Below, in pieces: positions 1 through 64,000 of a DNA stretch of 64,000 nt. The position numbers were made by a program, and so were the translations under genes. The stretch spans positions 62,001-126,000 of the forward strand of contig NZ_CANLEA010000009.1 of the NCBI RefSeq assembly GCF_947489565.1. Direction: 5' to 3'. The first letter of the stretch is position 1. Every line of letters begins with the position of its first letter. The notes under the pieces were generated by a model. The model did no database searches and was not told the DNA's origin. It saw nothing but the letters and a program-made list of their open reading frames with translations. This DNA comes from an uncultured Kordia sp. (GTDB lineage: Bacteria > Bacteroidota > Bacteroidia > Flavobacteriales > Flavobacteriaceae).

Positions 1-48
1 GGTCCTGTACTAGGTTTGCTAGCACTCTATAAAAACAAAAAACTGTAA
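1..48 (+). CDS. C-terminal end of a truncated upstream gene
   Basis: Frame 1 is open from the window edge to a TAA at 46-48 and encodes 15 residues, GPVLGLLALYKNKKL. The hydrophobic stretch followed by basic residues resembles the last membrane segment and cytoplasmic tail of an integral membrane protein. It converges on the minus-strand transporter gene, with 14 bp between the two stops. The family cannot be told from so short a piece, and chance openness is possible. Confidence 0.35.
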   Translation, partial: GPVLGLLALYKNKKL

Positions 49-62
49 ATACGATTGGCTAA

Positions 63-1889
63 TTATTCTTCTTTGGCGCTTTTCGCTGCACGTCTTTCCG
101 CCAGTGTAGCTTCAATTTCTTTCATCTTTTTAGCAGTCAATGGATAAAACCATAACGCAATAATTCCAACCAATACAAATACGGCTGGCACAATGCTCAT
201 ATTCAATTTAATTCCTTCTAACATTTCTGGAGTTTTTACAGCGACTTCTCCATCATAATTATATAAATTTAAGATCATTAATGTTAGAAATCCTGCCATT
301 CCGCCACCAAATTTCATAGCAAAAGTACCCGCCGAATAAATCAATCCTGTGGCACGGCGTCCGTTTTTATATTCTGAATAATCGGCAGCATCACCCAACA
401 TGGCAAAGAACAATACTGGCATCAATCCTGCTCCAAACTCAGAAAGGATTCCCAAGGTAAAAATACTTCCTACCTCATTGGCTTCCAACCAATACATGGC
501 TCCAGCTGTAATCGCTGAAAATAAAATACTTATGATAAACAATCGTACTTTTCCAAATTTTCGTGTCAACGCAGGTGCAAATACTGTAGAAATCATAGAG
601 ATTACTAGTAGTGACAATAAATACAATCCTGCCAATCCATTTTCTCCGCCCCAAGCAGTTAAACTACCAAAAATATTATCTTGATCTTGTACATAATGTG
701 TAAAATAATACATTGTTGTACTTTGCTTGATTACATTGTAGGTTACAAATACAAAACCTATAAATAATAAAATAAACCAAGCTCTATTTTTACATAAATC
801 TATATAATCTTCTTTTAAATCTTCATCCGTAACATCGATTAATGCTGTGCATAATATTGGTAAAAGCATCGATCCAATCACTAAAATTAGTGTAGAAGTC
901 AGCATTTTAATTTCTGGTTGATCTATTTCTATCCAGTATATTAAACCAATAGCGATTATAAAAAATAGACCACCTAAACTATACAATGTTTCTTTTTTAA
1001 ATATTCGCTTCAACGATGGAACAAATTTTGAAGGAATTAATGCAATAAGTATGGAAACTATAATTCCGAGTATTGAAATTCCCAACGAAACAAAGCTACT
1101 AAGAATAGTTCCTGATTCAGCGATAGATGGTTGCATATAATCAATAACTATATTATAGTGAAATACATAACCAATAATTGTTAAAATGACACTGATAGAT
1201 AGTAATGCAAACAAAAGACTATTTTTATTTTCTTTCTTTTTAGGAGTAACTTCAATCGCTGGCACACGTTCACGTGTGGTATAAAAGGTAATTAACGAGA
1301 ATCCCGCTAAAATAAACGCCAACACATACATCGTATATTGATACCCTATGTTTTGATCTCCTTGTCCTAAATAATCTACCAAAGCAATCACTCCAATAGT
1401 AGCAATGATTCCCCCAAAATACGCTCCAAAGAAACGATAGGAAGAAAGTTCAGTACGTTCTTTTACATCGCTCGTCATCACGCCCATTAATGCCGAATAC
1501 GGAACATTATTCGCCGTATAAGTCAGTGTGTAAAATATAGAAGTGGCGTATGCCCAAATTATTTTCCCTGTCAAGCCTAAATCGGGTGTGGTAAATTGTA
1601 ATACCAAAGCAATTCCAAAAGGCAACGCTGTCCACAACAACCACGGTCGAAATTTTCCATATTTACTTTTGGTACGATCGGCAATATTTCCCATGATCAA
1701 ATCAGTAATACCATCACCCAAACGAATGACAAATAAAAGTGTAGCTGCTACGGCTGCTTCTAACCCAAAAACATCTGTATAGAAAATAGGCAAAAACGGT
1801 CCAATAGTACGCCAAGCAATATTTGCTGCCGTATCTCCTAATGCATATCCTATTTTTTCCTTGAACGTTAATTTCGCTTGTGTTGACAT
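63..1889 (-). CDS. GPH-family (MFS) sugar:cation symporter with extra membrane segments
   Basis: This is a predicted inner-membrane sugar symporter of the glycoside-pentoside-hexuronide family. The loop motif DRTKSKYGKFRPWLL after the second or third membrane segment is typical of that family. At 608 residues it is longer than the usual 450-500. The extra length lies in the middle (about residues 215-375), where the usual cytoplasmic loop is replaced by roughly four more hydrophobic stretches. I chose ATG 1889 (MSTQAKL) because the longer reading starts at a TTG and would overlap the gntP gene, whereas 1889 leaves 16 bp. It is the last gene of the gluconate operon and probably imports the glucose or glycoside released by the periplasmic enzymes. 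The substrate is inferred from context only. Confidence 0.85.
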   Translation of the reverse strand: MSTQAKLTFKEKIGYALGDTAANIAWRTIGPFLPIFYTDVFGLEAAVAATLLFVIRLGDGITDLIMGNIADRTKSKYGKFRPWLLWTALPFGIALVLQFTTPDLGLTGKIIWAYATSIFYTLTYTANNVPYSALMGVMTSDVKERTELSSYRFFGAYFGGIIATIGVIALVDYLGQGDQNIGYQYTMYVLAFILAGFSLITFYTTRERVPAIEVTPKKKENKNSLLFALLSISVILTIIGYVFHYNIVIDYMQPSIAESGTILSSFVSLGISILGIIVSILIALIPSKFVPSLKRIFKKETLYSLGGLFFIIAIGLIYWIEIDQPEIKMLTSTLILVIGSMLLPILCTALIDVTDEDLKEDYIDLCKNRAWFILLFIGFVFVTYNVIKQSTTMYYFTHYVQDQDNIFGSLTAWGGENGLAGLYLLSLLVISMISTVFAPALTRKFGKVRLFIISILFSAITAGAMYWLEANEVGSIFTLGILSEFGAGLMPVLFFAMLGDAADYSEYKNGRRATGLIYSAGTFAMKFGGGMAGFLTLMILNLYNYDGEVAVKTPEMLEGIKLNMSIVPAVFVLVGIIALWFYPLTAKKMKEIEATLAERRAAKSAKEE

Positions 1890-1905
1890 GTTTCGAGTTT
1901 TAAAT

Positions 1906-3291
1906 TTATTTGATGAATGATAGTATAATGACAATCGTAAAACTAACCAAAGCTAGAATTGTTGTCATCACTGTCCAACTTTGAAAGGTTTGTTTTTCGT
2001 TAATTCCTAAATATTTACTAACCAGCCAAAATCCGCTGTCATTTACATGCGACATGATAGAAGCTCCTGACGCAATAGCAATAACCAATAAAGCTTTGTC
2101 AATCGCGGTAATATCTACTTGTGCCATGACTAACGGTGCGGTAATTCCTGCTGCGGTAATCATAGCGACGGTTGCCGAACCTTGCAAAATTCTCACCAAT
2201 ACTGCAATGAAAAACCCGAAGATAATAATTGGAATGCCCATTTCTGCAAAATATGCAGCTAACATTTTACCAGTTTCAGTCGTTACGAGCATTTGTTTAA
2301 AAACGCCTCCAGCTCCTGTAAGCAGGATAATAATTCCTGTAGGTGCCATTGACGCAGAAGTAATATCTAGTAATTTTTGTTTGGTCACTTTTCGTCGAAT
2401 TCCCAGTACATACCAAGCAATTAAATTTGCTATGATGAGCGCTACAATTGGATTTCCTATCAAACCTATCCATTGTTTTATTTCTAAAGAAATGAATTCT
2501 TCACTTACCAATGGACTGTTAATAATAGTATTGCAGACAATGAGCAGAATTGGAATTCCGATGATGGAAAGAATTAATCCTATCGCAGGGTAATCTTCAT
2601 TTTTGATGTTTTCTGTAGTCGCTTCTGGAGCATCTACATGAATTTTTTCAGCAATATATTTAGCAAATATTGGTCCGCACACAATTGCCGTTGGAACTCC
2701 CACAATAAATCCAAACAAAATCACCCAACCCAAATCGGCTCCCAAAATATCTGCTACCGCAATGGGTCCTGGCGTTGGTGGAATGAAGGAATGTGTAATG
2801 GCCAATCCTGCCAAAAGCGGAATTGCATATAGTAATAATGATTTTTTAGTTCTTCGTTGTAATGAGTAGATAATTGGTACTAAAATGATAAACGCTACAT
2901 CAAAAAATACGGGAATTGCCACTAGAAACCCTGTAATCATAAGTGCCCAAGAAGCTCGTTTTTCGCCAAACTTTTTCAGCATGAATCGCGCTAACGCTTC
3001 TGCGCCACCAGAATATTCAAGTATGGAACCAAAAATAGCGCCCAAACCTATGACTAATGCTACAAAGCCGAGCGTATCGCCCATTCCTTTTTTCATGGTC
3101 GTTATGATGGCCATTGGCGGTATTCCAGCCAGAATTCCCACCGTAATACTTGCTAAGAGCAATGCAATAAATGCCTGAATCTTAAACCGTAAAATAAGGA
3201 CTAATAATACTGATATTCCACCTAAAACTGAGAGTAATAAGCGAATATCGAGTGTTGCTTTTTCTTGTGCTACTTCTATTAGGCTTTCCAT
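1906..3291 (-). CDS. gntP: GntP-family gluconate permease
   Basis: A 461-residue, very hydrophobic protein with about 12-14 membrane spans. The segments PVFFDVAFIILVPI and THSFIPPTPGPIAVADILGA are characteristic of the GntP gluconate:H+ symporter family, and the length is normal. The start is ATG at 3291. The first 13 bp overlap the end of the 6-phosphogluconate dehydrogenase gene, so the two are translationally coupled. With gluconokinase and Gnd next door, gluconate is the most likely substrate. Other sugar acids are carried by some GntP members and cannot be excluded. Confidence 0.92.
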   Translation of the reverse strand: MESLIEVAQEKATLDIRLLLSVLGGISVLLVLILRFKIQAFIALLLASITVGILAGIPPMAIITTMKKGMGDTLGFVALVIGLGAIFGSILEYSGGAEALARFMLKKFGEKRASWALMITGFLVAIPVFFDVAFIILVPIIYSLQRRTKKSLLLYAIPLLAGLAITHSFIPPTPGPIAVADILGADLGWVILFGFIVGVPTAIVCGPIFAKYIAEKIHVDAPEATTENIKNEDYPAIGLILSIIGIPILLIVCNTIINSPLVSEEFISLEIKQWIGLIGNPIVALIIANLIAWYVLGIRRKVTKQKLLDITSASMAPTGIIILLTGAGGVFKQMLVTTETGKMLAAYFAEMGIPIIIFGFFIAVLVRILQGSATVAMITAAGITAPLVMAQVDITAIDKALLVIAIASGASIMSHVNDSGFWLVSKYLGINEKQTFQSWTVMTTILALVSFTIVIILSFIK

Positions 3292-4667
3292 TGGTAATGA
3301 TATGATTGTTGTGTGGAATCGTTTACTTTTTGAAAGGTATGTGCTCCAAAGAAGTCACGCTGTGCTTGAATCATATTGGCAGATGTTCGATCGGTCGTCA
3401 TCATAATCCAATACGAATACGCTTCTGAAATACACGGAACATTCAACCGATTGTCCAAAGCATATTTCAATATTTCTTTCGCTTTTGGTTCTTGTTGTGC
3501 TAGTTTTTGTGTGATATTGACAGCATCTAGCAAGGAATTGTGTTGTTTGAAAACTTGAATACTTTCCTGTAAAAGTTCTGATTTTATGATGCATCCGTTG
3601 GACCAAATTCTACAGATTTCTGCAAAATCCAATTGCCATTGGTAGTGTTCTGAAGCAGCTTTGAGCAATTCAAATCCTTGATGTAAGTTGAGGATTCTTG
3701 CAAAACTATAGGCTTCTTTTAGTGTTTCTATAGCAATGTCACCAACAGTATCTTTGTGACTATTGATGGCTAATTGTTGTCTTTTTTGTTTGAATGATGA
3801 AATGTATCGTGCATAGACAGCTGCCGTTTTAATTGTGGTCGGAATTCCCAATTCTAACGCCGCTTTGCTAGACCATGAACCAGTTCCTTTGTTTCCGGCT
3901 TTGTCCAAAATAGTATCCAATACATAATCGTCTCCTTCTTTTGTATTTAGAATTTGTGCTGTAATTTCTAATAAGTAACTTGATAATTCCGTCTGATTCC
4001 ACGCGTTGAATAGTGCCGCAATTTCTTCATAGGTTTTACTTTTAGCTAATATCTCGTACAATTCTGCTAACAGTTGCATATCGCCATATTCAATTCCGTT
4101 GTGAACCATTTTCACAAAATGTCCTGCGCCTTCAGCGCCAATATACCCACAACACGGATTTCCATAGATATCTTTTGCCGCAATCGTTTCCAATACATCA
4201 GCCACTTTATGATAACTGGTACGATCGCCACCAGGCATTAACGACGGACCTTTTAAAGCGCCTTCTTCTCCACCCGAAATTCCAACTCCTAAAAAGTGGA
4301 TATGTTTAGTTTGCAGAAATGATATTCTTCTGTTGGTATCTTCATAATGCGAGTTTCCTCCATCTAAAATGATATCTTCTGCTGAAAGATATGGCAGCAA
4401 AGCATGAATTACATGATCTACTGGATTTCCTGCGTTGACCATGAGTAAAATTCTGCGAGGCGTTTCTATAGCTCTGACAAAATCGCGCATATCTGAAAAA
4501 CCTTGCACTTTTTTAGTTTCGTGCTCCGCTACAAATTTTCCTGCAATATTGACTTCGCGTTCCGTTTCTCTATTGAAAACCGCAACAGAAATGTCGTTGT
4601 TTAAAGCATTTATGGCAATACTCTTTCCCATGACACCTAATCCTATAATTCCAAAAGAAGCTTTCAT
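3279..4667 (-). CDS. gnd: 6-phosphogluconate dehydrogenase, decarboxylating
   Basis: This enzyme oxidises 6-phosphogluconate with NADP+ to ribulose-5-phosphate and CO2 in the oxidative pentose phosphate pathway. The N-terminal Rossmann motif GLGVMG (residues 9-14), the signature ISGGEEGALKGPSLMPGG and the catalytic segment GHFVKMVHNGIEYG are all present. The C-terminal helical part carries DKAGNKGTGSWSS. At 462 residues it is the usual long, dimeric form. The ATGA overlap at 4664-4667 couples it to gluconokinase upstream, and it overlaps gntP downstream. Placement in this operon suggests a substrate-inducible copy serving gluconate catabolism; a housekeeping copy may exist elsewhere. Confidence 0.95.
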   Translation of the reverse strand: MKASFGIIGLGVMGKSIAINALNNDISVAVFNRETEREVNIAGKFVAEHETKKVQGFSDMRDFVRAIETPRRILLMVNAGNPVDHVIHALLPYLSAEDIILDGGNSHYEDTNRRISFLQTKHIHFLGVGISGGEEGALKGPSLMPGGDRTSYHKVADVLETIAAKDIYGNPCCGYIGAEGAGHFVKMVHNGIEYGDMQLLAELYEILAKSKTYEEIAALFNAWNQTELSSYLLEITAQILNTKEGDDYVLDTILDKAGNKGTGSWSSKAALELGIPTTIKTAAVYARYISSFKQKRQQLAINSHKDTVGDIAIETLKEAYSFARILNLHQGFELLKAASEHYQWQLDFAEICRIWSNGCIIKSELLQESIQVFKQHNSLLDAVNITQKLAQQEPKAKEILKYALDNRLNVPCISEAYSYWIMMTTDRTSANMIQAQRDFFGAHTFQKVNDSTQQSYHYQWKA

Positions 4668-5158
4668 GATGGTTGTGCTGTTTTGTTAAGTATTTGTGTC
4701 ACGATGTTTGTTGGCGAATGATCTATGGATAACTGTATTCCGTATGTCGGTTCTTCCAAGGTATCAAACTGCGATTGTAATAAGTTGACATTCATAAAGT
4801 GCTGTTGGCGTTGTTGCATGCGTGTTTGAATCAATTCAAAATCTCCTTTAAGGTAAATCCACTGTAGATTTCCTAAGTCTTTTGACAAGATTTCTCGGTA
4901 GCTTTCTTTTAAAGCGGAACATGCTAATACAGCGCCATTTTCTTGTGATTTTCGTTTGAGTTCTTCGTTTAAATTCTGTAACCAAGGTGCTCTATCTACA
5001 TCTGTCAACGCAATACCATTGGTCATTTTTTGCACATTTTCATCCGGATGAAATGCATCTGCATCTACAAAAGGAATTCCTGTGGTTGAAGACAGGAGTT
5101 TTCCAACGGTAGTTTTACCGCAGCCACTTACACCCATGATGACAAATAGTTTATTCAT
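4664..5158 (-). CDS. gntK: Gluconokinase
   Basis: A 164-residue cytoplasmic P-loop kinase that phosphorylates gluconate to 6-phosphogluconate. The Walker A motif GVSGCGKT is at residues 9-16, followed by FVDADAFHPDENVQKM, which is highly conserved in GntK, and by DRAPWLQNLN and ACSALKESYRE. Length matches the family. It overlaps the upstream GH3 gene by 8 bp and the downstream gnd gene by 4 bp, so its product can be made in step with the enzyme that uses it. Confidence 0.95.
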   Translation of the reverse strand: MNKLFVIMGVSGCGKTTVGKLLSSTTGIPFVDADAFHPDENVQKMTNGIALTDVDRAPWLQNLNEELKRKSQENGAVLACSALKESYREILSKDLGNLQWIYLKGDFELIQTRMQQRQQHFMNVNLLQSQFDTLEEPTYGIQLSIDHSPTNIVTQILNKTAQPS

Positions 5159-7394
5159 ATCTGAATTTTGTGGTTAATCCTGCGGCAGCATTTTGACCAA
5201 TCCACACCTTGAAATCACCTTTTTCTACTCCATATTCTTCGTTATTGTCATAGTATTTTAAATCTTCTAACGAAAGTGTAAACGTGAGCTCTTTTTCTTC
5301 ATTCGGTTTTATAGTCACTTTCTGATAGCCTTTTAACTCTCTTACAGGTCGCGTAATACGTCCAACTACATCTTGCACATACAATTGTACAATTTCATTT
5401 CCTTCGCGCGCTCCTGTATTCTTTACCGTAACTTTCACCGTAATATCATTATTTTCTGAGATTGTATTACTCGATAAAGTTTGATTGCTGTATGCGAAAG
5501 TTGTATAACTCAAACCGTATCCAAACGGATATTGTGGTAAATAACCAATATCTAAGTAGTGTGATGTATTTCCTAAAGAACTTTGCCATGCACCAATTGG
5601 AATGCTGTCCATTTGTACAAATTCTTCTGGAATTACGGGTCTTCCAGTATTTTTATGATTGTAGAATAATGGCAATTGTCCTGCAACTTTTGGCCATGTT
5701 ACTGGCAATCTTCCGCTAGGTTCTGCAATTCCAAAAATCATATCGTGAATCGCTGGTCCGCCCATGGTTCCAGGATGCCATGTCATTAAAATGGCGTCTA
5801 CATCATCTAGAATGTTCGTAACCGTAATTGGTCTTCCGGCCATGATCACTAATACAATTGGTTTGCCTGTTTTTGCCAATTCTTTGATCAATTCTTCTTG
5901 CGCTCCTGGCAGATTGATATTGGCTCTACTATGTGCTTCTCCAGAAAGAATGGCTTCTTCTCCTCCAATAAATACTATTACATCCGATTGTTTTGCAGCA
6001 GCAATTGCTTTTGAAAAATCTTTCGTCGATTTGTCTCTACTGTATGATAAGCCTTCTACAAAATTGTAGTTTACATTGTTGTTTTGAAACGCATTGATCG
6101 GTGTTTTGGTATATTTTCCATCACCATCAAACGTCCAGGTTCCTAATTGTTCTCTAGGCTTGTCTGCTAATGGTCCAATAACAGCAATTTTCTTTCCAGC
6201 AGTTAACGGCAATACATTATTGTCATTTTTTAAGAGTACCGAACTTTTAATCGCAGCTTCTTTCGCCATTTGTAAATGTGCATCTGCATATAAATTATCA
6301 CTTTTGTCTACACGATATGGTTTTTCAAACAAGCCCATTCTGAGTTTAACTCGTAAAATATCAGCTACTAAACTATTGATTTGATCTTCGGTAATTCTTC
6401 CTTCTTTTAATAATTCTTTGGTATGTTTTTCAAAAGCTTTGCTGGTCATTTCCATATTTAAACCTGCATTTAAAGAGAGTTCAGCAGCATGTTTTAAATC
6501 TTCTGCATATCCGTGTGGAATCATTTCTTTGACAGAATCCCAATCTGATACTACAAAACCATCAAAACCAAAATCTTCTCGCAATACTTCTGTGAGCATT
6601 CTTCGATCTCCAGAAGCTGGAATTCCGTTCATTTCATTGAAAGAAGTCATAAACGTTTGCGAACCTGCTTGTACTGCCGATTTGAATGGTGGCAAATAAA
6701 TATTGTGTAATTGTGCATCGCTAATGATAGCTGTGTTATAATCACGTCCGCCAATGGCAGCTCCATATCCAATAAAGTGTTTTGCGCAGGCAATCATACT
6801 TGTAGGATCGTTTAAACTATCGCCTTGAAAGCCTTCTACATAAGCTTTCGTTAAGGTGGAAGCCAAAAATGGATCTTCCCCTGGCGATTCTGCAATTCTT
6901 CCCCAACGACTGTCTCTGGCAATGTCTAACATCGGTGCAAACGTCCAACGTATTCCAAAAGAAGAAGCTTCTACCGCCGCTACCCTTGAAGAGTTTTTAG
7001 CCACTTGTGTATCCCAACTTGCCGCCATTCCTAATGGAATTGGAAATATGGTTTTATATCCATGAATTACATCACGGGCAAAGATTAATGGAATTTTGTT
7101 TGGGCTTTCTTCTACAGCAATACGTTGTAATTCGTCTACATACTCCGTGTTGGTAACATTTAAAAAGGCGCCTATTTTTCCATCGCGGACTGCTTGTTTT
7201 AGAGAATCTGGTAATTTTCCTTTTACTCTACTTGAAGTTCCGCGTAAGTTTAATTGTCCTATTTTTTCATCAAGTGTCATTTTAGAGAGTAAATCAGACA
7301 CTTTCGTTTCCAGTTCATTTGTTGGTTTTTGCTCTTTTTCACAAGCAACTAGTGTGAATGCCAGCACACAAATAAGCGTGTATATTTTTTTCAT
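5151..7394 (-). CDS. bglX: GH3 beta-glucosidase lipoprotein (BglX-like)
   Basis: A 747-residue glycoside hydrolase family 3 enzyme that removes terminal beta-D-glucosyl residues. An N-terminal signal with lipobox LVAC (Cys18) predicts a periplasmic or surface lipoprotein. The (beta/alpha)8 domain contains RDVIHGYKT (about 107-115), KHF (205-207) and the nucleophile Asp284 in GFVVSDW. The alpha/beta sandwich has SGEAHSRANINLPG, which carries the likely acid/base Glu. A C-terminal fibronectin-III-like domain closes the protein. Its start lies 1 bp from the gluconolactonase stop and its end overlaps gntK, so it is co-transcribed with gluconate catabolism. Linkage specificity cannot be read from sequence. 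Confidence 0.93.
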   Translation of the reverse strand: MKKIYTLICVLAFTLVACEKEQKPTNELETKVSDLLSKMTLDEKIGQLNLRGTSSRVKGKLPDSLKQAVRDGKIGAFLNVTNTEYVDELQRIAVEESPNKIPLIFARDVIHGYKTIFPIPLGMAASWDTQVAKNSSRVAAVEASSFGIRWTFAPMLDIARDSRWGRIAESPGEDPFLASTLTKAYVEGFQGDSLNDPTSMIACAKHFIGYGAAIGGRDYNTAIISDAQLHNIYLPPFKSAVQAGSQTFMTSFNEMNGIPASGDRRMLTEVLREDFGFDGFVVSDWDSVKEMIPHGYAEDLKHAAELSLNAGLNMEMTSKAFEKHTKELLKEGRITEDQINSLVADILRVKLRMGLFEKPYRVDKSDNLYADAHLQMAKEAAIKSSVLLKNDNNVLPLTAGKKIAVIGPLADKPREQLGTWTFDGDGKYTKTPINAFQNNNVNYNFVEGLSYSRDKSTKDFSKAIAAAKQSDVIVFIGGEEAILSGEAHSRANINLPGAQEELIKELAKTGKPIVLVIMAGRPITVTNILDDVDAILMTWHPGTMGGPAIHDMIFGIAEPSGRLPVTWPKVAGQLPLFYNHKNTGRPVIPEEFVQMDSIPIGAWQSSLGNTSHYLDIGYLPQYPFGYGLSYTTFAYSNQTLSSNTISENNDITVKVTVKNTGAREGNEIVQLYVQDVVGRITRPVRELKGYQKVTIKPNEEKELTFTLSLEDLKYYDNNEEYGVEKGDFKVWIGQNAAAGLTTKFRYE

Positions 7395-7395
7395 G

Positions 7396-8391
7396 TTAGT
7401 GTTGTGTTTGTTCTTTAGTTGTTTCCGTTACTTTGAGTATTGGCTTTTTAAAAAAAGTGCTGCGGACACCTTTGGTATTTAGTTTTATTTTGAATAATGA
7501 ACCTGCCATTGGATATTGTTTTTTTTCTTCGTCAGTCATGTCCAAACTAGCTGTAGTAATATAAAGTACATCTAAGTTTTTACCACCAAACGCACAAGAA
7601 GTCACATTGTGTGCAGGTACTTTTATTTTTTGGATGAGTTTTCCTGTTTGCGGATTGTAATTCACAATACAGTTTCCATTCCACAACCCAACCCAAAGCA
7701 TATCATTTTCATCAATTGCCATTCCGTCTGGGAAACCTTCTTCTTTTGGTATTGTTACAACCACTCTTTCATTCGTAATTGTACTGGTAGTTACATCAAA
7801 GTCAAAAGCTCTTATGTTGGCAGTTGGTGTATCAATATAGTACATCGTTTTGTTGTCTTTAGACCATACAATTCCGTTTGAAATTGTAATGTTTCCAAGC
7901 ATTTTATCTGTTTTTCCTTCTGCGTTTACTTTGTATAAATTTCCACCAGGATTCGTTTGTGAATAGTCCATAGAACCAATCCATAAGTTTCCGTTTGGAT
8001 CACATTTTCCGTCGTTCAATCGTGTGCCTCCATTTTCGGCTTCCACATCGGCTAGTTTTGTAATTTCTTCCGTAGTAATGTCAACCACATATACACCATC
8101 ATTCAATGCCACAACGACTTTGTTTTTTTCTTCCGAAGGAACTATTGTGCCAATCGGTGCAGGCATTTTTATTGCTTTGTTTGTTTTGTCTTTAGGAGAA
8201 TATATATGTAATGATTCGCCTATAATATCTATCCAATACAAGACTTCGTTTTTGTAATCCCAAAAAGCGCCTTCGCCTAATTGGGCTGTTATTTTGTATT
8301 CTAATTCTGCGGTAAGTTCTTTGGTAGGTGTGTTATTTGTTTTGCAACTCATGAATGTGATCAGCAGAAAAAATAAAGCTATTTTTTTCAT
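7396..8391 (-). CDS. SMP-30/gluconolactonase lipoprotein
   Basis: A 331-residue six-bladed propeller of the SMP-30/gluconolactonase/LRE-like family, which hydrolyses aldonolactones to aldonic acids with a divalent metal. Recognisable metal-site segments are GEGAFWDYKNEVLYWIDI, RLNDGKCDPNGNLWIGSMD and GFPDGMAIDENDMLWVG. The N-terminus MKKIALFFLLITFMSC is a lipoprotein signal (Cys16), so it should act in the periplasm or at the outer membrane. It is the first gene of the tightly packed GH3-gntK-gnd-gntP-symporter run. No glucose dehydrogenase that would make the lactone is present in the window. Confidence 0.88.
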   Translation of the reverse strand: MKKIALFFLLITFMSCKTNNTPTKELTAELEYKITAQLGEGAFWDYKNEVLYWIDIIGESLHIYSPKDKTNKAIKMPAPIGTIVPSEEKNKVVVALNDGVYVVDITTEEITKLADVEAENGGTRLNDGKCDPNGNLWIGSMDYSQTNPGGNLYKVNAEGKTDKMLGNITISNGIVWSKDNKTMYYIDTPTANIRAFDFDVTTSTITNERVVVTIPKEEGFPDGMAIDENDMLWVGLWNGNCIVNYNPQTGKLIQKIKVPAHNVTSCAFGGKNLDVLYITTASLDMTDEEKKQYPMAGSLFKIKLNTKGVRSTFFKKPILKVTETTKEQTQH

Positions 8392-8425
8392 ATAGGTGTT
8401 AGGTGTAAAAAAGTGTATTTCAATA

Positions 8426-8452
8426 CTATATCAACAGTGTTTTATGATATAG
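8426..8452. other. Hairpin between VCBS gene and gluconolactonase gene
   Basis: CTATATCA at 8426-8433 pairs with TGATATAG at 8445-8452 across an 11-nt loop inside the 72-bp gap. There is no T-run on either side, so it is more likely an mRNA-processing or stability element, or an operator, than a terminator. Low confidence. Confidence 0.25.
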
Positions 8453-8463
8453 CGCATGTATTT

Positions 8464-11400
8464 TTAGTTGTTATGTTTGATAAATTGTATATAGTCATTA
8501 TTCTTAACTGAAAGAATATACGGTGTATTTCCTATGCTTATTTGTTGCAAGTCTTTTACATCTCCTGTTGTGTAAAATCCGCTTTTTGTAACAGGTATTG
8601 GTTGAAAGTTTCCTTTTCCATCGCCTTTTAAGAAAGCGCCATAACTAGCATCATTTCTTGGTGTTTCTACTTCAGAATTGTATAAGTTTCCAGCAATAAG
8701 CGCATCTAGATGACCATCTTTATCATAATCTTCAATTAGTATTTGATTGATGCTTGAAAGCTGTGCTTGCATTGGCAACTGATGAATTTTAAATCCATCT
8801 TTCGTATTTTCTAGATAGATACTCGCAAAGGATTTTATTTGATAATGCAATGCTTCTTCTAAGTTTTTCTTTCCATATACATCAATGAGTGTTGCTGTTG
8901 AAAAGTCGTCGTAGTTTTTAAATTTTTGTTTGATTCCTGGAACTTGCTGCGATGAACATTGACGTCCACGTACAGGATATTGTTCGCCTTCTTCATAGTA
9001 GCTTAGTACAATATCTTCTTTGGAGTTTTTATCAAAATCTTCTACATAAATATCAAATGTTTCGTCTTCTGTTGCTTTGTATTTGTAATTCAGTCCATTG
9101 TTTCCAATGAGATAATCCATATCTCCATCATTGTCAAAATCACCTTGATTGATGCTCCACCACCAACCTGCGGTTTCTTGCAATTTCATCTTTTCGGTCA
9201 CATTGGTAAAAACACCTTCATTGTTTTGTAAAATGGTCACAGGCATCCATTCGCCTACCAAAATAATATCATCCCACGAATCATTATTAAAATCTGTAAT
9301 GATAGCGCTTGTTGCCATGCCAATTCCTTGTAAGGAAGGCGCAAAGTTTTGCGTATTGTCTTCAAATTTTACCATGTCTGCTGTAGAGATATTTTCTAAG
9401 AGGTAACTAGACGTTGGAAATGGATACTTCCCTGGCGTTTGTCGTCCAAGTACTAAAATATCTTTTTTTCCATCTTTATTGTAGTCTAATGTGTAAGCGC
9501 GCGATCCGCTGATAGTATTGTTCGGAATGGCCATTTCATCTTTTTGAAATTGTCCTGTTCCGTCATTGATATACAAACGATCTTTTAAGAAGTTGGAGGT
9601 TTCCGAGAATTCATATCCGCCACTTACTACGTATAAATCTTGATCGCCATCTTGATCGGGATCAAAGAATAAAGCGCCTGTATCTTCCGAAATTTTATCC
9701 GCATCAAAGGCTGTTGTTTTTTGTGGCTCAAAACCGTCTTTTGTTTGTATATATAACGAAGGAACAAGTCCAAAAGATCCGCCAACAAAGAGATCTTCTA
9801 AACCGTCTTTATTAACATCTGCCGTTGCAATTGCTGGACCAAGTGTAGACATTTTGTGCGGCAATAATACTTGTGTTGCAAAATCGTCATGATCATTTTC
9901 ACTGTGTTTGATGCTTTCGGAAAGAGTTGTATTGGTAGTGAATAGTGTCTGCTTTGTTTTTTGGGTTTTAGGTGTTAGGGCTTGGGTCTTGGGAGCAGCC
10001 TCATCATGACTTACAATTAGTGTTTGATTGGCTGTGATATTTTTTTGTGTTGCTGTTTTTCCATCATTCCAAATGATGTGTAAGCTATCTATTTTCGTGG
10101 TTTTATCTAATCCGAAATGCAATTCTGGCGCTACTGATGATTGAAATCCTCTGGTTAAGGTGAGTTCTTGCACTTGTTGCTTTCCGTCAGTATATACGAT
10201 GGCACGCGAACCTAAACCGTGTTGATTTGTAGCAGTACCTTTGAATTGTATTTTTAAGTAGTTGTTAGAAGCATTGTTTTGGAAAATAACTGCTTCTTCG
10301 TCAATATTGTTGAGGATAATTTCTAAATCGCCATCATTGTCTAAATCGGCATAAATTGCACCATTTGAAAATCCTTTGTGTTCAATTCCCCAATCTTTAT
10401 TAGCTTTTTTGAATTCCAATCCGCCAAGGTTTTTGAACATAAAGTTGTCTATTTTTTCACTAGGGATTTGTTGACTTTTTTCTACCAGTGATAGTTTGTC
10501 ATATTCTTTTTTTCCTATTTTTTTGAAGAAATCTTTGTTGTTGATTTCTTTTCGTGTGCCATTGCTTACAAATAAGTCTTTGTGAGAATCGTTGTCGAAA
10601 TCTGCAAATAAAGGTGCCCAACTCCAATCGGTAGAAGAAGTTCCGGTTAAGCGAGAAATGTTAGAGAATTTTGGCACACCATTCTCCATAAATCCAGAGT
10701 TGAGTTGCAAACAATTGTGCATGTATTGATAATGAAATCCATATAAAACTGTTTCGTAAAACAAGCGAGGATTCATACTTGCCATGTTTGCTTTTGATCG
10801 GCGATTGTTATCAGCGTCCATATCTGCTTGAAAGATATCTAAGTATCCATCATTATTAATATCAGCAATATCAACGCCCATTCCGTAAAATGCTGTTTGA
10901 TTGGTTGCTTCTTTGATAACTTCTTTAAAGGTTCCATCTTGATTGTTGATGTACATAAAGTCAGGAATGCTATAATCGTTTGAAACGTACAAATCAAGCC
11001 AGCCATCATTGTTAATATCTGCGGCAGCGATACCAATAGAGAAACTATAGTTTTTTACACCTGCTTCTTCCGACACATCGGTAAAGGTTTCTCCATCGTT
11101 TCTGTATAATTTATCAGATTCAATATCATTGACATTTTCCATACGATTTTTATAAATCATATTCGGCGTCGAAGGATGTGCAATGGGATAGTTTGCCAAA
11201 TACATGTCCAAATCACCATCATTATCGTAATCAAAAAAAGTAGCTTGAATAGAGTTTCCTTCATCAGCAATGCCATATTTTTCGGCTGCTTCTGTAAATG
11301 TGTTGTCTTTGTTGTTTAGAAATAGTTGATTTTTTTTGTTGCCGCTTTTACCAGCCACCGAACAGTAAATATCTAAGTAACCATCATTATTAATGTCTAC

Positions 11401-11763
11401 CATAGTTGTTCCGGTATACCAGCGGTTGTCTCCTTGGGTTTGACTTTTTACAGATATATCATCAAACGTTAAATCGCCTTTGTTTAGGTATAATTTGTTT
11501 TCGACTTGATTTCCTGTAAAGAATAGATCGGATAAACCATCGTTATTGATGTCTCCGACCGAAATACCGCCTCCCATATAGATAGAGGTGTATTTAAAAT
11601 AGTTGAGTGAATCAGTTTCAACTAAGGTATTATTGAAAAGGACATTTGTTTGTTGTGCATCTAATTTTGTAAAAAGGGTTTCCGTAACAAGCGTTTCGTT
11701 GTTGTTTTTTGCACAACCAAATATGAGAAGAATAACAATAAAAGCCCTGCTCAGTCTTTTCAT
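8464..11763 (-). CDS. FG-GAP/VCBS repeat lipoprotein with ASPIC/UnbV domain
   Basis: A 1099-residue exported lipoprotein: MKRLSRAFIVILLIFGC gives a lipobox at Cys17. ATG 11763 was chosen over the longer reading because it puts the signal peptide at the N-terminus. Many calcium-binding-like repeats of the form DINNDGLSDLFFTGN or DFDNDGDMDYLIGN occur in two blocks, before and after a central ASPIC/UnbV segment (RGFQSSVAPELHFGLD). Such proteins are common beside SusCD pairs in Bacteroidota and are thought to be surface beta-propellers. No enzymatic function is shown. It follows a terminator after susD and precedes gluconolactonase by 72 bp. Confidence 0.88.
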   Translation of the reverse strand: MKRLSRAFIVILLIFGCAKNNNETLVTETLFTKLDAQQTNVLFNNTLVETDSLNYFKYTSIYMGGGISVGDINNDGLSDLFFTGNQVENKLYLNKGDLTFDDISVKSQTQGDNRWYTGTTMVDINNDGYLDIYCSVAGKSGNKKNQLFLNNKDNTFTEAAEKYGIADEGNSIQATFFDYDNDGDLDMYLANYPIAHPSTPNMIYKNRMENVNDIESDKLYRNDGETFTDVSEEAGVKNYSFSIGIAAADINNDGWLDLYVSNDYSIPDFMYINNQDGTFKEVIKEATNQTAFYGMGVDIADINNDGYLDIFQADMDADNNRRSKANMASMNPRLFYETVLYGFHYQYMHNCLQLNSGFMENGVPKFSNISRLTGTSSTDWSWAPLFADFDNDSHKDLFVSNGTRKEINNKDFFKKIGKKEYDKLSLVEKSQQIPSEKIDNFMFKNLGGLEFKKANKDWGIEHKGFSNGAIYADLDNDGDLEIILNNIDEEAVIFQNNASNNYLKIQFKGTATNQHGLGSRAIVYTDGKQQVQELTLTRGFQSSVAPELHFGLDKTTKIDSLHIIWNDGKTATQKNITANQTLIVSHDEAAPKTQALTPKTQKTKQTLFTTNTTLSESIKHSENDHDDFATQVLLPHKMSTLGPAIATADVNKDGLEDLFVGGSFGLVPSLYIQTKDGFEPQKTTAFDADKISEDTGALFFDPDQDGDQDLYVVSGGYEFSETSNFLKDRLYINDGTGQFQKDEMAIPNNTISGSRAYTLDYNKDGKKDILVLGRQTPGKYPFPTSSYLLENISTADMVKFEDNTQNFAPSLQGIGMATSAIITDFNNDSWDDIILVGEWMPVTILQNNEGVFTNVTEKMKLQETAGWWWSINQGDFDNDGDMDYLIGNNGLNYKYKATEDETFDIYVEDFDKNSKEDIVLSYYEEGEQYPVRGRQCSSQQVPGIKQKFKNYDDFSTATLIDVYGKKNLEEALHYQIKSFASIYLENTKDGFKIHQLPMQAQLSSINQILIEDYDKDGHLDALIAGNLYNSEVETPRNDASYGAFLKGDGKGNFQPIPVTKSGFYTTGDVKDLQQISIGNTPYILSVKNNDYIQFIKHNN

Positions 11764-11884
11764 TAGTGAGGTAAATTGATTCGGTGTATAATTTAAAAAG
11801 TGATGCAATAGTAAAGTACGTCTTCAACTAAAAAGAGAATAAAAGAAGCATTCGAGTCGTACTTTTCAAAATTGAGTTTTTACT

Positions 11885-11924
11885 AAAAAATAACAAAGCA
11901 GCATGGTTACATACTGCTTTGTTA
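11885..11924 (-). terminator. Intrinsic terminator after susD
   Basis: TAACAAAGCAG (11891-11901) pairs perfectly with CTGCTTTGTTA (11914-11924), and reading leftwards the stem is followed by TTTTTT. It lies 56 bp past the susD stop and should reduce read-through into the VCBS gene, so susCD can be expressed at a higher level than the catabolic genes. Confidence 0.8.
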
Positions 11925-11979
11925 CAGCAATTCAAATACTTATTTTGAATAGAAAATTGACGTTATCTTTCTCCTTGAA

Positions 11980-13521
11980 TTAGTATCCAGGATTCTGATC
12001 AGCTATTGTTAACTCTCCGTTTTTGTCAATTTCAGTAATAGGAATTGGGTATAAGTCATTTTTAGGAGCATATCCCGTACCTGCTAATTCTGTAGCAGCT
12101 CTTCCCCAACGTACTAAATCCCAAAAACGTTGTCCTTCGTGTGCAAGTTCTAAGAATTTCTCTTCTACAATAGCATCAAATAATGCAGTTCCAGAAAGTG
12201 ATGTACTTACATCTGCCAATCCAGCTCTGTTTCTAACTTTGTTTAATTCTGTACGAGCGCTTCCGTCTTGTCCAGCTTGGTTATACGCTTCTGCAGCTAA
12301 TAATAATACTTCTGCATAACGGAATATTCTAAAGTTTGTACTGTAGTTTAACTCACGAACACCACCATCACTAGTGTCTTCTGCTCTTGAAGCATATTTT
12401 GTTCTGATAGCTCCTTCGTAATCCCAAATTACACCACCAGTAGCACTTGTTGGATCAACTCCTCCACCAGCAGCAATTAGTTCTGCTTCTGTAAGTAACG
12501 TTGCTGATTTTCTTTGTGTATCTCCAGCAGCATCAAATGCATTTGCTAGTTTCGCTGTTGGTAAGTTGAATCCCCATCCGTTTAATAAACCTGTTCCAGT
12601 TACGTCAAAAATTCCGTCACCTCTAGGTCCCATTAACTGAATGTGTAAGTTACTTTCGTTTCTTCCGCCCCAAGCGATATTTCCCCAATCTCTTCCAGAA
12701 GTTGAAACGAATCCTAATTCTACTAATGATTCTACTCCAAATTCTTTATCGATTGACCAAACATCTGCTACATTTGGCTCTAAGTCGTGTGCTGAATTTC
12801 CAATTACAGACTGAAAGAAAGGAATTGATTCAGAATATTTTTCTTGGAAAACTAATACTTTCCCCATTAATGCTTCTGCTGCTCCTTTAGAGAATCTAAA
12901 TGCATCAGCCAAAGCCGTTTTTTCTGGTAAACTTGCAATTGCAGCAGTTAAGTCAGCCTCAACTTGTGCATAAATATCTGCTCTTGACGATTTTGCCAAT
13001 CCGAAATCTGCTGCTCCTTGTGGAAGCGTTAAACGTAATGGAACATCTCCAAACATTGTTGTTAATTCGAAATAGCACCAAGCTCTGATAAATTTAGCTT
13101 CTGCAGTTGCTCTATCTTTATTACTTAACGTACTTTCATTTAAACTTTCAATAACTAAGTTCGCAAGTGCAATGGTACTATAGAAATTATTCCAAACACT
13201 TTCAATAGATCCATTGGCAGTTGAAATGTTAGCATAATCATCAATATCTTGCAACTGTGGTTGGTCACTTGAATTTCCTCCTGCAGCATTTGCATCGTCT
13301 CCAGGTAATAATTTTACTAAGAAGGCACTGTGCCAGTCTCTACTATAGTTCAAGTGCATTAAGTCATAAATTCCAATGACAGCTGCTTCTACATTTTCCT
13401 CATTTTGGAAAAATGTTTCTAGGTCTTCTACATTTTCAGGATCATTTGTAGTAAAGTCATCACTACAAGCAAGTATTCCTAAAAATACAATTACGGCGGT
13501 TAAAAAAATGTTTTTTTTCAT
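11980..13521 (-). CDS. susD: RagB/SusD-family glycan-binding lipoprotein
   Basis: A 513-residue SusD/RagB-type outer-membrane lipoprotein that captures oligosaccharides at the cell surface and acts as the lid of the SusC channel. The signal MKKNIFLTAVIVFLGILAC puts the acylated Cys at residue 19. The helical TPR-like scaffold is visible (LSNKDRATAEAKFIRAWCYF, ALMGKVLVFQEKYSESIPFF), and the C-terminal signature FLELAHEGQRFWDLVRWGRA is diagnostic. I start at ATG 13521, since the two extra codons upstream begin with TTG. It lies 20 bp after susC. Ligand unknown; the enzymes nearby suggest a beta-glucan or derivative. Confidence 0.93.
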   Translation of the reverse strand: MKKNIFLTAVIVFLGILACSDDFTTNDPENVEDLETFFQNEENVEAAVIGIYDLMHLNYSRDWHSAFLVKLLPGDDANAAGGNSSDQPQLQDIDDYANISTANGSIESVWNNFYSTIALANLVIESLNESTLSNKDRATAEAKFIRAWCYFELTTMFGDVPLRLTLPQGAADFGLAKSSRADIYAQVEADLTAAIASLPEKTALADAFRFSKGAAEALMGKVLVFQEKYSESIPFFQSVIGNSAHDLEPNVADVWSIDKEFGVESLVELGFVSTSGRDWGNIAWGGRNESNLHIQLMGPRGDGIFDVTGTGLLNGWGFNLPTAKLANAFDAAGDTQRKSATLLTEAELIAAGGGVDPTSATGGVIWDYEGAIRTKYASRAEDTSDGGVRELNYSTNFRIFRYAEVLLLAAEAYNQAGQDGSARTELNKVRNRAGLADVSTSLSGTALFDAIVEEKFLELAHEGQRFWDLVRWGRAATELAGTGYAPKNDLYPIPITEIDKNGELTIADQNPGY

Positions 13522-13541
13522 TTTCAAAAAGTTTTTTTTGA

Positions 13542-16500
13542 TTAAAAATCTAGAGCCAACCCAAAGATCATCCTTGCGGCAGTTGGGTAATACCCTCTAT
13601 CTACTCCAATATCATTAAATCCAAAGTTTCCGATTTCAGGATCTAATCCTCTGAATTTTGTGAATGTAAAGTAATCATCTAAAGATACGTATAATCTTAG
13701 ATTATTCATATGTAATTTTTCAGCTATACGTTGAGGCAATGTGTATCCTAACTGAATTTGTTTGATTCTCATGTATGAACCATCTTCTACCATTAAGTCA
13801 GTATCGTATGCATCTGTAATAGTTGCAGATGATGGGAAAGTTGCAACGTCACCAGGACTTGACCATCTTTCATCAAAATAGTGAACTGGCTTGTTTGTAA
13901 TAGGTCTAGAAGGTTGGTTGTACGAAGTAAAAATATCGTTTCCAAGACTTCCTTGGTATTGTAAGTTAAAATCGAATGCTTTGTATTGGAAAGCAATGTT
14001 ACCTCCAAATAATACATCTGGATGTGGAGAACCGATGAATGTTTTATCTGCATTCGTAATGTTTCCGTCACCATCCGTATCTACTCTTTGTAATTCTCCA
14101 GTTGCTGGATCAACACCATTTGTTTGGTATCCAAAGAAGTACCATGCAGGTAAACCTTCTGTAAATCTTGTAATTCCATCATCATTTTGTGGCGCTCCTG
14201 CTCCTCTAATTGATGTTCCTTGTGGTAAGAATAAGATTTCTGTTACTTCATTATCTAAGGTAGATAAGTTAGCATTGATTTGATATTTGAATGCATTATC
14301 ATTGTTTGCATATCCAATTTCAAATTCAAGACCTTTGTTTACAATTGTACCAGCGTTAAATTCGTTAGATGTAAATCCTGCTGAACCTGGTGTAATTAAA
14401 CTACCATCTGAAACAATTAAGTCTTCTGTTGTTTTCTTAAAGTAATCTACAGAGAAACGTAATTTATTATCTAAGGCTCTTAAGTCAATACCAAAGTTTG
14501 TTTGTGTAGATGTTTCCCACACTAAGTTAGTGTTTGCAAATCCTGTAATCTGCGCTCCACCTTGACCTAAATAATCAATTGGTAATCCATTGATGTTTCT
14601 TGTGATACTAATGATATCTGAATTTCCTGCTAAGTTAGACTTGTTACCGTTTTGTCCCCAACTTCCTCTTACTTTGAAGTAGTTTACAAAAGAATCATCA
14701 CTCCAGAAATCTTCTTTAGATAATACCCAACCTCCAGAAAGTGCAGAAAAAGTACCTGCTTTATTTGCGGTAGGGAATTTGTCAGAACGGTCACGTCTTA
14801 CAGAAGCTTCAAATAAGTACTTTCCAGCATAATCATAAGACAATCTACCATACATAGATACTAAGTTATCTCTGAAAGTAACAATATTATCTGTTCTATC
14901 ATCTACTGTATATCCAGGTAAATCTAAATCAAATCCTGTAAAATCTGATATTGCTACCGATCCAGTTCTTGACGCTACTGTTGGCACTTCAAAGTCTTCT
15001 GCAGAATATCCTGCTAATACAGAGAAGTTATGATTATCAAATGATTTTGTATACGAAGCAAAATTCTCCCATAACCAACGTTTTGTACGAACTTGTGATT
15101 CTGACATTGTATAGGTTGTGTTTTGCGCTTCCGAAGCTACAAAATATGGTCTGATTGTATTTTCATTTAAGAAATCTCCATACTCATATCCAAATCTAGA
15201 TGTAAAGTTTAATCCTTCTAAGATGGTAAACTTACCATAGATTGTAGATAAGAATTGATTGTTGGTATTTAATGTTCTATTCACATCTGCATATGCAACT
15301 GGATTTAATGTTTCTCCTGTTGAATATGTTGGATATCCATATACATTTCCATTTTCATCTCTTAATAATGGTACATCTGGGAAACCGTTATCTGATGCTC
15401 TATCAATTACTTCTTGCGGCACTTGTCCTGCAGGATATGTAACTGGCGTTAACGGATCTAATACTAAAGCATTTTGAATTACACCTCTTGTATCGTTATT
15501 TTCCTGTACTCCTCTTCTTTTTATGAAAGATGTAGTAGCACTTGCGCCAACTTCTAACCATTTAGTAACATTACTTTTAAGGTTTAAACGCAATGCAGTT
15601 CTTTTAAATGAAGAGTTTTCTTTTGACACAATACCGTCTTGATCAGTGTGTGCGATAGAAGCGTAATATGAAATACCCGCTGCTTCACCTGATAAACTTA
15701 CATCATAACGTTGCATAAATGCAGTATCAAAAACTTCATCAACCCAATTGGTATCAACTCCGTTATTTACTACAGATGTAACGCCTGCTTCATTCATATA
15801 TGTTACAAACTGAGAAGCATTCATTAATTCTATATCACTATTTAAGAACTGGAAACCAAGCTGTGAATTAAAGTTTACTTTAACTCCTTTTCCTTTTCCT
15901 CTTTTAGTAGTGATGATGATTACACCATTAGCACCTTCTGTACCATAGATAGCCGCAGAAGCAGCATCCTTTAATACTTCTAAGTTTTCAATGTCTGATG
16001 GTGGAATATTGTCAATGTTTGAAACTTTCATTCCATCAACAATAAATAAAGGCTCTGAAGTTCCACTAGAACCTGTACCTCTAATACGAATTCGAGCACC
16101 TGAACCAGGCGAACCAGACGAAGACGAAACGGTTACACCCGAAGTACGTCCTTGTAAAGCTTGCTCTACTCTTTGGTTAGATACACTTTTAATGTCGTCG
16201 CTATTTACACTTGAAATAGCTCCTGTCACTAAACTTTTCTTTTTAGCTCCATATCCGACTACGACAACCTCATCTAATGAATTTTGGTCTTCTTCAAGCG
16301 TAACATTGATTGTTTTCTTGTCACCTACAAGAATTTCTTGAGGTTTGTAACCGACATAGCTAAATATTAGTACATCAGTTGAGTTTACATTTTTGATCGT
16401 ATACTTACCATCAAAATCTGTAGCGGTTCCATTACTTGTTCCTTTAACAGTAACATTTACACCTGGGACTGGACCATCGGCATCAGAAACAACTCCTGTA

Positions 16501-16577
16501 ATGTCTTGTGCAGATAAAACACTGAACGATGACAGTAACATTACTAGGAAAAATTTCTTTAAAAAATTGTTTTTCAT
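13542..16577 (-). CDS. susC: SusC/RagA TonB-dependent outer-membrane transporter
   Basis: A 1011-residue TonB-linked porin. In order it has a signal peptide ending SVLSAQ, a carboxypeptidase-regulatory-like domain (about 24-105, with GVNVTVKGTSNGTATDFDG), the linker SLDEVVVVGYG typical of SusC proteins, a plug domain with IRIRGTGSSGTSEPLFIVDG, and a 22-stranded barrel ending in ARMIFGLALDF. It heads the susCD transcript, opposite the AraC regulator. Energised import by TonB of a SusD-bound saccharide is established for the family; the substrate here is inferred. Confidence 0.95.
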   Translation of the reverse strand: MKNNFLKKFFLVMLLSSFSVLSAQDITGVVSDADGPVPGVNVTVKGTSNGTATDFDGKYTIKNVNSTDVLIFSYVGYKPQEILVGDKKTINVTLEEDQNSLDEVVVVGYGAKKKSLVTGAISSVNSDDIKSVSNQRVEQALQGRTSGVTVSSSSGSPGSGARIRIRGTGSSGTSEPLFIVDGMKVSNIDNIPPSDIENLEVLKDAASAAIYGTEGANGVIIITTKRGKGKGVKVNFNSQLGFQFLNSDIELMNASQFVTYMNEAGVTSVVNNGVDTNWVDEVFDTAFMQRYDVSLSGEAAGISYYASIAHTDQDGIVSKENSSFKRTALRLNLKSNVTKWLEVGASATTSFIKRRGVQENNDTRGVIQNALVLDPLTPVTYPAGQVPQEVIDRASDNGFPDVPLLRDENGNVYGYPTYSTGETLNPVAYADVNRTLNTNNQFLSTIYGKFTILEGLNFTSRFGYEYGDFLNENTIRPYFVASEAQNTTYTMSESQVRTKRWLWENFASYTKSFDNHNFSVLAGYSAEDFEVPTVASRTGSVAISDFTGFDLDLPGYTVDDRTDNIVTFRDNLVSMYGRLSYDYAGKYLFEASVRRDRSDKFPTANKAGTFSALSGGWVLSKEDFWSDDSFVNYFKVRGSWGQNGNKSNLAGNSDIISITRNINGLPIDYLGQGGAQITGFANTNLVWETSTQTNFGIDLRALDNKLRFSVDYFKKTTEDLIVSDGSLITPGSAGFTSNEFNAGTIVNKGLEFEIGYANNDNAFKYQINANLSTLDNEVTEILFLPQGTSIRGAGAPQNDDGITRFTEGLPAWYFFGYQTNGVDPATGELQRVDTDGDGNITNADKTFIGSPHPDVLFGGNIAFQYKAFDFNLQYQGSLGNDIFTSYNQPSRPITNKPVHYFDERWSSPGDVATFPSSATITDAYDTDLMVEDGSYMRIKQIQLGYTLPQRIAEKLHMNNLRLYVSLDDYFTFTKFRGLDPEIGNFGFNDIGVDRGYYPTAARMIFGLALDF

Positions 16578-16693
16578 ATTCGTTAATTAATTAGGCTATT
16601 TTTTAGATAAAAAGCATTTTTTAAGACTTTTATTGTCAAAAAATGAATAAACACTTGGCATAATTTTCATCTTTTTAAACAAAAAATCATTTT

Positions 16694-16708
16694 ATTTGTA
16701 CAAATGTA
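16694..16708 (-). promoter_or_regulatory. Candidate susC promoter -7 box overlapping a palindrome
   Basis: On the minus strand, TACATTTG (16708-16701) matches the Bacteroidota -7 consensus TAnnTTTG. It overlaps the perfect 12-bp palindrome ATTTGTACAAAT at 16694-16705, which could be an operator. No well-spaced TTG -33 element is obvious. TGTACAA also occurs upstream of the second GH3 gene. Confidence 0.4.
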
Positions 16709-16794
16709 TACTCAATATTAACAAATCTTTAATACAATTTTATCAAATTCCAATATATTTTCTTTAAAATTGTGTTAAATTAAGTTCAAGATTT

Positions 16795-17667
16795 ATGCAA
16801 AAAAAGATTCATAGAGAGATTACACAGCTATCTCAGTCCGATAGTTTCCTCGTATATTATAGAGTAAAAGAAGATTTTGATTTCCCTTTACATTTTCATC
16901 CGGAATACGAATTAAACTTCATTTACAACGGTGACGGTGTTCGAAGAGTAATCGGCGATCACATGGAAGAAATTGGCAAATACGAGCTAGTTCTTGTAGG
17001 TCCTAATTTACCACATTGTTGGGAATTACACAATTGTAAAAACAAAGAAATTCACGAAGTCACCATTCATATTCATAATGATTTACTAGATGAAAAGCTA
17101 TTATCGCGCAGAGTGTTTAAGTCTATCAAAGATATGTTAAACAGATCTATTCACGGGATCTTATTTTCTGAAAAAATTACAGAAGAAATTATGCCGCGAC
17201 TTCTGGAACTCCCTAAAACATCGGGGATTGACTACTTTTTAGAGTTTATTTCTATTCTACAAGACTTGTCAAATTCACGCAATCAGAAGCTATTATCTAC
17301 ATCCTTTTCAAATTACAACGAATTTGAGAATAGTGACAAGATTAAGAAGATTTACGAGTACATTCAAAATAACTTTCATCGCAAGATTACCCTTGATGAA
17401 ATCTCGGCTTTAATCAATATGACTCCTGTTTCTTTTAACCGCTTTATTAAGAGCAGAACAGGTAAAACCTTTATTTCTTTTACTAATAGTACGCGCGTGA
17501 GCTATGCAACTCGTTTCCTTTTAGAAACGGACTTAAGTGTAGGAGAAATCGCGTATAAATGTGGATTTAATAATCTTGCGCATTTCAATAGAATGTTTAA
17601 AAAAATAAAAAAAGCGACCCCAAGCGAATTTCGAACAGAGTTTAATGGGATTCAAAAAGTACTTTGA
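16795..17667 (+). CDS. AraC-family transcriptional regulator
   Basis: A 290-residue regulator with an N-terminal cupin sensor (HFHPEYEL around residues 33-40, GPNLPHCWEL around 75) and a C-terminal double helix-turn-helix of AraC/XylS type (about 190-285; KITLDEISALINMTP and SVGEIAYKCGFNNLAHFNRM). The ligand is probably a sugar or sugar acid. It is divergent from susC and 117 bp upstream of the second GH3 gene, which makes it the likely local activator of both. Unlike many Bacteroidota polysaccharide loci there is no hybrid two-component or anti-sigma system here. Confidence 0.92.
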   Translation: MQKKIHREITQLSQSDSFLVYYRVKEDFDFPLHFHPEYELNFIYNGDGVRRVIGDHMEEIGKYELVLVGPNLPHCWELHNCKNKEIHEVTIHIHNDLLDEKLLSRRVFKSIKDMLNRSIHGILFSEKITEEIMPRLLELPKTSGIDYFLEFISILQDLSNSRNQKLLSTSFSNYNEFENSDKIKKIYEYIQNNFHRKITLDEISALINMTPVSFNRFIKSRTGKTFISFTNSTRVSYATRFLLETDLSVGEIAYKCGFNNLAHFNRMFKKIKKATPSEFRTEFNGIQKVL

Positions 17668-17730
17668 TACTATTTTATCATTTTTGAATTCATTTTAACT
17701 CTAATATGTAAAAAAATATCAAGTTTTGAC

Positions 17731-17745
17731 TATTTATGTACAATT
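17731..17745 (+). promoter_or_regulatory. TGTACAA motif upstream of bglX
   Basis: TATTTATGTACAATT at 17731-17745 resembles the susC-side element TATTTGTACAAAT at 16693-16705; both share TATTT and TGTACAA. It lies 40 bp upstream of the GH3 start. It is a candidate site for the AraC regulator and rests on visual similarity only. Confidence 0.3.
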
Positions 17746-17784
17746 CCGAACACAATTATATTATACTTTTACAATAACAATCCG

Positions 17785-20100
17785 ATGAAAAAAACAACAA
17801 TGATTAGACGACACTATAAAATAATAATTGCAGCTGGAATTATGTTTAGTTTTTTTGGATGTGGAGTAAACAAAAAAAGTGGTTCAGAAATGGAAATGGT
17901 AAAGATAGTATCAGTTGATCAAAGAGTAGATTCTTTGATGGAAAAGATGACCTTAGATGAAAAAGTAGGTCAAATGAATTTATATAATGGTTTTTGGGAT
18001 GTAACAGGACCAACACCTGAAGAAGGTTCTGCTAAATTAAAATATGAACACCTAAGAAAAGGTTGGGTTGGCGCTATGTTAAGTGTACGAGGTGCCCGAA
18101 ATGTACAAGAAGTACAACGCATTGCTGTAGAAGAAACACGTTTAGGAATCCCTTTATTAATAGGTTTCGATGTTATCCACGGATATAAAACCTTAAGTCC
18201 TATTCCATTAGCTGAATCTGCTAGTTGGGATTTAGCGGCGATTGAAAGTTCGGCACGCGTTGCTGCGACCGAAGCTTCTGCTGCAGGAATTAACTGGACT
18301 TTTGCGCCTATGGTAGATATTTCTAGAGATCCACGTTGGGGAAGAGTTATGGAAGGTGGCGGAGAAGATCCGTATTTAGGAAGCAAAATTGCCCGTGCAC
18401 GTGTACATGGTTTTCAAGGAGACGATTTAAGTCATAAACATTCTATCGCTGCATGTGCAAAACATTTTGCTGCGTATGGTTTCTCAGAAGCTGGAAAAGA
18501 ATACAACAGCGTAGATATTGGAACTTCTACTTTATATAATACTGTACTTCCGCCATTTAAAGCTGCTGCAGATAGCGGTGTAAAAACATTTATGAATTCT
18601 TTCAATGAATTAAATGGTGTTCCAGTAACAGGAAGTGAATTTTTACAAAGAGACATTTTAAAAGGTGATTGGAACTTTGATGGTTTTGTGGTTTCAGATT
18701 GGGCTTCTATCAATGAGCTTATATTTTGGGGACATGCAAAAGACAAACGCCAAGCAGCTATTATTGCTTCACGTGCAGGTTCGGACTTAGACATGGAAGG
18801 ATATGTATATGTACGTGAACTTGTAAAACTTGTAGAAGATGGTGTTGTAAAAGAAAGTATTGTAGACGATGCTGTTCGTAGAATTTTAAAAGTGAAATTT
18901 GAACTCGGATTGTTTGACAATCCATATATGTATTGCGATCCTGCTAATGAAAAAGAAGTTATCGGTCATGCAGAACATCATGAAGCGGTATTAGATGTTG
19001 CTAAAAAATCTATAGTGTTATTAAAAAACGAAGGAAATTTACTTCCACTAAAGAAAAAAGGACAAAAAATAGCATTAATCGGACCGCTTGCTGCCGATAA
19101 AAACAGTCCATTGGGAAGCTGGAGAATTGCTTCCGATGACAATACAGCAGTTTCTGTTTTGGAAGGAATGGAAAAGTACACAGGCAATTCTTTAACACAT
19201 AAAAAAGGGGTTGATTTAGTAGTGGGTCACACAGCATTTATCGAGGAAGTTGTTGTGAACACCACAAATCGAGATGGCATTGACGACGCTGTAAATACGG
19301 CAAAAACAGCAGATGTTGTTGTCATGGTGTTGGGTGAGCATGGTTTTCAAAGTGGTGAAGGTAGAAGTAGAACCAGTTTGGATTTACCTGGCTTACAACA
19401 AGAATTGCTTGAAGCTGTGTATGCAGTAAATAAAAATATTGTACTTGTTTTAAATAATGGACGACCTTTAGCCATTGAATGGGCTGCAAAACACATTCCA
19501 ACTATTGTAGAAGGTTGGCAACTTGGAACACAATCTGGAAATGCCATTGCACAAGTATTGTATGGTGAATATAACCCTAGTGGAAAGTTACCGATGACGT
19601 TCCCTAGAAATGTGGGACAAATTCCTATTTATTACAATCATAAAAGTACAGGAAGACCTGATAATACAAACGACAATGTATTCTGGTCACACTATATAGA
19701 TGTAGAAAACACGCCGTTATATCCTTTTGGACACGGATTGAGCTACACAACATTTGAATATAAAAACTTCAAAATTCACGGAAAAGAATTTGCTATTGGA
19801 AATGATATCAAAATTACGGTTGATGTTACCAATACAGGAGATTATGACGGAAAAGAAGTTGTACAGTTATATATAAGAGATTTATTTGGAAGCAATACGC
19901 GTCCAGTAAAAGAGTTAAAAGGTTTTGAATTGGTTCACTTTAAGAAAGGAGAAACGAAAACCATCGAATTTACGCTAACTAGCAAAGAACTTGGTTTCTT
20001 TAACAATCAAGGAAAATTTATCGTAGAAGCTGGTGATTTTGAAGTATTTGTTGGCGGAAGCTCTGATACCGTTCTTAAGGACGCATTTACACTCAACTAA
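17785..20100 (+). CDS. bglX: GH3 beta-glucosidase lipoprotein (BglX-like), second copy
   Basis: A 771-residue family 3 beta-glucosidase, a clear paralogue of the enzyme at 5151-7394. It has a lipoprotein signal (FSFFGC, Cys26), DVIHGYKT (129-136), KHF (226-228) and the nucleophile Asp305 in FVVSDW. SGEGRSRTSLDLPG marks the acid/base region, and a fibronectin-III-like domain ends the protein (TRPVKELKGF). It follows the AraC gene on the same strand and ends at an intrinsic terminator. Having one GH3 in each transcript suggests different linkages or chain lengths, or one enzyme made at low level before induction. Confidence 0.94.
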   Translation: MKKTTMIRRHYKIIIAAGIMFSFFGCGVNKKSGSEMEMVKIVSVDQRVDSLMEKMTLDEKVGQMNLYNGFWDVTGPTPEEGSAKLKYEHLRKGWVGAMLSVRGARNVQEVQRIAVEETRLGIPLLIGFDVIHGYKTLSPIPLAESASWDLAAIESSARVAATEASAAGINWTFAPMVDISRDPRWGRVMEGGGEDPYLGSKIARARVHGFQGDDLSHKHSIAACAKHFAAYGFSEAGKEYNSVDIGTSTLYNTVLPPFKAAADSGVKTFMNSFNELNGVPVTGSEFLQRDILKGDWNFDGFVVSDWASINELIFWGHAKDKRQAAIIASRAGSDLDMEGYVYVRELVKLVEDGVVKESIVDDAVRRILKVKFELGLFDNPYMYCDPANEKEVIGHAEHHEAVLDVAKKSIVLLKNEGNLLPLKKKGQKIALIGPLAADKNSPLGSWRIASDDNTAVSVLEGMEKYTGNSLTHKKGVDLVVGHTAFIEEVVVNTTNRDGIDDAVNTAKTADVVVMVLGEHGFQSGEGRSRTSLDLPGLQQELLEAVYAVNKNIVLVLNNGRPLAIEWAAKHIPTIVEGWQLGTQSGNAIAQVLYGEYNPSGKLPMTFPRNVGQIPIYYNHKSTGRPDNTNDNVFWSHYIDVENTPLYPFGHGLSYTTFEYKNFKIHGKEFAIGNDIKITVDVTNTGDYDGKEVVQLYIRDLFGSNTRPVKELKGFELVHFKKGETKTIEFTLTSKELGFFNNQGKFIVEAGDFEVFVGGSSDTVLKDAFTLN

Positions 20101-20162
20101 TTAATTCTTGTTTATACACCGCAAGAATCAATTCATACATTGGTTTATTTATTAATTCGCTA

Positions 20163-20195
20163 AAAGATGCTCTGTTTGTTGAGCATCTTTTTTTT
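20163..20195 (+). terminator. Intrinsic terminator after bglX
   Basis: AAAGATGCTC (20163-20172) pairs with GAGCATCTTT (20181-20190) across an 8-nt loop and is followed by a T-run to 20195. Confidence 0.85.
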
Positions 20196-20668
20196 GTTCC
20201 TGTTTGTAATAGTATACAAACAATAGTAAAGTGTCTAACAACTAGATTTGCAGATACCGATACAAATCCTGCTACAGCATGTATGAAATAGCTGAATACA
20301 TTTACATGATATAAAAAGATAACTGTATAAAGATAGCGAGCGAACTTCGGTTTACTTTTTTTATGATGTATTGTTACTGATGAAAAAATCTTTTCATGTA
20401 GTAAGAAATAATGATTGTATTGGTTTACATATTTTCAAATACACAAATTCTTCTTTCTTAAAAAACTGAGACACGCTGCTTATAAGCTCCATTCAAAAGC
20501 ATGTCACTCGTCAACAATTATATGTCACTCGTCCCAACATCCCGAAAACAGTGGCTTTTTCGACTACATTCGTTTTGTCAATAAACGACACAAAATAATT
20601 TATCAGAACTATTAATCGATCATTTTTAATCCTGAAACACATTAAAAATGATATCAATTCAAATAAAA
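20196..20668. other. Intergenic stretch with 21-bp-spaced direct repeats
   Basis: No convincing gene is present; a 66-codon TTG-start frame here has no recognisable features. The notable content is a 12-bp direct repeat, ATGTCACTCGTC, at 20501-20512 and 20522-20533. Start-to-start spacing is 21 bp, about two helical turns, and the pair sits 136 bp before the T9SS gene. This is the geometry expected of a dimeric activator site. Confidence 0.35.
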
Positions 20669-22180
20669 ATGAAAAAAACACTACTTACTTTAACAGTACT
20701 ACTCACTAGTTTTGGACTTCTTGGACAAGTCCAGTTGGGCACAAATTTACTCAATGAAAATACGGGCGATGGAGCAGGTAGATCTATTGATATTAGCGAT
20801 AACGGACGTGTGGTCGTTGTTGGCGCACCTGCTGCCGTAAGCGCTATTAATGCAGGAATTTTTATTCGAGGTGGACATGTACGTACGCATGGATACAATG
20901 GTGTACACTGGACTGCTGGAGCCGATTTTGATGCCGAAGAAGGAGGTGATAATTTTGGAAATGCTGTCACTATGAATGACGATGCTTCTTTGATTGCCTG
21001 TGGCGCTCCTTCTGGAAGAACCGCTGGCGTAGGATATGTACATGTATATCTTGCGCAAGGTGACCCAAATACGCCAGGAGGATATATCCGTTATGACGGA
21101 AACGAATTGGAAGGAGAAACAGGAACTTCTGGTTTTGGAAGATCTCTAGATATGAATGGTGATGGTTCGCGCCTTATTGTTGCAGGAAACAATTATGTAA
21201 AAGTATTTGAAAAAACAAGTTTGGGAGATCCTTGGTTACAAATTGGACAAACCTTACAAGGAGAATCTGGCAGCGACAACTTTGGAATTGATGTCGCTAT
21301 TAGCTCTAACGGGAATCGCATTGTCGTTGGAAATTCGCTAAGTGATATTGGCACTACCAATGCAGGATACGCCCGTGTATATGATTTAGTTGGAAACACT
21401 TGGACTCCTATTGGTGGAGATATTACTGATGGTTTTGGAGACAATGCTGGTGCAGGTGTTGATATTGCTTCTAATGGAAGTCGTATTGCTGTTAGTTTTC
21501 CTGGTGACGATGGCAATGGGCTGAATGCAGGTGTTGTACGCACCTATTTTCTTAATGGAGGTGTTTGGACACAAATTGGAAATGACATGCAAGGAAGTGG
21601 CAACGGCGACGGATTTGGAAGTTCTGGAAATGCTGGATCTATAGACATGTCACAATCTGGGCAGTTTATTGCAATAGGATCGCAAAGTGGTGTTGGAAAT
21701 TTGACTGGATATGTAAAAGTATATCAAATGCCTACAACTACAGGCACGACAACTTGGTCACAAATAGGCACCACTATTTTTGGAACTGCTTCAGGCGATC
21801 GTTTTGGATATTCGGTAGCTATTAATGATGATATGTCTTTTGACACACGTGTAGCTATGGGTGCACCAGAAGCAGGTAATAGCGGTACTTCTGGAAACAG
21901 TCGTGTTTATGAATATAATAGCGTTGTACTAAGTATAGATGATATTGCAAATACTTCAAATACGCTAACACTGTATCCTAATCCTACTAATGACATCTTA
22001 TACATTAAAGGAACAACTCCTAAAAAAGTTACAGTGTTTGATGCACAAGGACGCCTTGTAAAAGAATACCTCAACCCTACCGATCATATTTCATTTGGGA
22101 CGCTGCAAAGAGGCATGTATTTATTACAAATAATTGATCATACAAATGCCTTGAGCAATGCAAAAATAATAGTTCAATAG
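20669..22180 (+). CDS. T9SS-exported FG-GAP-like repeat protein
   Basis: A 503-residue secreted protein. ATG 20669 (MKKTLLTLTVLLTSFGLLGQ) gives a clean signal peptide; the upstream ATG at 20648 adds seven residues without improving it. The body consists of about seven repeats of the type GRSIDISDNGRVVVVGAP, in which GDNFG or GDGFG alternates with SxNGxRIVVG. These resemble integrin-like propeller blades. The C-terminus (TLYPNPTNDILYIKG, then a FDAQGRLV strand) is a type A T9SS sorting domain that is cleaved on export. Function unknown; likely cell-surface or secreted. Confidence 0.85.
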   Translation: MKKTLLTLTVLLTSFGLLGQVQLGTNLLNENTGDGAGRSIDISDNGRVVVVGAPAAVSAINAGIFIRGGHVRTHGYNGVHWTAGADFDAEEGGDNFGNAVTMNDDASLIACGAPSGRTAGVGYVHVYLAQGDPNTPGGYIRYDGNELEGETGTSGFGRSLDMNGDGSRLIVAGNNYVKVFEKTSLGDPWLQIGQTLQGESGSDNFGIDVAISSNGNRIVVGNSLSDIGTTNAGYARVYDLVGNTWTPIGGDITDGFGDNAGAGVDIASNGSRIAVSFPGDDGNGLNAGVVRTYFLNGGVWTQIGNDMQGSGNGDGFGSSGNAGSIDMSQSGQFIAIGSQSGVGNLTGYVKVYQMPTTTGTTTWSQIGTTIFGTASGDRFGYSVAINDDMSFDTRVAMGAPEAGNSGTSGNSRVYEYNSVVLSIDDIANTSNTLTLYPNPTNDILYIKGTTPKKVTVFDAQGRLVKEYLNPTDHISFGTLQRGMYLLQIIDHTNALSNAKIIVQ

Positions 22181-22215
22181 TATGTAGTGTACTATTTTAT
22201 TTTTTGTTTCAAACT

Positions 22216-22250
22216 AAAACCACGTTTCTTTTTTGGAGGCGTGGTTTTTT
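22216..22250 (+). terminator. Intrinsic terminator after T9SS gene
   Basis: AAAACCACG (22216-22224) pairs with CGTGGTTTT (22240-22248), followed by T residues. Confidence 0.75.
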
Positions 22251-22353
22251 CTGTTTTTTTCTGTGGATTTGTTTTTTTGTTGATTTGGTTTTTGTTGGTT
22301 TGTTCATTTGTTACGTTTCTCCTAAGACCAAAAACTCAACACCTGAAACCCAA

Positions 22354-22379
22354 AAAAAGTGATCCGAAGATCACTTTTT
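22354..22379. terminator. Bidirectional terminator
   Basis: AAAAAGTGATC (22354-22364), loop CGAA, GATCACTTTTT (22369-22379). The A- and T-flanks allow termination in both directions. It sits just past the stop of the minus-strand peptide gene at 22395. Confidence 0.75.
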
Positions 22380-22394
22380 CAAAACACGTTAAAC

Positions 22395-22658
22395 TTAGGC
22401 ATGATGATGCCTTATATCTCCATTTGCATTATGTTCTAATGGACACTCAATACAATTAGAATGTGGAATTGTTACACAGTCGCAAGCAGAATACAACTCA
22501 CTATACCATAAACATCCTGGCTCTATACCTTCTGAAGGTGGCGGGTAATGAATAGTATCATTAGGTACATCACCTGCATTGTGGTAATTACTTCCTCCAT
22601 AGAGTTTAGAAATACGATTTTTCTTGAGTTGTAATGTTTTTAGGTTTCTTTTTTTCAT
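22395..22658 (-). CDS. Cys-rich leader peptide, class I lanthipeptide-like precursor
   Basis: An 87-residue peptide with the leader MKKRNLKTLQLKKNRISKL followed by a Gly-Gly at about 21-22 and a core with five Cys (CLW, CDC, CIEC region) and a His-rich end. The pattern LxLxKxxISxL is shared with the peptides at 22781, 25301 and 55251, and matches leaders of Bacteroidota peptides annotated as class I lanthipeptide or natural-product precursors. Tandem ATGs at 22661 and 22658 both work; I chose the one that aligns with its relatives. No modifying enzyme or peptide transporter lies nearby, so processing is inferred. Confidence 0.65.
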   Translation of the reverse strand: MKKRNLKTLQLKKNRISKLYGGSNYHNAGDVPNDTIHYPPPSEGIEPGCLWYSELYSACDCVTIPHSNCIECPLEHNANGDIRHHHA

Positions 22659-22780
22659 CATAATTTAATTTAAGATTAATGATGTAAAGCAACTCATTTT
22701 TACTATGCAGTAAAAGCAAAGGTATTGATGCATTATAAAGCGTCAATTTTCTTCTCAGACACAAAGAGTTAAAATTTATA

Positions 22781-23089
22781 TTATCCTGCATGCATGGCAT
22801 TTCCATTTCCTCCAGCTTGACATCCTTCATGTTCCGATGGCGGTTTTGCTCTTGTACTACCATCATTCGTATGACATGAATGATATACAAACGAAGGACA
22901 ATCTGGTGATCCTGATTGATCTACCGCTGTACAGTTTGCTCCATCAACAGAAGCATCAGTTGTATTTATATAGGTTTCCGTTTCTGAAGCATCTGCAGGT
23001 GTATATCCGCCTACTTTTCTGTATAATAATGTTAAGTTTGAAACCCTATATTTTTGTAATATTAGGTTTTTTAGATTCTTTTTTTTCAT
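22781..23089 (-). CDS. Cys-rich leader peptide, class I lanthipeptide-like precursor
   Basis: A 102-residue peptide starting MKKKNLKNLILQKYRVSNL, with Gly-Gly at 27-28 (KVGGY) and a core rich in Thr, Ser and Asp with four Cys. It lies 119 bp upstream of the sister peptide on the same strand, and the two probably share a transcript. The core sequences differ widely while the leaders are nearly identical, as expected for peptides recognised by a common processing or export machine. Whether it is modified cannot be told. Confidence 0.65.
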   Translation of the reverse strand: MKKKNLKNLILQKYRVSNLTLLYRKVGGYTPADASETETYINTTDASVDGANCTAVDQSGSPDCPSFVYHSCHTNDGSTRAKPPSEHEGCQAGGNGNAMHAG

Positions 23090-23185
23090 AATACTTTGTA
23101 TTGTTATTGTTAACTGTATTCAAGCAAAGAAATATTGAATCAATAAAAAAATAATTGCATTGACGCTTTATAAATCGTCAACAAA

Positions 23186-24844
23186 TTAGCTCTTTTCTTT
23201 CAGGTTTCTTATGTATTGTGAAGGGTAAATTCCGGTATATAATTTAAAAGCTCTCGAAAAAGTTTCCTGTCTTTTAAATCCAAATTCGTCCGCGATTGCC
23301 ATGATGGTATATGATTGCAATTTCTTGTTGTTTTTCAAATTTACCAAAGCAGTTTCTATGCGTAATTCTGTAATATATGCCGTAAACGACTTTCCTTTAT
23401 AGGTATTAATTACTTTAGATAAGTATGCCGTATTCGTTTCTAACGCTTCTGCCATAACACCCAAACTACAATCTTTAGACAAGTAGGTTTCATTTTTTTC
23501 AAACTTGGCTAGCTTCTTTAAAATAGCTTGTATTTTTTCATCAGACACCGTATCTTTTTGAGTCTCTACTTTTTCCTTTTTATCTTTTTCAAGTGCTGAT
23601 ACTTTTTGTAAAAGCACAGCAAATTTCTTTTGTACACGCTTGTTTCTTGCTCTATAATAAAACACACTACTTATAAGCACCAACAACAATCCTATAGATG
23701 TTATAATATACCCTTTTTTACTTTTGGATTCTTGCGTAAGCTGTTTGTCAAGTGTATGTATTTTCGTTTTTAAAGGAACTATATCTACCAAAGCATGCAT
23801 TTCATTATTAAGCTTTAAATCTTCGGCGCTTTGCTTTTTTTCGAGAGCTGTATACTGCTGCAAATGATACGACGCCTTTTCTGTATTCTTTTCTTCAGTA
23901 TAGGCTGCTGTCAAAAACTCGTGTAATTCTTTTTCATTGGAATACACATTTTCGGAAGCCTTCATAACAGCATAGGTTTTTTCTAATTGCAGTATAGATT
24001 CCGTGTAAGATTTTAATTTATAGGCGTTCTTCCCAAGATAAAACAAAGAGGTAACATATAAACTTTCATCCTTACCTTCTGCATAGGCTTCTACCTGTTT
24101 GGTTAATACTATTGATGCATTGTATTGTGTTTCTTGATACTGAATAATTGCTTTATTCATTAACAAAGAATAGTACGCCCTTGCATTTTGATTTTTAGAA
24201 CTATTTTTAAGTCCAATTTCATTATAAACCTTAGCTTCTACTGTATTTTGCATTCTCAGATAAGTATCTGTAATACCCACAAGTGCTATCAGTCTATAAT
24301 ATTTAGTATCACGCGTTTCTGTTAAGGCAGATAAACGTTTCAGTATATCTTTATACAACGCTATAGCTTCTTCAAAATCTTTATGCAGCTTTTTGATTAA
24401 AGTAATTTCACAAAGCGATGCTATTTCTTTAACAGAGTTTCCCTTTGCGTAGTTTTTTGATTGCATATATACCTTTATAGCCTTGGAATCGTCTCCCAAT
24501 TTTGAAAGAATACTTCCTTTTATAAATAAGTATTTATAGAGAAGCAACGTATCATTTATAGTCGTAGCCTGCGCAATAGCAGATTCAATATGTGTTAATG
24601 CTGTCTTGTTTTGCTCTAGTTCCATTTCACAAGTAGCAATATAATAATCTGCTAGTGAAAGTTGTTTTGTATCTCCCTGAACGACTGCCAAGCTTTTTGC
24701 CTGCAAAGCATATTCTAAAGCTTTAGAAGGTTCTTTGTCTCGAAATTCACGATATGATCGTACTAAATCATCAAAGGACACATCATTCTGCGCATTGACA
24801 GGGTTTAGAAAAGCAAAAAACAGTATGAATACTAGTTGTTTCAT
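23186..24844 (-). CDS. Membrane-anchored TPR protein with AraC-type HTH
   Basis: A 552-residue regulator. In order it has a signal peptide ending NPVNAQ, about 340 residues of helical TPR-like repeats predicted to be periplasmic, one membrane span (about 377-398, ITSIGLLLVLISSVFYY), a basic coiled-coil linker, and a cytoplasmic AraC-type helix-turn-helix at about 460-548 (SLGVMAEALETNTAYLSKVI; IMAIADEFGFKRQETFSRAF). ATG 24844 was preferred to the TTG/ATG-mixed extension because it gives a good signal peptide. This layout is a one-component membrane regulator found repeatedly in Flavobacteriia. It lies 97 bp upstream of two peptide genes on the same strand and may control them. Confidence 0.85.
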   Translation of the reverse strand: MKQLVFILFFAFLNPVNAQNDVSFDDLVRSYREFRDKEPSKALEYALQAKSLAVVQGDTKQLSLADYYIATCEMELEQNKTALTHIESAIAQATTINDTLLLYKYLFIKGSILSKLGDDSKAIKVYMQSKNYAKGNSVKEIASLCEITLIKKLHKDFEEAIALYKDILKRLSALTETRDTKYYRLIALVGITDTYLRMQNTVEAKVYNEIGLKNSSKNQNARAYYSLLMNKAIIQYQETQYNASIVLTKQVEAYAEGKDESLYVTSLFYLGKNAYKLKSYTESILQLEKTYAVMKASENVYSNEKELHEFLTAAYTEEKNTEKASYHLQQYTALEKKQSAEDLKLNNEMHALVDIVPLKTKIHTLDKQLTQESKSKKGYIITSIGLLLVLISSVFYYRARNKRVQKKFAVLLQKVSALEKDKKEKVETQKDTVSDEKIQAILKKLAKFEKNETYLSKDCSLGVMAEALETNTAYLSKVINTYKGKSFTAYITELRIETALVNLKNNKKLQSYTIMAIADEFGFKRQETFSRAFKLYTGIYPSQYIRNLKEKS

Positions 24845-25300
24845 GGTCAGATTTTTTTTAAGACACACTTCGACAGGCTCAGTGTAAACAAATCATCAAA
24901 AAAGGTACGATAATTATTTTGGTTCCTTGGTTGTCGGTAATATGATATATTATTCTTTGTTTCAAAGACTAAACTCGTAAACTTATATACTTCTTATTTG
25001 TTTTTTGTTGATTTGTTTGTCTATTTGTTGATTTGGGTTTAGGCTTGACTTCGACAGGTTCAGCCGCGCGCGCTTTTTTGCTATGTTTTTCATAATGCAT
25101 ATTTGAGGTAATTCGTGTCTTTGAGAATAAACTAATCTTTAATAACAAAGAACTAACCATCCATACTCAAACAACTCATTTACAACACACTAAACGTTTT
25201 TTTTACGGTGAAACCGTAGTTAATTACGCGGTTTTATTTTTAAATTATAATCGTCCCAGAAAAGAAAACGCTAGTCAACCCATTTTAAAACGTTACAATT
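24845..25300. other. Intergenic stretch with dispersed GC-richer repeats
   Basis: No supported gene. It contains two copies of a short repeat, CTTCGACAGGCTCAG at 24869-24883 and CTTCGACAGGTTCAG at 25049-25063. This kind of dispersed intergenic repeat is common in Flavobacteriaceae. A weak hairpin AAACCG/CGGTTT sits at 25211-25234. A 63-codon minus-strand frame over the second repeat looks spurious. Confidence 0.4.
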
Positions 25301-25570
25301 ATGAAAAAAAAGAATCTAAAAACCTTACGCCTTACAAAATCGACCATCTCTCATTTAAACTTGCAATCTATAAAAGGAGGTACACAAGTAATTACGGATA
25401 TTATTCGTACACTCACAGCCAATGAAAGTGCCACTACCTGTTCCAAATATGTGATGTGCGACTCTATGTTGGCATGTCCTCCAACCATTAAAAAGACACA
25501 GTTTAAAAATGACGACACAAGTCCTGCTTCGCTTTGTGCCGAGAGAGAACCTACAGGTGTAGGTATATAA
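25301..25570 (+). CDS. Cys-rich leader peptide, class I lanthipeptide-like precursor
   Basis: An 89-residue peptide, MKKKNLKTLRLTKSTISHL leader, Gly-Gly at 26-27 (SIKGGT), then a core with Thr-rich segments and four Cys (TTCSKYVMCDSMLACPP and a later Cys). It is the third member of the set and is followed directly by an intrinsic terminator, so it is probably a single-gene transcript. The ordered Thr/Ser and Cys would permit lanthionine rings, but no LanB, LanC or LanM enzyme is in the window. Confidence 0.65.
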   Translation: MKKKNLKTLRLTKSTISHLNLQSIKGGTQVITDIIRTLTANESATTCSKYVMCDSMLACPPTIKKTQFKNDDTSPASLCAEREPTGVGI

Positions 25571-25599
25571 ACAATATGCTGTAATAATATGATACTATG

Positions 25600-25627
25600 A
25601 AAGCGAACTCTATGGAGTTCGCTTTTG
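25600..25627 (+). terminator. Intrinsic terminator after peptide gene
   Basis: AAAGCGAACTC (25600-25610), loop TATG, GAGTTCGCTTT (25615-25625), then Ts. The AGCGAAC/GTTCGCT stem recurs at 35645 and 36045. Confidence 0.8.
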
Positions 25628-25633
25628 TTTTGG

Positions 25634-25695
25634 ACTTCGACTCCATTTCGACTCCATTTCGACTCCGCTCAATGTGAACGCTCAATGTGAAGTCT
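25634..25695. repeat. Short tandem and dispersed repeats (TTCGACTCC type)
   Basis: TTCGACTCCAT is repeated twice in tandem, then TTCGACTCCGCTCAATGTGA and a second GCTCAATGTGA. These are variants of the dispersed intergenic repeat also present near 24870, 25050 and 26221. Confidence 0.6.
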
Positions 25696-25748
25696 TAATT
25701 CATTAATTTGTTGTTTCTTGTAGGGTACAAAACGGATAAACCTTCTAT

Positions 25749-26126
25749 ATGAGCACTAAAAAAATAGCTGTTATTACAAAGAACCCGTCTTTACAAAAAC
25801 AACTTAGCGAGAGTATTGAAGCATATAATTTTGAAGTATATCTAATTAACTCATTCCCTAAAGCGTTAACTATTATAACCAAGGAACAAGTTGATATTCT
25901 TTTGGGAGATTTTTCTTTTAATGAACCCTCCAGAAGAGCTGAATTTGCAGAACAATTATCTGAACACTCGCCGCAACATGCTTCGTTTATTTTCTTTACA
26001 GATAATGATCCTGATTATTTTCTTATAGAAGATCTTAAAATTACACAAACGTATTACAGAATTCGAAAACCTGTTAGTTCATTGGAGCTACAACATACCA
26101 TTAACTTAGTATTAGATAGTGCATAA
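25749..26126 (+). CDS. Degenerate receiver-domain protein
   Basis: A 125-residue single-domain protein with a CheY-like pattern: a first strand KKIAVITKNPS, a third strand DILLGDFSF with Asp54 at the phospho-acceptor place, SFIFFTDND as the fourth strand, and IRKPVS with the conserved Lys-Pro. The acidic pair normally found at the end of strand 1 is replaced by Thr-Lys, so metal-dependent phosphorylation is doubtful. It may be a pseudo-receiver that works by protein binding. No kinase or output domain is adjacent. Confidence 0.65.
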   Translation: MSTKKIAVITKNPSLQKQLSESIEAYNFEVYLINSFPKALTIITKEQVDILLGDFSFNEPSRRAEFAEQLSEHSPQHASFIFFTDNDPDYFLIEDLKITQTYYRIRKPVSSLELQHTINLVLDSA

Positions 26127-26328
26127 AGAGGCAACAATTGTAAATTCATAGACCAAGTTTACTTCCTCATTATAATGTAATACTAAAGTCATTTTTAATT
26201 TCATATTTATAACTTTATATTTCGACTCCGTTTACCTTGAGTTTTGTTTGAAAGATTCAGCGCTCGAGCTCAACTACCTATGTTATTAAAAACATTAAAT
26301 CGACATAATACTATTTTATTATTTATAC

Positions 26329-26658
26329 ATGATTGGAGAATTTTTATCAAAAATAACTTTAGTACATACAGCTATTATTGCTGTAGTATGTTTAATTACC
26401 ATGATCATATTAGCATACAAAAAGCCCAAATGGTATAAAGGTACGGAGAGACTAATTATCTTTTTTTTAGGATTGATTTTTTTCTATAGATTGGGTTGGC
26501 AGGGTTCCATTGATCATCATGATATTGCTTATATGGAACAAACTAGAATTCCAGATAATTTGACGGGGATATTTTTGTTATTAGTTCTATTAGACAATTT
26601 GTGGCTGGATAAGGTTTGGAGGGATCGGTTGGAAGAAGGAGAGGAAAATGAGGAATAG
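26329..26658 (+). CDS. Small membrane protein of unknown function
   Basis: A 109-residue protein with three hydrophobic stretches (about 10-30, 42-58 and 80-94) and an acidic C-terminus (RLEEGEENEE). I do not recognise the family. It converges on the methyltransferase gene with 47 bp between the stops and no clear terminator. The region before it (26127-26328) holds only a TTCGACTCCG repeat remnant at 26221. Confidence 0.55.
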   Translation: MIGEFLSKITLVHTAIIAVVCLITMIILAYKKPKWYKGTERLIIFFLGLIFFYRLGWQGSIDHHDIAYMEQTRIPDNLTGIFLLLVLLDNLWLDKVWRDRLEEGEENEE

Positions 26659-26705
26659 ATTGTTGCGTGTTTGGAATATTGAAGGGGTTTGATAAGAATA
26701 GTAAA

Positions 26706-28283
26706 TTACCTTCTTAACCTTTTTCTTATTAATTTACTCCTAATTTCTCTTAATTTTAATAAATCTTCATTACTGACTTCTAAAATAGAATTAAGAATAT
26801 TAAAATCATTCTTTGTTAGTATTTCCTCAATATTAGATTTGTTTTCAAATTTAACCGTAAAATCTTTGAATTCTGTATTACTAATTTCGGTATAAGGGAT
26901 TGGTAATTTTTTAAACTCGCTTGGAACAAGTTCTAGAACTCCTCCTCCATAATACCTACCATCTAATTCAGACAATAACAAGGTTAAAGTATTATAAAAC
27001 GAATAGATGAAACTATTTAAATCATAATCTTCCCGCATTTTGACTTTATAAGCTGAATCTGTAACAAATGCATCAGAATTATTTTTTAGAAGTTTTGGAT
27101 ACAAATGACTTCTCTTGAAGAAAAAAGCATCAGGTTTTTTTGCTATATTAGGAATAACATACCAATTGTTTCTTATTCTACATTTATATCTTTTAGGTAT
27201 TTTTTGCACCTCCCCTATATCCAAATACTCTCTTAGCTTTTTTGAAATTCTATCACTGTCATTTAACATCAATAATCTACTTGGATGATTTTCTTCTTCA
27301 AGTTTCTGAAAATCTTCATCATTGAAGATAACACTACCATTCACAAAAAGTCCTTTCTGTATGATTGGCTTAGTAAATCTAGATAAATTATACTTTTTTT
27401 CAATTTCCTTATCTATAATAAAAAACTTATTAGCTGCTGTCACAATACCTGGTTTTGAATCTGAATAATGATTCACCGTTTTAAGCTCTTTTTTAAGATT
27501 ATCTATGAATGCTAATTCATCAGATGTTAGAAAATGATGTATCCATTTTATTTTTGATTCAATGAGTAAATCATTTTTTTTTAAGATAAAATCATTACTC
27601 TTCAATGCTTCAGCAGAAATAATATTAGTAAAAAACTCTCCTTTCTGTTTAGCATTTTTATATGCAAATAGCACAATTGTATCTTGACCTTTACATTCAA
27701 ACATTAATTCATTAAAAGTAAAAATTTCAATTCTTTCAAATTCTTTTTTTAAATACTCTCTAACTTCTTCTGCGAATTTAACTTGCAATAACTCTGCAGG
27801 TAAAACAAATGCCAAAACTCCATTTTTTGTTAAAAGAGTATTAGCTTTAACTAAAAAAGTTGCCCAAATATTCTTCACAGAAGCCTCTGTTAAACCTTCT
27901 TCAATATGTATTTCTTTACTTAATTTTATTTGTCTTTTCGAAAGAGTGCTTTTTTTAATATAAGGAGGGTTTCCTATGACAGTTGAATACTTTTTAATAA
28001 TTGGATATTCTAAAAAATCTGTTTTTAAAAAAGATGATGACTTTTTATCCCATTTTTCTAATGCTTTTTCAAGTTCACTTTCATTAGTATCTAAAGCTGT
28101 TAATTTAATACTAATAGCCTTTTCCTCATTTAATTCAGAAATAAAAGCGCCATCACCAACACTTGGTTCTAAAATAGAAATACGACTTCTCCCTTCAAAA
28201 TGAGATAATACTCTTTTTGAAATAAAGCTTGCCAAATAAGGCGGAGTGTAATATGAACCTGTATTTTTTTTATCTAAAATCAT
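26706..28283 (-). CDS. N6-adenine DNA methyltransferase (Eco57I/TaqI-like)
   Basis: A 525-residue class I methyltransferase. Motif I is ILEPSVGDGAF (about 37-47) and the catalytic motif IV is NPPY (in VIGNPPYIKK, about 104-113), which marks adenine N6 methylation. The N-terminal GSYYTPPYLASFI is typical of type IIG and Eco57I-like enzymes. The C-terminal half (GIVTAANKFFII, ELDGRYYGGGVLELVPSEFKKLPIP) resembles a TaqI-type target-recognition domain. It has no nuclease domain of its own. The start ATG overlaps the HNH stop by 4 bp. As the last gene of the operon it probably marks self DNA, or it could modify phage DNA. Confidence 0.9.
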   Translation of the reverse strand: MILDKKNTGSYYTPPYLASFISKRVLSHFEGRSRISILEPSVGDGAFISELNEEKAISIKLTALDTNESELEKALEKWDKKSSSFLKTDFLEYPIIKKYSTVIGNPPYIKKSTLSKRQIKLSKEIHIEEGLTEASVKNIWATFLVKANTLLTKNGVLAFVLPAELLQVKFAEEVREYLKKEFERIEIFTFNELMFECKGQDTIVLFAYKNAKQKGEFFTNIISAEALKSNDFILKKNDLLIESKIKWIHHFLTSDELAFIDNLKKELKTVNHYSDSKPGIVTAANKFFIIDKEIEKKYNLSRFTKPIIQKGLFVNGSVIFNDEDFQKLEEENHPSRLLMLNDSDRISKKLREYLDIGEVQKIPKRYKCRIRNNWYVIPNIAKKPDAFFFKRSHLYPKLLKNNSDAFVTDSAYKVKMREDYDLNSFIYSFYNTLTLLLSELDGRYYGGGVLELVPSEFKKLPIPYTEISNTEFKDFTVKFENKSNIEEILTKNDFNILNSILEVSNEDLLKLREIRSKLIRKRLRR

Positions 28284-28921
28284 TTAGCTCTCTTAATTTC
28301 ACTTGGTCTATACCTACTTATTTTCTTTTCACTATTTTGAAATGAAATAATTTCAGCTGTAAGATGCATATACTCCTGTAATAATAAATCGCGTTTTTCT
28401 GATCTATCTACCAAAAGAACTTTTGATGCTAATTCTGGTAAATTCATTATAGCTTTATCTAACCTAGCGCGTAATTTAAATTCCTTTCTCTCATTTATTA
28501 ATTGAGGCCTATTTAAAACAATTTTCTCTATTATATATTTCGAAGCTACATATTTCCCGTGTAATAACCCATTTTCATCTATATCAAATAAGGTGTTATA
28601 ATTAACTTGTTTTGGATCGGGATATGAAGGGACTGAATGATTTGAATTAGGCTCCTCAGGCCAATCATTACTTTTAAATCGATTACAAATAGCACAGGCA
28701 TAAAAAAGGTTTTCAAACTCTTTTTCCAATGCAGAAAATTTTGATTTAGGCTTGAAGTGTTCTATGTGAAAATTATCACTTCCTCCAAGAGAGTTTTCAT
28801 GAATTGCACAGTATACACATTTTTCTTTAGCTTCTAAACGTATTTCTGACCTATATTTTCTATATTCAGAGACTTTTATTGGTCGTTTAGTTAAGTTTTT
28901 ATTTATTATTGTCCATTTCAT
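28280..28921 (-). CDS. HNH endonuclease
   Basis: A 213-residue protein with an HNH/zinc-type nuclease core: CVYC (35-38), FHIEHFKPKS (51-60) and NLFYACAICNRFKSN (71-85). The His-Glu-His and the later Asn form the beta-beta-alpha metal site, and the four Cys a structural zinc site. The remainder, about 130 residues, is charged and helical and may bind DNA or a partner. It is coupled by 4-bp overlaps both to the receiver gene before it and to the methyltransferase gene after it, so it is the likely effector nuclease. Target unknown. Confidence 0.88.
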   Translation of the reverse strand: MKWTIINKNLTKRPIKVSEYRKYRSEIRLEAKEKCVYCAIHENSLGGSDNFHIEHFKPKSKFSALEKEFENLFYACAICNRFKSNDWPEEPNSNHSVPSYPDPKQVNYNTLFDIDENGLLHGKYVASKYIIEKIVLNRPQLINERKEFKLRARLDKAIMNLPELASKVLLVDRSEKRDLLLQEYMHLTAEIISFQNSEKKISRYRPSEIKRAK

Positions 28922-29580
28922 TTTTCCAAAAATTGCTTAATCTTATTCGATAATTCTTCCAGTTTAATTGTCTTATCTTCCAACTCGATCAGCCATTGTT
29001 TTCTATCATTTATACTTAAAGAGGTTAAAGGAATTTCAAGTTTAGTTTGTAAACCTTTTAATTCTGAAATATCTTCTTTAGTTGCTTTATCTAATGCAAC
29101 CAACTCTGACAATTGAGCCAGCCTATTATACTCTTCTTGATAATTATTAAGATATGACTGAGTTGCTCGCACAAATCTTTGCATATATTGTTCAGCATTT
29201 TTTTTATCAGAAAATAATGTTCTACTAACAATACCATCAAATTGACCTTTCATTCCTTGTAAAACTGTATCATCATCAAAAGCTGTAATTACATACATGG
29301 GTAATTGCTTGTTAGTCACTCTCAATAGCTTGACGATATCATGTCCGCTATAGCTTGTAGATTTTCCTTTTTCATTTGGGACCACATTTAACTTCTCGTC
29401 TACAATAAGTATAACTACTTTATTTTGAACAATCCAACTAGCATAATCTTCAATTTCCTCTAATGGATCATAGTGTTTTACTTCCCATTTGATGCCCTCT
29501 TTTTTCAAATATCTTGAAATACGTTTAGCTACTCTATTCCTTAATTCTTTATTATCGTCAATTATTGCTACTTTAAGCAT
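28918..29580 (-). CDS. Stand-alone receiver-domain protein with coiled-coil tail
   Basis: A 220-residue protein. Residues 1-125 form a receiver domain with the acidic pair Asp8-Asp9 (AIIDDN), the phospho-acceptor Asp61 (ILIVDEKL) and Thr99 (VITAFDDD). The conserved Lys of strand 5 appears replaced (DGIVSRTLF). Residues 130-220 are charged heptad-like helices with no DNA-binding fold. I chose ATG 29580, since the two codons before it start with TTG. It lies 7 bp after the GHKL ATPase gene and overlaps the HNH gene by 4 bp. It probably relays a signal from the ATPase/kinase to the nuclease or methyltransferase by protein contact and not by transcription. Confidence 0.85.
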   Translation of the reverse strand: MLKVAIIDDNKELRNRVAKRISRYLKKEGIKWEVKHYDPLEEIEDYASWIVQNKVVILIVDEKLNVVPNEKGKSTSYSGHDIVKLLRVTNKQLPMYVITAFDDDTVLQGMKGQFDGIVSRTLFSDKKNAEQYMQRFVRATQSYLNNYQEEYNRLAQLSELVALDKATKEDISELKGLQTKLEIPLTSLSINDRKQWLIELEDKTIKLEELSNKIKQFLEK

Positions 29581-29587
29581 ACACAAA

Positions 29588-31918
29588 TTATTTTAATGGT
29601 AACCAAATAGAAAACTTGGCTCCGCCAAGAATCAAATCATTTTCAACTTTTCTTACCCCTTCCAAATCATCAACTATAGATTGAACTATTGTAAGACCTA
29701 AACCAGTTCCAGAAACATTTCCTTTGTCATCTGTTTTTGTACTATATAAGGCCTCCCAAATTATTTCCTTAAATTCATCATGAACCCCTAAACCAGAATC
29801 TGAAACAATAATTTCAAAACCTTCTTTATTTTCTACACTTTTAGAGTTTAAACCTAAAAAAACTTTTCTATCTTTTAGTATATTCAAACACGCAGAATAA
29901 GCATTTGTTAATAAGTTAATTAAAACAGTTTCAATATCCATTGGAAATGTTTTTGCTTGTACCTCTTTAAAATCTGTAGAAATTTCAATCCCGCTGGCTT
30001 TAAAGGTAGGAGTAACTTCAAGTATTATTTTTCTTAGCAAGGAACTAACCTCTATTTTTTTTCGAGTTCTTTTATCTCTTTTAATTCTTGTTAGAGCAAA
30101 AGCCCCCCATTCTGCAACCTGATTTGCATGTTTCTTGGAAGAGTTCAATTCAGTAAGAGCTTCTTTAATATCTGGAGGTATTTCATTTAAAGATTCAATA
30201 GCTTCTTCATTAGCCATCTTAAATTGAGTAATTGAAGTTTGTGTTTCATGACCAAAAACTGCTGATGAGATACCTATAGTGGCTAATCCACCTAGAGTTC
30301 TATTTTTATCAAGAACTTCTTCAATAGTTTTCTCTGTTTCTTTAGTCTGTACAAGAACAGCGTCAATATTAGTTGAAGCATCTAGCACGTATGAATGATT
30401 ATTTTCCTTTGCCTTCTGTTTCAGCCCGATAAGTTCTTTTTTAAGATTGTCTAACTGGATTTTATAATTATCTAATATTTTTTTGTAAGAAGGACGTTTT
30501 GGTTTATCTTCATTTATATTAATGTCCTTGTGGATTTTATGTCTATGTAATTCTAAAAGCCTCAATCCACTTAAAACTAATGCTCTTAAATCATAATAAG
30601 CTTCATTATGTACCAATCCTTCTCTAGCTGCACTGTCTTCAAGATCTATATTCTCGTCTCTACTTATATAAATAGCCCCTAACATTTGATTATTTTTAAC
30701 CATCCAATCAGAGCGACCAATACCTGCTGGGTTTTGTCCTTGTCTTTCACCTAAATTAAGCCAATCTTCTCCATCCTTCCCTGAGAAACCATAAGGTTTT
30801 ACACTTATATTATCTCTGTATATCTTCACCCCTCCATTATAACTCAAATATTCCTTTAATTGATTCAATGTAAAACCAGAGTCTTTGACCATTGCTTTGT
30901 CTCTTGGATAAAACATCAAATCAAACATAACTGGACCACAAGTAGGGTTACTTTGGCTAATGCTATTATTTTTAATATCATTTAATAATATTTTTTTTCC
31001 CTCTTGTTTTTGAGTCAACTGTTTCCATGTGATTATTTTTTCAGATGTATCACTAATCTTGTATTTATCTTTCAAGGTGTATATTATTTCATCGCTTACA
31101 CCATCGTAAAACACATTTATTTCAACTTCAGGCTCCAGATGTGCTTTAGATTTAATTTCACCTTTGTATTCTGTTATTAGATTTGTTTTTACTGTTATTT
31201 TAAAATCTTTAACTACTCTAAATGGTGAAATTAATATTAATAATTCTTCATATAGTCTCTTTAAATCTGAGTCTTTCCATTCGTTTCTTAATCCTGTAAT
31301 TATTAACTCAGTTCCTGTTGAACTTACTTTACCTTTATATTTAGGTAAATTTATTTTAGGAGAATTTATTTTTTCAAAAGGTATTAAATGTAAATCAACA
31401 CCTTGTTTATCAAAATCATTCCAGTTTATTTTTAAACCAAAAATTTCTCCTTCTTTTTTTGTAATTAAATTGATTGAAGATCCTAATCGATCAGCAGATA
31501 ATCTGCCTATACCTTTTTCACCTGTTTTTCTCCTTCCCTTTTTTGACGTAGTTTCAATTCTCTTTGATGAAAATCCGATTCGCAACCATTTCTTTAACAC
31601 CTCTTCTTTTGTCATTCCAGTGCCTGAATCTGAAATTCTTATGTAGCTTTTATCATTTTCCTTAATGCAAATTTCAATTTCAACATTAGTCGCGTCTGCA
31701 TCATATCCGTTTTTAACAAGTTCCAAAACAGCTGTAGTATGATCCTTTATACTATCTCTTCCCAAATGAGCTAGAGCACCTGAATCAGTTGTAAATCGTA
31801 AATTATCACCATCATACTTTGCTAGATCAGACGATAATTCAAGAAAAGTTTGAAAATTAATTTTCTCTTCTTCTAAAAGAGATTTAATTTCATTTTTTAA
31901 TTCATTTTCTGTTTTCAT
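29588..31918 (-). CDS. Double-GHKL ATPase: MORC/Hsp90-like module fused to histidine-kinase module
   Basis: A 776-residue protein with two GHKL ATPase modules. The N-terminal one is Hsp90/MutL/MORC-like: VLELVKNGYDADAT with Glu66 and Asn70, DSGTGM (97-102) and GEKGIGRLS (133-141). A long coiled coil (about 470-545) follows. The C-terminal part is a histidine kinase-like core: FGHETQTS with His557, N-box NLLTNAYSA (Asn672), DSGLGV (707-712) and GTGLGL (737-742). There is no signal peptide or membrane span, so it is a cytoplasmic sensor. It is the first gene of the four-gene operon, upstream of its cognate-looking receiver. Confidence 0.88.
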   Translation of the reverse strand: MKTENELKNEIKSLLEEEKINFQTFLELSSDLAKYDGDNLRFTTDSGALAHLGRDSIKDHTTAVLELVKNGYDADATNVEIEICIKENDKSYIRISDSGTGMTKEEVLKKWLRIGFSSKRIETTSKKGRRKTGEKGIGRLSADRLGSSINLITKKEGEIFGLKINWNDFDKQGVDLHLIPFEKINSPKINLPKYKGKVSSTGTELIITGLRNEWKDSDLKRLYEELLILISPFRVVKDFKITVKTNLITEYKGEIKSKAHLEPEVEINVFYDGVSDEIIYTLKDKYKISDTSEKIITWKQLTQKQEGKKILLNDIKNNSISQSNPTCGPVMFDLMFYPRDKAMVKDSGFTLNQLKEYLSYNGGVKIYRDNISVKPYGFSGKDGEDWLNLGERQGQNPAGIGRSDWMVKNNQMLGAIYISRDENIDLEDSAAREGLVHNEAYYDLRALVLSGLRLLELHRHKIHKDININEDKPKRPSYKKILDNYKIQLDNLKKELIGLKQKAKENNHSYVLDASTNIDAVLVQTKETEKTIEEVLDKNRTLGGLATIGISSAVFGHETQTSITQFKMANEEAIESLNEIPPDIKEALTELNSSKKHANQVAEWGAFALTRIKRDKRTRKKIEVSSLLRKIILEVTPTFKASGIEISTDFKEVQAKTFPMDIETVLINLLTNAYSACLNILKDRKVFLGLNSKSVENKEGFEIIVSDSGLGVHDEFKEIIWEALYSTKTDDKGNVSGTGLGLTIVQSIVDDLEGVRKVENDLILGGAKFSIWLPLK

Positions 31919-32058
31919 CTAGAATTCATTTAGTTAATCTCTTCAACACTAGAAATATAATTATCTATAATTTATCATGAAATTTCTATTCTAAATACAA
32001 GCTTTAAAATTTTAAAAATTTACTCATACTAAATATTCACTTTGAAACTTCTTTCATA

Positions 32059-32066
32059 CAAATATA
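32059..32066 (-). promoter_or_regulatory. Candidate -7 box for the four-gene operon
   Basis: Minus-strand TATATTTG matches TAnnTTTG, about 140 bp upstream of the ATPase start. No TTG -33 element is visible at the usual distance. The rest of 31919-32173 is AT-rich with no gene. Confidence 0.3.
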
Positions 32067-32173
32067 TAATAATGAAGGATATTTTTCTAGGCGGTTACTA
32101 AAAGTAGACATTTCTAAAACCTCAATATTAAACTAAAAAAAAGTTATATAACTACGGAAACCCGTAATGACTC

Positions 32174-32216
32174 AAAAAAACCACCCAAACAGCTTCCTAG
32201 AAAACTAAATGGGTGG
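32174..32216 (-). terminator. Intrinsic terminator between GIY-YIG gene and the four-gene operon
   Basis: CCACCCA (32181-32187) pairs with TGGGTGG (32210-32216); reading leftwards the stem is followed by TTTTTTT. The loop is long (22 nt). It separates the upstream genes from the operon, which therefore needs its own promoter. Confidence 0.65.
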
Positions 32217-32217
32217 C

Positions 32218-32330
32218 ATTTCGGGCTTCGAGAGCCTCAGCCCTCGGCTCAGTGCTCGAATTAGCAACATACTTCGACATACTCACTAGCAGGATTCAAG
32301 TAGCCTGAGGTTCTCGAAGGCTACTTATCC
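32218..32330. repeat. GC-richer palindromic intergenic repeat
   Basis: The segment carries several TCGAG and CTCAG elements and a perfect hairpin AGTAGCCT (32299-32306) with AGGCTACT (32318-32325), which overlaps the GIY-YIG stop codon. It belongs to the dispersed repeat type seen elsewhere in the window. Confidence 0.5.
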
Positions 32331-32611
32331 CGATACGCTATAGATAACTCGAGAAGTTTTTCATACTTCCCCGCAATCAACGCTTCTTTCTTTTTACGAC
32401 TCCAGCCTTGTACTTGCTTTTCTCTGTAAAACGCAGTATCAATTCGGGTATAAGTTTCTACATATACCAACTTAACGGGCAAGCGCTTTTTGGTATGGTT
32501 GGCACCATTTCCAGTGGCATGTTGCATAAAACGCCTTGCTAAATCTTTGGTGCTTCCTGTATAGTAACTACCATCACTACACTCCAATATGTACATATAT
32601 CCTTTTGGCAT
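32321..32611 (-). CDS. GIY-YIG nuclease-superfamily protein (UPF0213-like)
   Basis: A 96-residue protein that is a single GIY-YIG domain: YMYILEC (5-11), YYTGSTKDLARR (16-27), the NHT segment (38-40) and the Glu-bearing helix AFYREKQVQGWSRKKK. Length and motifs fit the small UPF0213/YhbQ-like group, often present in many copies in Bacteroidota. Biological role unclear; family members can act on DNA structures. It lies 36 bp after the DUF6261-like gene on the same strand. Confidence 0.9.
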   Translation of the reverse strand: MPKGYMYILECSDGSYYTGSTKDLARRFMQHATGNGANHTKKRLPVKLVYVETYTRIDTAFYREKQVQGWSRKKKEALIAGKYEKLLELSIAYRDK

Positions 32612-32647
32612 ATTTAATTAAAGATTGAGTGCTCGAATTCGTAATTC

Positions 32648-33412
32648 TCAACTTTGATCTTCCTCAGTTTCTGAGGAGTCTGAGGCACTCGAAGACTCAG
32701 TTTCCGTACTTCCCGAACTCAATCGAAGTCCCACAGTTAAGTTATACTGCTTTGCCAATACACTAAACTCATTCACCAATTCTTGATGTGTAGCATTGCT
32801 GCCTAGTGTTGCATGTGCCTCTACATGTGCCGTTAAGGTTTTGTAGGCATCGGTAGTATCCTCTCGTAATGAAGTAAAACTTGTGGCAGGATTGGCTGCC
32901 GACTCTGAGATACGTGCTAAGTATCGGTCGTTAAAAGCTTCGTTTGCTGTTTTAAGTTCTGCAATCCAATCGGTCAGTGCCGTCGTAGTAATGGCGTTTG
33001 CCAAATCGGTTTCAGTTTCCCAATCGGATAACATACTATCTATGACGGCGGTTTCGGCTTGGTAGTTCATTCGTGGAATATTGCTACCGTAGTTATTCAT
33101 ATTAAATAACAAACTACGTGCAGCCGATTGAAAACGCTCATCGTAATGATAGTTGTAGGCTTCCAAATTGGCCTTAATTCCCATAAACGCTTTATCGCGT
33201 CGAGCATCCAATTCAATTAATTCTTGTGTAATGCCACTGCTCTGCTCCTGCTGAAACAAATTGTCCATTTGAGACGTAAGCGTTGCAAGGGCATCACGCT
33301 GTGCGGTAAGTTGTAATACATCAACATCATTGGCGTTGACAAGCTCTAATACATCTTTCATGTATTGTAAAAATTCGCTATTTCTGTAGCGGTCTAATGT
33401 TGGATTTTCCAT
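32648..33412 (-). CDS. DUF6261-like helical protein
   Basis: A 254-residue mostly helical soluble protein with no signal peptide. The opening LDRYRNSEFLQYMKDVLELV and the later RRDKAFMGIKANLEAY and YNLTVGLRLSSGS segments resemble the Bacteroidota family DUF6261. The last 25 residues are a Ser/Glu-rich tail. Function unknown. Directly upstream of its start lies the 42-bp palindromic tandem repeat. Confidence 0.75.
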   Translation of the reverse strand: MENPTLDRYRNSEFLQYMKDVLELVNANDVDVLQLTAQRDALATLTSQMDNLFQQEQSSGITQELIELDARRDKAFMGIKANLEAYNYHYDERFQSAARSLLFNMNNYGSNIPRMNYQAETAVIDSMLSDWETETDLANAITTTALTDWIAELKTANEAFNDRYLARISESAANPATSFTSLREDTTDAYKTLTAHVEAHATLGSNATHQELVNEFSVLAKQYNLTVGLRLSSGSTETESSSASDSSETEEDQS

Positions 33413-33490
33413 AACATTGAGTTTTTAGAAGATTTATAATTTTTTAACACTTTTCGAGTACACTATTACACATTTCGCAATAAAAACGCT

Positions 33491-33690
33491 CCCGAAACGA
33501 TCTCGCAGCAATGCAACAAGCTTTCGGGAAATCCCGAAACGGTCTCGCAGACGTGCAGGAAGCTTTCGGGAAGTCCCGAAACGTTCTCGCAGACCTGCAG
33601 GAGGCTTTCGGGAAAACCCGAAATGTTCTCGCAACCGTGCAACAGGCTTTCGGGGAAACCTGAAACATTCTCGCAAGCCTGCAACTCCCT
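33491..33690. repeat. 42-bp palindromic tandem repeat, about 4.7 copies
   Basis: Units start at 33491, 33533, 33575, 33617 and 33659 (last one partial). Each begins CCCGAAA (CCTGAAA in the last) and ends TTTCGGG, with TCTCGCA in the middle. Arms within a unit can pair, and so can the junctions (TTTCGGGAAATCCCGAAA at 33523-33540 is a perfect palindrome). Copies differ at several positions, mostly in the loop. The array is richer in GC than its surroundings and is open in all three minus-strand frames. Confidence 0.9.
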
Positions 33691-34053
33691 TTTGTTTGGC
33701 TTATAATGCGCGAAACATTACTGTTTGATATGATGAATCTCTAAAAAAAATCAATTGAACCTTGAAATTATTTGATAAGCGTTGAATATTTTTTATAAGC
33801 GTTAGATTTTGACACTTCAACCTTCTCTTTTCAGTTTTTTATAGTGATAAACTCGTAGTTTATATGTCGCTATCGTTTCTGATGCCAATTATTTACTTTA
33901 AGTCTATAAAAATGAGCGTTTTTAGTAAGTAAGTTAAAGCGTAGCATACACTGAAAAAACTTCCGCTAATTTCCTTTAATGAAATAGTGTTTTTCCTGAA
34001 AATAGCCACAGTAGCTTTTATAGTTTTGTCATCGAATTTTAAAACTATACATC

Positions 34054-34206
34054 ATGAAAAATCAAAAAACGATTCAAACATTAACATTCAAAAAAACAAC
34101 TGTTTCTATTTTTAGCATTACAGGAGGATTGCCAATAGAAAATAATATTACAAGAACTTACTGCAACCGTAGAACAGTAGATTCCATTTGTCATTGCCCT
34201 CGTTAG
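34054..34206 (+). CDS. Short Cys-containing double-glycine leader peptide
   Basis: A 50-residue peptide that starts MKNQKTIQTLTFKKTTVSIF, has Gly-Gly at 24-25 (SITGGL) and ends in a core with three Cys (YCNRR, ICHCPR). The leader pattern LxFxKxxVSxF matches the peptides at 22395, 22781, 25301 and 55251 after conservative changes. An intrinsic terminator follows 42 bp after the stop, which supports a real transcript. The stretch before it, 33691-34053, shows nothing else. Confidence 0.6.
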   Translation: MKNQKTIQTLTFKKTTVSIFSITGGLPIENNITRTYCNRRTVDSICHCPR

Positions 34207-34248
34207 ACATAAAAACTACTTTTTACTCATAAGGAGTTATAAACAATA

Positions 34249-34282
34249 AAAGCTCAACTACTACTAGTTGGGCTTTGTTTTT
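34249..34282 (+). terminator. Intrinsic terminator after short peptide gene
   Basis: AAAGCTCAACT (34249-34259) pairs with AGTTGGGCTTT (34266-34276) with one T.G wobble, followed by a T-run. Confidence 0.75.
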
Positions 34283-34344
34283 TAACAATACCATTACGCA
34301 ACCTTATCCTAACTTTTGTATCTATTTACAAAACAACAACCCTT

Positions 34345-34845
34345 ATGAAAAACAAACTCTTTACTCTCATACTCTGTCTGAGTCTTATTTCCTGTTGGTA
34401 CTCAGATGATGGAGGCGATACTATAGCGAATAGCCTTTATGAACCTACGATACTCTTACGAACCGAACTAGAAAGTTCTATTACACTACAAGAAGCACGT
34501 GCCATAGAGAAAACAGGTAAAATTTATGTCATTGGTAATTATTTATTTGTGAACGAACCGCATGTAGGTTTTCACATTATCAATAACAGCGATCCATCGA
34601 ATCCAGTAGCAGAAAAGTTTTTAACGACGCCTGGCGTGACCGATATTATTTTTAAAGGAGATTCTTTTTATATAAATCAAGCGGTCGATTTGGTAGCCTT
34701 GAAGTTTAATGATGCCATGACAAGTGTTACGGAAACGAAACGTATCAAAAATACTTTCCCCGTTATGGAATCGCCTGATGGTTATTATCATCAGACGACT
34801 AGCGATGATGAAATTGTTGTAAACTGGACTTTAAACCTAAACTAA
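34345..34845 (+). CDS. Short LVIVD-type lipoprotein
   Basis: A 166-residue lipoprotein (LISC lipobox, Cys17). The body has blades like VIGNYLFVNEPHVGFHIINN followed by DPSNPV, the pattern of LVIVD beta-propeller repeats. It holds only about two or three blades, so it may be a shortened paralogue of the larger protein downstream. Its TAATG stop-start overlaps the next gene by one base, which indicates translational coupling. Function unknown; probably outer-membrane associated. Confidence 0.7.
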   Translation: MKNKLFTLILCLSLISCWYSDDGGDTIANSLYEPTILLRTELESSITLQEARAIEKTGKIYVIGNYLFVNEPHVGFHIINNSDPSNPVAEKFLTTPGVTDIIFKGDSFYINQAVDLVALKFNDAMTSVTETKRIKNTFPVMESPDGYYHQTTSDDEIVVNWTLNLN

Positions 34846-35588
34846 TGAGAAAGATTGTATATATATTTTTAGGAAGTTTCGCCATGTTGTTGGCAAGCTG
34901 TAATGCAGATAGTACTGATAGTGCTAATTTTGCAAGTGAGACAGGACAATCAGGATCATTAGCCCGTTTTACCATTTTGGACAATCATTTATACACGGTT
35001 GATCATTTTAACTTAAATGTGTTTGATATTAATGATAGAGAAAATCCGGTGTTGGTCAACTCTGTAAATGTCGGATTTGATATAGAAACTTTATTTTCTT
35101 ATAAATCGTACTTGTATATCGGTTCAAGAAATGGGATGTTTATTTATGATGCCAATAATTTTGAAACACCTCAGCTTTTATCGGCTGTACAACATTTTAC
35201 TGCTTGCGATCCTGTGATTGCAACACCAACGCACGCTTTTGTCACTTTAAAAGGCGGCAATCAATGTGGTGTCAATCTGAATGTATTGGAAGTATATGAT
35301 GTAACAGATGTGACGAATCCGATATTGATATCGCAACGCAATTTGGCAGGACCCGTTGGCATGGGATTTTATGGCGATTATTTATTTGTGTGTGATGATG
35401 AAGTAAAGATATTTGACATTTCTGATCCTGAAAACATGAACCTTGTGCATGCCATTAATACCGAAAGCTTTGATGTCATTATTCAGAATGATTTATTGAT
35501 TTTAGTAGGCGATCAAGGTGTATATCAATACGCTTTAGACCCAAACGACATACAAAATGAAACAATGTTGAGCACAATTTCACTATGA
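34845..35588 (+). CDS. LVIVD-repeat lipoprotein
   Basis: A 247-residue lipoprotein (MLLASC, Cys19) with about five LVIVD propeller blades: DNHLYTVDHFNLNVFDIND, YLYIGSRNGMFIYDAN, YLFVCDDEVKIFDISDPEN and others. Family members are secreted or surface proteins of unknown role in Bacteroidota. It is coupled to the short lipoprotein upstream and the pair ends at a strong terminator. Confidence 0.75.
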   Translation: MRKIVYIFLGSFAMLLASCNADSTDSANFASETGQSGSLARFTILDNHLYTVDHFNLNVFDINDRENPVLVNSVNVGFDIETLFSYKSYLYIGSRNGMFIYDANNFETPQLLSAVQHFTACDPVIATPTHAFVTLKGGNQCGVNLNVLEVYDVTDVTNPILISQRNLAGPVGMGFYGDYLFVCDDEVKIFDISDPENMNLVHAINTESFDVIIQNDLLILVGDQGVYQYALDPNDIQNETMLSTISL

Positions 35589-35644
35589 TATCCTAATAGC
35601 AACTGTACATTTAATATGTTGGAAAACATAAAACAATCATTTAT

Positions 35645-35669
35645 AAGCGAACTTCGGTTCGCTTTTTTT
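35645..35669 (+). terminator. Intrinsic terminator after LVIVD pair
   Basis: AAGCGAAC (35645-35652), tetraloop TTCG, GTTCGCTT (35657-35664), T-run to 35669. Confidence 0.88.
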
Positions 35670-35808
35670 GTGTATGATTTTTTATATGATTGTTGTTGTT
35701 TTAATTACAGGTTTTAGATGTCGGTTTTTTATAATCCCGACTTCTGTTTGTTGTGCCAATTAGTATTTTTCTTTTCATTTGAATCATTATTAATTTAAAT
35801 TATTTGTT

Positions 35809-36021
35809 ATGTTAAAATCTATTTTAAAAATTGATGGCGTTAATGAGCTAAAAAAGGAAGACCAATTACGTATCAATGGTGGGGAAAATGATCCTTGCGA
35901 AAGTTTTCATTACATCTGTTCTACTGCTGATAATTATAGTGAATGTATGAATGCATTCTTTTGCTCTGATTATAAGCATCCTATTATTTTAACTACTAAA
36001 TGGATTGAGGATATTTTTTGA
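35809..36021 (+). CDS. Double-glycine leader peptide, bacteriocin-like
   Basis: A 70-residue peptide with leader MLKSILKIDGVNELKKEDQL and then RINGG at 21-25. This is close to the classic double-glycine leader cleaved by peptidase-containing ABC transporters (hydrophobic at -12 and -4, acidic at -8). The core has four Cys in the order C-x6-C, C-x6-C (CESFHYIC and CMNAFFC). It differs from the KKNLK-type leaders elsewhere in the window. A terminator lies 23 bp downstream. Activity is unknown, and no immunity or export gene is adjacent. Confidence 0.6.
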   Translation: MLKSILKIDGVNELKKEDQLRINGGENDPCESFHYICSTADNYSECMNAFFCSDYKHPIILTTKWIEDIF

Positions 36022-36044
36022 TTCATCCTTAATTCAACTTCAAT

Positions 36045-36066
36045 AGCGAACTTCAGTTCGCTTTTT
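36045..36066 (+). terminator. Intrinsic terminator after peptide gene
   Basis: AGCGAAC (36045-36051), loop TTCA, GTTCGCT (36056-36062), T-run. It uses the same stem as the terminator at 35645. Confidence 0.8.
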
Positions 36067-36225
36067 CTATACCTTAAAGAATCAATTATATTTAATTCAA
36101 ACAATTAATTGTCAAAACATTAACTCTAAATAAAGTATTCAACATTTATAAATCCAACACACTACCTTTTTATTTTCCTACATATTCCGATTACCTTGTA
36201 GATAGCAAACATTAAAACCATTACC

Positions 36226-37281
36226 ATGAAAAAAAATTACACTTGCATCTGCTTGGCGGCATGCCTTTTTATGTCTTTAATGCTCTCTGCTCAAGCAGAA
36301 GTTGTTGCCAATACAGGACTTTTAAATCCTGTAGGAGTCACAATTAAAGACAATGATTTATTTATCAGTTCTGTTGGAAACATGTCGATTCAGAGAAAAG
36401 ACCTTACGGACACTTCCACGACTGCTACCACTGAATTTTTACCAAACTTAAGTTTCGGTGTATATCTAATGATTCAAGGAAATGATTTATACATTCCTAT
36501 GTTAGCAAACGACAAGGTTGTTAAAATTGATGTTACCAATCCTACTGCAGTTTTAACAGATGTTGCTACCAACATCATTCAGCCTGCGGGAATTGCCTTT
36601 AGAAACAATGAAATGTATGTTACCTCTCGCAATCAATCCAAAATTGTTAAAGTTGATCTTAGCCAAAGCAATCCAATACCTGTAGATGTCATTACACAAA
36701 TTCCGGGAACTCTTGTAGATGCGGTCGTATTTAAAGGAGACGAGCTTTACTTTACTCATAGTGGTTCCGTATCTAAAATAAATGTTACCGATCCAACTCC
36801 AACCATTGAAGAAGTATTGGTAGACGTAGGTGCTCTGCATATCGTTTTTGACGGAGATATCATGTATGTTTCACAAAGTGGAACCAATACCGTTTCTAGA
36901 GTAGACACTTCGCAAAGTACACCTATTCCTTTCACCTTTTTAACCTTACCTCAAACACCATGGGGAATGGTTCTGGACGATAATAACTTATACATTGCTG
37001 AGCAAACTGGCAGTAGAGTTGTACGATTCGATTTAACCACACTAGGAGTTGATGAAGCTTCCGCTAGAAAGTTTACCTATTATCCAAATCCGACAAAAGA
37101 CTATGTACACATTGCAGGCTTAGCACAAAACACGAGCTATGCTTTAACGGATCAACATGGAAGAGAGATCATGAAAGGAAAATTAGCTTCTGTAGATAAA
37201 CTAGATTTGAGCACTGTTGCCAATGGTGTATATTTCTTAAAATTAAACAACTACGAAGTAAAGAAGATTATAAAATATTAA
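36226..37281 (+). CDS. Secreted beta-propeller protein with T9SS sorting domain
   Basis: A 351-residue protein with a signal peptide (cleavage likely after LSAQA), a body of six or so NHL/SMP-30-like blades (GNDLYIPMLANDKVVKIDVT, NNEMYVTSRNQSKIVKVDLS), and a C-terminal type A T9SS domain (FTYYPNPTKDYVHIAG, ALTDQHGREIMKGKL, GVYFLKLNNYEVKKIIKY). It is probably released from the cell or surface-bound. No catalytic residues can be named. A perfect terminator follows it. Confidence 0.85.
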   Translation: MKKNYTCICLAACLFMSLMLSAQAEVVANTGLLNPVGVTIKDNDLFISSVGNMSIQRKDLTDTSTTATTEFLPNLSFGVYLMIQGNDLYIPMLANDKVVKIDVTNPTAVLTDVATNIIQPAGIAFRNNEMYVTSRNQSKIVKVDLSQSNPIPVDVITQIPGTLVDAVVFKGDELYFTHSGSVSKINVTDPTPTIEEVLVDVGALHIVFDGDIMYVSQSGTNTVSRVDTSQSTPIPFTFLTLPQTPWGMVLDDNNLYIAEQTGSRVVRFDLTTLGVDEASARKFTYYPNPTKDYVHIAGLAQNTSYALTDQHGREIMKGKLASVDKLDLSTVANGVYFLKLNNYEVKKIIKY

Positions 37282-37299
37282 TCAATAGTATAAAAGAAG

Positions 37300-37336
37300 C
37301 ATCTTGAAATATAAAACTCATTTCAAGATGTTTTTT
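37300..37336 (+). terminator. Intrinsic terminator after propeller gene
   Basis: CATCTTGAAAT (37300-37310) pairs with ATTTCAAGATG (37320-37330), then TTTTTT. Confidence 0.85.
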
Positions 37337-38072
37337 GTAGGTTAATTGTTTATTGTGGCGAACATATTTAAAGTTTGTAATTACCTAAATGTGGACAAAA
37401 GCAATACATATTTCTTGACGATTTAATACTGATTCTGTCAAAATGATATGTTACTTCTTTTGTAGTATTTTTAAATTCTTTCTCATTTACGATACAACTT
37501 CCTTTTTTCGCAACAATGTTATTTCGTTAACTAGTTGGTGACAAATTCATGATTCTTACAAAGAATTTCTTAAAAAATACCGTTTATCTTCCTTTCTTTG
37601 CAGTTAATCCGAAGGTTTTTTACAATATTCTCGAAAAAAAATTGTTATTTTGTCAGAGTTTTAATTAAAGAGCGGAATTTTTTAATTCCAAATTTCAATA
37701 AAATATAGATTGTACACAGAAGAAATCTTTCCCCTAAGCCAATATTTCTGTTGTATCATATTTTATTAGAAGTACGTTGTAATTTTTAGTCCTAAATAAT
37801 AAAGAACTTATTAAACACTAAAAAAGACTCCGTAAAAGGCTAATTTTAAAAGATTTGATTATTTTCTTATAGAAACATTAATTTGTTTCTCTTGAAGAAG
37901 AACATGAATCGCTGGTCATTTGAAAAGCATATGCACAGTAGTATCGTTTGATACGAAATGATGCTTTTTCAATATGTTTTACAGAATAAGATGACGAGAT
38001 ATGTGATTTATAAGAAACTAAAAATCAGACATTAAAATTATTTTTGTGAGTTTTTTTTTATAATTTTAAACT
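37337..38072. other. Long non-coding stretch with hairpins
   Basis: Over 700 bp without a supported gene. It contains AGAAACA/TGTTTCT (37871-37890, six-base loop) and a larger stem, GAAAAGCAT (37922-37930) with ATGCTTTTTC (37961-37970), enclosing GTATC-GTTT-GATAC (37941-37954). There is also GGAATT/AATTCC at 37674-37689. TATTTTTG at 38039-38046 fits the -7 consensus for the next gene. A small RNA or a long leader is possible. Confidence 0.35.
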
Positions 38073-38417
38073 GTGAAACTAAAATATACCATACTATTGG
38101 TTTTATTATATACCTGCAATTTGTTAGCAGCAAATACAAAATACGCTGATGACAATGCATTCAATTTTAATACTTCCATTACTGAACCTGGGAACGAGGC
38201 TGTATTAAATCCTCCTACCATTGCTACTGCGGATGATAGTAGTCTACTTGGCGGCGGCATAGGAGATGAAGATGAAACACTAGACTCTGTACTAAGTTAT
38301 TTTATCTTAATTTTCTTCTCGGTATTGATTATTATACTGATTGATAATAGAAACCTAGAGAAACGCTACAAGAAACTCGTAGCAGATTTTAAAACAAAAG
38401 AACATCCTACATTATAA
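38073..38417 (+). CDS. Small exported membrane-anchored protein, GTG start
   Basis: A 114-residue protein starting at GTG. It has a signal peptide (MKLKYTILLVLLYTCNLLA), a polar middle with an acidic segment (GGGIGDEDETLDS) and one C-terminal membrane span (about 73-91, YFILIFFSVLIIILI), followed by a basic cytoplasmic tail. The family is not recognised. The layout is like that of small flavobacterial envelope proteins. It ends at a bidirectional terminator. Confidence 0.6.
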   Translation: MKLKYTILLVLLYTCNLLAANTKYADDNAFNFNTSITEPGNEAVLNPPTIATADDSSLLGGGIGDEDETLDSVLSYFILIFFSVLIIILIDNRNLEKRYKKLVADFKTKEHPTL

Positions 38418-38426
38418 TATAAACAT

Positions 38427-38458
38427 AAAAAAGTCGAATATTGCTATTCGACTTTTTT
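38427..38458. terminator. Bidirectional terminator
   Basis: AAAAAAGTCGAATA (38427-38440), loop TTGC, TATTCGACTTTTTT (38445-38458): a perfect 14-bp stem between convergent genes, serving both. Confidence 0.88.
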
Positions 38459-38490
38459 TATGCTTGTATAATTTCTTTGTATAATAGTAA

Positions 38491-39852
38491 TTAACCAATT
38501 CCTTTGATGATATCATATTTCGTAATAATATGATGCTTACCTCCATCCAAAGCTACCAATACTGCTTGATTATCTTTGGTAATCAATTTTGAAATTTCTT
38601 CAATTGGTGTATTGTGATGCACTATTGGAAATGGTTTTTCCATGATATCTGCAATATACGTATCCGCAATGTCTTTGTTTTCCAAATACTTTGTAAAAAG
38701 CGAAGTCTCATCTACAGAACCTACAAAACCTTCTGTATCCTCTACAGGAATTTGTGAAATTTTAAACTTACGCATACGCTCAATAGCATGCGATACCAAC
38801 TCTCCTGTTTTTACAGTCACCAATGGTTTGTCAGAATGTCCTTTGATCAAATCGGCAGCCGTTGAGATTTCTTCTTCCAAGAAACCACGTTCACGCATCC
38901 AATCGTCGTTAAACATTTTCCCAACATATCTACTTCCATGATCGTGAAATAAAACCACCACCACATCGTCTTTGCTAAAATGTTCTTTTAGCTGTAATAC
39001 ACCTTTTATAGCAGCTCCAGCAGAATTTCCTAAGAACATTCCTTCTTCTTTTGCCAAACGTTGTGTATACACTGCCGCATCTTTGTCAGTTACTTTTGTA
39101 AAACCGTCAATAATACTAAAGTCCACATTTTTAGGTAAAATATCTTCTCCAATTCCTTCCGTAACGTACGAATAGATTTCGTTTTCATCAAAAATACCAG
39201 TTTCGTGATATTTTTTAAACACAGAACCATACGTGTCAACTCCCCAAACTTTTACATTCGGATTTTGTTCTTTTAAGTATTTTCCAACTCCCGAAATGGT
39301 TCCACCAGTTCCTACACCTACAATAAAATGCGTTACTTTTCCATTAGTCTGATCCCAAATTTCAGGACCTGTACTTTCGTAGTGCGCTTTGGCATTACTT
39401 GGATTGTCATACTGGTTTACGTACCATGAGTTTGGTGTTTCTTCACCCAAACGTTTTGATACAGAATAATACGAACGTGGATCTTCTGGCTCAACTGCTG
39501 TTGGACATACAATTACTTCCGCACCAACGGCACGTAAAATGTCCATTTTCTCTTTCGATTGTTTGTCTGCCATCACACAAATAAGCTTGTACCCTTTTAC
39601 AATGGCAGCCAATGCTAAGCCCATTCCTGTGTTTCCAGAAGTTCCTTCAATAATAGTTCCGCCAGGTTGTAAGCGTCCATCTGCTTCGGCATCTTCAATC
39701 ATCTTTAAGGCCATTCTGTCTTTTACAGAATTCCCCGGATTGAAAGTCTCATATTTTGCCAATACCAAAGCATCAATGCCTTCTACTAAGGCATTCATTT
39801 TAACTAAAGGTGTATTTCCGATAGTTTCCAATATATTTTTTGCGTATTCCAT
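38491..39852 (-). CDS. Cystathionine beta-synthase / cysteine synthase with CBS domains
   Basis: A 453-residue PLP enzyme of fold type II. PLP-binding Lys44 lies in NPGNSVKDRMALK, the phosphate loop is GTSGNTG (70-76), and GVGTGGTISGVGKYLK is also typical. Two CBS domains follow (about 335-450, SHAIERMRKFKISQIPVED and IADIMEKPFPIVHH). That architecture matches cystathionine beta-synthase, which makes cystathionine from serine and homocysteine; a cysteine-synthase activity is an alternative. The ATG at 39852 was chosen over an upstream TTG, because a -7 box lies at 39871-39878 within the longer reading. Confidence 0.9.
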   Translation of the reverse strand: MEYAKNILETIGNTPLVKMNALVEGIDALVLAKYETFNPGNSVKDRMALKMIEDAEADGRLQPGGTIIEGTSGNTGMGLALAAIVKGYKLICVMADKQSKEKMDILRAVGAEVIVCPTAVEPEDPRSYYSVSKRLGEETPNSWYVNQYDNPSNAKAHYESTGPEIWDQTNGKVTHFIVGVGTGGTISGVGKYLKEQNPNVKVWGVDTYGSVFKKYHETGIFDENEIYSYVTEGIGEDILPKNVDFSIIDGFTKVTDKDAAVYTQRLAKEEGMFLGNSAGAAIKGVLQLKEHFSKDDVVVVLFHDHGSRYVGKMFNDDWMRERGFLEEEISTAADLIKGHSDKPLVTVKTGELVSHAIERMRKFKISQIPVEDTEGFVGSVDETSLFTKYLENKDIADTYIADIMEKPFPIVHHNTPIEEISKLITKDNQAVLVALDGGKHHIITKYDIIKGIG

Positions 39853-39870
39853 TCTTATATCTTGATGGGA

Positions 39871-39891
39871 CAAAGATACAAAGTCTTTGTA
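39871..39891 (-). promoter_or_regulatory. Candidate promoter and operator of the cystathionine beta-synthase gene
   Basis: Minus-strand TATCTTTG (39878-39871) fits the TAnnTTTG -7 element about 20 bp before the ATG. A perfect 7-1-7 palindrome, TACAAAG-T-CTTTGTA (39877-39891), abuts it and could bind a dimeric regulator. Confidence 0.4.
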
Positions 39892-40039
39892 GATATTTTA
39901 ATATTAAATTCTTAAAAGTCTATTAAATTAATAGGCTAATAAAGTTTAAGAAACTTTCTTATATCATTTCATAAAAAGTAGCACTGTATTTCTTAATTTC
40001 TGTGACAACTATAGTATATTAGAAGCATAATTATACATC

Positions 40040-42445
40040 ATGGCAGAAAACGAAGAACAAGATTGGAGACTTATACATAACGAAGCATGGGAATTGCGAC
40101 AAGAAGGAAAGTTTCAAGAAGCACAAGAAAGGTATTATAAAGCTCTAGAAATTTACCCAAACCATGCATCGTATCATAATTTAGGAGAAACATATTCTGA
40201 CATGGGCGATAGAGAAAAAGCGATTTTCTATTTTAATAAATCGCTTGCGTTGAATCCTGAATATGCCTTAGCACATAACAATAAAGCTTTTTCCTTGTAT
40301 GTATTAAAACGATATGAAGAAGCTTTAGAAAGTATCAACAAAGCACTGAAATTTAAAAGTCAAGACTCAATTTACAATGCTACAAAAGCAGAAATTTTGT
40401 TTGCCATGGGAGATACAGAAGGTTTTTATAAAGCTTTTGAAATTAGCATTCATTTAGGAGTTGATCCCAATATTCTAGATCCTGCCATTAAAGAGAAATA
40501 CGGACATACAAGACGCTATCAAATTATTATTGGAGCACTTGGCGAAGAAGAAATCAATTCGCCAGTATTACAAGAAATCTGCAAAAAAATAGAATCTTGG
40601 GAAGCTTCACAAATTAAAGAAGCCATTGCACTGCTTAAAGAACATAAAGAATTCAGGAAAGTTGTTGAAGATCGCTATGGAGAAATTTATAGAAATTTAG
40701 GCGGAAAAACATTGCGCTCTTTAGGTGGTTTTCCAAGTAGATGGGACAAATTAAACACGATTAAAAAGTGCAATGTACTGACATACTGGCCTGTTTCTGT
40801 AAAATTTCCAATTCCAAGATTAGATTTAAGCGGAACCAAACGTGTAGATAGTTGGCGAGATTCACATTACGGACAGCAAATAGAAAAGTTTCCAGACAAT
40901 CTGAAAAAAATTAAAGGCATTCGTATGGTGTATTTAATGCATCAACAATTGAAAGTAGTTCCTGATTTTATCTACGAAATGACTGATTTGGAAGTGTTGA
41001 GTCTATATGATAATGATATAGAACAAATATCCGACAAACTGCTCAATCTTAAAAAACTAAAAACGCTCAACCTTAGTTATAATTATGGTTTGAAACAAAT
41101 TCCAGATATCGGGCAACTGAAAGAATTAGAAGAATTATTTTTAAAATATACAGATATTACAGAGTTATCAGATGCCTTTTTCGCGTTGAAACATCTTAAA
41201 TTGATTGATACTTCTAGTAGCGATTTGGATAGAGAAACAAAGATTATTAAACGAATTATGACTACGTTTCCAGATGCCGAATTCATCTCAAACACTAAAA
41301 AAACGGTTGCTCTTGAAGATAATGTAAATGCTGATGAATATAAAGGCAAGGAAAAAATTAGATTCCGCGAATTCAATATAAATTATTTACCGAAAAGCTT
41401 GTTTATGGCTGATGTGGTAAAAGAACTCGAAATTGATTGTTACAGTTTAAAAGAACTTCCAGATACTTTTGATAAGTTACAAACTCTGGAAGTATTAAAA
41501 CTAGATGTTGGAAAAGAAGTTGCAACGCTTCCGCCATCTATTATGAAACTCAAAAACTTAAAGGAACTGCATATTGAAGGTTGGGAAATTAGAACGCTGC
41601 CCGAAAATTTAGGCGCCATTACTACTTTAGAAAAACTACATTTAAGATGTACCAACTTGTCACAGATTCCCGATTCAGTGTATACGCTAAAAAGCTTGAC
41701 TCATCTGGAAATTGAAGGTTCTAATACTTCCATAATTTCGGCTGCAATTGCTAGTCTCACAAATTTACAAACGTTGAAATTACAGGATATTAATAGACTT
41801 ACTATTGATGCAGCCGTAGGGAAACTAACGCAACTTCAAGAAGTAGCAATTAAGATTCGAAATGCAGAAAGCTTTACAGGAATTTATAATTTTCCAAACA
41901 CGCTCAAAAAGCTAAAGTTTGACTATGATAAACGCCGTTCATCCACGCCAGGATACGAACTCTCTATTGGGCGTTTATTAGAGAAGCTACCGCAACTTTC
42001 AACACTAGAACTAGATGATGTAGACTTTGTAGATGACGCGCATGAAATTGCAGAAAATCATACATTAACAGAACTTGCAATAGATGGAAAAACGACTGTA
42101 TTCCCGAAAGGTTTTGGAAATTTGAAAGCCTTAAAAAAACTCCGAATTTTCAATAGTCAAATGGAACGTTTTGATACTTCTTTGTATGCTTGTACGAATC
42201 TGGAATATTGCCGAATTACCAATACAAAATTCACCACGATTCCCGAAGGAATTGCAGCCTTGCAAAAGCTGACTTGGTTTGGATTTGAAAGTACACAAAT
42301 AGAATCTATTCCCGAAGATATTTTTGAACTACAACAACTCAAACGCTTGATTTTAGGAGAAAGTCCATTGTTTAAAAACAAATCATTCAAAGCGAAAATA
42401 AAACGTAAAATTAAAGGTTTGAAAGTGGAAAAGTCTTGGTATTGA
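40040..42445 (+). CDS. TPR and leucine-rich-repeat protein
   Basis: An 801-residue cytoplasmic protein without signal peptide. The N-terminus (about 5-150) has three or four TPRs (ASYHNLGETYSDMGDREKAI, ALAHNNKAFSLYVLKRYEEA). From about 290 to 790 there are leucine-rich repeats of the bacterial type (LEVLSLYDNDIEQISDKLLN, LTHLEIEGSNTSIISAAIAS). The last residues are basic (KIKRKIKGLK). This is presumably a protein-interaction scaffold. No enzymatic domain is seen, and the partner cannot be inferred from the divergent neighbour. Confidence 0.85.
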   Translation: MAENEEQDWRLIHNEAWELRQEGKFQEAQERYYKALEIYPNHASYHNLGETYSDMGDREKAIFYFNKSLALNPEYALAHNNKAFSLYVLKRYEEALESINKALKFKSQDSIYNATKAEILFAMGDTEGFYKAFEISIHLGVDPNILDPAIKEKYGHTRRYQIIIGALGEEEINSPVLQEICKKIESWEASQIKEAIALLKEHKEFRKVVEDRYGEIYRNLGGKTLRSLGGFPSRWDKLNTIKKCNVLTYWPVSVKFPIPRLDLSGTKRVDSWRDSHYGQQIEKFPDNLKKIKGIRMVYLMHQQLKVVPDFIYEMTDLEVLSLYDNDIEQISDKLLNLKKLKTLNLSYNYGLKQIPDIGQLKELEELFLKYTDITELSDAFFALKHLKLIDTSSSDLDRETKIIKRIMTTFPDAEFISNTKKTVALEDNVNADEYKGKEKIRFREFNINYLPKSLFMADVVKELEIDCYSLKELPDTFDKLQTLEVLKLDVGKEVATLPPSIMKLKNLKELHIEGWEIRTLPENLGAITTLEKLHLRCTNLSQIPDSVYTLKSLTHLEIEGSNTSIISAAIASLTNLQTLKLQDINRLTIDAAVGKLTQLQEVAIKIRNAESFTGIYNFPNTLKKLKFDYDKRRSSTPGYELSIGRLLEKLPQLSTLELDDVDFVDDAHEIAENHTLTELAIDGKTTVFPKGFGNLKALKKLRIFNSQMERFDTSLYACTNLEYCRITNTKFTTIPEGIAALQKLTWFGFESTQIESIPEDIFELQQLKRLILGESPLFKNKSFKAKIKRKIKGLKVEKSWY

Positions 42446-42550
42446 ATTTTAAATGATTTACTAACACCAATTCGTGTACATAGAAAAATCAACAGCAAGC
42501 AGAAAAAACATTCGTGAATTCGTGACAAAAAAAATAAAAAAACAAAGTTT

Positions 42551-43798
42551 TTACTGAAACTTAATCGCCTTTACTGGAGAAATTTTTGTGATAATGTATG
42601 ATGGAAGTAATAACATCAATACACATAAAACCAATGTCCCTATATTAAGTGCTAAAATATGCCATACTTCAATATGTGTTGGAATAATAGTGGTGTGATA
42701 TTGCTCTGGATTTGGGAAGGTTAAAAAGCCAAATGTATGTTGTAACCAAATAAGTCCAATTCCAAGTATATTTCCCCAAAGCAATCCAATTCCTATCAAA
42801 TAAGCAGCATTGTACAAGAAGATTTTACGAATACTCCAATCGTTACTTCCCAACGATTTTAGGATTCCAATCATAGGAGTTCTATCTAAAATTAACACTA
42901 ACAATGCCGTAATCATATTAATGCCACCTACAATAATAATGATTCCGATAATGAGAAAAATGTTGACATCAAACAACGAAATCCACTCAAAAATAAACGG
43001 AAACTTGCCAATGACACTTTGTGTATCTAAAGTAGACGAAATGGCTTTATATACTTCTTTTGTTTTCGTTTCAATAGCACCAAAATCATCAATGAAGACT
43101 TCAAAATTTCCAACTTCGCCATTCTTCCATTTATTCATACGCTGAATATGACGAATGTCTACCAACATCACATTGGCATCAAACTTTTGAAATCCTGAAT
43201 CGTAAATTCCCACGATTTCAAAGGTTCGTTCGTTCGGAATTTCGCTAGTATCTTCTTTTAGGAATAATGTTTTGAACGTATCTCCCAATTTCAATTCCAA
43301 TCGTCTTGCCATATAAGCAGACATGAGTATTTCTCTATTTTCACGTTTTTCAGAAACATTTGGAAAACGTCCTTCGGTTAAAAAATCTTCAAAAGCTTCC
43401 CAATTATAATCTGCTCCAACACCTTTTGCCAAAACACCTTCAAAAGTTTTTTCAGTACGAATAATTCCTGCTTTAATAGCTACCGCTTGAATATGAGTAA
43501 CGCCCGGAACCTGCGTAAAACTTGGGTAAAAGTCCTGTTCTATCTCCAAAGGCATCAAAGAAACTTCGGAGTTATTATTGTCAAAATGCGAGATTTGTAT
43601 ATGCCCGTTAAAGGTCGCAACCTTTTCTTGGATCGTTTTTTGCAGTCCCATTCCTGTAGCAATCGCAACCATCATCATAACAATGCCAATAGCAATAGCT
43701 GCGATGGCAATTTTTATTATTGTTGCCGATACACTACTTTTATATTGTTTTGCCTTAATAATACGTTTGGCAATAAAAAACTCGTAATTCAAATTCAA
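42551..43798 (-). CDS. LolC/E-like ABC transporter permease, TTG start
   Basis: A 415-residue FtsX/MacB-type permease. It has an N-terminal membrane span (about 25-50), a large periplasmic MacB-PCD domain, and three C-terminal spans (about 278-300, 325-350 and 370-402). The opening NYEFFIAKRI is typical of flavobacterial lipoprotein-releasing (LolC/LolE) permeases. An in-frame TGA lies five codons upstream and there is no ATG before residue 40, so translation must begin at TTG 43798 or TTG 43792. The ATPase partner is not in the window. It is divergent from the NamZ-like gene with only 2 bp between starts. Confidence 0.85.
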   Translation of the reverse strand: MNLNYEFFIAKRIIKAKQYKSSVSATIIKIAIAAIAIGIVMMMVAIATGMGLQKTIQEKVATFNGHIQISHFDNNNSEVSLMPLEIEQDFYPSFTQVPGVTHIQAVAIKAGIIRTEKTFEGVLAKGVGADYNWEAFEDFLTEGRFPNVSEKRENREILMSAYMARRLELKLGDTFKTLFLKEDTSEIPNERTFEIVGIYDSGFQKFDANVMLVDIRHIQRMNKWKNGEVGNFEVFIDDFGAIETKTKEVYKAISSTLDTQSVIGKFPFIFEWISLFDVNIFLIIGIIIIVGGINMITALLVLILDRTPMIGILKSLGSNDWSIRKIFLYNAAYLIGIGLLWGNILGIGLIWLQHTFGFLTFPNPEQYHTTIIPTHIEVWHILALNIGTLVLCVLMLLLPSYIITKISPVKAIKFQ

Positions 43799-43800
43799 GA

Positions 43801-45084
43801 ATGGTTTATAGATTTTTCAAAAATACATTTTTATTGTTGTTATTAATTGGATTTTTCACAAGATGTGGCTCTAAAGAACAACAAAACGCGCAAAATATTG
43901 CAGATGCTAGTCATTCTTCTATGGCTAAAGTGGAAAACGCTTCCGCAGAATTGCCTCAGAAAGAAATCATCGTTGGTGCAAATAAAACATCCGAACTACT
44001 ACCAATGCTTAAAAACAAGCGTGTTGGAATTGTGGCCAATCAAACGAGCGTCATTTTTAAATCCAATAAAACCTATACGCATTTGGTGGATTCGTTAGTC
44101 GCTTTAAAAGTAGCTGTGAAAACCGTTTTTTCTCCCGAACATGGTTTTCGAGGAAAAGCTGATGCTGGCGAAATTGTAAAAGATGGAAAAGATATTAAAA
44201 CAGGATTGCCTATTATTTCTTTGTATGGAAAGAATAAAAAACCCTTCCCAAAACAGCTTGAAAATTTGGATGTAGTTATTTTTGATGTCCAAGATGTTGG
44301 TGTTCGTTTTTACACCTACATTTCTACACTTCATTATGTTATGGAAGCTTGTGCAGAAGCAAATATTCCTGTCATTGTACTCGACAGACCTAATCCGAAT
44401 GGACATTATGTAGACGGACCTATTTTAGAAAAGAAGTTTAAAAGTTTTGTGGGAATGCATCCGATTCCGATTGTACACGGAATGACGATTGGTGAATACG
44501 CACAAATGATTAACGGCGAAGGTTGGTTGGCGAACAAAGTACAATGTGCCATAACGGTAATTCCGGTTGATAATTATACACATCAAACAGCGTACAGTTT
44601 ACCCATAAAACCGTCTCCAAACTTACCAAACGATCAATCAATTAACTTATATCCAAGCTTATGTTTGTTTGAAGGAACACCGATTAGCATTGGTCGCGGC
44701 ACGGAGAAACAATTTCAAATTATAGGAACGCCCGAATACTTTTTAAAACGACATTTATACAGCTTTACGCCAAAGCCAAATTTTGGCGCAAAGAATCCAA
44801 AACACAATGGAAAAGAATGCAACGGATACAACTTAACCAAAGAACCGCGTTTGTCGGAACTCAACTTAGAATGGTTGTTAGAGTTTTATAAAACACACAA
44901 GCAGTATGCTGAAAAAACGGCTTTTTTCAATAAAAATAAATTCTTCTCTAAACTGGCTGGAACAGACAAATTACAGCAACAAATTGAAGCTGGCATGTCG
45001 GAAGCGGAAATCAAAGCGACTTGGAAAGAAGGTTTGGAGGCATTTAAGAAAACGAGAGCGAAGTATTTGATGTATGAGTTGTAG
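43801..45084 (+). CDS. namZ: DUF1343 protein, NamZ-like exo-beta-N-acetylmuramidase
   Basis: A 427-residue exported protein. The signal FLLLLLIGFFTRC may carry a lipobox (Cys22), though Arg before the Cys is unusual. The DUF1343 core is clear: KRVGIVANQTSV, FSPEHGFRGKADAGE, IFDVQDVGVRFYTYISTLHY, VLDRPNPNG and LFEGTPISIGRGT. DUF1343 includes NamZ, which removes N-acetylmuramic acid from the non-reducing end of peptidoglycan fragments, so a role in cell-wall recycling is likely. The start ATG is 2 bp from the divergent permease start. Confidence 0.85.
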   Translation: MVYRFFKNTFLLLLLIGFFTRCGSKEQQNAQNIADASHSSMAKVENASAELPQKEIIVGANKTSELLPMLKNKRVGIVANQTSVIFKSNKTYTHLVDSLVALKVAVKTVFSPEHGFRGKADAGEIVKDGKDIKTGLPIISLYGKNKKPFPKQLENLDVVIFDVQDVGVRFYTYISTLHYVMEACAEANIPVIVLDRPNPNGHYVDGPILEKKFKSFVGMHPIPIVHGMTIGEYAQMINGEGWLANKVQCAITVIPVDNYTHQTAYSLPIKPSPNLPNDQSINLYPSLCLFEGTPISIGRGTEKQFQIIGTPEYFLKRHLYSFTPKPNFGAKNPKHNGKECNGYNLTKEPRLSELNLEWLLEFYKTHKQYAEKTAFFNKNKFFSKLAGTDKLQQQIEAGMSEAEIKATWKEGLEAFKKTRAKYLMYEL

Positions 45085-45123
45085 TTTGTTTGTTGTTTGA
45101 AACTATATTTTTACATTTAAAAT

Positions 45124-45569
45124 TCAGCATTCAACATGTATAATTTCAAACGTCAGTTCGAGTGGTTTTTCGTAATAAAATGAAGAAAAATTGTATCGAG
45201 AACTACTTTGAAAAACTGAATAAACTTTGAAAAATTCAGCACATCTCGATACTAATTTGCTACACAAATTAACTCGACGTGACGAATCGTAAATTGAAAA
45301 AATCCACTTTTACATTTAAAAATCAGCATTCAACATGTATAATTTCAAACGTCAGTTCGAGTGGTTTTTCGTAATAAAATGAAGAAAAATTCTATCGAGA
45401 ACTACTTTGAAAAACTGAATAAACTTTGAAAAATTCAGCATTCAACATGTATCATTTCAAAACGTCAGTTCGAGTGGTTTTTCGTAATAAAATGAAGAAA
45501 AATTGTATCGAGAACTACTTTAAAAAACTAAATAAACTTTGAAAAAATCAGCATTCAACATGTATCATT
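45124..45569. repeat. Intergenic array of about 112-bp repeats
   Basis: The unit begins TCAGCATTCAACATGTAT and contains CGTCAGTTCGAGTGG, TTTTTCGTAATAAAATGAAG and TATCGAGAACTACTTT. Copies start at 45124, 45323 and 45435, with a fourth, truncated copy at 45548 next to the stop of the glycosyltransferase gene. Copies 2 and 3 are 112-113 bp apart, while copy 1 is followed by about 86 bp of extra DNA. Copies are nearly identical. A diverged relative lies at about 59312-59396. Confidence 0.85.
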
Positions 45570-46805
45570 TCAAAGCTTATTTTTCTCTTCAATCCAAAGT
45601 GACATGTATTTGGTACTTTTCGTATTGTGTAATTGTAAGAGACTTCCAAAGAAGTTTTGTGTTCGATGTGCTTCCAAATGTTGTTGCGTAGTCTGTATTT
45701 TGTCTAAAAGCTGTTGCTGAAAGATTTCTTTTTGATACCGATTTGTTAAAATTTCAAAACCGTTTTGCTGTGCTTTTTGCCAACGATTTTTGTCTGTATA
45801 TAATTCCACAGTTTCATTAATCAAGGCTTCAAGATCATCTGAAACAACTCCGTTCCAAGGGAATGTACCATGCATACCTTCTGCGCCAACAGAACTTGTA
45901 ACGCATGGTGTTCCGTTTTGCATACCATCGATAAATTTCCCTTTGAGTCCTGCGCCAAAACGCAAAGGTGCCAGTAGAATTCTCGCGTTCGAAATGACCT
46001 CAGCAGCACTTTCTGCACGTCCTTTTACATAGAATCGTTCTTTGGGTTGATTGAGTTGTAAGTTTTGTTCTTTTGCATACGAACCGTACACGTGCATTTC
46101 TACATTGGGCAACTTTTTTCGCAACAATGGCAAAACTTCCTTTTTTAAATAAAGTACCAAATCGCGATTCGGCGCATGTAAAAAGTTTCCGATAGTGACA
46201 AAATGCTGTCGTTCTTCAAAAGTTGGCAATGTTGCTATGGCCTCTTGCGATACCGCTTCTACCATAAACGGAATGTACAATAACAAAGAAGCATCAATTT
46301 TGAAATCATTGATCAAAATGTCACGTTCAACTTCTGAAATTAGTAATGAAATATCGCAACGTAAAATACTGGCAATTTCTCGCTGAGCTAAGTTGTATCT
46401 TTTTAATTGATCAATATGAAAATCTTTTCCATCTTTTATGGCTTGATGACGTGCTTTTCGCAAACTATGCAAATCTTCTGTGTCCAGAATTCGCAATGCA
46501 TCAGGACAGTTTTCCGTCACACGCCAACCAAATTGTTCTTCCATCATAAAACGATCAAACAATACAATTGTTGGCTGCAATTTTTTAACGAATTCGTCAA
46601 AGCTAGGATCGTTAATCTGAATGGTCTTTGATGCAATTCCCATCTGACGTAAGTCATAACAAAATTCGCTTTTCGCTGCTGGACACGCAAAAGTGACGTC
46701 CCAATGTTGCGCACGAAATAGTTGTAATAATTGCAACATTCGCGTTCCTGCGGCAGATGAATTTGGTTCTGGCCATACATAGCCAATGACTAACACGTGT
46801 TGCAT
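45570..46805 (-). CDS. Glycosyltransferase, GT4-like
   Basis: A 411-residue GT-B-fold glycosyltransferase. The N-terminal domain has HVLVIGYVWPEPNSSAAGTR, a common start for these enzymes. The C-terminal nucleotide-sugar domain has VTIGNFLHAPNRD, ARILLAPLRFGAGLKGKFID and GTPCVTSSVGAEGM. No signal peptide. It transfers a sugar from a nucleotide donor to an unknown acceptor, probably in surface glycan synthesis. There is no polysaccharide cluster around it. It lies 9 bp after the sterol-desaturase-like gene. Confidence 0.88.
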   Translation of the reverse strand: MQHVLVIGYVWPEPNSSAAGTRMLQLLQLFRAQHWDVTFACPAAKSEFCYDLRQMGIASKTIQINDPSFDEFVKKLQPTIVLFDRFMMEEQFGWRVTENCPDALRILDTEDLHSLRKARHQAIKDGKDFHIDQLKRYNLAQREIASILRCDISLLISEVERDILINDFKIDASLLLYIPFMVEAVSQEAIATLPTFEERQHFVTIGNFLHAPNRDLVLYLKKEVLPLLRKKLPNVEMHVYGSYAKEQNLQLNQPKERFYVKGRAESAAEVISNARILLAPLRFGAGLKGKFIDGMQNGTPCVTSSVGAEGMHGTFPWNGVVSDDLEALINETVELYTDKNRWQKAQQNGFEILTNRYQKEIFQQQLLDKIQTTQQHLEAHRTQNFFGSLLQLHNTKSTKYMSLWIEEKNKL

Positions 46806-46814
46806 AGAATATAA

Positions 46815-47666
46815 TTACTCATTCGAGTTTAAGGTAGTTGGCGGACGATATTTGTTGAAAGGAATTTTGAGTAAACTCTTTAAATCTGCATTTTCAGCAG
46901 CATCTGGATACGTATCAACTCCGTACACCAAGGTATCTGGATCTTTTACGGCAAAGGTTCTAAAAATATGATCCCAAATTGAAAAGATATTTCCATAGTT
47001 TGTATCTGTATATGGCAATACATGATGATGATGAACTTTGTGCATGTTTGGTGAAACAATAAGATAACTAATCCATTTATCTAGTTTTTTTGGAATGCTA
47101 ATATTCGCATGATTGAACTGTGACAATACGACTGATATGGATTGATACAGCATGATAATCGCTACAGGCGCACCTACAATTAATACGCCTAATAAGGTAA
47201 ATATAAAACGGATGACACTTTCTCCTGGATGATGTCTGTTGGCAGTAGTAGTGTCTACATGTGTATCTGTATGATGTACTAGATGAAAACGCCACAATAC
47301 TGGAACTCTGTGTTCTACATAATGTGCCAACCAAGCGCCAAAGAAGTCTAACAAAGCCACTCCAATTAGCACATACCACCAAGCAGATAGTGTTGTATAT
47401 TCTGCATTAATCCAGTGTAAAATTCCAAATTCGTTGGTTTGTGTCCACACAGAAACTTTGAACAATAAAAATGCTAAAAAGAAATTAACGGCAATCGTTG
47501 TTAAGGTAAAAAAGATATTGATTCCGGCGTGATTTACTTTTTTATAATTGAATCGAAATAAAGGAATTATATATTCAATCAACCAAAAAAATGCGATTCC
47601 ACCAACTAAAATTGCACTTCGGTGCGCAGAAGGAATCGACTCAAAATATGATAAAATAGTGTCCAA
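46815..47666 (-). CDS. Sterol desaturase/fatty acid hydroxylase family protein, TTG start
   Basis: A 283-residue integral membrane di-iron enzyme with five or so membrane spans. The His motifs are HYVEH and HLVHH (about 115-132), NRHHPGE and HKVHHHH (about 208-214), as in sterol desaturase, fatty acid hydroxylase and alkylglycerol monooxygenase relatives. No ATG exists upstream in frame or before the first membrane span, so TTG at 47666 is the likely start. The substrate is probably a lipid. It is followed closely by the glycosyltransferase, so glycolipid modification is possible, though that is only a guess. Confidence 0.88.
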   Translation of the reverse strand: MDTILSYFESIPSAHRSAILVGGIAFFWLIEYIIPLFRFNYKKVNHAGINIFFTLTTIAVNFFLAFLLFKVSVWTQTNEFGILHWINAEYTTLSAWWYVLIGVALLDFFGAWLAHYVEHRVPVLWRFHLVHHTDTHVDTTTANRHHPGESVIRFIFTLLGVLIVGAPVAIIMLYQSISVVLSQFNHANISIPKKLDKWISYLIVSPNMHKVHHHHVLPYTDTNYGNIFSIWDHIFRTFAVKDPDTLVYGVDTYPDAAENADLKSLLKIPFNKYRPPTTLNSNE

Positions 47667-47732
47667 AATAATGTAAGGTTTCGTAGGTTTTGTGAGTTTA
47701 TAAAGATACGTTTTTCTGAAAATTAGTCCAAA

Positions 47733-48245
47733 CTAACGTTTTCCTTTTGCTTCAATCACCGTCTTTAATTTTTCAATGATATTATAGGTTGCGGGACATA
47801 TCGCTATATTGTTCATGGTAATTTCGGAAATCTTATGGAACTTTTTACGATTGGTATGTGGATATTCTCTACACGCTTTTGGGCGTACATCATAAATATT
47901 ACATTCATTATCGGCTCCTAAAAAATGACAAGGCGCGCTCTGCAACACATAATGATTGTCTTCATCAAAGTATAAAAACTGACTGATAAACTGATGTTCT
48001 TTCATGCGAAAATGCTTTGAAATACGTGCTATATCAGCATTGGTAAATATCGGACTTGTGGTTTTACAGCAATTGGCACAAGCAAGACAATCTGTTTTCT
48101 TAAATTCTTCCTCATGCAGTTCTTGCATAATATAATCGAGATTCTTAGGAACTTTCTTTTTTAACTTTTGAAAGAATTTTTGATTCTCTTTTTCTACTTC
48201 TTTTGCCTTTTTTGGCAACTCCTCAATAATGTCCTGCATTTGCAT
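47733..48245 (-). CDS. YkgJ-family cysteine cluster protein
   Basis: A 170-residue soluble protein with the CxxCxxCC cluster in DCLACANCCK and a second group, PCHFLGADNECNIYDVRP followed by ACREYP. This is the UPF0153/YkgJ family, thought to bind zinc or an iron-sulfur cluster. ATG 48245 (MQMQDIIEEL) was chosen over ATG 48275, since the extra ten residues are hydrophobic and not conserved in the family. Biochemical role unknown. Confidence 0.85.
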   Translation of the reverse strand: MQMQDIIEELPKKAKEVEKENQKFFQKLKKKVPKNLDYIMQELHEEEFKKTDCLACANCCKTTSPIFTNADIARISKHFRMKEHQFISQFLYFDEDNHYVLQSAPCHFLGADNECNIYDVRPKACREYPHTNRKKFHKISEITMNNIAICPATYNIIEKLKTVIEAKGKR

Positions 48246-48331
48246 TTGTCTTAAAAAAACAAAAATACACAACATTTTTCGGATTTAGTGGGTAACAAAA
48301 ATTTCATAGAGACACTAGAGTGTATAATACT

Positions 48332-48487
48332 AAAAATGAGAGGTCATTTTTATGTATAAGAAGATGAAAGCTAGAGTCGTAAAATTGGGGGATTTTTAGG
48401 GTCTAGATTTATTTTGTTAATTATTTAGGTTATAGTTAACACAAAGCAACGACAAATACATTAGTTAGTAGTCGTTGCTTTTTTTAT
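48332..48487 (+). ncRNA. Possible small RNA ending at an orphan terminator
   Basis: AAAGCAACGAC (48443-48453) pairs with GTCGTTGCTTT (48471-48481), followed by a T-run, which makes a plus-strand terminator with no plus-strand gene before it. Upstream lie TATAAT at 48320-48325 and a hairpin AAAAATGA-GAGG-TCATTTTT (about 48333-48352). A short transcript is plausible. A 15-codon frame in between is too short to support. Confidence 0.3.
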
Positions 48488-48543
48488 GCCTTTTAGAGAA
48501 AGTTCAATTTCTTAGTGTACTTTTGTCGAGAAGCAGGTAACGT

Positions 48544-49248
48544 ATGAAAGATTTATTCGGAAAAGCGATTTTAGATTATCAACAAGGAAATTACACAGAA
48601 GATATTGTAACGGCGACTTCTATTTCGGAAGAAGATTCGTTGCCACTTCCTTATTTATTTCGTTCCTACTCAGAAATGCCTTTGCTAGAACAAACTGCAT
48701 TGCAATTATCAAAAGGAAAAGTATTGGATGTAGGTTGCGGCGCAGGAAGTCACAGTCTGTATTTACAAAATGAACGTAATCTGGAAGTTACTGCCATCGA
48801 TGTTTCTGAAGCTGCTATTGAAGCTTGTAAACTTAGAGGCATTACACATGCGGAAACAGCAGATGTGATGGAGTTTTCTGGACAGTTTGATACTATTCTG
48901 CTCTTAATGAATGGTGCAGGCATGTGTGGAAAATTAAATCGAATTACTGCCTTTTTAAATCATTTAAAGACCTTATTGACCGACGATGGACAAATCTTAG
49001 TCGATTCATCAGATATCATTTATATGTTTGATGAAGACGAAGATGGCGGCAAATGGATTCCTTCTGAAACCGATTATTATGGTGAACTATTGTATTATGT
49101 AAGCTATAAAGGGGAACATGAAGCGCCTTTTAATTGGTTATATATTGATTATAACACATTGCAAAATGCTGCGCACGCTTGTGGTCTACAATGCGAATTG
49201 ATTGTAGAAGGTGAACATTATGATTATTTGGCAAAGTTGACGAAATAA
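48544..49248 (+). CDS. Class I SAM-dependent methyltransferase
   Basis: A 234-residue soluble protein with motif I VLDVGCGAGSHSLYL (about 60-74), the acidic post-I residue in TAIDVSEAAIEACKL and TILLLMNGAGMCGKL as motif IV. The C-terminal LLTDDGQILVDSSD is the usual motif VI region. It resembles small-molecule methyltransferases; the substrate is unknown. The 49249-49403 stretch after it shows TCTAAA motifs at roughly 17-base spacing and no gene. Confidence 0.85.
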   Translation: MKDLFGKAILDYQQGNYTEDIVTATSISEEDSLPLPYLFRSYSEMPLLEQTALQLSKGKVLDVGCGAGSHSLYLQNERNLEVTAIDVSEAAIEACKLRGITHAETADVMEFSGQFDTILLLMNGAGMCGKLNRITAFLNHLKTLLTDDGQILVDSSDIIYMFDEDEDGGKWIPSETDYYGELLYYVSYKGEHEAPFNWLYIDYNTLQNAAHACGLQCELIVEGEHYDYLAKLTK

Positions 49249-49403
49249 TTTGTGGATTTGTCTCTTTGAAAATAAAGTTTATTTACTAAAATACCAAAGC
49301 GTAAGCGCTACCAAAATACTAAAAGGAAAAGCCGCATCTAAAAGCGAAGCATGTCTAATATTCTAAAGCGATAACAGTCTAAAAGTAAAATGCGTCTAAA
49401 GAA

Positions 49404-49937
49404 TCAATTCAAGCTATATCCTTTTTCTGCAAGTTTATTTAGGACACTTTTATACAAATCGCCACTCCACTGTTGAGAAATCTCTCCTTCAATTTTTGCC
49501 AAACCATCACGACTGGCAATCATTTTTAAACCTGTATCCGAATCGTAAAAGTTTACAATTTGTTGTCGTTGTGTATCTGTGAGTTTAGCTTTATCGGCTC
49601 TCATCTGTTTTACAGCATCCGATTCATAAAAAACGATCATATTCTTAATGTCATTCAGCGTAAAATAAGCTTTATATGCTGAAACAAGAATCGCCTTTAC
49701 ATCTTCGACATGTTTTTTCTTGTCACCTTCTAACTCGTTCCAAATAGCCTCAGGAATTTTATAATCTTTGAAGCGATTTTTTAACATATCAAACATTGAA
49801 TTAATAGCGCCTTCGTATTGTTCTTGCGTTCCATTAATAGTTAAATACTTCTTTACACTGTCTATATACGGGTCCGTTTGTGCCATAGAAGTTTGTGCAC
49901 AGATAAACAGGAAAGTAACAATAAGTAATTTTTTCAT
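49404..49937 (-). CDS. DUF2059 exported protein
   Basis: A 177-residue protein with a signal peptide (MKKLLIVTFLFICAQTSMA) and a helical body. The segment AYKAYFTLNDIKNMIVFYES followed by GLKMIASRDGL is typical of DUF2059, a periplasmic family of unknown role. It is a single gene, convergent with the methyltransferase. Confidence 0.8.
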   Translation of the reverse strand: MKKLLIVTFLFICAQTSMAQTDPYIDSVKKYLTINGTQEQYEGAINSMFDMLKNRFKDYKIPEAIWNELEGDKKKHVEDVKAILVSAYKAYFTLNDIKNMIVFYESDAVKQMRADKAKLTDTQRQQIVNFYDSDTGLKMIASRDGLAKIEGEISQQWSGDLYKSVLNKLAEKGYSLN

Positions 49938-50161
49938 ATCAAATAAATATATAAGTGGTAGGCGTTACAAGAATATTGCTTTTCAAATAGTATTCCAAAA
50001 AAGAAATATAAAATGTATTTTTGTAGTAAAAATTGTTAATTAATTCAAAATCAACCAAGAAATATTGTCACAAATTTAAAAAAAAGGACAATAAATGTTA
50101 TTTTTTTGTTAATTTCCCGACAAAAAAATATCGTAAACTAAATTAACACAACCTATTTACT

Positions 50162-52507
50162 ATGAAAAACTTTACTCTTCTTGTGCTACTTGCCTTTATT
50201 TTACAGGTATCTGCGCAAAATCCTCAAAGACCACAACCCGAAAGTTGGAGTATTCCGACAATCGATAAAGTGGCTCCAATTCAATTTGAAAAACCAAATT
50301 TGGCTCCATTAAGAGCTGAAGATGCTGTAAATGATTTAGATAAATCCATTCCTTGGCGATTTGGATATGATCATTTTGTAGATTATGGAATCGATAATGC
50401 TGGCGGATGGTATGAATTACCAAACGGAGATCGTATCTGGAGAATCAACTTTATTTCTCCTGGAGCCTTAACAATGAACTTAATCTTTGATCGCTACAAT
50501 ATTCCTGTAGGTGGAAAAGTATATGTATATAATGGTGATCATTCTCAAATATTAAATGAATTTACGCATTTACACAACAGTCCTGAAGAAATTTTAGGAA
50601 CTTGGATGGTAGATGGAGAAAGTCTTTGGATTGAATACTTTGAACCAAAAAAAGTAAGAGGTCAAGGACGTTTAAATATTGGAAATGTGGTACATGGATA
50701 TAGAACATTAAATTATCCTGATCCAAGTGAAATCAACCCAGAAGCATTGAATGACTCTGGACCATGTAATGTAGATGTAAACTGTGATATTTCTGCGTTT
50801 AATTCTACGGCACATGACATAAAAGAAGATGTAAAAAGATCTGTTGGAATGATCGTTGTTGGAGGAAGCGGTAACTGTACTGGTTCTTTAGTAAATAATA
50901 CAAATAATGATGGAACTCCATATTTCTTAACAGCCAATCACTGTTTAGGTGGTTCTGTTGCTGGATGGGCTTTCCGTTTCAACTGGGCAAGTGACGAATC
51001 TGTTGCAGACTGTGCTACCAATGCACCAAGTGTTGACAATTCTTTTATCCAAACGGCTAGTGGTGGTATTTTAAGAGCTGCCAATGCAAAATCAGATATG
51101 GCATTGATTGAAATTACAGATGCTACTTTCTTTGCAAATAATAGTGCTGACTTAGTATGGGCAGGATGGAATCGTTCTACTACTGCTGTACCTTCTTTAA
51201 ATGTTGGTGTGCATCACCCAAGCGGAGATATTCAAAAAGTATGTGTAGATGTACAAGGAGCAACAAGAACAACAACTGCTTTTAACGGTGAACCAAATGC
51301 TGAAATGTGGCGAATTGCCGATTGGGATTTAGGTGTAACCGAGCCAGGTTCTTCAGGTTCTCCTTTATTTGACCAAGACGGATTGATAATCGGAAAACTT
51401 TCTGGAGGTTCTGCAGCTTGTTCTGGAACCAATGATAACGGAGGTTTTGATATTTATGGACGATTTGGAGTTTCTTGGGATTTTGGTACAACCAATGCTA
51501 CTCAATTAGAGTTTTGGTTAGATCCTGCTGGAACAAATCCAATTACATTAGAACAATTTCCACCAACACAAACATTCGATTTTGACGCGGCAATTTCTAT
51601 ATTAAATGTTCCTACAGACTTGTGTGAAGATACTATTACGCCAACTATTCGTATTAGAAATGCTGGAAATACACAAATGACAAGTGCTACTATTATGTAT
51701 CAATTAGATGGTGGTACAGCAACAACCATCAACTGGACAGGAAGTTTAGCAAATGATGAATTTGACGATATTCCTTTATCAGCAATTGGAGTTTCTGGAG
51801 AAGGTAATCATTCATTTACAGCTACTGTTTCAAACCCTAATGGAAATACAGATCAATCGCCATCAAACGATTCAAATACTAGAAACTTTACCATTCCGCA
51901 AGGATTTGAAGTAACAACAATTAGAGTAATTATTACGCCAGACCGTTACGGAGCAGAAACTACTTGGACTTTAGAAGATTCTAACGGAACTGTTGTTGGA
52001 AGTGGTGGACCATATATTACAACTGCTGTAAACGGAACTCAACCTGATGAAATTCAAGATGTAAACATTACAACACTTAATGAATGTTACACATTTACAT
52101 TACTTGATTCATATGGTGATGGAATTTGCTGCCAATACGGAGCAGGAACGTATCGTTTAGAAGATGGAAATGGAAATACTTTAATTAATGGTAATGGATC
52201 ATTTGCATCTAGTGTTTCTAACTTATTCAAAATTACTGAACCATTAAGCGTTGGAGAAAATGCATTGACAAGTAGTCTGCGTATTTATCCAAATCCTTCA
52301 GCTTCAGACTTTACAGTAAATGTAAAACAATATACAAGCTTAACATACGAAATTAGTAGTGTTACAGGACAACGCATCCAAGCAGGTTCTTTTAATCAAG
52401 GAGATAACTCACTTTCTATGAGAAGTGAAGCTGCTGGAATCTATTTCATAAGAATTACTGACGTAGAAACAAATACTAGTATCACTAAAAAGATTGTGAG
52501 ATACTAG
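50162..52507 (+). CDS. T9SS-secreted trypsin-like serine endopeptidase (lysyl endopeptidase-like)
   Basis: A 781-residue secreted protease. It has a signal peptide ending LQVSAQ, a propeptide-like region to about 200, and a PA-clan serine protease domain with catalytic His260 (LTANHC), Asp312 (KSDMALIEI) and Ser398 (EPGSSGSPLF). A CARDB/Ig-like domain follows (about 475-575), then a Cys-containing beta domain (SYGDGICCQYGAGTYRL) and a type A T9SS sorting domain (LRIYPNPSASDF, KKIVRY). It resembles lysyl endopeptidases of flavobacteria and lysobacters. Cleavage specificity is not certain. Likely role: extracellular protein digestion. Confidence 0.9.
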   Translation: MKNFTLLVLLAFILQVSAQNPQRPQPESWSIPTIDKVAPIQFEKPNLAPLRAEDAVNDLDKSIPWRFGYDHFVDYGIDNAGGWYELPNGDRIWRINFISPGALTMNLIFDRYNIPVGGKVYVYNGDHSQILNEFTHLHNSPEEILGTWMVDGESLWIEYFEPKKVRGQGRLNIGNVVHGYRTLNYPDPSEINPEALNDSGPCNVDVNCDISAFNSTAHDIKEDVKRSVGMIVVGGSGNCTGSLVNNTNNDGTPYFLTANHCLGGSVAGWAFRFNWASDESVADCATNAPSVDNSFIQTASGGILRAANAKSDMALIEITDATFFANNSADLVWAGWNRSTTAVPSLNVGVHHPSGDIQKVCVDVQGATRTTTAFNGEPNAEMWRIADWDLGVTEPGSSGSPLFDQDGLIIGKLSGGSAACSGTNDNGGFDIYGRFGVSWDFGTTNATQLEFWLDPAGTNPITLEQFPPTQTFDFDAAISILNVPTDLCEDTITPTIRIRNAGNTQMTSATIMYQLDGGTATTINWTGSLANDEFDDIPLSAIGVSGEGNHSFTATVSNPNGNTDQSPSNDSNTRNFTIPQGFEVTTIRVIITPDRYGAETTWTLEDSNGTVVGSGGPYITTAVNGTQPDEIQDVNITTLNECYTFTLLDSYGDGICCQYGAGTYRLEDGNGNTLINGNGSFASSVSNLFKITEPLSVGENALTSSLRIYPNPSASDFTVNVKQYTSLTYEISSVTGQRIQAGSFNQGDNSLSMRSEAAGIYFIRITDVETNTSITKKIVRY

Positions 52508-52533
52508 ACATTGAACTTACCTTACTTAAACAG

Positions 52534-52567
52534 CATCCGTTTTTCATTTGAAAAGCGGATGTTTTTA
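52534..52567 (+). terminator. Intrinsic terminator after protease gene
   Basis: CATCCGTTTTTC (52534-52545), loop ATTT, GAAAAGCGGATG (52550-52561), with one G.T pair, then TTTTT. Confidence 0.85.
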
Positions 52568-52666
52568 TTTTTATACCTTTCTTCGTGAATAACTTTCGCG
52601 GAAATCTGAAAGCATTTTTTTTAGACTTCATCAAAATCGCTTACTTTTAACCAAATTTTCGAACAG

Positions 52667-54187
52667 ATGAGTAGCAAGTATAATTTTATTGAACACATTG
52701 AAAAAGGATATGTAACCAAAGGAGAATATATTACCATGGGAGCTGCCATGTATGAAGGAGAAACTGTTACAGATGCCTATGTAAAAATTCCATTAAAAAC
52801 CTTAAACAGACACGGTTTAATTGCCGGCGCTACAGGAACAGGAAAAACCAAAACCTTGCAAGTACTTGCTGAAAACCTCTCAGATAAAGGAATTCCTGTG
52901 TTATTAATGGATTTAAAAGGTGATTTAAGTGGATTGGCACAACCGAGTCCAGGACATCCTAAAATTGACGAACGTCATGCTAAAATTGGATTTCCGTTTG
53001 AAGCTAAAAATTTTCCTATTGAAGTTTTATCACTATCCGATCAAGATGGTGTGCGTTTGCGTGCTACCGTTTCTGAATTTGGTCCTGTATTATTATCTCG
53101 AATTTTAGACTTGTCTGAAACACAATCAGGAATTGTTGCCGTTATTTTTAAATACTGTGATGACAATAAAATGCCATTACTCGATTTAAAAGACTTTAAA
53201 AAAGTACTGCAATATGCTACTAATGAAGGAAAAAAAGAATTTCAAGAAGCATACGGACGAATTTCTACCGCTTCTACAGGTGCTATTTTGCGTAAAATTA
53301 TCGAATTAGAACAGCAAGGTGCCGATTTATTTTTTGGTGAAACTTCGTTTGAAGTAGACGATTTAACACGTATTGATGAAAATGGTCGTGGATATATCAA
53401 CATTATTCGTTTGACAGATATTCAAGACAGACCAAAATTATTTTCAACCTTTATGTTAAGTCTATTGGCTGAAATTTATGAGACATTTCCTGAGCAAGGC
53501 GATAGCGGACGACCAGAATTGGTGTTGTTTATTGACGAAGCGCATTTAATTTTCAAACAAGCATCTAGAGCTTTATTAGATCAGATAGAAAGCATTGTAA
53601 AATTGATCCGTTCTAAAGGAATTGGTTTATACTTTGTAACACAAAATCCAACAGATATTCCAGAAGCTGTTTTAGGTCAATTAGGTCTTAAAATACAACA
53701 TGCGCTCCGTGCGTTTACTGCAAAAGATAGAAAAGCGATTAAATTGACTGCCGAAAATTATCCAGATTCAGAATATTACGATACTACCGAAGTATTGACT
53801 TCTTTAGGAATTGGAGAAGCATTAATATCTGCCTTAGATGAAAAAGGACGCCCTACTCCACTTGCAGCAACAATGTTACGTGCGCCTATGAGTCGAATGG
53901 ATGTATTAACTCCAAAAGAATTAAGGCAAGTCATTGACAATTCAAGATTAATTGGAAAGTACAACGAAGAAATAGATCGTGAAAGTGCTTATGAAATGCT
54001 GAATGAAAAAATCAAAAAAGCAGAAGCACTTGAAGAAGAAGAAAGAGCCGAAAGAGTAAAAGAAGAAAAAAAATATGCTCGAAGTTCTAGTAGAAAAAGC
54101 ACACGTCAAAATCCGATTATTAAAGTATTAACGAGTGCAACCTTCATCAGAAGTATCTTCGGAATTCTAAAAAAAGTTATTAAATAA
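52667..54187 (+). CDS. HerA-like ATPase (DUF853)
   Basis: A 506-residue P-loop ATPase. Walker A is GATGTGKT (54-61) and Walker B is LVLFIDEAH (about 287-295). GLYFVTQNPTDIPEAVLGQL is the sensor segment typical of the HerA/FtsK-type DUF853 (YjgR-like) group. The C-terminus (about 435-475) is a charged coiled coil. Family members form hexamers and are annotated as helicase HerA C-terminal domain proteins; their role is unsettled. It is followed at 23 bp by a lipoprotein gene, possibly in the same transcript. Confidence 0.88.
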   Translation: MSSKYNFIEHIEKGYVTKGEYITMGAAMYEGETVTDAYVKIPLKTLNRHGLIAGATGTGKTKTLQVLAENLSDKGIPVLLMDLKGDLSGLAQPSPGHPKIDERHAKIGFPFEAKNFPIEVLSLSDQDGVRLRATVSEFGPVLLSRILDLSETQSGIVAVIFKYCDDNKMPLLDLKDFKKVLQYATNEGKKEFQEAYGRISTASTGAILRKIIELEQQGADLFFGETSFEVDDLTRIDENGRGYINIIRLTDIQDRPKLFSTFMLSLLAEIYETFPEQGDSGRPELVLFIDEAHLIFKQASRALLDQIESIVKLIRSKGIGLYFVTQNPTDIPEAVLGQLGLKIQHALRAFTAKDRKAIKLTAENYPDSEYYDTTEVLTSLGIGEALISALDEKGRPTPLAATMLRAPMSRMDVLTPKELRQVIDNSRLIGKYNEEIDRESAYEMLNEKIKKAEALEEEERAERVKEEKKYARSSSRKSTRQNPIIKVLTSATFIRSIFGILKKVIK

Positions 54188-54210
54188 TAAAATACATAAA
54201 TTACAACCGC

Positions 54211-54801
54211 GTGAAAAAATCCTTATTCCTTGGACTTATCGTTGCTTGTCTGACAAGCTGTGCCAAAAAAGAAGATCCATTTTTAATTCAAAAAGACCGT
54301 ATTGGACAACTTTCCAAAGATGTTACCGTAAAGCAATTGGATTCAATTTTTGCAAATGATTCGTTGGTAAAACGTATTGGCGAAGGTGATTATATAGAAG
54401 CTGGAAAAGATCGATATTTAGTTTTTGAAAAAAAAGGAAGACACGTATTTACGCTGACTCCAAGACAACAACACGATGAAAATGAAAAGATTAAAACCAT
54501 TCAAATTCACGATTCACGTTATAAAACAGCAAAAGGCATTTCACTGAATAGTACTTTTAAAGATATTCGTGAAAACTATAAAATCAAGAACATTTACAAT
54601 ACAATGAAAAATCTTGTCATTACTGTAAATGGAGAAGAATTTTTTACGATTGATAAAAAAGAGTTGCCAGAAGATTTACGCTACGACATGAGTTTAACAA
54701 TTGAAGCGATTCAGATTCCTGATATTGCCAAAATCAAACAATTCATGATCAATTGGAAACATAAAGAAACTGTAGATACCGACGAAAAAGATGAGCAGTA
54801 A
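54211..54801 (+). CDS. Lipoprotein of unknown function, GTG start
   Basis: A 196-residue lipoprotein starting at GTG, with lipobox LTSC (Cys17). The mature part is mixed alpha/beta and highly charged, including SLNSTFKDIRENYKIKNIYN and an acidic tail (TVDTDEKDEQ). The GISLNSTFKDIRENY pattern recalls periplasmic proteins of the DUF1131 kind, but I am not sure. Its end overlaps the cupin gene by 11 bp, so translation is coupled. Confidence 0.65.
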   Translation: MKKSLFLGLIVACLTSCAKKEDPFLIQKDRIGQLSKDVTVKQLDSIFANDSLVKRIGEGDYIEAGKDRYLVFEKKGRHVFTLTPRQQHDENEKIKTIQIHDSRYKTAKGISLNSTFKDIRENYKIKNIYNTMKNLVITVNGEEFFTIDKKELPEDLRYDMSLTIEAIQIPDIAKIKQFMINWKHKETVDTDEKDEQ

Positions 54802-55162
54802 AAAATATCATATTCAAAAAAGTCCTTTTGTTGTACCAACGACAGACGGAAAACTAATAGAAGAACATTTTGGCAATGCTACCGATGGAAATTCTGGAAT
54901 TAGCATTGCACATATGATTGCGCCACCAAAATGGAGCGAACCGTTTCAAACACCCGAATTTGATGAATATACATACATCATCAAAGGAAAAAAACAATTT
55001 ATCATTGAAGGTGAAACGATTGTATTGGAAGCTGGACAATCAATTAAAATAGAAAAAAACACACGTGTTCAATATTCCAATCCGTTTGACGAGGATTGCG
55101 AATATATTGCGATTTGTTTGCCTGCATTCTCCATGGATTTGGTACACCGAGAAGAATCGTAA
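54791..55162 (+). CDS. Small cupin-domain protein
   Basis: A 123-residue single-domain cupin. The beta-barrel motifs are EYTYIIKGKKQFIIEGE (first cupin motif, with Glu and Tyr in place of some His ligands) and EDCEYIAICLPAFSMDLVH (second). It may bind a small ligand with or without metal. It is translated from a start inside the upstream lipoprotein gene. The substrate is unknown. Confidence 0.8.
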   Translation: MSSKKYHIQKSPFVVPTTDGKLIEEHFGNATDGNSGISIAHMIAPPKWSEPFQTPEFDEYTYIIKGKKQFIIEGETIVLEAGQSIKIEKNTRVQYSNPFDEDCEYIAICLPAFSMDLVHREES

Positions 55163-55192
55163 AAATCAAACTCACAGACGTAAGTTTACATA

Positions 55193-55218
55193 AAAAAAGC
55201 AGGCATTTGCCTGCTTTT
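55193..55218. terminator. Bidirectional terminator
   Basis: AAAGCAGGC (55196-55204), loop ATTT, GCCTGCTTT (55209-55217), flanked by A and T runs. It serves the cupin gene and the convergent leader-peptide gene. Confidence 0.85.
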
Positions 55219-55250
55219 CTATTTCTGTATAACCATAAACGATACTATTA

Positions 55251-55427
55251 TTAACGAGTAGGTTCACAAGTAATTCCTTTAAAACTAGGACATCCTGGCC
55301 TGTCTGCCGCTAATGTAGGACACACATGTCCCGTGATTCCCTTTGCAAATCCACCTGTCACTTTAGTTGCTAAATTAGACACTAAATCTTTGCTTAATCT
55401 TAATTTCTTAATGCTTTGTTTTTTCAT
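55251..55427 (-). CDS. Short Cys-containing double-glycine leader peptide
   Basis: A 58-residue peptide, below a common length cutoff. The leader MKKQSIKKLRLSKDLVSNLA shares LRLxKxxxSxL with the other peptides; VTGG at 23-26 is the likely cleavage point, and the core has three Cys (HVCPT, PGCPS, ITCEP) with Thr and Ser. A strong terminator sits 33 bp past its stop. It is the sixth such peptide in the window and again has no modification gene beside it. Confidence 0.62.
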   Translation of the reverse strand: MKKQSIKKLRLSKDLVSNLATKVTGGFAKGITGHVCPTLAADRPGCPSFKGITCEPTR

Positions 55428-55532
55428 ATCTCATTGATTTTAATTCAATTACAAATCAAAGCTCCTCAAAATCAACTAATAACGCAATACTGTTTGTAAA
55501 TCCGTAGCAATTCAATTCATATTTGTCGCAAC

Positions 55533-55579
55533 AAAAAAGTCCAACCAATATCTTAATTGATATTTTGGTCAGACTTTTT
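55533..55579 (-). terminator. Intrinsic terminator after the CBM9-like gene
   Basis: A long imperfect stem: AAAAAAGTC and ACCAATATC on the left pair with GATATTTTGGT and GACTTTTT on the right, around TTAATT. Poly-T follows in the minus direction. Confidence 0.75.
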
Positions 55580-55602
55580 ATATAGTTCAATGGTATGTAA
55601 TA

Positions 55603-57138
55603 CTATTTAATAATTGTCAAATATCTATACGCAGTATTTCTTCCCACAAATTTGCGTCCATTGGTTGCTCTTGAATACGCAACTACATTAAATGAGTGCG
55701 CACAAGTTGTTTGCGGATTAAAACTCGCTGTAATTGTTCTGCTTCCTTTCCAGTTTCCTGAAGCACCTGCCGAACCATATACTTTTTTCACAATTCGTTT
55801 CGATTGATTATTTCCCCAACGCGCTGCCAAACTATAATTTTCTAAATTTCCTTCTTTGTCATACGCTTCAAACTCAATATCCAATTCGTCTGTTGGCTGT
55901 TGTAAATTTACAATGCCACAGGCTCCAATTTCTACATTATTATATTTAATAGATTTGATACTTACTTCTGGCACATTGTTATCAATATACATTTTTACTA
56001 CTTGCTCTGCAGTTCCTGTTGGCACTTCTACACCTGCATTATTAAAGAACTTCACTTTAAAACTGTGCAATCCTGTTTGTAAGTTTCTAGAATCAAATTG
56101 GAACAATAAATCGTCAATGATATAATCTACATTTTGATTTGGCATTTTATAGAAATTACTTCCGTCTGGACCAAAATTTTCCAACACATAATCAAAGCCA
56201 TTCCACTTGTAATTTCTCCAAGAAGTTTCAAACTCCGCAAAACTACCAGCTCCAAACTTATGATAAATCTTATACTTTTTTGCTCCTGATCGTGTCAAAG
56301 CTTCCATACGTTCGCTATTTCCTACGACATCTGGAATTCCTGCAAAAGCAGCATTCTCAATATCTAAAATATAACCAGCATCCGTAGTAGCTCTTCCAGT
56401 AGTAGCATTGATTTTTGTAGTTGGAATGTATCCTACATTTCCAATTACAGGTCCTAAATCAGCTACAGGAATTTGCGGTTTTTTAGAAAAATATACGGTA
56501 TGCAGATTTGAAAAATCATACAAATAATTATCTGGCGTATGTCTACGTATTCTAGGACGTGTAGAACCAATGGAGAACCCAAAACGTGCTGACGATGGAG
56601 TAATCCAAGGCAATACAGACTTACTAATATCTGAAATACGGAATTTTAATTTCCATATACGATGCGGAGTATCTGAGTTTGGTGACGTTCCAAAAGAAGT
56701 TCTACATTCCGAACGTTCTTCAGCCATCATTCCTGTTTGCGCACCTGCTCTGATGTAATATTGTCTTCCCATGGTATTTGGGCGCTCGCGGAAACATGAA
56801 TAATCAATATCTTTATTTGGTGTAATCGCTCTATTTCTATTTACATCAAAAGAAAACGAAAAATAATCACCTGTTCCCGGATCATTATGTGTATCGGTTA
56901 CTACATCTAAAATGACATACAAGTATTTTGCATCATTCTTTGCCATCATATACACTTCGCCAAACTTGCGTTGTGCTTCATGAGCACCTGACCAAACATC
57001 ATCAGTAATCTCTTCATCTAAGGTAATTGGTGTATCTGCCCAAACAGCACGAATACCTCTAAATTGTCGCCACCAATCTGGTCTTTTTAAGATGGTTTTT
57101 GGATCAATTTTAAATTTTGCTTTCTCAATTTTTGCCAT
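55603..57138 (-). CDS. CBM9-like domain protein of unknown function
   Basis: A 511-residue protein. The N-terminal 200 residues look like a family 9 carbohydrate-binding-type beta-sandwich: DDVWSGAHEAQRKFGEVYMM, then AKYLYVILDVVTDTHN and GDYFSFSFDVNRN. The C-terminal half has two Ig-like segments (LQTGLHSFKVKFFNNAGVE; PTDELDIEFEAYDKEGNLEN). There is no signal peptide, lipobox or T9SS domain, which is odd for such domains; the start MAKIEKAKFKIDPKTILKRP is cytosolic in character. It may be exported by another route or be part of an intracellular structure. Function unknown. Confidence 0.75.
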   Translation of the reverse strand: MAKIEKAKFKIDPKTILKRPDWWRQFRGIRAVWADTPITLDEEITDDVWSGAHEAQRKFGEVYMMAKNDAKYLYVILDVVTDTHNDPGTGDYFSFSFDVNRNRAITPNKDIDYSCFRERPNTMGRQYYIRAGAQTGMMAEERSECRTSFGTSPNSDTPHRIWKLKFRISDISKSVLPWITPSSARFGFSIGSTRPRIRRHTPDNYLYDFSNLHTVYFSKKPQIPVADLGPVIGNVGYIPTTKINATTGRATTDAGYILDIENAAFAGIPDVVGNSERMEALTRSGAKKYKIYHKFGAGSFAEFETSWRNYKWNGFDYVLENFGPDGSNFYKMPNQNVDYIIDDLLFQFDSRNLQTGLHSFKVKFFNNAGVEVPTGTAEQVVKMYIDNNVPEVSIKSIKYNNVEIGACGIVNLQQPTDELDIEFEAYDKEGNLENYSLAARWGNNQSKRIVKKVYGSAGASGNWKGSRTITASFNPQTTCAHSFNVVAYSRATNGRKFVGRNTAYRYLTIIK

Positions 57139-57519
57139 GATTAATTTTTTTAGGTTTATTAAATTATTTCTGTGGCAAAATTATTTTAGTCCGATAAGTT
57201 GTGTAAGAGTTGAAAAACTAATTCCAAATAGGAAAAAGACTATCCACGTACAGGTAAAAAAGTAAAAACACTGAAATTTTCCCCCTAAAGCATTCGATTT
57301 GACTTCAAAGAAAACCTACTACTCATATTGGTGAACAACTTCATAAAAGCAAAATACACTACAGATTTCCTGCATTCATTACGAATTCTAGTTTAACGCT
57401 AACGAATTCTAGAAGCACTCCAAAAAAGCATCAAGTTGGGCCTACATTTGAAATGTAATTAAGAAACAAAGTCATCTTAATCACAACAAAAAAGATAACA
57501 TTTTAAAAACAAAGAACAA
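57139..57519. other. Divergent intergenic region with 21-bp-spaced direct repeats
   Basis: No gene. ACGAATTCTAG occurs at 57381-57391 and again at 57402-57412, start-to-start 21 bp, between the divergent CBM9-like gene and the small gene at 57520. The spacing, two helical turns, suggests a regulator site. Confidence 0.4.
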
Positions 57520-57735
57520 ATGTGGTACGATATAACAGCAACAAAAATGATTCAAAAGTATTTGAATATCTATTCACAAATCAAAATGCAATTTGATACG
57601 GAAGGAAAAGTAAACACCGTTGCTTTGTTTCAAGAAGGAAGATGGATTTCAAGTCCAACATTGGCAAAACAAATGCGCTTGCAACATATTGCTTTGCCAG
57701 TACGACAAGAAGCATCTATTACACTAAAAAGATAA
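57520..57735 (+). CDS. Small protein of unknown function
   Basis: A 71-residue soluble protein, MWYDITATKMIQKYLNIYSQ at the start and basic at the end, with no Cys, signal peptide or membrane span. I do not recognise it. The ATG start and a steady reading frame make it plausible, but it could be spurious. It is divergent from the CBM9-like gene and lies upstream of a strongly structured intergenic element. Confidence 0.5.
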   Translation: MWYDITATKMIQKYLNIYSQIKMQFDTEGKVNTVALFQEGRWISSPTLAKQMRLQHIALPVRQEASITLKR

Positions 57736-57918
57736 TTTCATACCATTTATGTTTTGAGATTCTGATTAAAGAAAAGAATGATTTTTTTCTTTATACGAAT
57801 CAGAAAAATAAAGCATAGCCTTAGTTACGGTTTCTTTTTATGATGAAGAAGAAAGGAAAAAAGGGAATTTTCTAATCGTAATTTCAAGATATAAACGGTA
57901 TTAGGTTGGTTAGTTGGG

Positions 57919-58049
57919 AAAAATCAGCTTGGATCTTTTTGATGGCTGTCAAAAAGTACTATCAAACGTATTGAAGAGTGGGTTTTCAATGGCTATACAG
58001 ATAGTAGTTTCAATCCGAAAGTAGATTGTAATCATTCAAGCTGATTTTT
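57919..58049 (+). ncRNA. Candidate structured RNA or MITE-like element
   Basis: AAAAATCAGCTTG (57919-57931) pairs perfectly with CAAGCTGATTTTT (58037-58049), closing a 131-nt domain. Inside it are CTTTTTGA/TCAAAAAG (57935-57942 with 57949-57956), TACTATC/GATAGTA (57957-57963 with 58000-58006) enclosing ATTGAA/TTCAAT (57970-57975 with 57985-57990), and CAATC/GATTG (58011-58015 with 58024-58028). Nested, non-overlapping helices like this suggest a folded RNA, perhaps in the leader of the lipoprotein gene at 58113. Terminal inverted repeats also fit a small mobile element. Confidence 0.4.
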
Positions 58050-58112
58050 AAATAATCATCCAAAAAATATAAAAATTAAAAGATTAAATACGAATAATAA
58101 ACAGGATACACT

Positions 58113-59162
58113 ATGAACACAAGAACATTTAAAATGACAGGATTCATGGGACTTGTATTAACATTGGTTTTTGCATGTTCCCCAAAAGTAAACACAGACG
58201 ACTTAACTGCCGTTAACGAAAGCGAAACACTAATTACGAAACAAGCCGTTGTATTTATTGCAGGCTATGACAAAGGAGAAAGCACCTATTATAAAAACGC
58301 CAAAAAACACTTTGAAGGTTTGCATTATAAAATTGTTGACGACGCCTATTCATTACAGGAAATTATTTCTTGGTTGAATAAAAATCACAACGAACAAGAT
58401 TACAGCGAAATTCACATCGTTAATAAAGGAAACTCTAAAAAAGGATTATCGCTCGAAACGACCATTCATGGAGAATTATTATCGCAAGAATCTTTACTAA
58501 ACTGTTTAAAAGAAAACAAACTTCCAAAACTAGGAAGCGTATTGGCAGAAGACAGCAAGCTTGTGTTCCATACATCGGAATTAGGCAAAAACAAGCAATT
58601 ATTACAAGTATTAAAGCAAACGTTTACGGCAAATCATCAGCCAAAAGTATTTGCAACGCCACATGCTACGCTTTTTAGCGGACAGTTTCAAAAGCATTTC
58701 TTAGCCAAAGTATTTTACGGATACTATCCTACAGCACAATCGCCAGGAAATATCGATTTGTCAAAGCAGTTTATTCGTAAATATCCACTAGAAGATATCC
58801 ATTGGTTAAATGCTATCAGAACGAAAGAAGAAGGAGAACCAGGAGAAGCATTCTCATACAAATTCAACATTCCTATTCGTTGGGAAATTGAATTCTCAGA
58901 CGACGAAGATGTACCTTCTTTAACAGATGCTTACGAAATTATGGATTGGATTGAAGACAATGAAGAGTACAGCAATATCATTAAAGATATGGGAATCAAA
59001 ATAGAAAGATTTAGATGGAACGCTTACAAATCAGGGCAAAAAGTAGTCATCAAAGGAAAAACAACTGCAGTTTGTATTTTAAAACCTATGATGCAACGAA
59101 ACAATCCATTATCATACGTTCGTACAGAGTTTGACAATCAACGATACTATACACAGCTTTAA
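58113..59162 (+). CDS. Lipoprotein of unknown function
   Basis: A 349-residue lipoprotein (VFAC lipobox, Cys22). The mature part is alpha/beta: QAVVFIAGYDKGE, then SEIHIVNKGNSKKG and KLVFHTSELG look like strands of a flavodoxin- or caspase-like fold, but no catalytic pair can be named. The C-terminal third (FNIPIRWEIEFSDDEDVPSL) is acidic and of another character. The family is not recognised. It is flanked by two structured non-coding regions, which may control its mRNA. Confidence 0.7.
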   Translation: MNTRTFKMTGFMGLVLTLVFACSPKVNTDDLTAVNESETLITKQAVVFIAGYDKGESTYYKNAKKHFEGLHYKIVDDAYSLQEIISWLNKNHNEQDYSEIHIVNKGNSKKGLSLETTIHGELLSQESLLNCLKENKLPKLGSVLAEDSKLVFHTSELGKNKQLLQVLKQTFTANHQPKVFATPHATLFSGQFQKHFLAKVFYGYYPTAQSPGNIDLSKQFIRKYPLEDIHWLNAIRTKEEGEPGEAFSYKFNIPIRWEIEFSDDEDVPSLTDAYEIMDWIEDNEEYSNIIKDMGIKIERFRWNAYKSGQKVVIKGKTTAVCILKPMMQRNNPLSYVRTEFDNQRYYTQL

Positions 59163-59164
59163 TC

Positions 59165-59220
59165 GACATTTTGGTGAATCATATCACGCTCGCATTACAT
59201 ACACTATTCATCAAAATGTC
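59165..59220 (+). other. Hairpin after lipoprotein gene
   Basis: GACATTTTGGTGAAT (59165-59179) pairs with ATTCATCAAAATGTC (59206-59220) through 15 bp with one G.T pair. It starts directly past the lipoprotein stop and is followed by the palindrome GTTCAT-C-ATGAAC (59231-59243). Confidence 0.5.
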
Positions 59221-59249
59221 ACCTTAAAATGTTCATCATGAACATCATC

Positions 59250-59300
59250 AAAATACAGTCTACATGTTTATAATACGGAGTAAACATGAGACTGTATTTT
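59250..59300 (+). terminator. Long hairpin terminator after lipoprotein gene
   Basis: AAAATACAGTCT (59250-59261) pairs with AGACTGTATTTT (59289-59300), and after one bulged A, CATGTTTA (59263-59270) pairs with TAAACATG (59281-59288). The stem totals 20 bp with a 10-nt loop. The T-run is weak (TATTTT), so RNA stability or attenuation are alternatives. Confidence 0.6.
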
Positions 59301-59311
59301 AACTTTCAATC

Positions 59312-59396
59312 GTTGCTTCGAGTGATTTTATAAAATGAAATTATACTTCATAATAGCTCTCAATACATTTTGAAACAAGTTCAAAACACTCGATCT
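59312..59396. repeat. Diverged copy of the TTCGAGTG intergenic repeat
   Basis: CGTTGCTTCGAGTG at the left and CACTCGATCTGACG at the right are imperfect inverted arms. They match the CGTCAGTTCGAGTG core of the array at 45124-45569. Confidence 0.55.
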
Positions 59397-59446
59397 GACG
59401 ATTTATAAATCTAAAAAACAACTAATTTTTAAACTATATTTGCTTT

Positions 59447-60289
59447 ATGAAAACGCTCACAATACCAACATTGTTTTTCTTCTTATTCTTATGTGCTACA
59501 CAACTTACGGCACAGGAATCCGATTATATATATTTGGATAACGATTTAAAAATTAAAGAAACCTATTCGTTATTTGGCGACAATGTAAATTTAAGAGAAA
59601 AGCCAAATACAACTTCCAAAGAACTCACGCGTTTACGTATTGGCTTTGAAGTAAAAGTACTTGCTAAAACTGATTATACTTTTGGAAGTGGTAACTTTAA
59701 AACCTATTGGTATAAAGTTCGATACAAAAATTATATAGGTTTTATCCCGGGGAAATTTATCGCTCATAAAGCAATTCACGCAAGTTCACATAGTATTTTC
59801 TTTTCTAAGGATATCTCTCAAAAATATGGAGATCGACTCGCAATTCGAGTGCTTGTTAGAAATGACTACAGCAACTATCAAGAAACATTTTCAGACCTTA
59901 GAGGTTCTTTAATTAGTGCATCTACTGAAAGCAATCATGATCTAAAAAACGTACAATATATTCTAAAAATTCAGTATCATGGAGAATCCTGTGGAGCAGA
60001 AAACGGAATCACCTATTTTTTTGTAAAAGATGATTATAAAGTGGCTCATATAGCACACCTTTCTGTAAGTGGAGATGTTGGCTTTTTTGACTCAGAAACC
60101 TTTACATTTACCACAAATGAGCATAATGGACAACCAATAATCCTATTTACAAAAGAAGCTGGTGAAACGATCGATGAAGATACAAATTGGGTAGAATCGA
60201 AAACAATGACGCGTCAATATGAATGGGATGGCACGAAATTGGTACCTGAATTCTCAAAAAAGTTTTACAGACCCGAAAAATCAAATTAA
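59447..60289 (+). CDS. Exported SH3b-domain protein
   Basis: A 280-residue protein with a signal peptide ending QLTAQ. It has a bacterial SH3 domain at about 40-105 (NVNLREKPNTTSKELTRL, TYWYKVRYKNYIGFIPGKFI) and a C-terminal beta-rich domain (CGAENGITYFFVKDD). SH3b domains bind peptidoglycan or ligands. It lies 24 bp upstream of the sensor kinase gene on the same strand and is probably co-transcribed, so it may be an envelope component of that sensing system. TATATTTG at 59435-59442 fits the -7 consensus, but it is too close to the ATG for a normal leader. Confidence 0.78.
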   Translation: MKTLTIPTLFFFLFLCATQLTAQESDYIYLDNDLKIKETYSLFGDNVNLREKPNTTSKELTRLRIGFEVKVLAKTDYTFGSGNFKTYWYKVRYKNYIGFIPGKFIAHKAIHASSHSIFFSKDISQKYGDRLAIRVLVRNDYSNYQETFSDLRGSLISASTESNHDLKNVQYILKIQYHGESCGAENGITYFFVKDDYKVAHIAHLSVSGDVGFFDSETFTFTTNEHNGQPIILFTKEAGETIDEDTNWVESKTMTRQYEWDGTKLVPEFSKKFYRPEKSN

Positions 60290-60313
60290 TAAACCCACTT
60301 AAATGAATTCCAT

Positions 60314-63300
60314 ATGAAAATCGCTTCTAGCGTATCATTTTTTATTCTTTTTCTTGCCGTAGGAACTTGGTTTTCTACAGCGCAAAACGATCAGTTACGT
60401 GCATATACACTCAAAGATGGTTTGCCACAATCGCAAGTAAATGCCATTGCGCAAGATCAGTTAGGTTATTTATGGATTGGAACACAAGGTGGCGGAATTG
60501 CTCGTTTTGATGGCGCTTCTTTTACTGTTTGGAATGAAAAAAACGGATTGGGTTCTAACTTTATTCAAGCACTTGCCTTTCATAAAAATGTATTATTGAT
60601 TGGAACACGTCAAGGGCTTTCTGTACGCGTAAAAAACACTTTTGAAAAACACAAAACACCACGTGTATATGATATTGAAATTGTGGATAAAGATGCGTTT
60701 TTATCAACACAAAAAGGAATTTACAAATACAATGTTATTGACGGAGTCCAAAAGTTAGATTGCAATACAACACTCAATGGAACGCAGATTAATGATATTT
60801 TGTTTGATGGAACATACTACTGGATTGCCTCACGTCGCGGTTTGTGGAAAACAGATCGTTTGTCAAAAGACGGAAACTTTCAAAAGGTATTTGACAGTGA
60901 TTTTAAATCTATTGTACGTTTTAAAGATAGAGTGATAGCGGCAAGTTTTGTAGATGGCGTGTATGCATTCAAAGATAGAGAACAAGGTTTTCAAGAAGTT
61001 TCAGAGGTACGACAAATTAATAGTATTGATTTAATCAATACTGACGAATTGTGGATCAATACCACAAATGCAGGTATCAAACGGATTAACTTAACCGATA
61101 ATATTCCTGAGAAATCGATCTCAAAACGCGATGGGTTGTCTGTTTACAATGTTCGAAAAGCATTTAAAGATCGCCAAAACAATGTATGGATTGGTTCTTC
61201 TGGCGGCGGATTATTTAAGTATGAAAAGAATAACTTCAGACATTTCACAAAAAATAATGGTTTGGTGGCCAACAGAATTTATGCGCTTCACCATATCGAC
61301 AATGCTTTATGGATTTCTACTGCAGAATCTGGCTTGTCCAAAATTGATTCTACAGGAATTCATCAAGTAAAAGAAACCAGCGTTTATCTGGATAAAAAAG
61401 TAAAAACGCTCACCCACGATAACGAAGGAAGAATTTGGGCTGGAACCGTAGGGAAAGGAATTTATATTTATCAAAAGAAACTACTCGATACAGTTGTGTT
61501 TGACAGTTTGGCTACTGACGGACTTATCTATAAAACCAAACAATTAGAAGATATTTACGAAGCCACTATTACCACAGATATTGGTTTGCCTTCCGATTGG
61601 ATTAGCAATATTAAAATATATGGTTCGCAAGTTTGGATTGCTACGTATGCTGATGGAATTGCTCGTTTTCAATACGATCATGAAAAGAAAAAAATATACA
61701 ATCTCAAATCATTTGGTTTTGACGAAGGCATCAAAGATTTAGGAATTCGCGATTTAGCTCGTGATGAAACAGGTCGTGTTTGGTACTCCACAAGCAAAGG
61801 TCATTTGGGCTATATCAAAAATGATGAAGTCACACACTTAACAAAGGAACAAGTTACTGGAAGCGAAGTCACTATTGGAACCATTCGCTTTCATAATTAC
61901 GATATGTATTTGGGAACTTTTGGAAAAGGAATTTGGGTTTCTACCTTATCAAAAGACTTAAAATTTGAGCGATTGAAAGGAAAAAAAGATTTGTATTCCG
62001 ACAATATTTATCAATTAATTTTTGATGATAATGGTGTGCTTTGGGCAGGAAGTGAAGGCGGCGTTGATCAGATTACACTCGATAAAAAAAATGAAATTCA
62101 AAATGTAATTCATTACGGTCGCAATGATGGTTTTTTAGGAATTGAAACTTGTCATAACGCAACTACAAAGGATACGGAAGGAAATCTTTGGTTTGGAACT
62201 ATTGACGGATTGACCAAATACGCGCCTTCTACCACAGAACAAGAAGCCTCTAAACCGCAGCTACATTTTGAAAATATTGAAGTTGCCTATCAAAGTCTCG
62301 ATTCTATTGACTTGCACGAATGGACCAATTCAGACAAACAATTGCAACTTCCGGAAGATAAAAACAAGATGGCTTTTGAGTTTCGTTCTATTGATTTGGA
62401 TAATCCTGAAGCCATATTATATCGCCATAAATTTAATGATGAAAAATGGAGTCCGTGGACCCAAGAAAGTAAAATTACTTTTGGCGGTTTGGATTATGGC
62501 GATCATACCTTTTTGGCACAATCACGCAATAAAGATTGGCTTGAAAGTGATCCGATTGGTTTCAAATTTCATGTCATTCAACCTCTATACAAAAAAACAT
62601 GGTTTAAAAGCTTGCTATGGACAATTCTTGCTTTGATTGTCGCCTATGTTATTTATGATTACATCAAGCGTGTAAAAGCAAAAAACCGTGCCATTCGCGA
62701 GCGTTTGCAATTGGAAAACCATTTACTTTCATTAGAACAGAAAGCCTTGCGTTTGCAAATGAATCCGCATTTTATTTTCAATGTATTGAATGGAATCAAA
62801 GGTATGAGTCGAAACGACATCAGCAAGATGGACAAAACCATCAATACCTTTGCAGTGTTGCTTCGTGAAACTTTGACAAATTCCCGCAAGGACACTATTA
62901 CACTGGCACAAGAAATTAAAACTTTAAAAAATTATATTGAAGTCGAACGCTTGATGGCAAGCAGAGATTTTACATACAATATTGATTTGAATTCTGATTT
63001 AGATCCTGAAGAAGTACTCATTCCGCCAATGTTAATTCAGCCATTTGTAGAAAATGCCATTCGTCATGGAATCATGCCTTTGCAACGTGCTGGCGATTTA
63101 CAGATCGTTTTTAAAACGGACAATGACTTTTTATATGCTACAGTTACCGATAACGGAGTTGGCATTCAGCAATCTAAAAAGAACAAACCTAAAACGGATC
63201 ATCAATCGATGGCATTGCAAGTAACCAAGGAACGTATTGAATCGTTAGCAGGTCGTAATACACTAAAAATTGAAGATATCTCTGAAAAAGATGCTACCTT

Positions 63301-63349
63301 AGCAGGAACCAAGATATCGTTTAAAATTCCTTTGGAAACGGATTATTAA
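60314..63349 (+). CDS. Reg_prop two-component sensor histidine kinase (LytS-type core)
   Basis: A 1011-residue membrane sensor. In order it has a signal peptide ending STAQ and a large periplasmic double propeller of Reg_prop blades (DGLPQSQVNAIAQDQLGYLW, FKDRQNNVWIGSSGGGLFKY). A Y_Y_Y domain follows (about 680-755), then one membrane span (about 760-782, LLWTILALIVAYVIYDYI) and a short coiled coil. The His_kinase/LytS core has His819 (QMNPHFIFN) and Asn914 (FVENAIRHG). The length is typical. It phosphorylates the LytTR regulator encoded next. The ligand is unknown; such sensors often detect carbohydrate or envelope signals. Confidence 0.92.
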   Translation: MKIASSVSFFILFLAVGTWFSTAQNDQLRAYTLKDGLPQSQVNAIAQDQLGYLWIGTQGGGIARFDGASFTVWNEKNGLGSNFIQALAFHKNVLLIGTRQGLSVRVKNTFEKHKTPRVYDIEIVDKDAFLSTQKGIYKYNVIDGVQKLDCNTTLNGTQINDILFDGTYYWIASRRGLWKTDRLSKDGNFQKVFDSDFKSIVRFKDRVIAASFVDGVYAFKDREQGFQEVSEVRQINSIDLINTDELWINTTNAGIKRINLTDNIPEKSISKRDGLSVYNVRKAFKDRQNNVWIGSSGGGLFKYEKNNFRHFTKNNGLVANRIYALHHIDNALWISTAESGLSKIDSTGIHQVKETSVYLDKKVKTLTHDNEGRIWAGTVGKGIYIYQKKLLDTVVFDSLATDGLIYKTKQLEDIYEATITTDIGLPSDWISNIKIYGSQVWIATYADGIARFQYDHEKKKIYNLKSFGFDEGIKDLGIRDLARDETGRVWYSTSKGHLGYIKNDEVTHLTKEQVTGSEVTIGTIRFHNYDMYLGTFGKGIWVSTLSKDLKFERLKGKKDLYSDNIYQLIFDDNGVLWAGSEGGVDQITLDKKNEIQNVIHYGRNDGFLGIETCHNATTKDTEGNLWFGTIDGLTKYAPSTTEQEASKPQLHFENIEVAYQSLDSIDLHEWTNSDKQLQLPEDKNKMAFEFRSIDLDNPEAILYRHKFNDEKWSPWTQESKITFGGLDYGDHTFLAQSRNKDWLESDPIGFKFHVIQPLYKKTWFKSLLWTILALIVAYVIYDYIKRVKAKNRAIRERLQLENHLLSLEQKALRLQMNPHFIFNVLNGIKGMSRNDISKMDKTINTFAVLLRETLTNSRKDTITLAQEIKTLKNYIEVERLMASRDFTYNIDLNSDLDPEEVLIPPMLIQPFVENAIRHGIMPLQRAGDLQIVFKTDNDFLYATVTDNGVGIQQSKKNKPKTDHQSMALQVTKERIESLAGRNTLKIEDISEKDATLAGTKISFKIPLETDY

Positions 63350-63430
63350 ATGTTAAATATTGAATGATAAATTTTAAATGTAAATATCTCGGTACTAACA
63401 CCAAAAACCTAATACCTAATACCAAAACAT

Positions 63431-64000
63431 ATGCTTACTACTGTTATTGTTGATGATATTCCTGCGGCGTTGCAAATGCTGAAAGGTGATATTGAGCGCT
63501 TACATCCTGAATTAAAAATTATTGGAACAGCACAAAGCGTTGTAGAAACGGCAAAACTTTTACGAAAGCAACAGCCCGATATTTTATTCTTAGACATTAT
63601 GTTAGGTGATGGTTCTGGATTTGATGTGTTGGAGATTTTTCCAGATCTGACATCAAAAATCATTTTTGTTACCGCAAGTGACGAGTTTGCTATTAGAGCA
63701 TTCAAATTCGCTGCCATTGATTATGTTTTGAAACCGTATGCGGAAGAAGAGCTATCGGCTGCGATTGAAAAAGCCAAAGGTCAGATTCACCCAAACAAAG
63801 AACGTTTGGATATTTTAAAAGATACCTTAGAAGCTCCGAACGAAAAGCCAACCAAAATATCGTTACACACCTTAGATAAGATTATTATTGTGAGTTTGGA
63901 TGAAATTATTCGTTGCGAATCGGATAGTAACAATACTATTTTCTATTTACAAGACGGACAGAAGATTTTCGTGACCAAAACCTTAAAATACTTTTCTGAT
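63431..64000 (+). CDS. LytTR-family response regulator (3' end missing)
   Basis: The first 190 codons of a gene running off the window. The receiver has Asp8-Asp9 (VIVDDIP), the phospho-acceptor Asp55 (LFLDIMLGDGSGFD), Thr in FVTASDEFAIRAF and Lys in DYVLKPY. From about residue 145 the LytTR DNA-binding domain begins (ISLHTLDKIIIVSLDEIIRC, ESDSNNTIFYLQDG). It follows the sensor kinase by 81 bp and is its obvious partner. LytTR regulators bind paired direct repeats about two helical turns apart. Confidence 0.92.
   Translation, partial: MLTTVIVDDIPAALQMLKGDIERLHPELKIIGTAQSVVETAKLLRKQQPDILFLDIMLGDGSGFDVLEIFPDLTSKIIFVTASDEFAIRAFKFAAIDYVLKPYAEEELSAAIEKAKGQIHPNKERLDILKDTLEAPNEKPTKISLHTLDKIIIVSLDEIIRCESDSNNTIFYLQDGQKIFVTKTLKYFSD

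Follow-up and report, generated by a model that had tools for sequence, protein, structure and literature searches.

A minus-strand operon in the window (the whole 64-kb stretch of Kordia DNA analysed here) carries a kinase, a receiver, an HNH nuclease and a DNA methyltransferase, and this gene set is kept together across many bacterial phyla. Judging from the sequences, the cassette may well be a phosphorelay-gated restriction (anti-phage) system, a reading to which we give a probability of roughly 0.55. To our knowledge, it would be the first case of a phosphorelay gating restriction.

The operon spans 26706-31918. The first-pass annotation had described four genes on one strand with gaps of 7, -4 and -4; coordinates and gaps were reproduced from the open reading frames (ORFs), the gaps once the receiver was read from its ATG (28918-29580) instead of the TTG at 29586 given in the ORF list. 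The features, all on the minus strand, are as follows.

26706-28283, minus strand: M.Eco57I-type DNA methyltransferase with an M_Eco57I_C C-terminal domain, 525 aa (Pfam, PADLOC)
27960-27971, minus strand: NPPY motif codons of the methyltransferase (sequence)
28280-28921, minus strand: PtuB/TIGR02646-related HNH endonuclease, 213 aa (Pfam, PADLOC, NCBIfam, profiles)
28757-28759, minus strand: codon of HNH His55 (conserved in 90/90)
28918-29580, minus strand: response regulator, 220 aa from the ATG (ORF, Pfam, family profile, predicted fold)
29398-29400, minus strand: Asp61 (D63 counted from the TTG), predicted phospho-acceptor (kept in 90/90)
29588-31918, minus strand: MORC-like ATPase/histidine kinase fusion, 776 aa (ORF, Pfam, profile and fold matches)
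29594-29938, minus strand: C-terminal HATPase_c (catalytic, ATP-binding; CA) domain, residues 661-775 (Pfam)
30248-30250, minus strand: His557, predicted phospho-acceptor (conserved in 87/87; alignment to HK853)
31694-31735, minus strand: first-GHKL N-box (residues 62-75), containing E66 and N70 (residue conservation)
32059-32066, minus strand: TAnnTTTG box, weak candidate for a -7 element of the Bacteroidota kind, 148 nt ahead of the ATG of the kinase
about 32174-32217, minus strand: hairpin followed by U7, which probably terminates the upstream gene (32140-32235 folded, z -4.6)

The hairpin and U7, found by folding where a terminator had been claimed, probably separate the upstream gene from the operon; they were not listed by a simple terminator scan allowing loops of 3-8. 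As for the operon's own promoter, one box with the Bacteroidota -7 consensus TAnnTTTG was found, a weak candidate. Sigma-70-type matches around the operon were at chance level (36 found versus 34.8 expected). The GC content of the operon is 0.292, compared with 0.356 for bases 1-26000 and 0.343 for bases 33001-64000. The operon overlaps the 5.2 kb with the lowest GC content in the window (0.291), in agreement with the earlier remark that the block is more AT-rich than its neighbours.

A first scan of genome contigs with the receiver alone recovered no relative, whereas alignment of the kinase did. The genome-contig set comprises 79 loci from the best 80 of 245 kinase relatives; kinases farther from that of Kordia are therefore unrepresented. 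A receiver and then an HNH gene lie downstream of the kinase at every locus with enough downstream DNA (74/74), and a methyltransferase stands beside this trio at every locus with more room (64/64), 50 times downstream and 12 times upstream; Pfam contributed the remaining 2, one of which lies on the other strand. These counts refer to kinase-chosen genome-contig loci, with viral and plasmid loci outside, and include near-identical or same-genome loci (L029, which is the G045 locus; L060/L062/L101; L055/L057/L059; L073/L076; L040 and L050, from one MAG). Among the Flavobacteriaceae genomes drawn, Kordia included, the linkage was found in 5/5. The cassette ranges from Flavobacteria to Clostridia, with candidate phyla on MAG contigs; for several phyla the record is a single MAG contig, which may be misbinned. 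Conservation in at least 20 distant genomes, proposed as a check by the first-pass annotation, was surpassed by far. Given this linkage, the association of the four genes is beyond chance; that a stray two-component pair merely adjoins an HNH/methyltransferase pair is contradicted by the counts of 74/74, 64/64 and 5/5, and we regard it as next to impossible.

On viral contigs, 12 of the 19 loci showed receiver and HNH genes by profile, and L106 ends at the kinase. At L115, L116, L120, L121, L122 and L124 the two genes were not found by profile; L115, L116 and L122 nevertheless showed an upstream methyltransferase match. The plasmid loci L017, L020, L021 and L022 were without the gene set, save a weak receiver match in L017. 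Of six receiver matches from the family search, one (G206, L014) was not counted, being an ordinary receiver with neither kinase nor HNH nearby. With respect to context, the cassette is cargo of P2-like prophages at L107 and L111, sits at a variable site in Kordia, and in Klebsiella (L015, an example locus only) has ppl and a PifA match less than 5 kb away.

In the kinase, a MORC-like ATPase is fused to a core resembling HK853. The protein consists of an N-terminal GHKL and transducer-like part (residues ~40-460), a coiled coil, the His557 helix and the CA domain. Pfam found both HATPase domains (HATPase_c_3 at 62-175 and HATPase_c at 661-775), bearing out its description as a double-GHKL, kinase-like ATPase. 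Profile comparison related the two halves to HK853 (E 1.6e-23) and MORC3 (E 9e-8). In fold comparison they matched chains of the HK853-RR468 complex and of MORC2 bound to DNA, with the transducer part judged solely from the fold match. E66 and N70 of the first N-box are present in 84/87 kinases, the other 3 rows being without that end; the kinase has the GHKL and transducer with catalytic Glu (E66, 84/87) that characterize MORC/paraMORC proteins. His557 lines up with the His in the SHELRT stretch of HK853 and is followed by Glu or Asp in 86/87, and N668 and N672 of the CA domain are kept in 87/87. For residue and co-divergence counts, the copies L029, L059, L076, L101, L109 and L110 were dropped, and L124 and loci without receiver or HNH were left out; the kinase set also excludes the split kinases at L015, L050 and L070.

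The receiver protein comprises a receiver domain (residues ~1-125) and a long helical tail (126-219). The Pfam match of the single protein to Response_reg is weak (E 4e-4, 20.9 bits against a cut-off of 30.2), and its identity as a receiver was made firmer by the family profile (PhoP receiver, E 8e-7) and by a predicted model with the REC fold (mean pLDDT 91). The Thr of the receiver is kept in 88/90, and the usual beta5 Lys is Arg in Kordia and in 26/90. Phosphorelay residues of two-component systems (phospho-His, ATP site, phospho-Asp) are conserved across kinases and receivers, and all the residues singled out in the first-pass annotation (E66, H557, D61 and the HNH His, which is H55) are present and conserved. 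Based on these residues, phosphate would pass from His557 of the kinase to Asp61 of the receiver. The kinase-like half and the receiver could instead be ATP-driven conformational parts of a machine that does not phosphorylate, as in MORC/MutL looping; the MORC-like N-terminal half, for which DNA looping has been proposed (PMC2292703), and the Arg in 26/90 receivers are compatible with such parts. However, His557 in 87/87, the following Glu/Asp in 86/87, the CA Asn in 87/87, Asp in 90/90 and Thr in 88/90 are so strictly kept that dead parts are improbable, and we consider this explanation quite unlikely.

We compared the divergence of the parts by rank correlation of pairwise identities over 82 loci. 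The value was 0.85 for kinase-HNH, 0.19 for kinase-methyltransferase and 0.13 for HNH-methyltransferase. For kinase pairs above 45% identity, and given the kinase, tail-HNH reached 0.65 versus 0.30 for receiver-HNH; the difference was <=0 in 0/400 bootstraps and held in 5/6 clades, with the smallest clade (4 loci) reversed. At a 30% threshold the two were alike (0.28 and 0.30). Receiver-kinase exceeded tail-kinase in 6/6 clades, but the pooled difference was <=0 in 54/400 bootstraps and a 50% threshold reversed it (0.57 vs 0.63). In the pair L078/L090, identities are 96% for the kinase, 83% for the methyltransferase, 46% for the tail and 49% for the HNH protein. With these caveats, the receiver tail appears to track the HNH protein and the receiver domain the kinase. 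Co-divergence could come partly from gene order, the receiver gene sitting between kinase and HNH genes; the methyltransferase, however, does not follow the HNH protein, even though their genes are neighbours at most loci.

These data also bear on whether the kinase/receiver pair controls the expression of an ordinary Type II restriction-modification (R-M) pair, as was speculated in 2021, directly or indirectly, for such pairs (PMC8011034). No DNA-binding domain recurs in Pfam among 77 receivers (single weak matches only); by fold, the protein matched receiver domains, PorX and LvrB, and its tail superposed poorly; and tail and HNH protein diverge together, subject to the caveats above. All this argues against expression control, which we hold to be very improbable.

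The HNH protein matched the Pfam HNH domain (E 1e-6). Its relationship to PtuB is indicated by a PtuB-like match in the PDB (E 3e-7) and by the PADLOC PtuB model. Of 46 HNH proteins, 41 matched TIGR02646 and 38 PtuB (E<=1e-3); the Kordia protein itself scores below the curated cut-offs of NCBIfam (37.8 of 150 and 33.9 of 52.15 bits), and the L089 match is only an 80-aa piece. No specificity domain was recognised in the HNH protein, so any target choice ascribed to it is hypothetical. The methyltransferase matched Eco57I and M_Eco57I_C in Pfam (E 5e-38) and MTase_II in PADLOC (475 bits). Pro-Pro of NPPY is kept in 84/84 methyltransferases and Asn in 83/84, and the enzyme probably modifies adenine-N6. 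The DNA methyltransferase of a Type II R-M system, as predicted from sequence, is present. On the kinase tree, a quick tree with several long branches, there are 13 changes of methyltransferase type: the methyltransferase is exchanged while kinase, receiver and HNH diverge together.

We propose the following scheme. The MORC-like half of the kinase would dimerise on ATP and clamp or scan DNA, by itself or together with the methyltransferase. Foreign DNA, in the simplest case DNA without the mark of the methyltransferase, would trigger phosphorylation of His557 by the HK853-like core, and the phosphate would move to Asp61 of the receiver. The helical tail, holding or recruiting the HNH protein, would then change state, and the nuclease, released or positioned, would cut DNA. 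The Eco57I-type methyltransferase would mark self DNA and supply sequence specificity, so that swapping it would change the target and leave the machine unchanged. We infer DNA as the stimulus, activation rather than release of inhibition as the sign of control, contact between tail and HNH protein, and anti-phage activity. In its most specific form, held tentatively, a MORC clamp-kinase would read the mark of an exchangeable methyltransferase and a His-Asp relay would licence a PtuB-family nuclease, with DNA itself as the stimulus. A chain of sensing, relay, licensing and self-marking had been suggested by the first-pass annotation. Linkage, relay residues, kinase make-up, co-divergence and contexts speak for it, and the support is partial because the stimulus and the direction of control are conjectural and double-GHKL kinase/receiver pairs linked to R-M had been described in 2021 (PMC8011034).

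The same gate could serve abortive infection, with the licensed HNH protein degrading DNA indiscriminately and killing or halting the cell, and loss of the guarding methyltransferase, or its inhibition by phage, as the trigger. The relationship to PtuB, a retron/Septu effector, would suit this, as would the lack of a recognised specificity domain in the HNH protein and the gene order in 50/64 loci, where the methyltransferase lies downstream of the nuclease, as one would expect of a nuclease that is normally silent. The methyltransferase is, however, kept at every roomy locus and often exchanged in type, more in keeping with self-marking and a shifting specificity than with a fixed trigger; we judge abortive infection rather unlikely.

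The closest prior work is that of Bellieny-Rabelo et al. (2021; PMC8011034) on R-M-linked pairs of double-GHKL kinase and receiver. Their elements share with the Kordia cassette a kinase with HATPase_c_3, a DHp-like His helix and HATPase_c, an adjacent receiver and an R-M setting; R-M neighbours of the HEF_HK/Response_reg_2 elements include HNH variants (PMC8011034). The Kordia kinase is homologous to HEF_HK example kinases from 3 loci (profile E 7e-64 to 9e-59). These 3 example loci, found in Flavobacteriaceae by PF19192, encode a methyltransferase (C5-type by motif, read by eye), a 962-967-aa kinase and a 515-577-aa receiver protein, in contrast to the 776-aa kinase, 220-aa receiver, separate PtuB-like HNH protein and Eco57I-type methyltransferase of Kordia. 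HEF_HK (PF19191) was unmatched in the Kordia kinase at E<=1 and in 0/6 further four-gene-type kinases at E<=0.01, and was weakly matched by 2/4 more distant ones (E 0.004); Response_reg_2 (PF19192) was matched by 0/77 receivers at E<=0.01, with a probability of 7% in profile comparison. With both Pfam domains unmatched in the Kordia pair, we rejected the notion that it is simply HEF_HK/Response_reg_2.

MORC/paraMORC R-M operons (Iyer et al. 2008, PMC2292703) have in common with the Kordia cassette the GHKL and transducer half and the R-M setting. paraMORC1 is reported to have a conserved C-terminal extension and to occur with HNH genes, and may therefore be the family of the Kordia kinase; the available text of that paper contains neither "receiver" nor "two-component" and describes no histidine-kinase core in the extension. 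Septu and retrons have the nuclease PtuB, to which the Kordia HNH protein of the TIGR02646/PtuB kind is related; the Kordia cassette differs in having four genes without a PtuA-type ATPase or reverse transcriptase, and a kinase and receiver as its control layer. Detocs (DtcA kinase, DtcB phosphate buffer, DtcC regulator; PMC11728103) likewise employs two-component logic for defence, and from its description the Kordia cassette is set apart by its one receiver, separate HNH protein and methyltransferase. VcSduA, a GHKL ATPase fused to a nuclease, needs the ATPase Glu for phage defence (PMC12137116). The legend of Fig. 6F of DefensePredictor (PMC13092281) has HATPase and REC labels among predicted systems, their domains not yet validated; these might be the same gene set. 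A literature search, with bioRxiv and most subscription journals outside its scope, found no paper naming the four-gene set. The suggestion that no named system matches held for the receivers (0/77 at E<=0.001 against the PADLOC-DB 2.0.0 models of 2023) but not for the other parts, since the kinase N-terminus (REase_II), the HNH protein and the methyltransferase match generic models.

If the proposed phosphorelay-gated restriction is true, two-component signalling and restriction would be joined in one cassette, and DNA sensing by a MORC-type ATPase would become measurable by a bacterial read-out, phosphate on an aspartate. The specificity module would be swappable with the machine unchanged, and an exchangeable methyltransferase combined with an unchanged phosphorelay-gated nuclease would make an attractive sensor of DNA modification.

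The window corresponds to C9:62001-126000, on one of the 100 contigs of a 6.42-Mb genome assembly. The first-pass annotation had placed a four-gene operon on one strand at 26706-31918, with gaps of 7, -4 and -4 bp; the coordinates are correct, and so are the gaps with the receiver started at ATG. The residues it named (E66 and His557 of the kinase, Asp61 of the receiver and the HNH His) are all present. The features are as follows.

Features of the operon and its chromosomal site
Operon 26706-31918, minus strand: double-GHKL kinase-like protein, 776 aa
Operon 26706-31918, minus strand: receiver protein, 220 aa
Operon 26706-31918, minus strand: HNH protein, 213 aa
Operon 26706-31918, minus strand: M.Eco57I-type methyltransferase, 525 aa
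Window 25301-32611 versus L134:10346-14119 (locus of the same-genus genome G179): variable site beside DUF6261; the relative has two other genes here that match defence models

The operon had also been described as AT-rich and bounded upstream by a terminator. Its GC content is 0.292, compared to 0.356 for bases 1-26000 and 0.343 for 33001-64000, and it lies where the AT content of the window peaks. Transcription of the gene upstream of the operon is probably terminated by a hairpin and U run at about 32174-32217. Past the 3' end, on the opposite strand (25749-26126, plus), there is a stand-alone single-domain receiver-like protein, matching Response_reg below the cut-off (E 3.5e-5) and with 23% identity to its top match in a same-genus genome.

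The site of the operon is variable, because G179 carries other genes there between shared flanks. The receiver of the four-gene set was not found in G179 in our search of family genomes. Window 32716-46801 is collinear with G179; next to the DUF6261 gene, G179 has, in place of the window's GIY-YIG gene and operon, genes for 306-aa and 949-aa proteins with defence-model matches (to DrmC at E 6e-9 and to Ppl at E 6e-21). These are followed by an 88/89-aa peptide gene common to both genomes, 47% identical to window 25301-25570. Beside DUF6261 there is also a short repetitive coding-like stretch (window 33434-33676), with a different repeat at L134:9011-9385. Three pieces of window 45148-45520 align to one and the same stretch of the relative, which suggests a local tandem repeat.

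Of 299 genomes drawn from the family, 6 gave a receiver match; one of these was an ordinary receiver and was dropped. All 5 remaining loci, the window's own included, showed the order kinase, receiver, HNH, methyltransferase. Plasmid records of Bacteroides finegoldii and Salipiger have the same order; in those of Deinococcus and Klebsiella variicola the methyltransferase comes first, and the Klebsiella kinase is split. When the kinase alignment was run against genomes of 84,980 species, 245 relatives emerged; the analysis used the best 80 of them, representing 79 loci (some of them near-copies of one another). The linkage proposed in the first-pass annotation recurred among them: receiver then HNH lay downstream of the kinase at 74/74 loci with at least 1.5 kb downstream, and a methyltransferase was present at 64/64 loci with at least 3.3 kb. 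By profile, the methyltransferase was downstream in 50 and upstream in 12; the last two were identified by Pfam, directly downstream in L085 and adjacent on the opposite strand in L049. The 62 profile-found sets are tight, with gaps of no more than 30 bp in 61/62, 62/62 and 58/62. Within the same best 80, the set occurs in phyla including Bacteroidota, Bacillota, Pseudomonadota, Campylobacterota, Myxococcota, Cloacimonadota, Melainabacteria, Nomurabacteria, TM6 and one MAG labelled archaeon, several being represented by single MAG contigs. Receiver and HNH were also present in 12/19 viral-contig loci; L107 (integrase, CI-type repressor, GPA) and L111 (terminase, portal, GPO) lie in P2-like prophages.

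Starting at about the His helix and running to the end, the kinase profile matched HK853 (E 1.6e-23), and His557 aligned with the catalytic His of HK853; its N-terminal part matched MORC3 (E 9e-8). In the structural model (mean pLDDT 84), one half resembles chains of the HK853-RR468 complex and the other DNA-bound MORC2; whole-protein TM-scores are low (about 0.2-0.3) because each match covers just part of the chain. Residue counts cover 87 kinases, 90 receivers, 90 HNH proteins and 84 methyltransferases. In the kinase, His557, N668 and N672 were present in 87/87, E or D at 558 in 86/87, and E66 and N70 in 84/87, the other three rows lacking that end. The position four residues after the His, where HisKA kinases usually have a phosphatase Thr or Asn, is variable.

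Kinases of the same build occur in other settings. The more distant L020 and L022 have 636-714-aa partner proteins and an FtsK-type gene, L020 also cysteine desulfurase, DUF4007 and PAPS-reductase-family genes; the kinase layer may thus also serve phosphorothioate-type modification systems. L021 is flanked by a cytosine methyltransferase/Vsr pair on one side and a DUF3883, ATP-binding, Z1 and PD-(D/E)XK set on the other. At G000:C13:155821-157275 (L002), an apparent C5 methyltransferase gene is followed by a 786-aa frame resembling only the kinase's first half; the two may make up a BbrUII/HgiDII-type restriction pair within the same genome.

The receiver model (mean pLDDT 91) consists of a REC domain and a long helical tail. 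The Asp is present in 90/90 and the Thr in 88/90; at the usual Lys position, 62 have Lys and 26, the window's among them, have Arg. The HNH protein is PtuB-related, the window protein scoring under curated cut-offs, and His55 is present in 90/90. In HNH alignment A3, L024-L026 carry substitutions at the second Cys of both Cys pairs (C to T; C to V or I), and this branch may, judging from these substitutions, have lost the structural zinc site. The methyltransferases are of the Eco57I/N6 type (of 18 sampled, Eco57I is matched by 17 and N6_Mtase by 16), with Pro-Pro in 84/84 and Asn in 83/84.

Across 82 loci, kinase and HNH showed a rank correlation of 0.85 in their pairwise identities; correlations with methyltransferase identities were weak (0.19, 0.13). 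Methyltransferases cluster in four types of 52, 25, 4 and 3 members. On a quick kinase tree the type changes 13 times, and well-supported branches require at least 11 changes of type M0; the distribution of types over the tree is clustered, not random. The window and L023 share 67% identity in the kinase and 38-40% in the methyltransferase; for L035 and L041 the values are 71% and 82-90%. Most likely, the methyltransferase sets specificity, since a restriction side of fixed specificity could hardly bear so many changes.

Among kinase pairs above 45% identity (360 pairs, 87 loci), HNH was tracked better by the receiver tail (partial correlation 0.65) than by the receiver domain (0.30), with a difference of zero or below in 0/400 bootstraps and the same direction in 5/6 clades, but the contrast was gone at a 30% threshold (0.28, 0.30). 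The kinase was tracked better by the receiver domain in 6/6 clades, but the pooled difference was zero or below in 54/400 bootstraps and turned around at a 50% threshold (0.57, 0.63). Between L078 and L090, receiver identity is 60-85% as far as about residue 140, then 35-40%, and remains low across HNH (49%), while the kinases are 96% and the methyltransferases 83% identical; from these alignments, tail and HNH look swapped as a unit. Some of the tail/HNH co-divergence could reflect gene order; HNH is not tracked by the methyltransferase, although the two are likewise neighbours in most loci.

The conservation, fold and co-divergence results fit a signal chain in which a MORC-like sensor would signal to the histidine kinase core, and from there via the receiver domain and helical tail to HNH; the methyltransferase would be a plug-in that marks self. 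The stimulus would be DNA, control would be by activation rather than derepression, and the role would be anti-phage. The usual gene order, nuclease before methyltransferase, is in keeping with a nuclease silent until licensed.

Three published reports describe related arrangements: HEF_HK/Response_reg_2 two-component-like elements linked to R-M (Bellieny-Rabelo et al. 2021, PMC8011034), paraMORC1 genes that neighbour HNH genes and encode a C-terminal extension (Iyer et al. 2008, PMC2292703), and HATPase and REC domain labels in a panel of predicted, unvalidated systems (DefensePredictor, PMC13092281). HEF_HK and Response_reg_2 were not matched by proteins of the four-gene set (window kinase at E<=1; 6 further kinases of the set and 77 receivers at E<=0.01). 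Response_reg_2 occurred in 4/299 family genomes, 3 above the cut-off; the three best loci encode a methyltransferase judged by eye to be C5-type, together with a kinase of 962-967 aa and a receiver protein of 515-577 aa. Compared to the four-gene set, the kinases of such loci are homologous, but the receivers are without detectable homology. None of the 77 receivers matched any PADLOC-DB 2.0.0 model at E<=0.001. Based on comparison with these reports and models, we rate the four-gene set as a distinct subtype of wide distribution that has a nuclease and a methyltransferase of its own, and for which there is evidence on the order in which the parts would make contact.
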